From: Chloroflexota bacterium
GTDB taxonomy: Bacteria > Chloroflexota > Limnocylindria > Limnocylindrales > CSP1-4
Direction of reading: 5' to 3'
DNA: 20,571 nt
NCBI GenBank assembly: GCA_021785115.1
Contig: JAJYGO010000242.1
Coordinates: 1 to 20,571, forward strand
Part shown: in pieces, positions 1-20,571 of the stretch
How the letters are laid out: every line of letters begins with the position of its first letter
Position numbering within the stretch: the stretch's first letter is position 1
The notes under the pieces: model-generated
Seen by the model: only the letters and a program-made list of their open reading frames with translations
The model's database searches: none
What the model was told of the DNA's origin: nothing
Made by a program: the position numbers and the translations under genes

Positions 1-4
1 GCCT

Positions 5-1123
5 TCACCTGGCCGGCTCCGGCGGATCGGCCGTCGCGCGAGCCCGGCTCCGATGGCCGCCGCCCGACCCGGCGAGCTCGAGGGCGACGTCCACAATCAT
101 GTCCTCCTGGCCGCCGACGACGCGTCGCCGGCCAAGCTCGAGGAGGATCTCGCGGACGTCGACGCCGAAGCGCGCGGCCGCCCGCTCCGCGTGGAGCAGG
201 AACGACGAGTAGACGCCGGCATAGCCGAGCGTCAGCGTCGAGCGGTCGATCAGCTGGGGGCGGCGCATGATCGGCGCCACGACGTCCTCGGCCACGTCCA
301 TGATCCCGAAGAGATCGACGCCGGTGTCGTAACCCACCCGCTCGCTGACGGCGACGAGCACCTCGGTCGGGCAGTTGCCGGCGCCGGCGCCCAGCCCGCG
401 GCTGCACCCGTCCACCTGGTCGACGCCCTCGTCCAGCGCCCCGAGCGAGTTCGCGACCGCGAGCGAGAGATTGTTGTGGGCGTGGATGCCGACCTGCGTC
501 GTCGGGCGAAGGCGGGCCTTGAGCTCGGCGACCCGGGCCCGCGCGCCCCCGACGGTAAGCGCCCCCGCGGAGTCCACGACGTAGACGCAGTCGGCACCGG
601 CGCCCTCCATGATCAGCGCCTGGGCGGCGAGCTGCGCGGGCGTGAGCATGTGTGCCATCATCAGGAAGCCGACCGCCTCCATGCCCAGCCGCTTCGCCAT
701 GCCGATGTGCTGGATGGCGATGTCCGCCTCGGTGCACTGGGTGGCGATCCGCGCCACGGAGACCCCGAGGGACTGCACTTCCTGGAGGTCGTCGGCGACG
801 CCGATCCCGGGCAGGAGGAGGGCCGCCAGCTTCGCATGCTGCACCACCGCGGCCGCGGCCCGGATCAGGGCTCGTTCGTCGACCTTCGAGAAGCCGTAGT
901 TGAACGACGAGCCGCCGAGGCCGTCGCCGTGCGAGATCTCGATGACGGGGACGCCGGCCCGGTCGAGCGCCGCGGCGACCGCCGCCGCCTGCTCCGGCGT
1001 GAACTGGTGGGCGACGGCATGCGAGCCGTCACGGAGCGTGGAGTCGGTCAGGCGGTAGCGGCGCCCCCCGGCAATCGGCTGGCTGGGCTCCGCGGCGTCA
1101 CGGGCGGCCGATGGTGTGGTCAT
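5..1123 (-). CDS. mhpE: 4-hydroxy-2-oxovalerate aldolase (MhpE/DmpG family)
   Basis: Class II pyruvate aldolase that splits 4-hydroxy-2-oxovalerate into pyruvate and acetaldehyde, the last carbon-carbon cleavage of meta-cleavage and related pathways. The 372-aa product has the family N-terminal motif D27-S-T-L-R31-D32-G33-S-H35 and the metal-binding H214-A-H216-N-N motif in a TIM barrel. The family is usually about 340 aa; the extra length is an N-terminal stretch of about 20 residues and a low-complexity C-terminal tail. I chose the ATG at 1123 because it overlaps the stop of the upstream aldehyde dehydrogenase by 4 bp (ATGA), a usual arrangement for this pair, whose two proteins form a channelling complex. 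The open frame runs back to 1291, but that part is antisense-like and overlaps the neighbour. The stop TGA lies at 5-7, so the gene is complete. A homologue acting on another 4-hydroxy-2-oxoacid is possible. Confidence 0.9.
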
Positions 1124-2052
1124 CGCGCGGTCCTCGGCGTGGACGGGCGGGAGAAGCGGTTCCGCGCGAGCACCTCGCCGACCCGCACTGCCGACGCCGT
1201 CATGATGTCGAGGTTGCCAGCGTACGGCGGCAGGTAATCGCCGTGCCCGGTCACCTCGAGAAACACGGTCACCCTGCCAGCGCTCCTCCATCCGGGGGCA
1301 TCGAACGGTCCGTCATCGAACACCGGCGGTGACTTCAGGCGGTAGCCGGGGACGTAGCTCGCGACCTCGGCGACCATGGCCTGAACGGACGCCGTCACCG
1401 CGTCCCGGTCGGTGCCTGGGGGCAGCGCGCAGTAGACCGTATTCCGCATCAGGATCGGCGGCTCGGCGGGGTTGAGGACGATGATCGCCTTCCCGTGGGT
1501 GGCGCCGCCGATCGTCTCGAGGCCACGAGCCGTCGTCGCGGTGAACTCGTCGATGTTCTGGCGGGTCCCGGGACCGGCCGACCGGGAGGCGATCGTCGAG
1601 ACGATCTCCGCGTAGGGGACCGCGGCCACCCGCGTCACCGCGGCCACGATCGGGATCGTTGCCTGACCCCCGCATGTGATCATGTTCAGGTTGGGCCCGT
1701 CGAGATGCGCCCCAAGGTTCACTGGGGGCACGACGGCCGGGCCGATAGATGCCGGGGTCAGGTCGATAGCGACGATCCCGGCGCGCTCGTAGTCGGGGGC
1801 GTGGCGCCGGTGGATCGCCGCCGAGGTCGCCTCGAAGACGATCGCCGCGCCCAGCCGCTCGCGCTGGGCGAGCAGCCAGGGAACGCCGTCGGGGGAGGCC
1901 TCGATCCCCCAGCCGCGAGCCCGCGCCAGGCCCTCGGAGAGCGGATCGATCCCGACCATCGCGACCGGCTCGAGGACGGCCGAGCGGAGCAGCTTCCGGG
2001 CGAGGTCCGTGCCGATGTTCCCGGAACCCACGATGGCGACCGGAATGCGCAT
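1120..2052 (-). CDS. mhpF: Acetaldehyde dehydrogenase, acylating (MhpF/DmpF family)
   Basis: Converts acetaldehyde, NAD+ and CoA to acetyl-CoA and NADH, taking acetaldehyde from the partner aldolase. The 310-aa product matches the usual family length of about 310. It has the Rossmann motif [10 protein letters not shown] at residues 5-14 and the catalytic cysteine in MITCGGQAT (C127). The ATG at 2052 has a GAGGGA ribosome-binding site 7 nt upstream. A GTG at 2067 would add five residues and overlap the upstream UroD-fold stop as GTGA, so it is a real alternative start. The 3' end overlaps the aldolase start by 4 bp, so the two are probably translationally coupled. The pair lies at the end of a minus-strand operon beginning with an Ldh2-type dehydrogenase. 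Confidence 0.92.
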
Positions 2053-2063
2053 GGCCCGATCCC

Positions 2064-3281
2064 TCACACCGGCGGCTGCGCCGCGCCGGCCGGACGGACC
2101 GGCCCGAACGTCGCGACCCGCTCTGTAATCCGGGCGATCCGGTCGAGGTTCGCGGCGGGAGGCACGTTGTCGGACACGCCGAGGATCAGCCGCTCACCAG
2201 TCCCGAGATCGGCGAAGACCGCGTCGAGGTATGTCTCGAACTGCTCGTCGGACATGCTGTCGTCGAGCAGCGCGACGGACGGGATGCCTCCCCAGACCAC
2301 GGTGCGGTCGCCCATCCCGCGGCGGAGCTCGGCGAGGGTGTTGTCGACCATCGGAGCGGCGCAGACGGACTCCGCGACGTCGATCCGACAGTCCGGGAAG
2401 AAGGGCAGCAGCTGCCGGTTCTCCCCGTCCGCGTGGGTCAGGATGCGCTTCCCGCTCGCCCGGATCCGGTCGCCAGCCTCCCGCAGCCACGGCACGATCT
2501 CGTCCCGGAAGAAGCCCGGCCAGGTGACCTGCTGGTCGTAGTTGGCGCCCCACCAGACGACCTCCGCGTCGCACGCGACGACCGCGTCGAGGGCGGCCTC
2601 GAAGAACGGGCGAAGCCGGTCCCCGAACCGCTGGAGGGCTGCGAGGTCGTCCATGTAGAGGTACATGAACGCCTCCATGTCCATCAGATCATGGAGGACG
2701 AGGTGGATCGGGCCGGCCGCCACCGGGCCATTCGCGACGGCTAGGCCACTGTCACCGATCCGCGCCCTGAACGCCGCGTAGGCGCCCGGCGTCGGGACGA
2801 CCTCGAGGTGCTCGAAGACTTGGGCGACCGCCTCGAGGTCAGCCGGGCTCTCGATCGGGCGCTTCTTGACGGCGGGGATGGACTGCCCGTCGCGGCGCAT
2901 CGCATCGGTCATCTCTATGATCGACGTGACGTCCCCGGCCGGCGTGCGGATCGTCGATCGGTAGAGCTCCCCGTCGGACGTGAACTCGACGGGTAGCCCC
3001 GACACCTCCACGAGGTAGGGCGAATCGGGATGGTTCTCGATCCCGAAGCCGCGGAGCATCCACGAGCGTGGGCCCCTGGGTACTGTGAAGTCCGCCCGGA
3101 CCGCGTGGCAACCGAAGCCGAAATGCCGCGCGACGTCGACCGTGTTGGCGTTCGCGAGTTCGCGGGGCAGCGTGCCGCGCGCGCGCTGCGCGATGAGCCA
3201 CAGGTCCATCCGCGGCGTCCAAGGGAGCGCATCGGTAGGCGCGCCCGCGATCGCCGCCAGCATCCGTTCGCGATCATCCAT
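2064..3281 (-). CDS. UroD-superfamily protein 1 (putative methyltransferase-like)
   Basis: A 405-aa member of the uroporphyrinogen decarboxylase superfamily, which includes heme-pathway UroD and the zinc-dependent methyltransferases of corrinoid systems (MtaA, MtbA, CmuA). It starts [17 protein letters not shown], like the N-terminal (N/D)xRERxLAAL region of the methyltransferase-like branch. The usual H-x-C zinc motif is replaced by H283-A-D285-G-E, and the C-terminal cysteine position reads GVSDNVPP, so classical Cys-zinc activation of a thiol substrate is unlikely. The ATG at 3281 has a GAGGTG ribosome-binding site 4 nt upstream. It overlaps the end of the Ldh2 gene by 8 nt and is followed directly by mhpF, so it belongs to that operon. 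Function is unknown; a role in heme synthesis is unlikely given the context. Confidence 0.8.
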
Positions 3282-4482
3282 CGGGCACCTCGGACTTCCT
3301 TCCAGCTGCGATTCCCGACTCATCCGGTGCCGCCAGTCCGCCACCGTCGCTCACCGCGGTTGGAGCGGCCAGCACCCGACGCCAGTCCCTCGAGAGGGCG
3401 ACAGCATCGGCCACAGCACCGAGCATCTCGCACACGCTCCGGTGGAGCGGGATCTGGGACGCTCGCTCGAGCTCGATCCGTGCCTCGGGCTCTCCCGCGA
3501 CGAGGACCTCACCGTCCGGCCGCTCGGCGGGCACAGCCTTCAGGGTGTCGATGAACGAGTCGAGCCGGTCGGAGAACGCCTGCGTGGGGTCGAAGGCCGC
3601 CGGATCGAGCGCGAGGAACCAGTGCCCGACCCTCGACGAGCCGCCAACTGCGTAGAGGCTGCGGACGTCGAAGAGGGAGCCTGAGCCCGTGAGGACGCCG
3701 GTCAAGATGTCGACGGCCGCGGCGAGTCCGTACCCCTTGTGGCCTGAGGTGACGCTGCCGCTGCCGCCGAGGGGGAGGAGCGCACCGCCTTGCGCCGCCG
3801 ATGGATCGCTGGTCGGCCTTCCGCGCTCGTCCAGCGCCCAGCCGAGCGGCACTGTCTGGCTGAGGCGGCGGGCGACCTCGAAGCGGCCGCCCGTGACGAC
3901 CGAGGTCGCCATGTCCAGCAGGAACTCGGTTCGCCGTGCCGCCGGCGCGGCGAACGCGATCGGGTTCGTGCCCAGAGCACCCTTGTAGGAGCCGGTCGGC
4001 GCGACGATCGGGTCCGCGTTGGTGAGGGCCACACCGATCAGGCCAGCATGGACCGCCTGACGGGCGTAGGCGCCGGCTATCCCGAAGTGGGACGAGGCAC
4101 GGACCCCGACCGAGCCGATGCCGTGTCGCCGGGCGAGGGTGATCGCCCGGCGCATCGCACGTCGACTGACTGGGTGCCCGAGACCGTGGTCCCCGTCCCA
4201 AAGCTCGACGGCATGGCGCCGGCGAACGACCGTGACGTTCGGGCGGGCCGTCACCGTGCCAGTCTGGAGTGCCCGGACATACTGGTCCAGCCGACCGACC
4301 CCATGGGAGGCGATCCCCCGTCGGTCGGACAGGACGAGGACTTCGGCGGCGATCCTGGCATCCGAACGCCGGACGCCGAGCCGCTCGAAGGTACGCCGGA
4401 CGAAGCGTTCGAGCGCCTCCACGGGGACGAGGACCGTCTCCGGAAGCGCCTTGGGGTCCACGCTGAGCGAGTCGTGCTGCAC
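3274..4482 (-). CDS. Ldh2/malate dehydrogenase-family NAD(P)-dependent oxidoreductase
   Basis: Member of the Ldh_2 fold (ureidoglycolate, malate, sulfolactate and 2,3-diketogulonate dehydrogenases), which oxidises 2-hydroxyacids with NAD(P). Family motifs are IASHGVGR (H60), ASSHFGIAG (S131, H132), a long TNADPIVAPTG...GTNPIAFAAP segment and SGHKGYGLA. The GTG at 4482 gives 402 aa against a usual 340-360; the surplus is a low-similarity C-terminal tail. The start is uncertain: the frame is open back to 5103, but that region is antisense to the VOC gene and is not protein-like. An A+T-rich dyad shared with the 14.5-kb regulatory region lies 15-31 nt upstream of the GTG. First gene of the Ldh2-UroD-mhpF-mhpE operon; the substrate is probably a hydroxyacid upstream of the aldolase, which is inference. 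Confidence 0.82.
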   Translation of the reverse strand: MQHDSLSVDPKALPETVLVPVEALERFVRRTFERLGVRRSDARIAAEVLVLSDRRGIASHGVGRLDQYVRALQTGTVTARPNVTVVRRRHAVELWDGDHGLGHPVSRRAMRRAITLARRHGIGSVGVRASSHFGIAGAYARQAVHAGLIGVALTNADPIVAPTGSYKGALGTNPIAFAAPAARRTEFLLDMATSVVTGGRFEVARRLSQTVPLGWALDERGRPTSDPSAAQGGALLPLGGSGSVTSGHKGYGLAAAVDILTGVLTGSGSLFDVRSLYAVGGSSRVGHWFLALDPAAFDPTQAFSDRLDSFIDTLKAVPAERPDGEVLVAGEPEARIELERASQIPLHRSVCEMLGAVADAVALSRDWRRVLAAPTAVSDGGGLAAPDESGIAAGRKSEVPDG

Positions 4483-4496
4483 ATCCCTATTCTGGC

Positions 4497-4513
4497 ATAC
4501 GATATGTGATATC
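4497..4513. promoter_or_regulatory. A+T-rich dyad/operator-like box between ldh2 and VOC genes
   Basis: In the 108-bp divergent gap, ATACGATATGTG (4497-4508) runs into the perfect dyad GATAT-GTG-ATATC (4501-4513). The same 12-mer occurs at 14527-14538, with an 11/12 copy at 14551-14562. In DNA this GC-rich the recurrence is unlikely to be chance. The box starts 15 nt from the Ldh2 start codon, so a bound protein could block initiation there. The regulator is not identified, and I see no convincing -35/-10 pair in this gap. Confidence 0.45.
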
Positions 4514-4590
4514 TGCGGGTCGGGACGGCCGGTTCGCGCGGTCGACCCCGGCGGGCACCCTGCATTCGAGCGCTCGGTCGAGGGGACGCC

Positions 4591-5049
4591 ATGGTCGTGA
4601 GGCATCTGGGTCACGCGGGAGTGACGGTGGGCAACCTCGAGCGGTCGCTCGCCTTCTACGGCGGCCTGCTCCGCTTCGAGGCGCGGGCGCGACGCGTGAT
4701 CGACGAGCCCTGGCTCGCCCAACTCCTCGGGCTCCCCGAGGCCGTCGTCGACGCCATCGACTTGGCGGTCCCGGGCACGGGCGAGATCGTCCAGCTCTTC
4801 GAGTTCGTGGTCCCGAGGGACGCTGCCACGCGACCTGGGATGACAGTCCCCGGGAGCGTCCATCTCGCGTTCACCGTCGAGGACCTGGACCGGTTGCTCG
4901 CCCGGCTCGCGGCCGCCGGGGTGCCGCTGGTCGGGTCGCCCGTGACGATCACGTCCGGCGAGAACACGGGCGGCTCGCTCGCCTGCGTCCGCGACCCCGA
5001 CGGGATTGTGATTGAGTTCTTCGAGGCTCCACGGCGCTCCGCGAGCTGA
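4591..5049 (+). CDS. VOC (glyoxalase/bleomycin-resistance fold) protein
   Basis: Small 152-aa vicinal-oxygen-chelate fold protein with two beta-alpha-beta-beta-beta modules. The first begins HLGHAGVTVGNLERSLAFY and the second VHLAFTVEDLDRLLARL. It ends in the characteristic DPDGIVIEFFE strand. Probable metal ligands are H5 or H8, Q68 or E71, H91 and E142. Such proteins include glyoxalase I, methylmalonyl-CoA epimerase, extradiol dioxygenases and many lyases, so no reaction can be assigned. The ATG is preceded by GAGGGG about 6 nt upstream. It diverges from the Ldh2 gene and is followed after 2 nt by the PMT-family gene, so those two are probably cotranscribed. Confidence 0.82.
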   Translation: MVVRHLGHAGVTVGNLERSLAFYGGLLRFEARARRVIDEPWLAQLLGLPEAVVDAIDLAVPGTGEIVQLFEFVVPRDAATRPGMTVPGSVHLAFTVEDLDRLLARLAAAGVPLVGSPVTITSGENTGGSLACVRDPDGIVIEFFEAPRRSAS

Positions 5050-5051
5050 CG

Positions 5052-6356
5052 ATGGCCACCCAGCCGACGCCGAGACCTGCGCATCGCCTGGCCGGCCGGG
5101 CACGTCCGGGATTGCGTCGGACGCCGCTGCCCGCAGCTCTCACGGGGCCGAGGATCGCACTCGGACTAATTCTCCTCGCGGCGCTCGTCGTGCGCCTGCT
5201 CTGGCTCGGGAGCCCCAATGGGATCCTGATCTTCGACGAGCGCTACTACGTCAACGCGGCGCGGACGATCCTCGGCTGGCCGACCTCCTCCGGCATCTGG
5301 GCAGGGTCGCCAGTGGGGCTCGACCCCAATACCGAGCACCCGCCGCTCGGAAAGGTGTTCATCGCCGCATCCATGTGGATCTTTGGCGACGACGCACTCG
5401 GCTGGCGGGCACCGAGCCTGCTCGCAGGGATGATCGCGCTCGGCGCCGTCTACGGCATCGTGCGATCGCTCGACGGTTCGCCCTGGACGGCGGTCGTCGC
5501 CGTCGCCATCTACTCGCTCGACACCCTGTCGTTCATCCACGGCCGGCTCGGGGTGCTCGACATGATGATGGTCGCCCTCATCCTCCTCGGGGCCTGGGCG
5601 GCGCTGCAACGAAGGTGGGTCGCCGCTGGCGTCCTGCTCGCGCTCGGGTCGCTGGTGAAGGTCACGGCTGTCTTCGGCCTGCTCGCCGTGGCCGGATGGC
5701 TGACGCTCGACCTGCTCGGCCGCGTCCGCGAGCGGCACAGGCTCGCGCTCGCCGACCTGCGGCCGGTGGTCTCGGTCGTCGGGACCTTCACCGTGGTCGC
5801 GCTCGGCGGGCTCTGGGTGCTCGACCTCCGCTTCACCGAGTTCCGGACGCCGTTTGAGCACCTCTCCCGGATGTTCGGATACGGGCTCGGGCTGCACCCC
5901 GTCTACAGTTCGGACCAGATCTCCAGCCAGCCGTGGGAGTGGCTCGTCAACGGCGGGCAGTTCTCGTACCTGCGCGAGACTGCCGCGGTCGTCGCCGGCT
6001 ATGTCGTCGACGTGGACCCGCGGCTCGACTTCCACGCCCTGATCAACCCGGTGCTGATCGGCAGCCTCGCCCCGGTTACGCTCTTCGCGTGGGCGCGCGC
6101 ATGGCGTGAACGGGACCGGCTGGCCGGCTGGACGCTCCTGTGGATGGCGGCGAGCTACGTGCCGCTCATCGTGCTCGCCCTGGTGTCGGATCGCGTGATG
6201 TTCCTCTACTACGCGTTGCCGGTCATCCCGGGCCTTGCGATCGCCACCGCCGTGCTGCTTCGGCGCGCGCGCCTGCCCGACATCGTGACGTGGGGCTACA
6301 TGGCCGCCATGTTGGCCGCGTTCGTCGCCTACTTCCCGTTCCGGCAGCTGCCGTGA
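5052..6356 (+). CDS. PMT-family (GT39-like) membrane glycosyltransferase
   Basis: A 434-aa polytopic membrane protein related to dolichyl/polyprenyl-phosphate-mannose protein mannosyltransferases, which move a sugar from a polyprenyl phosphate to a secreted protein or envelope acceptor. After a basic N-terminus and the first membrane helix (about 35-52) comes the extracytoplasmic catalytic loop with F61-D62-E63-R-Y-Y, then E95-H-P-P-L-G-K101, both PMT hallmarks. About ten further hydrophobic segments follow. It lacks a C-terminal MIR domain, as is normal in bacteria. The start lies 2 nt after the VOC stop. It has no obvious metabolic link to its neighbours and converges on the corrinoid gene after a 26-nt gap. 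The exact donor and acceptor are unknown. Confidence 0.82.
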   Translation: MATQPTPRPAHRLAGRARPGLRRTPLPAALTGPRIALGLILLAALVVRLLWLGSPNGILIFDERYYVNAARTILGWPTSSGIWAGSPVGLDPNTEHPPLGKVFIAASMWIFGDDALGWRAPSLLAGMIALGAVYGIVRSLDGSPWTAVVAVAIYSLDTLSFIHGRLGVLDMMMVALILLGAWAALQRRWVAAGVLLALGSLVKVTAVFGLLAVAGWLTLDLLGRVRERHRLALADLRPVVSVVGTFTVVALGGLWVLDLRFTEFRTPFEHLSRMFGYGLGLHPVYSSDQISSQPWEWLVNGGQFSYLRETAAVVAGYVVDVDPRLDFHALINPVLIGSLAPVTLFAWARAWRERDRLAGWTLLWMAASYVPLIVLALVSDRVMFLYYALPVIPGLAIATAVLLRRARLPDIVTWGYMAAMLAAFVAYFPFRQLP

Positions 6357-6382
6357 AGCGCGCCCCCGCGTCGGGCCGCGGG

Positions 6383-7009
6383 CTACTGGACGAGGCGCTT
6401 CGCCAACTCGACCGCGGCGGCGGCGTCGGGGGCATAGCCGTCGGCGCCGATCTGATCGGCGAACTCCGGGGTCACCGGGGCCCCGCCAACCACGACCTTG
6501 ACGTCGCCGAGCCCAGCGTCGCGGACCGCCTGCACGACGTCGCGCATCCCGACCATGGTGGTCGTCAGCAGCGCGCTGATCCCGATGATCTTCGCTCCGT
6601 GCTCGCGCGACGCGTCCACGAACCGCTGGACCGGGACGTCGACCCCGAGATCGATCACCCCGATGTTTGCCCCGCGCCACATCATCGAGACGAGGTTCTT
6701 GCCGATGTCGTGCAGGTCGCCGTCGACGGTCCCGACGACGGCTGTGAACCCGGGCTTGATCCCCGCCTTGACGAGGACCGGCTCGAGGAGCGCCGCCGAC
6801 TCCTTCATCGCGCGCGCGCTGATCAGCATCTCCGGCACGTAGATCTCGTTGGCGCTGAACCGCGCGCCGGTCGTCGCCATGGCCGCGGTCATCGCGTCGA
6901 GGATCTCCTGTGGTACGACTCCTTCAGCGATCGCATCCCCCGTGACGCGGACCGCGGTCGCGCGGTCACCCGACTCGATGGCGGCGGTCAGAGCGTTCAG
7001 GTCGACCAT
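6383..7009 (-). CDS. Methyltransferase corrinoid (B12-binding) protein
   Basis: A 208-aa cobamide-carrying protein of the MtaC/MtbC/MttC type, which shuttles a methyl group between a substrate-specific methyltransferase and an acceptor methyltransferase. Residues 1-85 form the helical cap domain. The B12-binding Rossmann domain follows with D98-L-H100-D-I-G103, where H100 is the lower axial cobalt ligand, then G-I-S145-A-L-L and the G175-G176-A-P loop. Length is standard for the family (about 205-215). The ATG at 7009 has AAGGAG 9 nt upstream; an in-frame ATG at 7069 is less likely. It diverges from two UroD-superfamily genes across a 365-bp regulatory gap, which supports a partnership. It is the only corrinoid protein seen in the window; the substrate is unknown. 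Confidence 0.93.
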   Translation of the reverse strand: MVDLNALTAAIESGDRATAVRVTGDAIAEGVVPQEILDAMTAAMATTGARFSANEIYVPEMLISARAMKESAALLEPVLVKAGIKPGFTAVVGTVDGDLHDIGKNLVSMMWRGANIGVIDLGVDVPVQRFVDASREHGAKIIGISALLTTTMVGMRDVVQAVRDAGLGDVKVVVGGAPVTPEFADQIGADGYAPDAAAAVELAKRLVQ

Positions 7010-7171
7010 CGGACGGGTCTCCTTCACCTCGGTCGGGGCCGGAGCGGCCCCGAGGTGCCTGTCGGTCATGTCGGCCCGAGGGCCAGCCGCGCCCGGGCCG
7101 GCGGCGATGCGGATCGTAAGGCCGGGCCAGCGCACCCGAGTGGGCCGCAGGCCCGTTGTCGGGGGCCTAAG

Positions 7172-7190
7172 ATGGCCAGATGGCTTGACC
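7172..7190. promoter_or_regulatory. Predicted GntR operator, copy 1
   Basis: The 19-mer ATGGCCAGATGGCTTGACC differs at one base from the element at 14430-14448 beside the gntR gene. Half-sites GGCCA and TGACC flank a 7-nt spacer; this copy is an imperfect dyad (4 of 5 bases), while the other is perfect. It overlaps the -35 box of the promoter reading into the UroD gene at 7375, the position expected for a repressor. The assignment to GntR rests on the location of copy 2. Confidence 0.6.
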
Positions 7191-7213
7191 ATTTGATCGA
7201 CGGACGGTACCAT
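7185..7213 (+). promoter_or_regulatory. Sigma-70-type promoter for the UroD 2-UroD 3 genes
   Basis: TTGACC (7185-7190), a 17-nt spacer and TACCAT (7208-7213) match the -35/-10 layout. Transcription would start near 7220, giving a leader of about 155 nt before the ATG at 7375. The same layout recurs at 14443-14471. Confidence 0.6.
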
Positions 7214-7374
7214 CGGGATTGCTCGACGTCAACCTCCGCCGGACGCGACGGCTTGCGCCTGTGGGCCTTCCCGTAACAGCCGGCGTGTCGCGATCCGCCG
7301 CCCCGACCGGTGCGGAGCTCGGCGCAGAGTCGGCCCGGCACCGGTCCGCGGAACGGCACGACTCGGAGGTCCCG

Positions 7375-8544
7375 ATGGTGCGGTCAACGACGTGGCGCGG
7401 CTTCGATCTGACACGCCGCCTGGAGAGGATCGACCGGGCGTTCGCCATGGCCGAGGTGACGTCGCCCGACGACGTCCCGATCCTCGCGAACACGCCCTGC
7501 TATTTCGCCTTCTCGACCTTCGACAAGCCCGACGACTACTTTACGAACCCCGCCAGCATGGTCGAGTACCAGGAGCGCGGGTTCGAGCGGCACCTCGCCG
7601 AGATCGATGACGACGTCGTGCCCTACTTCATGCCCTGGTTCGGCACCGGCGTCCTGGCATCGGGGTTCGGGAGCCGGATCACGATCGCCGACGGACGGGG
7701 CAACGACCCCGCCGTCGCCGGACCGTGCATCACCTCAATCGCGGATGCTAGACGCCTGAAGATGCCCGACCCGGAGCGCGACGGATGGATGCCGCGCGTC
7801 CTCGCCGCGATCGACCACGCCCGCGGCCACAGCGACTTGCCGGTGGGGCTCACCGACATGCAGGGGCCGCTCGACACGCTCGGCCAGATGTGCGGTCAGG
7901 TCCAGCTCTTCACCTGGATGTATGACGAGCCCGCGCTCGTCCACGACTTGCTGGACCTCGTCACCGATGCGTTCATCGCCTGGGTCGGCGTGCAGAAGGA
8001 GCACATCGGCGAGCCCCGCGATAGCAGCAACGGCCTGCAGGGCGTCGGCGCGTCGGCGGTCGGCTGCTGGGAGTCCGACGACGACATGACGATGCTCAGC
8101 CCCGACATGTACGCCGAGTTCGTCGCCCCGCGCGTGGCGCGGATCTTCGACGCCTTCGGCGGCGGCAGCCTGCACTTCTGCGGCAAGGGCTACCAGCATC
8201 TCGAGACCATCCTCGACCACCGGAGCATGCGCGTGGTCAACAACTCGCCGATGGGCAGCTTCGCGGAGGTGGGGGCCTTCCGGCGCCGGCTTGGCGCAGG
8301 GGTCTCCCTCCAGATCCAGGACATCGCGCCGATCGACCTCGAGGGCTACTACCGTCGGCTGTTCGCGGAGCTGGATGACCTGCGCGGCGTGCTCGTGGCC
8401 CCGTTTGTCGTGGACGGGATCGGGATGGACGCGACTGGCGGCTACGTCGAGCGGACGGATGACCCGTTCGATGCCGCGAAGCGTCTCGTCGCGGTTGTGC
8501 GGGAGTGCATCGCCCTGAAGCTGGCCGGCCGGCCACTCGTCTGA
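7375..8544 (+). CDS. UroD-superfamily protein 2 (putative corrinoid-system methyltransferase)
   Basis: A 389-aa UroD-fold protein. The C-terminal half has the hallmark segment G-G-S-L-H267-F-C269-G-K-G followed by a helix, as in zinc-binding MtaA/MtbA-like methyltransferases. The second cysteine near the C-terminus of those enzymes is not evident (APFVVDGIGMD). The ATG at 7375 has a perfect GGAGGT 4 nt upstream, so the longer open frame from 7219 was rejected. It diverges from the corrinoid gene and is preceded by the predicted GntR-controlled promoter. It is followed after 64 nt by a second UroD-fold gene in the same direction. The likely role is methyl transfer to or from the corrinoid protein, but the substrate is unknown and this is inference from fold and context. 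Confidence 0.8.
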   Translation: MVRSTTWRGFDLTRRLERIDRAFAMAEVTSPDDVPILANTPCYFAFSTFDKPDDYFTNPASMVEYQERGFERHLAEIDDDVVPYFMPWFGTGVLASGFGSRITIADGRGNDPAVAGPCITSIADARRLKMPDPERDGWMPRVLAAIDHARGHSDLPVGLTDMQGPLDTLGQMCGQVQLFTWMYDEPALVHDLLDLVTDAFIAWVGVQKEHIGEPRDSSNGLQGVGASAVGCWESDDDMTMLSPDMYAEFVAPRVARIFDAFGGGSLHFCGKGYQHLETILDHRSMRVVNNSPMGSFAEVGAFRRRLGAGVSLQIQDIAPIDLEGYYRRLFAELDDLRGVLVAPFVVDGIGMDATGGYVERTDDPFDAAKRLVAVVRECIALKLAGRPLV

Positions 8545-8608
8545 TCGGGCCGGCCCACCGATCTACCGCGGCGGTCGCCCACGCGGGCACGAAGCTGGAG
8601 TCGAGATC

Positions 8609-9799
8609 ATGAGTGAACGGGTGAGCCCGGCGACGACCGGGACGATGACCGGCCGGGAGCGCGTGCTGGCGACTCTCAACCACAAGGAGCCCGACCGCGT
8701 ACCGATCGAGTTCGGATCGTCCCAGATCTCGAGCCTAGTAGTCGGGCGGCCCTACGGGTACGCGGCGCTGTGCGAGCTCCTCGGCGTGACGGACTACGCC
8801 GAACCGGAGATCAACTACTACCTGAACTCGGTCAAGAACGTGGACCAGCGGTTGATGCGCCGGTTCGGGGCCGATCTGCGCTGGGTGACGGCGGGCGCGC
8901 CGGAGGTCGTCCGGCAGCCCGACGGAACGCTCGTCGACGCCTGGGGGCTCGTGCTCACGCCGACCGGCACCTTCAACGTCGTCGAGGACGCGAACACGCC
9001 GCTGCGCGGGGCGTCGTCGCCCGCCGACATCGACGCGTACCCACTCTGGCCCGACCTCTCCGATCCTCGGATCACCGCCGGCAAGCGAGACGAGGCTGCC
9101 GCGCATCAGCGGGACGGGTACGCAGTCGTCGCATCGCTCGGGACCGGCGGCCGGCTCTTCCACAACTACTCGTGGTTGCGCGGGTTCGACAACTGGCTCA
9201 TTGACATGTACGAGAACCCCCGCCTCTACCATGCGCTCGCGGAGCGGATCCTCGAGGTCGGACTCGGCTACGTCCGGGCGTTCCTGCCGGCGGTCGCCGA
9301 CCACGCCGACCTCGTCTACATAGCGGACGACCTCGGGACGCAGCGCAGCACGCTGATGAGCCCCGAGGCGTACCGGACGTTCTGCAAGCCGTATCACCGG
9401 CGTCTGATCGCCGCGATCAAGGATGTCGCGCCGCGCGCGAAGATCCTGATGCACTCGTGCGGAGCCATCTCGTCCCTGATCCCCGACCTCATCGACGTCG
9501 GCGTCGACGTGCTCAACCCGGTCCAGCCGAAGGCGGCCGACATGGAGCCGCGCAGCGTGAAGCGCCGGTTCGGACGGGACCTGTCGTTCCTCGGGGGCCT
9601 CGACATTCAGGAGCTGCTGCCGTTCGGCTCGACCGACGAGATCCGCGCCGGTGTGCGCGACCTGCTCGACGCGTACGCACCCGGTGGCGGCTACATCTTC
9701 GCGCCGTCACACGAGATCCTGCCGGAGGTGAGGCCGGCGAGCATCGTCGCGATGTTCGACGCCGCGCTCGAGTTCGGCGGGTATCCGCGCGTCCCCTGA
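8609..9799 (+). CDS. UroD-superfamily protein 3 (putative methyltransferase)
   Basis: A 396-aa UroD-fold protein and the most typical of the five. It has the N-terminal MTGRERVLATLNHKEPDRVPIEF block, the D240-D241-L-G segment, M-H282-S-C284-G and V302-L-N-P-V-Q. Near the C-terminus GGYIFAPSHEI (360-370) has serine where homologues commonly have APCHNI, so the third zinc ligand position is altered. The ATG at 8609 has only a weak GGAG about 10 nt upstream; an ATG at 8645 just before the conserved TGRERVL block is an alternative. It lies 64 nt downstream of UroD-fold protein 2 and is probably cotranscribed. It converges on the SDR gene at 9877 across a strong hairpin. Confidence 0.83.
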   Translation: MSERVSPATTGTMTGRERVLATLNHKEPDRVPIEFGSSQISSLVVGRPYGYAALCELLGVTDYAEPEINYYLNSVKNVDQRLMRRFGADLRWVTAGAPEVVRQPDGTLVDAWGLVLTPTGTFNVVEDANTPLRGASSPADIDAYPLWPDLSDPRITAGKRDEAAAHQRDGYAVVASLGTGGRLFHNYSWLRGFDNWLIDMYENPRLYHALAERILEVGLGYVRAFLPAVADHADLVYIADDLGTQRSTLMSPEAYRTFCKPYHRRLIAAIKDVAPRAKILMHSCGAISSLIPDLIDVGVDVLNPVQPKAADMEPRSVKRRFGRDLSFLGGLDIQELLPFGSTDEIRAGVRDLLDAYAPGGGYIFAPSHEILPEVRPASIVAMFDAALEFGGYPRVP

Positions 9800-9839
9800 G
9801 GGCGCGTGGCGGCCGCCAGGGTGGCGCCGTGCCGGGCGT

Positions 9840-9866
9840 CCCGCGGATGCCGACGGGCACCGCGGG
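9840..9866. terminator. Bidirectional hairpin between convergent genes
   Basis: CCCGCGG (9840-9846) pairs with CCGCGGG (9860-9866). Inside it TGCC (9848-9851) pairs with GGCA (9856-9859) around a GACG loop, leaving one bulged A. It lies in the 77-bp gap between the stops of the convergent UroD 3 and SDR genes, where a shared terminator is expected. There is no T-tract, so termination efficiency is unknown. Confidence 0.6.
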
Positions 9867-9876
9867 CGGGAGGCTC

Positions 9877-10653
9877 TCAGGCCATGAGGACGCCGCCGTC
9901 GACGTTCCACGCCTGCCCGGTGACGACCGTCGACTCGGCGCTGGCGAGGTAGACGGCGAGCGGCGCGATCTCCGCGGGCTCGAGCCGGCGCCCGAGGGGC
10001 GTGATGCCCGCCTCGAACTCGGCGACGGTCACCCCGAGGCGGGCCGCGTCGTATTCGATCCGGCCCTGGTTCATCCGCGTGTTCGTGGACCCGGGGCAGA
10101 TCGCGTTGACGGTGACCCCGGAGGCGACGGTCTCCAGCGCGAGCGAGCGGGTCAGCCCGAGCAGGCCGTGCTTGCTCGCCGAGTAGGCGGCGCCATGGAA
10201 CGTCCCGATCTTGCCGGCGACCGAAGCGATCTGGATGATCCGGCCGTGGCGGCGCTCGATCATGGGTTTCGCCGCCCACTTCGACAGCAGGTACGGCACC
10301 GTCAGGTTCACGTAGAGGGTCTGCTCCCAGAACCCGTCGTCGAACTCCACGACCGGCCTGAGGTCCGCGCTGCTCCCGATCCCGGCGTTGTTCACGAGGA
10401 TGTCGATCCGGCCGAGCGCCCCGACCGCGGCGTCGAAGACCTCGCGAGCGGCCCCGCGGATCGCCAGGTCCGCGATCACGGTGTAGCAGCGCCCGCCGCC
10501 CCGCTCGATCTCGGTCTGCGTCGACGCCAGCCCGTCGCTGTCGCGGCCGGTGATCGCCACCGCCGCGCCCTCCTCGGCAAACGCCAAGGCGATCGCCCGG
10601 CCGATGCCGCGGCTCGCGCCGGTCACGAGGGCCGTCTGGTTCTCGAGTCGCAT
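9877..10653 (-). CDS. Short-chain dehydrogenase/reductase (SDR) 1
   Basis: Classical SDR of 258 aa (family about 250) that oxidises or reduces an alcohol/carbonyl with NAD(P)(H). It has the cofactor motif T11-G-A-S-R-G-I-G18, the structural N88-N-A-G91, N116, catalytic S144, Y157-S-A-S-K161 and the usual C-terminal VVTGQAWNVDGG. The residue after strand 2 (TGRDSD) is Arg, which often goes with NADP preference, though this is weak evidence. It is the last gene of the gntR-led minus-strand cluster, 27 nt downstream of UroD-fold protein 4. The context suggests oxidation of an imported sugar-like compound; the name 3-oxoacyl-ACP reductase that such genes often receive is not supported here. Confidence 0.9.
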   Translation of the reverse strand: MRLENQTALVTGASRGIGRAIALAFAEEGAAVAITGRDSDGLASTQTEIERGGGRCYTVIADLAIRGAAREVFDAAVGALGRIDILVNNAGIGSSADLRPVVEFDDGFWEQTLYVNLTVPYLLSKWAAKPMIERRHGRIIQIASVAGKIGTFHGAAYSASKHGLLGLTRSLALETVASGVTVNAICPGSTNTRMNQGRIEYDAARLGVTVAEFEAGITPLGRRLEPAEIAPLAVYLASAESTVVTGQAWNVDGGVLMA

Positions 10654-10680
10654 CGCCTCGTCCTCTTCAGCGCCAGGTCG

Positions 10681-11859
10681 TCATCCGTGGTAGGTCCCAT
10701 ACTCGCGGCCGGCCGCCGAGAACGCCTCGATGTTGGCGTATGGCGTGCCGTCGAAGAAGAAGTCGGTCGTCGAGAGGACTAGGTTCCCGCGCGGCATCGC
10801 CCGCTCGAGGACGTCCCTGACCCGCTCCCTGACCTCGACGGGGGTGGCGGTCACCAAGAACTCGACTTGGTCGATGTTGCCGCGCAGCGCCATCTCCGGG
10901 CGGAGGACCCGCAGCGCCTCATCGAGGTCCACGTCACCGAACGGCGGCGGGACGAGGTAGCCGAGGCAGTCGATCGCCATCTCGTTGTAGGCCGCCAGGA
11001 TCCGCGACGCCGTGCCGCAGTTGTGGTAGATCATCGGCACGCCCGCCTCGTGGATCCCGTCGATGATCCGCTTCTCGTACTCCATCACGTAGGTGCGGAA
11101 GAACGACGGTCCGACGGCGCTTCCGGCGAGGTTGCCGGCGACCTCGATCACGTCGGCGCCGCTCGCGACCAACTGACGGTTCCGCTCGATCGCCCACCGG
11201 GTGAAGAAGTCGAGCAGGCTCCGATAGAACCCGTCGTCTGCGTACGGATCGGTCATCAGGCTCTCGACGTTGCGGAACGTCGCGGCCTGGTTGAACGCCC
11301 CGTTGGTGCAGCTTGCCACGAGCCCGCGATCGCCGGTCGCCGCGCGGGCGCGCCGGACGAGGGAGCAGTCCATGGCGTCCGGCTTGGGCATGTAGCGCTC
11401 CACCAGGTCGAGGTCGGCCGGCGTCTTGATCAGGTACTCCTCGGGCGCGCAGACGATCAGGTACTTGGACGTCCGCTGGTAGACCTCGACGAGACGGAGC
11501 TGTCCTCCGGGGGTCGAGAACACGACCGTCCGGCGCACATCGCCGCCGCGCGCCTCGTCGGACACGGCGACGTCCCAGTCCTCGCGCGATTCGAGCAGCG
11601 TGCGCTCGGCCTGGGTGCTCCGGGCCGCCCAGTAGTCCCACACGCTGCCGAGCGAGTGCATGACGTCGAACCCGAAGCGGTCGCAGTACTCAACGAACTT
11701 CTCGATGACGTCGAAATCCGGCGGATCGAAGAAGGTCGCGACCTCCGGGACATAGTCGAACATCTCGTAGACGGCGTTGTAGTAGAGGAAGGGAGCAATC
11801 GGGACCCGGTCGGCCCGTCCGCCGCCCAGTGTTCGCAGAAGACGCTCGCGACCGTTCAT
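10681..11859 (-). CDS. UroD-superfamily protein 4 (putative methyltransferase)
   Basis: A 392-aa UroD-fold protein starting MNGRERLLRTLGGGRADRVPIAPF, the typical methyltransferase-like N-terminus. The metal-binding type motif I-Y-H279-N-C281-G is intact, followed by the LGYLVPPPFGDVDL segment and RGNID. The C-terminal third-ligand region reads VLSTTDFFFDGTP, without cysteine. The ATG overlaps the cupin stop by 4 bp (ATGA), so the two are translationally coupled. The SDR gene follows 27 nt downstream. A role in transferring or removing a methyl group from an imported compound fits the cluster, but no substrate is shown. Confidence 0.82.
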   Translation of the reverse strand: MNGRERLLRTLGGGRADRVPIAPFLYYNAVYEMFDYVPEVATFFDPPDFDVIEKFVEYCDRFGFDVMHSLGSVWDYWAARSTQAERTLLESREDWDVAVSDEARGGDVRRTVVFSTPGGQLRLVEVYQRTSKYLIVCAPEEYLIKTPADLDLVERYMPKPDAMDCSLVRRARAATGDRGLVASCTNGAFNQAATFRNVESLMTDPYADDGFYRSLLDFFTRWAIERNRQLVASGADVIEVAGNLAGSAVGPSFFRTYVMEYEKRIIDGIHEAGVPMIYHNCGTASRILAAYNEMAIDCLGYLVPPPFGDVDLDEALRVLRPEMALRGNIDQVEFLVTATPVEVRERVRDVLERAMPRGNLVLSTTDFFFDGTPYANIEAFSAAGREYGTYHG

Positions 11860-12344
11860 CTGTACTCCTGCCCCCCAGAAGGGCCGTCCGGCCGATCCGC
11901 CGGGATGTCAGCGGCGTCCTCCAGTGCCTCGTCGGGGAGGTCCTGGTTTGGGGCGACGATCGAGAGCCAGATCAGGGGGCCCGGGCCGGGCACCTGGATC
12001 CGATGCGTCACGCCGCGCGGCACGAACACCAGGCTCCGTGCGCCGGCGACGAAGGGGGGGTCGTCCCCGACCGTGAATTGGCCGAGGCCGTCGAGCACGT
12101 ACATGACCTCGTCGGCGTGCGGATGGCGATGCGGCAGATGCGGCTCCTGGCCGGCCTCAACGCGGAGGCGCACGATCCGGACGGAGTCGGACGCCACGAG
12201 AGGCGACCGCCGCGCCTCCAGACCGGGCTCGGGCGGCTCGCGGGCCGGATCGACGATGGTGGCATTGAGGGCTTCATCCACCGACACGTAGGGCAAGGCG
12301 TCCTCCTGGGCAGGGGCCTGTCGCGGTCCCCTCGATCGGGTCAT
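11856..12344 (-). CDS. Cupin-domain protein
   Basis: Single-domain cupin of 162 aa. Cupin motif 1 is seen as G65 followed by H72-R-H74-P-H-A-D-E79 and G86, and motif 2 as G101...P109-R-G111-V-T-H114, giving a full 3-His/1-Glu metal site (H72, H74, E79, H114). The conserved barrel covers about residues 50-135; both ends are polar and low-complexity. Such small cupins may be isomerases, dioxygenases or metabolite-binding proteins, so the reaction is open. The stop overlaps the UroD 4 start by 4 bp, so they are coupled. The ATG at 12344 has GAGGT nearby but with short spacing. A 108-nt gap separates it from the UroD 5 gene upstream. Confidence 0.82.
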   Translation of the reverse strand: MTRSRGPRQAPAQEDALPYVSVDEALNATIVDPAREPPEPGLEARRSPLVASDSVRIVRLRVEAGQEPHLPHRHPHADEVMYVLDGLGQFTVGDDPPFVAGARSLVFVPRGVTHRIQVPGPGPLIWLSIVAPNQDLPDEALEDAADIPADRPDGPSGGQEYR

Positions 12345-12452
12345 TCCACCTCGGCGTATCGGGGCGCCGTCAGCATGTCACGCTCGACCGGGTTTCTCGA
12401 TGGCCGACGCGTCCGCCACACCCGGTAGCGTCGGTCGCAGGCGGGAGAGCCG

Positions 12453-13634
12453 TCAGGCCGGGCCAACGAAGAGGCCCTCCGCGGCAGCCGTGCCCTCCGG
12501 GACGATGTCGACGTCGAGCATCAGCCCGCCCGATCGCACGTTCTCCGTGACGAGCGCAACCTCGCGCTCGGTCATGACGCCCATCACGATCAGCGGCTTG
12601 CGCGCCGCGATTGCCTGCAACCGCGGGATCAGCTCACCGATCGACGGCCCCGTCGGATCGATTGTCATCTCGATCGACCCTAGGCGCGGCAGGTCGAGCG
12701 CCCACTCGGCGAGGTGCCCAAAGGAGTGGGTGTGGAGCACGTGGTAGTCGAACGCGTCGATTACCGTCGACAGGGAGGGCAGCAGGAACTCCCGGAAGAT
12801 GGGGTAGGAGAGGTTGACCGCGTAGTCCTCTTGCGTCCGGATCGTGGTGCCGGGACTCCATAGGCCGTACTGGTTGCAGTAGCCGCCGGCGAGCGTCGGG
12901 AGCGCGTCGAGCTGGACTCGTGCCCAGTGGATGTACAGCTCGGTGATCTGACCGAGCAGCGACCGGAGCTCGCGCGGGTGGTCGTAGAAGCCGAGGTAGC
13001 AGCGTTCGACTCCGAGCGCGGCGACGAGCAGGTCGCCCGGGCCGCGGCTGATCATGTCGAGCGTCGGGATGCAACGTGCGGGGTAGTATCGGGCCACGAT
13101 GTAGGCGGTGAAGTCGAGGAGTTTCGCAAGCCAGTCGAGTCGTGGCGCGAAACCTTGGCCGGGCCGGGAGTACCAGTCATCGGCCAGGTACTCGACTGGC
13201 CACACTGTCTGAGAGACCGTCGAGATCCGCATCCCGCACCCGACGATCCCGACGAGCCAGGGCACGCGGTGATATGGGAACAGGGTGTTGAAGGTCGCCC
13301 GGCCGCGGGTCGGCGACCCACTGGCGAGCTTCATGGGCTCGGGCTGCAGCCGATCCGGCCAGACATCCTCCGGCCGGAGGATGTCGCCGTCGAGATCCAG
13401 CCAGTCATCTGGCAGCGCGGGCACGTGGCGGAAGCGCTGGGCGAGGCCGCAGTCGTCGTTGACGATCGCCTCGGTCGCCGCTCGCTGCCACCAGGCTGAG
13501 TGGAGGTCGATCAGGTCCTGATCCGTTGCGCCCGTCCAGCGGCGCGCCCCGATCGGATCGCGCTGCCCGACGCGGGACGCGTCCAGCGCCTCTGACCCCG
13601 GGCCCGGGCGATCGCCCAGAGACGAGGACGTCAC
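12453..13634 (-). CDS. UroD-superfamily protein 5, divergent, lacking the zinc cysteine
   Basis: A 393-aa protein if it starts at the GTG at 13634, which overlaps the gntR stop as GTGA; a GTG at 13691 would add 19 residues that do not look conserved. The fold is inferred from the overall pattern: an aromatic-rich N-terminal half, then GGYCNQYGLWSPGTTIRTQEDYAVNLS, a FREFLLPSL helix and a V-L-H301-T-H303-S-F-G metal-site-like segment, ending with LIVMGVMTE. The usual H-x-C is H-T-H here, with no cysteine, so any metal site is built differently. It resembles annotated UroD-domain proteins of sugar and polyol clusters, but similarity is remote. It is coupled to gntR and probably cotranscribed with it. 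Function unknown. Confidence 0.68.
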   Translation of the reverse strand: MTSSSLGDRPGPGSEALDASRVGQRDPIGARRWTGATDQDLIDLHSAWWQRAATEAIVNDDCGLAQRFRHVPALPDDWLDLDGDILRPEDVWPDRLQPEPMKLASGSPTRGRATFNTLFPYHRVPWLVGIVGCGMRISTVSQTVWPVEYLADDWYSRPGQGFAPRLDWLAKLLDFTAYIVARYYPARCIPTLDMISRGPGDLLVAALGVERCYLGFYDHPRELRSLLGQITELYIHWARVQLDALPTLAGGYCNQYGLWSPGTTIRTQEDYAVNLSYPIFREFLLPSLSTVIDAFDYHVLHTHSFGHLAEWALDLPRLGSIEMTIDPTGPSIGELIPRLQAIAARKPLIVMGVMTEREVALVTENVRSGGLMLDVDIVPEGTAAAEGLFVGPA

Positions 13635-14413
13635 GGCCGCGTCGAGCCCGTCCGAGGCGGGCGGCCAGCCGGGTGCGGACCATGAGCCCACGCGGCGGGC
13701 TCGCTGCCCGGGCCCGGGGTGCGGCGCCGATAGCGCTTGCGACCGTTCTCGAGATGGCGGACCATCGCGGCCTCGGCCGCGGCCGGGTCGCGCCGAACGA
13801 TCGCCTCAGCGACGTCCCTGAGATCCATCATCCCGAGCACTTCCCACTCGGGTCGCTCACCCGTCCGGATCCGGCTTTCGGCTAGCGCTGAACTCAGGCT
13901 CGCGACGATCGCGGAAAGCAGCGGGTTATGGGTCGCCGTAACGATCAGCGAGTGCAGGCGGACGTCCCGGGCGCGGATCTCCTCCGGGTCCACGTCGCCG
14001 GCGGGGAAGCCGTCAAGCCACTCCTCGACTTCCTGGAGCTCCGCACCCGTGGCCCGCATGGAAGCGAAGGCGGCGGCCCGACCTTCGAGCATCTCCCGAA
14101 CCTCAAAGAGCGAGTCGAGGCCACCTTCGCTCGCTAGGAGCACCTTCGCCGGGCGGAGCAGGAAGCCGCCTTCGGCCCCGACCACGTAGGTTCCGTCACC
14201 CTGACGCGCCTCGACGATGCCCATCATCGTGAGCGCGCGGATCGCCTCGCGCAGGGTCGGCCTGCTGACCCCGAGCTTCGTGTTCAGCTCCCGCTCGGGC
14301 GGCAGCTTCTGACCCGGTACGAGGCGGCCCTCGATGATCAGACGCTCGATCTGATCGGCCGCATGCTCCGCGAGACCACGGCGATCGATGGCCATGAAGT
14401 CGTCGTCAGGCAT
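13631..14413 (-). CDS. GntR-family regulator, FadR/FCD type
   Basis: A 260-aa transcription factor. Residues 13-78 are the GntR winged helix (AEHAADQIERLIIEGRLVPG, then LPPERELNTKLGVSRPTLREAIRAL and a wing ending G-T-Y-V-V). Residues 100-225 form the helical FCD ligand domain with D150-x3-H154 and H220. The family EHxxIxxAI helix reads DLRDVAEAI, so one usual metal-ligand His is replaced by Leu198. A basic, proline-rich tail of about 30 residues follows and runs over the start of the UroD 5 gene. The ATG at 14413 is chosen for its weak GGAAG site; an ATG at 14395 is possible. The palindrome at 14430-14448, 17 nt upstream, is its probable operator, implying autoregulation and control of the divergent SDR-ABC operon. 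Confidence 0.9.
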   Translation of the reverse strand: MPDDDFMAIDRRGLAEHAADQIERLIIEGRLVPGQKLPPERELNTKLGVSRPTLREAIRALTMMGIVEARQGDGTYVVGAEGGFLLRPAKVLLASEGGLDSLFEVREMLEGRAAAFASMRATGAELQEVEEWLDGFPAGDVDPEEIRARDVRLHSLIVTATHNPLLSAIVASLSSALAESRIRTGERPEWEVLGMMDLRDVAEAIVRRDPAAAEAAMVRHLENGRKRYRRRTPGPGSEPAAWAHGPHPAGRPPRTGSTRP

Positions 14414-14429
14414 CTGCTACTTCCGCCGT

Positions 14430-14448
14430 ATGGTCAGATGGCTTGACC
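14430..14448. promoter_or_regulatory. Predicted GntR operator, copy 2
   Basis: ATGGTCAGATGGCTTGACC contains the perfect dyad GGTCA-N7-TGACC (14432-14448). A further TGACC at 14455-14459 lies one helical turn on. It starts 17 nt before the gntR ATG and overlaps the -35 box of the opposing promoter, the classic place for an autoregulated repressor. A near-identical copy is at 7172-7190. Confidence 0.65.
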
Positions 14449-14471
14449 TTTGCCTGACCCAACGATATCAT
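14443..14471 (+). promoter_or_regulatory. Sigma-70-type promoter for the SDR-ABC importer operon
   Basis: TTGACC (14443-14448), a 17-nt spacer and TATCAT (14466-14471) form a good -35/-10 pair. Transcription would start near 14478, leaving a leader of about 185-200 nt. The three bases after the -10 (CGG) also match the promoter at 7185-7213. Confidence 0.68.
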
Positions 14472-14480
14472 CGGCGAACT

Positions 14481-14507
14481 GCCCCCGTCAATCGCGTCAT
14501 AGGGGGC
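14481..14507 (+). promoter_or_regulatory. Leader hairpin with an alternative pairing partner
   Basis: GCCCCC (14481-14486) pairs with GGGGGC (14502-14507) immediately after the predicted transcription start. The overlapping CTGCCCC (14479-14485) could instead pair with GGGGCAG (14570-14576), so two mutually exclusive folds are possible. I recognise no known riboswitch class. Confidence 0.3.
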
Positions 14508-14523
14508 GTCCGCCAGCCTCGAC

Positions 14524-14561
14524 GAGATACGATATGTGGCGACGCATGAGATACGATATGT
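14524..14561. repeat. Tandem pair of GAGATACGATATGT boxes
   Basis: The 14-mer occurs exactly at 14524-14537 and 14548-14561, 24 bp apart start to start, with 16 of 18 bases alike when extended two bases each side. Its core ATACGATATGT is repeated at 4497-4507 before the Ldh2 gene. The boxes lie downstream of the predicted promoter, in the transcribed leader, and may bind a second regulator. ACGATAT also occurs within the -10 region at 14462-14468. Confidence 0.5.
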
Positions 14562-14676
14562 TGTACGCTGGGGCAGAGATGGCTGAGCGACGCTGCCTTC
14601 CTGAGGAGCGGACCCGTATCGAGCACCGTCCCGGCAGGGTCGGTCCAGGTGGCGATTCGCTATGGGTGAGGCCGAG

Positions 14677-15510
14677 ATGACAAGCACCGGCACGCCTGGT
14701 CATGCCGATCTCTTCAGGCTGGACGGCAAGGTCGCCGTCGTGACAGGAGCCGCCTCGGGGCTCGGCCACGCGATCGCCGCGGGCCTCGCCGCCCACGGAG
14801 CCACGGTCGTCGGCGCCGACATCAACGAAGCCGGTTTGGCGGCGACAGTCGAGCGGATCCAGAACGCAGGCGGGACCGCTCTCGGGGTCCGGTGCGATGT
14901 CTCCGACGAGGCATCGGTCGAAGCGCTGTTCACCGAGGTGGATGCCACGTTCGGGCGGATCGACATCCTGATCAACGACGCGTTCACCCCGCTCGTGCGG
15001 CTCACGCCCGAGGCCTATGACCTCGAGGCATGGAGCCGGTCGATCGACGTCAACCTCACCGGCTACTTCCTTTGCGCGCGGGCTGCCGGCCGCAGGATGA
15101 TCGCCCAGGGCGATGGCGGCGCCATCGTCAACATGAGCTCGATCGCCGGCACCACGGGGCTCGGACGCGGCAACTTCGTCTACTCGGTGACCAAACACGG
15201 GGTGATCGGTCTGACGCGCGAGCTGGCCATCGAGTGGGCCAGGCACCGGATCCGGGTGAACGCGATCCAGCCCTGCCAGTTCCTCACTCCCGGCCTGAAG
15301 AAGTGGATCGACAACGAGCCGGATCCGGTCGCGCTGACCAAGAACCTCGTCAAGGGTATCCCGCTGGATCGGCTCGGTGACCCGGAGCGGGACATGGTCG
15401 GACCCGTCGTCTTCCTCGTGTCAGATGCGGCGGCAATGGTCACGGGCGTTGTCCTCCCGGTGGATGGGGGCAATCTCGCCTACAACGCGGGAGGCAGCAA
15501 GACTTGGTGA
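14677..15510 (+). CDS. Short-chain dehydrogenase/reductase (SDR) 2
   Basis: Classical SDR of 277 aa from the ATG at 14677, which has a GAGG site 5 nt upstream; an in-frame ATG at 14662 adds five residues and has AGGTGG 10 nt upstream. Motifs counted from 14677 are the cofactor loop T23-G-A-A-S-G-L-G30, catalytic S155 in NMSSIAG, and Y169-S-V-T-K173. The structural NNAG motif is changed to N100-D-A-F. Asp48 after strand 2 (GADINE) points to NAD rather than NADP. It resembles gluconate 5-dehydrogenase and sugar/polyol dehydrogenases in layout. It is the first gene of the importer operon: the permease GTG overlaps its stop as GTGA, so it probably acts on the imported compound. Confidence 0.9.
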   Translation: MTSTGTPGHADLFRLDGKVAVVTGAASGLGHAIAAGLAAHGATVVGADINEAGLAATVERIQNAGGTALGVRCDVSDEASVEALFTEVDATFGRIDILINDAFTPLVRLTPEAYDLEAWSRSIDVNLTGYFLCARAAGRRMIAQGDGGAIVNMSSIAGTTGLGRGNFVYSVTKHGVIGLTRELAIEWARHRIRVNAIQPCQFLTPGLKKWIDNEPDPVALTKNLVKGIPLDRLGDPERDMVGPVVFLVSDAAAMVTGVVLPVDGGNLAYNAGGSKTW

Positions 15511-16559
15511 GTCCGCAGGATCCCGGCGCGCCCGGCGAAGGAACGGATGTCGCGGCGATGACGCTGGCAGGCCCGGGCGGGCAGCCCGCGGCGCTCTCGC
15601 GGGGCCTCGTGCGTCGTGCCGTGGGTCGTGCCACCGGCATCCCGGAGATGACCCTTCTTGTCCTCTGCGTCGTCGCCTTCGTCGTGTTCACTGCCGCGAA
15701 CTCCGGGTACGCGAGCGGCCCGAACATCGAGTCGCTGTTCCTCACGATTGTGTACACGGGCATCGTTGCGGTCGGAGAAGCGATCGTGATGATCGCGGGC
15801 GAGTTCGACCTGTCCGTAGGCTCCGTCGCCGGGATGGGGGCGATTGTCGCTGGCATCTTCATGACCAAGGTCGGCCTGCCAGTCCCGCTCGCGATCATCG
15901 GCGGGATCGGTGCCGGTGCTCTGGCAGGCCTGATCAACGCCGTCGTCATCGTGCGCGTCGGCATCCCGGCGTTCGTGGCCACCCTCAGCATGCTCTACAT
16001 GGCCCAGGGCGTTGGCTACGTCCTCAGCGGCGGGGATCCGGTCTACCCGCTCCCGCCCGACGTCGCCACGCTGGCACGAACGGACATCCTCGGGATTCCA
16101 TCGTCCATCTGGGTCTTCCTGGTCGTCGTGCTTGTTGCGGACCTCGTGATCCGGCTGACGACTCTCGGACGGATCGTGTACGCCACGGGCGGGAACCCGC
16201 TGACCACTCGGTTGGCGGGGATCAGCATCGTGAAGGTGAAGATGCTCACCTTCGTCCTCAGCGGAGCCCTCGCCAGTTTCGGCGGGATCATGCTGGTCAG
16301 CCGGCTCCAGCGCGCGGACGCGTCGATCGGCCTCGGCTGGGAGCTGAATGTCATCACGGCGTGCGTCGTGGGTGGCGTCGCCCTCGGTGGGGGTCTCGGC
16401 ACCATCGCGGGCGTGTTCCTGGGCCTCGTTCTGCTCCAGGGCGTGCAGCAGGGCCTCGTCATCGTGGGGGTCGACGCTTCGCTCCAGCCAGTCGTCGCGG
16501 GGATGATCCTCGTCGGCGCGGTCGGATTCGACTTGTACCGCCGCCGTCGGATGGCGTGA
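15507..16559 (+). CDS. Ribose-type ABC importer permease A
   Basis: A 350-aa permease of the RbsC/XylH/AraH family (BPD_transp_2), the channel of a carbohydrate ABC importer in the inner membrane. A polar N-terminus of about 45 residues precedes about nine or ten hydrophobic helices. The family motif IAGEFDLSVGSVAGMGA lies at about residues 97-112, with YATGGNPLTTRLAGI forming the cytoplasmic coupling region and a VVGGVALGGGLGT loop near the C-terminus. The GTG at 15507 overlaps the SDR stop (GTGA); a TTG directly before it and an ATG 18 codons into the frame are other possible starts. Permease B of the same family is encoded at 19552, so the channel may be a heterodimer. Confidence 0.92.
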   Translation: MSPQDPGAPGEGTDVAAMTLAGPGGQPAALSRGLVRRAVGRATGIPEMTLLVLCVVAFVVFTAANSGYASGPNIESLFLTIVYTGIVAVGEAIVMIAGEFDLSVGSVAGMGAIVAGIFMTKVGLPVPLAIIGGIGAGALAGLINAVVIVRVGIPAFVATLSMLYMAQGVGYVLSGGDPVYPLPPDVATLARTDILGIPSSIWVFLVVVLVADLVIRLTTLGRIVYATGGNPLTTRLAGISIVKVKMLTFVLSGALASFGGIMLVSRLQRADASIGLGWELNVITACVVGGVALGGGLGTIAGVFLGLVLLQGVQQGLVIVGVDASLQPVVAGMILVGAVGFDLYRRRRMA

Positions 16560-16713
16560 GACAGCGCCGGACGACCAGGAGGGAGGTGCACGTCTCAGGG
16601 ATGGTTTCGGACCACACCACAAAGCCCGCGTCCCCGGCTCGAGGTGCGAGTCCCGTGCGATCGCGCGTTGTCCGTTCCCACTTGGCGCTCGGTAGGAAAA
16701 GGAGGAGTCTGGA

Positions 16714-17826
16714 ATGGGTTCGCACCGACTCAAGGGGACAGGCCTGCTTGCGTTGGCTTCGGGCGTAATGCTCGTGGCTGCTGCCTGCAGCAGCACCCCG
16801 CCCGCGCAGGCGGGCGGGGCCTCGTCGACGGCTGCAGCCGAAGCTGCGGCCACGGCCGCCGCCGCCGCGTCCAACCCTGTCTACACGCCGCTCGCGAAGG
16901 CCCCATGCGACCTGAGCGGGAAGGACATCTACTTCCTCTCGGTGCTCAAGGGTCATCCGACCCTACGACTGTGGCAGCAGGGCTTCCTCGACGAAGCGCG
17001 TCGGATGGGCTTCAAGACCGAGACCATCGCGTCTCCGGACGACGCTGACTGGGCCAAAGCGGTCGCGCTGGGCGAGCAGATCCTCGCCACGGAGACCGCC
17101 GGCCAGTACGGGGTGGTCTTCGGCTACGGTGACCCGTCCGAGAAGGCCCTGATCGCCCAATTCGCGGCGGCCAAGGTCCCCGTGATCTTCACACATCAGG
17201 CCTTGACCCCAACGGACTACCCCGGCGTTCTCGCGTGGAGTGGATTCGTTCCGCAGAAGTGGGGTGCAGCGGCCGCTGACGCGATCGGCGCCAAGATCGG
17301 GGGCCAGGGGGCTGTCGCGATCACGGAGGGATCCTTCAACCCAACCGAGGATGGCGTCGCCGCCGCGTTCACGAAGGAGATGAATGCGAAGTACCCGAAC
17401 GTCAAGGTCCTGAAGCCGCAGGAAGAGGGCTTTGACCCGCCGACGGCCATCGCGAAGGCGGTCTCGATCCTCCAGGCCAACCCGGACGTGGTCGGCGCCC
17501 TGTCGACCACTGGCGCGGGGCCGGTCACCTGGGGTGGCGCAGCAGACCAGACTGGTCGAACCGTCTACTCGATCGGACCGGACATGACCCGTCCGAACAT
17601 GGACCTCGTCAAGGCCGGCAAGGTCTACGCCCTTGCGGCACAGCCGGGCTACGAGGAGCATGAGCAAGCGGTCGACCTGATCGCCGAGTCGATGTGCGGC
17701 CAGACAGTGCCGTTCGCCAACGAGCTTGAGACGAAGATCGTCACCGCTGACGGACTCGCGCCGTACTACAAGATCGTCGACGAGGAGACCCCGTACACGC
17801 CCGCGACTGCGAGCCCCTCCAGCTGA
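16714..17826 (+). CDS. Sugar-type ABC importer lipoprotein binding protein
   Basis: A 370-aa substrate-binding lipoprotein (periplasmic-binding protein 1 / RbsB-like). Residues 1-25 form a lipoprotein signal: basic MGSHRLKG, a hydrophobic core and the lipobox A-A-A-C25, so the mature protein is anchored through Cys25. An Ala/Ser/Thr-rich linker (26-53) leads to the two-lobe binding domain, which begins KDIYFLSVLKGHPTLRLWQQGFLDEA, the family first strand and helix. Ligand-contact positions cannot be read reliably. It has the best ribosome-binding site of the window (AAGGAGG), fitting high expression. A 154-nt gap separates it from permease A, and an 18-bp stem-loop follows its stop. The ligand is probably a sugar, polyol or derivative. 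Confidence 0.92.
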   Translation: MGSHRLKGTGLLALASGVMLVAAACSSTPPAQAGGASSTAAAEAAATAAAAASNPVYTPLAKAPCDLSGKDIYFLSVLKGHPTLRLWQQGFLDEARRMGFKTETIASPDDADWAKAVALGEQILATETAGQYGVVFGYGDPSEKALIAQFAAAKVPVIFTHQALTPTDYPGVLAWSGFVPQKWGAAAADAIGAKIGGQGAVAITEGSFNPTEDGVAAAFTKEMNAKYPNVKVLKPQEEGFDPPTAIAKAVSILQANPDVVGALSTTGAGPVTWGGAADQTGRTVYSIGPDMTRPNMDLVKAGKVYALAAQPGYEEHEQAVDLIAESMCGQTVPFANELETKIVTADGLAPYYKIVDEETPYTPATASPSS

Positions 17827-17833
17827 CCCCACA

Positions 17834-17875
17834 GCCCGGCGTGGCGGCGACGCTTCAGTCGCCGCCACGCCGGGC
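17834..17875 (+). promoter_or_regulatory. 18-bp perfect stem-loop after the binding-protein gene
   Basis: Arms at 17834-17851 and 17858-17875 are perfectly complementary over 18 bp with a GCTTCA loop, starting 7 nt after the binding-protein stop and ending 37 nt before the ATPase start. No T-tract follows, so it is more likely a 3'-end stabiliser or partial terminator. That would give more binding protein than ATPase/permease, as is known for other importer operons. Confidence 0.75.
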
Positions 17876-17912
17876 GCCGACAGGTGGCTGACGTGAGCAT
17901 CATGAGGGACAA

Positions 17913-19550
17913 GTGACCGTCAAGCTCGAAAGCCCCTCCATAGAGCCGCTCAGCGGCTACGCGCTCGAGATGGAAGCCATCGACAAGATGTTCGGTGGTG
18001 TCCACGCGCTGCGCGGCGTCTCCCTGCAGGTCCGGCGCGGGGAGATCCATGGGCTGATTGGCCAGAACGGCGCCGGCAAGTCGACCCTCATGAAGATCCT
18101 GGACGGGTACTACCCCGCCGGGTCGTTCAGCGGGCGGATCGTCGTCGCGGGGACCGAGGTCCGCCTGAGCTCCCCGCGCGACGCGCAGGCGGTCGGGATC
18201 GCGATCGTCCCACAGGAGACGACGGTCGTCGAAGCCCTCAGCGTGGCGGAGAACGTCCTGCTCAGCGAGCTCGCCCAGGACCAGACCGGAATCTTCGGGC
18301 GGCGCTCCTCTAGCGCCCGCGCCGCTGCGTTCCTCGCCGCGAACAACCTACCGCTCGATGCTGAGGCGCGGGTCGGGACCCTGAGCATGCACAAGAAGCA
18401 GCTCGTCATGATCGCCCGGGCGCTCTACGGACGCCCCAAGGTGCTGGTCCTCGACGAGCCCACGTCCTCCCTCACCTCTGACGAGGTGGACAACCTCTTC
18501 GCGATCGTGCGCGGGCTGCGGGACGGCGGCCTCACGTGCCTGTTCATCACCCACAAGCTGGACGAGATCATGTCGCTCTGCGACCGGGTCACGATCCTCC
18601 GGGACGGCCGGACGGTCGGCGAGTACGCGCGCGCCGACTTCGTCGCCGACCGGCTCGTGACCGACATGATCGGCCGGAAGCTCGGCGAGCTCTATCCGCC
18701 GGTCCCGCCGCTCACGGCCGGCGCGCCGGAGGTCCTCCGCCTCGAGGGCGTCTCCGTCGAGAACCCGCGCGTCCCTGGCGCCGAGCTGCTCCACGACATC
18801 GATCTCACCCTCCACGCCGGGGAGATCCTCGGGCTTGCCGGCCTTGTCGGGTCCGGCCGCAGCGAGTTGCTGACCGCCCTCTACGGGCAGGGACGAATCC
18901 TCCGCGGCAACGTCTACCTCAATGGCAAGGCGATCCGCCCCTCGGGCGCCAAGGCCGCCATGAACGAGGGGATCGGGCTCGTCACCGAGGACCGGAAGAA
19001 GGAAGGGCTCCTCTTCAACCTCAACATCCGCGAAAACGTGACCCTGAACGTGCTCGACAAGGTCTCGCGCGCGATCCTGCTCAGTCGCGCGCGGGAGCAG
19101 CGGCTGGCCGCCGGGATCGTGAAGGACCTGTCGGTGATGGCGCCGTCCACGTCGACGAAGGTGGCGAACCTGAGCGGCGGCAACCAGCAGAAGGTGGTCA
19201 TCGGCAAGGTGCTGATGCCCAAGCCGCGGGTGCTGCTCCTCGACGAACCGACCAAGGGCGTGGACATCGCCGCGAAGGCCGACATCTACCGCCTGATGAC
19301 GGATCTCGCGAAGTCCGGCGTCGCGATCGTTTTCGTCTCGTCGGAGTTCCCGGAGTTGATCGCGATGAGCCACCGGCTCGTCGTGCTCGCCGGAGGGAGC
19401 GTGCGCGAGTCGCTGGCCGCCGGGACGAGCGAGAAGCGGGTGCTCCTCGGCGCGATGGGCTTCTCCGAGGAGGAGCAGCGTCTCGAGGAAGCGGTCGAGG
19501 GGCTCGAGCAGGCCGTCGACATTCCGCCAGAGGATCGAGGAGGGTTCTGA
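17913..19550 (+). CDS. Ribose-type ABC importer ATPase, double NBD (RbsA/MglA family)
   Basis: A 545-aa fusion of two nucleotide-binding domains that powers the importer. NBD1 has Walker A G50-QNGAGKS-T58, a Q-loop VPQET and Walker B VLVLDEP (177-183) with THK at 213-215. Its signature is degenerate (LSMHKKQ, 157-163, in place of LS-x-GQ-Q). NBD2 has the lysine-lacking P-loop GLVGSGRSE (310-318), usual for the family, then a perfect LSGGNQQ (420-426) and LLLDEP (441-446). Thus one composite ATP site looks complete and the other is degenerate on both faces. The GTG at 17913 has GAGGGA 5 nt upstream. The gene lies after the stem-loop, and permease B begins 1 nt after its stop. The acidic C-terminal tail is about 30 aa. 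Confidence 0.94.
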   Translation: MTVKLESPSIEPLSGYALEMEAIDKMFGGVHALRGVSLQVRRGEIHGLIGQNGAGKSTLMKILDGYYPAGSFSGRIVVAGTEVRLSSPRDAQAVGIAIVPQETTVVEALSVAENVLLSELAQDQTGIFGRRSSSARAAAFLAANNLPLDAEARVGTLSMHKKQLVMIARALYGRPKVLVLDEPTSSLTSDEVDNLFAIVRGLRDGGLTCLFITHKLDEIMSLCDRVTILRDGRTVGEYARADFVADRLVTDMIGRKLGELYPPVPPLTAGAPEVLRLEGVSVENPRVPGAELLHDIDLTLHAGEILGLAGLVGSGRSELLTALYGQGRILRGNVYLNGKAIRPSGAKAAMNEGIGLVTEDRKKEGLLFNLNIRENVTLNVLDKVSRAILLSRAREQRLAAGIVKDLSVMAPSTSTKVANLSGGNQQKVVIGKVLMPKPRVLLLDEPTKGVDIAAKADIYRLMTDLAKSGVAIVFVSSEFPELIAMSHRLVVLAGGSVRESLAAGTSEKRVLLGAMGFSEEEQRLEEAVEGLEQAVDIPPEDRGGF

Positions 19551-19551
19551 C

Positions 19552-20544
19552 GTGAGCGAAGCCAGCGGCGTGTCGCGAGTTCCGCTTCCCGGCGCCGGGG
19601 GTCGAGCTGGTGCGGCGTCGCTCACGATCCCGACGGAAGCGAAGCGGCTGGCGGTGCTGCTGGCCATCGTCGCTCTGTTCTCGTACATGAACCCGGGGTT
19701 CCTGCGCATCGACAGCTTCGCGGCGATCATCCAGGCGATCGCATTCGCCGGCATCGTCGGCGTCGCCCAGACGCTGCTGATCATCGCCGGCGAGTTCGAC
19801 CTCTCCGTCGGATCCAACGCGTGCCTGACGTCGATCGTCGCTGCGCTCCTCATGACCCAGTACGGCCTCGACCCGACACTCTCCATGGTCCTCGGCATCG
19901 CGACCGGTGCGGGCGTCGGCCTGATCAACTCCGTGCTGATCCTGCGGGTGCGGATCCCGTCCTTCATCGCCACGATCGCGATGCTCGGCATGGCGAGGGG
20001 CCTGGCGACCTGGCTGTGCGGCGCGCGGCCCATCCACAACCTGCCGCTGACGCCGTACAGCAACGTAGACGCGACCGTCTCCTTCAGCGTGGTGGCCCTG
20101 TTCGTCCTGGTCGTCGCGGGCCAGCTCCTCGTGACCCGGACCAACTTCGGCCGGCTCATCTGCGCCACGGGTGGAAGCGCCGAGGCGGCTCGGATCGCGG
20201 GTGTCAAGACGATCCGCATCAAGGCGATGCTGTTCGTCGTGAGCGGCATCCTGGCCGGTCTCTCCGGGATGCTCACGATCATCCATTTCGGAAGTTCGAC
20301 CATCACCACGGGCAGCGGCTGGGAGCTCTCCGCGGTGGCGGCCGTCGTGGTCGGCGGCACGAGCCTGTTCGGCGGCGGTGGCACGATGATCGGGACGCTG
20401 ATCGGCTTGCTGATCCTGCAGACCATCAACAGCGGTCTGGTCGTGGTGCACATCGATCCCTGGTGGCAGAACATCGTCATCGGGATGGTCATGCTCGGTT
20501 CGGTCTCGATCGACGCGCTGCGCCGCCGCAGGGTGTCGTCCTAG
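19552..20544 (+). CDS. Ribose-type ABC importer permease B
   Basis: A 330-aa RbsC-family permease, clearly related to but distinct from permease A. A polar N-terminus of about 30 residues is followed by about eight to ten hydrophobic segments. It has the shared IAGEFDLSVGSNACLTS motif at about 78-94, the coupling segment CATGGSAEAARIAGVKT and VVGGTSLFGGGGT near the C-terminus, and ends RRRRVSS. The GTG at 19552 has GAGGAGGG about 8 nt upstream, inside the end of the ATPase gene, with a single base between stop and start. It is the last complete gene of the importer operon in this window. Confidence 0.93.
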   Translation: MSEASGVSRVPLPGAGGRAGAASLTIPTEAKRLAVLLAIVALFSYMNPGFLRIDSFAAIIQAIAFAGIVGVAQTLLIIAGEFDLSVGSNACLTSIVAALLMTQYGLDPTLSMVLGIATGAGVGLINSVLILRVRIPSFIATIAMLGMARGLATWLCGARPIHNLPLTPYSNVDATVSFSVVALFVLVVAGQLLVTRTNFGRLICATGGSAEAARIAGVKTIRIKAMLFVVSGILAGLSGMLTIIHFGSSTITTGSGWELSAVAAVVVGGTSLFGGGGTMIGTLIGLLILQTINSGLVVVHIDPWWQNIVIGMVMLGSVSIDALRRRRVSS

Positions 20545-20561
20545 CCCTGGAGGTGCCGTCG

Positions 20562-20571
20562 ATGGGCAGGC
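20562..20571 (+). CDS. Start of a further gene, cut by the window edge
   Basis: Seventeen bases after the permease B stop, ATG (20562-20564) follows a perfect GGAGGT (20549-20554) with a 7-nt spacing. Only M-G-R is visible, so nothing can be said of the product except that it probably continues the importer operon. Confidence 0.5.

What the first reader, a model, noticed from the sequence alone, without database searches (positions are those of the whole stretch)
2064..13634. Five divergent UroD-superfamily genes around one corrinoid protein: candidate new methyl-transfer catabolic module
UroD-fold genes at 2064, 7375, 8609, 10681 and 12453 lie around a single B12 protein of the methyltransferase-partner type at 6383. 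They are too different from each other, and too many, for heme synthesis. In MtaABC-, MtbA- and CmuA-type systems, UroD-fold enzymes transfer methyl groups to or from corrinoid proteins. The window adds an importer, two SDRs, a cupin and an Ldh2 enzyme but no recognisable MttB-, MtaB- or MeTr-type protein and no reductive activator. The UroD-fold enzymes themselves may therefore hold the substrate-specific role, for example demethylating an O- or N-methylated sugar-like compound. The substrate is unknown.
Basis: partly seen in the sequence, partly recalled or inferred. Interest (0 to 1): 0.78.

Follow-up and report, generated by a model that had tools for sequence, protein, structure and literature searches.

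The report
Sugar-linked vitamin-B12 demethylation gene cluster
A bacterium, probably of the phylum Chloroflexota, carries a gene cluster in which five distantly related enzymes of one fold appear to share a single vitamin-B12 protein, perhaps to strip methyl groups from an imported sugar-like compound; such a route for methylated sugars would be new, but no activity has been tested.

Summary
In detail: five divergent UroD-superfamily genes surround one corrinoid protein in a 19-gene window.

The five UroDs and the corrinoid protein are conserved at 73-85% identity in a Chloroflexota MAG that has its own HemE elsewhere. In a tree none of the five joins HemE, MtaA or CmuA.

Three lines support methyl transfer. 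(1) 65 of 120 listed U2 relatives are U2-corrinoid fusions in CmuA order. (2) A related genome has a U1 orthologue beside MeTr, RACo and corrinoid genes, two of which the window lacks. (3) Window-type corrinoid proteins sit near UroD-type genes (17 of 27 loci; MttB 1); 18 sampled more distant ones sit near MttB (15; UroD 3).

By motif, all five lack the His-Cys-Cys set of thiol methyltransferases. Sugar-type genes occur at 13 of 27 versus 0 of 18 loci.

Best reading: corrinoid-dependent O-demethylation of a methylated sugar or sugar acid, with MeTr and RACo encoded elsewhere. Methyl transfer is likely; the sugar substrate is inferred. A new variant of a known kind. No structure model or assay was possible.

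The parts
5..1123 (-). DmpG, 4-hydroxy-2-oxovalerate aldolase
   Evidence: TIGR03217 520.5 bits, cut-off 286; Pfam HMGL-like + DmpG_comm
1120..2052 (-). DmpF, acylating acetaldehyde dehydrogenase; overlaps dmpG by 4 bp
   Evidence: TIGR03215 429.4 bits, cut-off 282.25; starts
2064..3281 (-). U1, UroD-superfamily protein; candidate metal set His283-Asp285-Asp371
   Evidence: PF01208 34.7 bits; orthologues in G001, G019, G006; the three residues kept in 120 of 120 listed sequences, one of them the window's own
3274..4482 (-). Ldh2-type 2-hydroxyacid dehydrogenase; overlaps the U1 start by 8 bp
   Evidence: PF02615 379.3 bits; overlap from coordinates
4591..5049 (+). VOC/glyoxalase-superfamily protein, 152 aa
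   Evidence: PF00903
5052..6356 (+). PMT_2-type membrane glycosyltransferase; role in the module unclear
   Evidence: PF13231; 74% homologue in L001 at another place in the cluster
6383..7009 (-). Corrinoid protein (methyl carrier), motif DLHDIG
   Evidence: PF02607 + PF02310; no NCBIfam corrinoid cut-off reached; motif
7375..8544 (+). U2, UroD-superfamily protein; candidate set His267-Cys269-Asp347; family fused to a corrinoid domain in relatives
   Evidence: PF01208 74.1 bits; 65 of 120 listed sequences are fusions; residues
8609..9799 (+). U3, UroD-superfamily protein; motif HSC, third Cys position reads FAPSH
   Evidence: PF01208 112.7 bits; motifs
9877..10653 (-). SDR oxidoreductase 1
   Evidence: PF00106/PF13561; 72% in L001
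10681..11859 (-). U4, UroD-superfamily protein; motif HNC, third Cys position is Asp (LSTTD)
   Evidence: PF01208 94.5 bits; motifs
11856..12344 (-). Cupin; overlaps the U4 start by 4 bp
   Evidence: PF07883; 65% in L001
12453..13634 (-). U5, divergent UroD-superfamily protein; candidate set His301-His303-Asp374
   Evidence: no Pfam hit; hhalign 98.1% with U2 family; residues
13631..14413 (-). GntR/FCD-type regulator; overlaps U5 start by 4 bp
   Evidence: PF00392 + PF07729
14677..15510 (+). SDR oxidoreductase 2
   Evidence: PF13561; 80% in L001
15504..16559 (+). ABC importer permease 1 (PF02653 type)
   Evidence: 75% in L001
16714..17826 (+). Periplasmic sugar-type binding protein (Peripla_BP_4)
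   Evidence: PF13407; 84% in L001
17913..19550 (+). Two-domain ABC ATPase of the importer
   Evidence: PF00005, two stretches
19552..20544 (+). ABC importer permease 2
   Evidence: PF02653

Best explanation
The cluster encodes the substrate-specific half of a corrinoid-dependent O-demethylation pathway for one or more O-methylated sugars, sugar acids or cyclitols. A sugar-type ABC importer brings the compound in. UroD-fold methyltransferases (U2 most surely, U1 and U3 probably, U4 and U5 plausibly) position a methyl ether for attack by Co(I) on the one corrinoid protein and differ in which substrate or methoxy position they accept. The methyl-corrinoid protein then passes the methyl group to tetrahydrofolate through an MeTr, and the carrier is reactivated by RACo; both would be encoded elsewhere in the genome. 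The demethylated product is oxidised by the SDR and Ldh2 enzymes and could be cleaved to pyruvate plus an aldehyde by DmpG, the aldehyde going to acyl-CoA by DmpF. Shown here: gene content, conservation, fusion and partner evidence, and the absence of a thiol-type motif set. Inferred: methyl transfer itself, its direction, the O-methyl donor, the sugar substrate, MeTr and RACo in the window's own genome, and the order of the later steps.
For: Fusion: 65 of the 120 listed U2 sequences (394 found; one listed row is the window's own) are about 617-651 aa proteins with the U2 domain first and a corrinoid domain second, 65 of 65 in that order and with DxHxxG; CmuA has its UroD part first and also matches corrinoid proteins. 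Missing parts found: in G006 locus L084 a U1 orthologue (53%) lies next to MeTr, RACo and a corrinoid protein 68% identical to the window's. G001 has two RACo proteins and four pterin-binding matches, of which the one at C45 passes the methyltetrahydrofolate:corrinoid methyltransferase cut-off (353 v 259 bits) while those of C90 and G006 match below it (178, 183). G001 C90 joins a 66% corrinoid protein with a pterin-binding protein, formate-THF ligase and FolD. Conserved set: G084 locus L121 has U4-like (29%), U2-like (38.5%), U3-like (32%), corrinoid (70%) and importer genes in one direction. Partner choice: UroD-type 17 of 27 and MttB 1 of 27 loci for window-type carriers, UroD 3 of 18 and MttB 15 of 18 for more distant carriers. 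Metal motif: none of U1-U5 is His-Cys-Cys, whereas MtaA, CmuA and the G001 C15 MtaA-like protein are; replacement of Cys is the O-methyltransferase pattern described in PMC10418091. Sugar context: sugar-type genes at 13 of 27 versus 0 of 18 loci; G001 flanks hold KDPG aldolase, pfkB kinase, SMP-30, MR_MLE, Gfo/Idh, FAH and DmpFG.
Against: RACo and MeTr are not in the window and the window's own genome is not held. U5 has no fusion or partner evidence of its own, and U4 only through a 29% homologue in G084. Two distant U1 homologues (37%) in G523 and G524 have no corrinoid gene on the stretches taken. The UroD enrichment is 17/27 v 3/18 (p 0.003), but without the divergent C90-type family it is 11/27 v 3/18 (p 0.11), and one branch of that family matches only the U2 profile well (84%; other UroD profiles 0.6-28%). 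Ten of 27 window-type loci have no UroD-type gene. MeTr, RACo and MTHFR are no commoner at window-type loci than at the others (11/27 v 4/18, 8/27 v 7/18, 8/27 v 6/18). The loci come from related genomes and are not independent, and some profiles were seeded from them. DmpFG and the VOC protein also fit an aromatic pathway. Zinc is not required by CdmB, a UroD-fold enzyme (PMC13222342, passages), so ligand swaps do not fix the donor atom.
Confidence: 0.58

Rival explanations
1. The module demethylates methoxylated aromatics (lignin-derived). The released catechol-type product goes through a meta-cleavage route ending in DmpG and DmpF.
For: DmpF/DmpG are lower meta-cleavage enzymes (role recalled) and a VOC protein lies nearby; known UroD-type O-demethylases act on methoxylated aromatics (PMC13222342, passages).
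Against: No ring-cleavage dioxygenase or hydrolase of that route among the Pfam matches of the 19 products; the VOC protein is only 152 aa and matches glyoxalase-type models. The importer is of the sugar type and 13 of 27 related loci carry sugar-type genes. G001 flanks are sugar-acid genes.
Confidence: 0.15
2. Only U2 (and perhaps U3 or U1) is a methyltransferase; the others use the UroD fold for another reaction on the same compound, such as decarboxylation or C-O lysis.
For: U5 has no partner evidence of its own, an unusual His-His-Asp set and no Pfam hit; U1 homologues in G523 and G524 lack a corrinoid gene nearby; UroD itself is a decarboxylase (recalled).
Against: U1 sits beside MeTr, RACo and a corrinoid protein in G006; U2-, U3- and U4-like genes recur with the carrier in G084; U3-like genes sit beside window-type carriers at several loci.
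Confidence: 0.17
3. The donors are methyl-sulfur, methyl-selenium or methyl-halide compounds, as in type 1 mlp clusters, MtsA or CmuA.
For: U2 fusion order equals that of CmuA; many UroD-fold methyltransferases act on thiols (PMC10418091).
Against: Thiol-type His-Cys-Cys is absent in all five by motif; no sulfur or selenium gene was recognised in the window; the quick tree places all five away from MtaA and CmuA.
Confidence: 0.07
4. Extra heme-pathway UroD copies.
For: One source names relatives 'uroporphyrinogen-III decarboxylase'.
Against: hemE model cut-off of 303 bits not approached (37.8 at most); G001 has a separate HemE, 412 bits by URO-D and 42.8% identical to E. coli HemE; the two HemE rows are one side of a fully supported branch without any of the five.
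Confidence: 0.01

Closest known systems
CmuA / Cmu chloromethane system (Methylorubrum extorquens CM4)
   Same: UroD part followed by corrinoid part in one chain, as in the fused U2 relatives; methyl group goes to tetrahydrofolate (recalled)
   Different: In the window U2 and the carrier are separate genes; U2 lacks the third Cys; U2 and CmuA align over only 153 residues at 23.5%; sugar context, five UroDs
Three-component O-demethylases (MtvB/OdmB/VdmB, MtoB) and CdmBCA
   Same: UroD-superfamily methyltransferase I, separate corrinoid protein, and in relatives MeTr and an activating enzyme; non-thiol metal motif
   Different: MtvB, OdmB, VdmB, MtoB and full CdmB sequences were not on hand, so closeness is untested; the window has five candidates per carrier, an importer and sugar enzymes, and no MeTr or activator next to them
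Type 1 mlp gene clusters (Kountz & Balskus, PMC10418091, parts 1-3 of 6 read)
   Same: Several UroD-superfamily proteins with one corrinoid protein, no MeTr in the cluster
   Different: mlp clusters require a Ram protein and one transcription direction, and their Mlps are His-Cys-Cys except several Mlps1; linked to Se/S; none of these three features is met here
MtaA/MtbA coenzyme M methyltransferases
   Same: Fold family; weak model matches for U2, U3, U4
   Different: Scores 31-75 bits against cut-offs of 235-600; third Cys ligand not present
P450-type oxidative demethylation of 6-O-methyl-galactose in marine Flavobacteriia (PMC10033563, abstract read)
   Same: Removes a methyl group from a methoxy sugar
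   Different: P450 monooxygenase, releases formaldehyde; no corrinoid

Membership tests
UroD superfamily | Match to PF01208 or profile homology to it | tested here: met
   U1-U4 over cut-off; U5 by profile comparison only; 3 of 46 U5 homologues carry a precomputed PF01208
HemE (heme uroporphyrinogen decarboxylase) | TIGR01464 cut-off 302.95; grouping with HemE | tested here: not met
   U3 37.8 and U4 37.5 bits; no listed match for U1, U2, U5; tree
MtaA/CmuA family (TIGR01463) | Model cut-off 235.4 | tested here: not met
   40.9, 64.8, 75.3 bits for U2, U3, U4; none listed for U1, U5
MtaA/CmuA family (TIGR01463) | His-Cys-Cys zinc set | tested here: not met
   Motif and alignment comparison only, no structure
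Type 1 mlp gene cluster | At least two Mlps, corrinoid protein and Ram protein in one direction within 2 kb | tested here: not met
   No RACo/Ram in the window; genes on both strands
Three-component corrinoid O-demethylase system | UroD-fold methyltransferase I candidate next to a corrinoid protein | tested here: met
Three-component corrinoid O-demethylase system | Methyl-corrinoid:H4folate methyltransferase and RACo activator | tested here: inconclusive
   Absent from the window; present in trans in G001 and beside a U1 orthologue in G006; window genome not held
Three-component corrinoid O-demethylase system | O-demethylation activity | not testable with these tools
   Needs enzyme assay
MtgC/MtbC-type corrinoid proteins | NCBIfam cut-offs of the corrinoid models | tested here: not met
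   181.7 of 370 (MtgC), 157.4 of 350 (MtbC) and 158.2 of 215.3 (TIGR02370) bits

The most novel reading that the evidence does not exclude
Chloroflexota use a modular corrinoid system for methylated sugars and cyclitols: one carrier lineage is combined with many UroD-fold methyltransferases, each specific for a methoxy position or sugar, and plugged into sugar catabolic loci; the window, with five, is the most elaborate example seen here. This would be an oxygen-independent route for removing methyl groups from plant and microbial O-methyl sugars, feeding tetrahydrofolate C1 metabolism.
Probability: 0.45. Interest if true: 0.78.

Novelty: new variant of a known kind. Interest (0 to 1): 0.62.

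Why it matters
O-methylated sugars are common in plant cell walls and microbial polysaccharides (recalled), and the one demethylation route that my searches brought up is a P450 reaction (PMC10033563, abstract). Ten text searches of an open-access library showed no title or abstract start about corrinoid-dependent demethylation of sugars; only the listed rows were seen, often the top of a longer set. If true, it gives a function to a large pool of proteins now named uroporphyrinogen decarboxylase (70 URO-D matches, some of them fragments, in one Chloroflexota MAG) and names the four-part set (U1 or U2 enzyme, corrinoid protein, MeTr, RACo) with which to test it.

Tried and rejected
Heme biosynthesis: rejected. 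Type 1 mlp cluster: rejected on its defining features. A phylum-wide search for U2 found G001 strongly and three others only at E about 1e-32 among 400 genomes (at most four candidates per genome were scored), and a class search for U5 only G001 strongly among 177 (two weak matches), so the full five-UroD cluster is rare in the species-level genomes searched. U1 at E 1e-130: 3 of 400 genomes of the phylum of G001 and 0 of 396 of the phylum of G523; G523 and G524 hold distant homologues (382.7 and 381.3 bits), 37% identical and without a corrinoid gene on the stretches taken (12 kb and 4.4 kb). A fused U2 protein was not found in 29 genomes of the class of G002 at E 1e-60. Viral contigs: none. 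Plasmid records: the fused protein matched only corrinoid parts in 12 records, U3 two records, U4 none. Solved structures: none for U2 alone or the U5 profile; the U2 profile matched MtaA at 5e-6; U3 and U4 matched UroD and MtaA chains weakly; U1 gave one chance hit at E 0.58. Substrate identification from the binding protein was not attempted. My ORF picker for fetched loci uses codon-position GC and first starts, so some gene ends there are wrong, and the stop-to-stop frames overstate gene lengths, so the 0 bp gaps are not exact. Comparison loci: one search lists 60 rows; 28 have 60% identity or more, 27 were used and one contig-end fragment (G010:C86) dropped; 32 have 44-53%, of which 18 were used (the highest-scoring, with G061:C132 skipped). 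Many stretches are short because contigs end (shortest 4.2 kb). Some profiles were seeded by G001, G006 and G019 loci; without the three G001 loci the counts are UroD 14/24 v 3/18 (p 0.011) and sugar-type genes 10/24 v 0/18 (p 0.002). 'UroD-type' means 40 bits or more; L135 is weak (46 bits at a contig end). Window-type loci without a UroD-type gene are 10 of 27: L117 (corrinoid and MeTr on a 4.5 kb contig), six corrinoid-MeTr-MTHFR-RACo sets (L118-L120, L122-L124), one with MttB (L126), one with the corrinoid gene 0.8 kb from the contig end (L130), one with FolD-FTHFS-MTHFR-MeTr (L133). The tree is a quick one on 348 of 1318 columns with long branches and a few over-long rows; its U1-U4 and U2-U5 groupings are weak.

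Full report
What is there. The 20.6 kb window is GC-rich (66-73% per kb over the first 20 kb) and holds 19 genes. On the minus strand, Ldh2, U1, DmpF and DmpG form a tight run (overlap 8 bp, gap 11 bp, overlap 4 bp), and GntR, U5, cupin, U4 and SDR1 a second (GntR-U5 and cupin-U4 overlap by 4 bp; U5-cupin gap 108 bp, U4-SDR1 gap 27 bp). The corrinoid gene lies divergently from U2-U3, 365 bp apart. SDR2 and the importer run on the plus strand (coordinates, starts chosen by me). No Rfam match reached its gathering score.

The five are UroD-superfamily proteins but not HemE. U1-U4 pass Pfam's cut-off; U5 does not. The U5 family matches the U2 family at 98.1%, a MtaA/HemE profile at 95.9% and U3 at 81.9%, but U1 at only 1.7%; five control profiles give at most 0.2%. 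The hemE, MtaA, MtbA and MtaA/CmuA models are far from their cut-offs. In a quick 62-row tree U1, U2, U3 and U5 each fall in a starred clade (99-100) with the G001 orthologue, U4 in one at 89 (100 with its orthologue), and the two HemE rows stand apart at 100. G001 has seven URO-D matches, one of them a HemE at 412 bits on another contig.

Conservation. A scan of genome contigs with the U5 family gave five loci; one is close, L001, in 'Chloroflexi bacterium isolate BP4.bin83' (75%; the others 28-47%). There U5, U4, U3, U2, corrinoid protein, cupin, both SDRs, GntR, an importer permease, binding protein and ATPase are kept at 65-85% identity; the Ldh2 homologue is only 47%. The U1 orthologue (76%) lies on the same contig, as do permease 2 (73%), DmpF (82%) and DmpG (87%), the last two about 36 kb from U1. 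By matching contig lengths among close U1, U2 and U5 homologues, eight contigs carry at least two of the three and four carry all three; this is indirect. The U1 family is widespread: 120 of 558 homologues were listed, at 57% identity or more, and the few with names include Nitrospinota, Verrucomicrobia and Acidobacteriota.

Link to the corrinoid protein. (a) 65 of the 120 listed U2 sequences (394 found) are fusions, U2 domain first and corrinoid domain second in all 65, all with DxHxxG; CmuA of strain CM4 was fetched for comparison. (b) In G006 a U1 orthologue (53%; no Pfam family at 1e-5) stands beside MeTr, RACo and a 68% corrinoid protein, and it is the only UroD-type gene found on that 20 kb. 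In G019 a U1 orthologue (57%), two U3-like genes, a 68% corrinoid protein, an SMP-30 protein, two transaldolase-type genes and an importer are together. (c) In G084 U4-, U2- and U3-like genes, a 70% corrinoid protein and importer genes run in one direction. (d) Across 177 genomes of the class, 41 carried a match to the corrinoid protein at E 1e-45. Of 27 loci at 60% identity or more, 17 have a UroD-type gene, one MttB, nine neither; of 18 sampled loci at 45-53%, three have UroD and 15 MttB. Six of the 17 rest on the C90-type family alone, which has no Pfam hit. One branch of it matches the U2 profile at 95.7% and three other UroD profiles at 84-89% (U1 50%); the other branch matches U2 at 84.2% and the rest at 0.6-28%; controls are 0.5% or less. 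Without that family the UroD contrast alone is not significant (11/27 v 3/18, p 0.11), while the UroD-versus-MttB split stays strong (11:1 v 3:15, p 9e-5). MeTr, RACo and MTHFR frequencies do not differ between the two sets. Related genomes are not independent samples.

Where the methyl group goes. G001 has two RACo proteins and four pterin-binding matches. The strongest (239 bits, C111) I take to be the folate enzyme FolP, untested. The one at C45 passes the methyltetrahydrofolate:corrinoid methyltransferase cut-off (353 of 259 bits); those of C90 and of G006 match that model below the cut-off (178 and 183); the one at C33 was not scanned. G001 C90 joins a 66% corrinoid protein, a pterin-binding protein, formate-tetrahydrofolate ligase and FolD. 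Six class loci have the window-type corrinoid protein in a corrinoid-MeTr-MTHFR-RACo set without a UroD gene. The expected route is methyl-corrinoid to methyl-tetrahydrofolate. This is inferred for the window, whose genome is not held.

What kind of methyl donor. In thiol methyltransferases of this superfamily the metal set is His-Cys-Cys; in O-methyl enzymes one or both Cys are replaced (PMC10418091, parts 1-3 of 6 read). MtaA, CmuA and the G001 C15 MtaA-like protein show HxC and a later Cys. The window proteins show His-Asp/Asp (U1), His-Cys/Asp (U2), His-Cys and no Cys at the third place (U3), His-Cys/Asp (U4) and His-His/Asp (U5). For U1 the residues are kept in 120 of 120 listed sequences, for U2 in 120, 120 and 118 of 120 (each list includes the window's own protein), for U5 in 44, 44 and 42 of 46. 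U3 and U4 were compared closely only with their G001 orthologues. That these residues bind metal is inference. CdmB, a UroD-fold chloromethane enzyme, works without zinc (PMC13222342, passages only).

Why a sugar. The importer is of the sugar type. G001 flanks carry KDPG aldolase, a pfkB kinase, Gfo/Idh enzymes, an MR_MLE-family protein, SMP-30 lactonase, FAH, 2-oxoacid dehydrogenase subunits and DmpFG. The second G001 carrier locus has KDPG aldolase, ROK, SIS and PTE genes. A U3-like gene (33%) on a Chloroflexota plasmid lies among Gfo/Idh, sugar isomerase, ROK, deoC and sugar ABC genes. Over the class, 13 of 27 window-type loci and 0 of 18 others have such genes, importer permeases and LacI-type regulators included; single gene types are mostly too few to test. 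In the window the Ldh2-U1-DmpF-DmpG run suggests that the U1 product is a 2,4-dihydroxy acid, oxidised at C2 and then cleaved to pyruvate and an aldehyde; this is a guess from enzyme classes. Aromatic methyl ethers remain the main rival donor because DmpFG end the meta-cleavage route.

Literature. Ten searches showed no corrinoid route for sugars in the rows listed (titles and abstract starts; several lists are the top of longer sets, and one search found no paper). The library is open-access only, so absence there is weak. PMC11650866 (passages) mentions methylamine and methanol methyltransferases in Chloroflexota; the term uroporphyrinogen does not occur in it.

Verdict. A real, conserved, corrinoid-linked UroD cluster, probably O-demethylating, probably on sugar-like compounds; I put methyl transfer at about 0.85 and an O-methyl sugar-like substrate at 0.55-0.6. 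A new variant of a known kind.

Noticed in passing
G002 (genome of L002): One Chloroflexota MAG has 70 URO-D matches, some of them fragments, with one locus (L067) holding UroD, corrinoid protein, RACo, a pterin-binding protein (by position) and a homocysteine S-methyltransferase-type gene.
   Followed up: partly
L066 (G001:C90) and L127-L132: A recurring locus in which a window-type corrinoid protein lies with Gfo/Idh, xylose-isomerase-like, LacI or sugar ABC genes and mostly a UroD-like family without Pfam hit; looks like a second sugar or cyclitol version of the same idea.
   Followed up: partly
window 5052-6356: A PMT_2 membrane glycosyltransferase sits between VOC and corrinoid genes; in L001 a 74% homologue lies between two binding-protein genes that both match the window's at 84%. 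Its role is unexplained.
   Followed up: no
L036:7983-8357: A short DmpF-like ORF (124 aa, 76%) about 8.5 kb from the G001 U1 gene, besides a fuller DmpFG pair on the same contig; looks like a remnant.
   Followed up: no
window 12453-13634: The protein searches listed the window's own U1 and U2 at 100% (longest contig 88,130 bases) but no identical U5 (best 78%).
   Followed up: no
L036:18808-19917, L040:7402-8508: Two proteins without Pfam hits at 1e-5 lie within the G001 UroD/corrinoid clusters.
   Followed up: no
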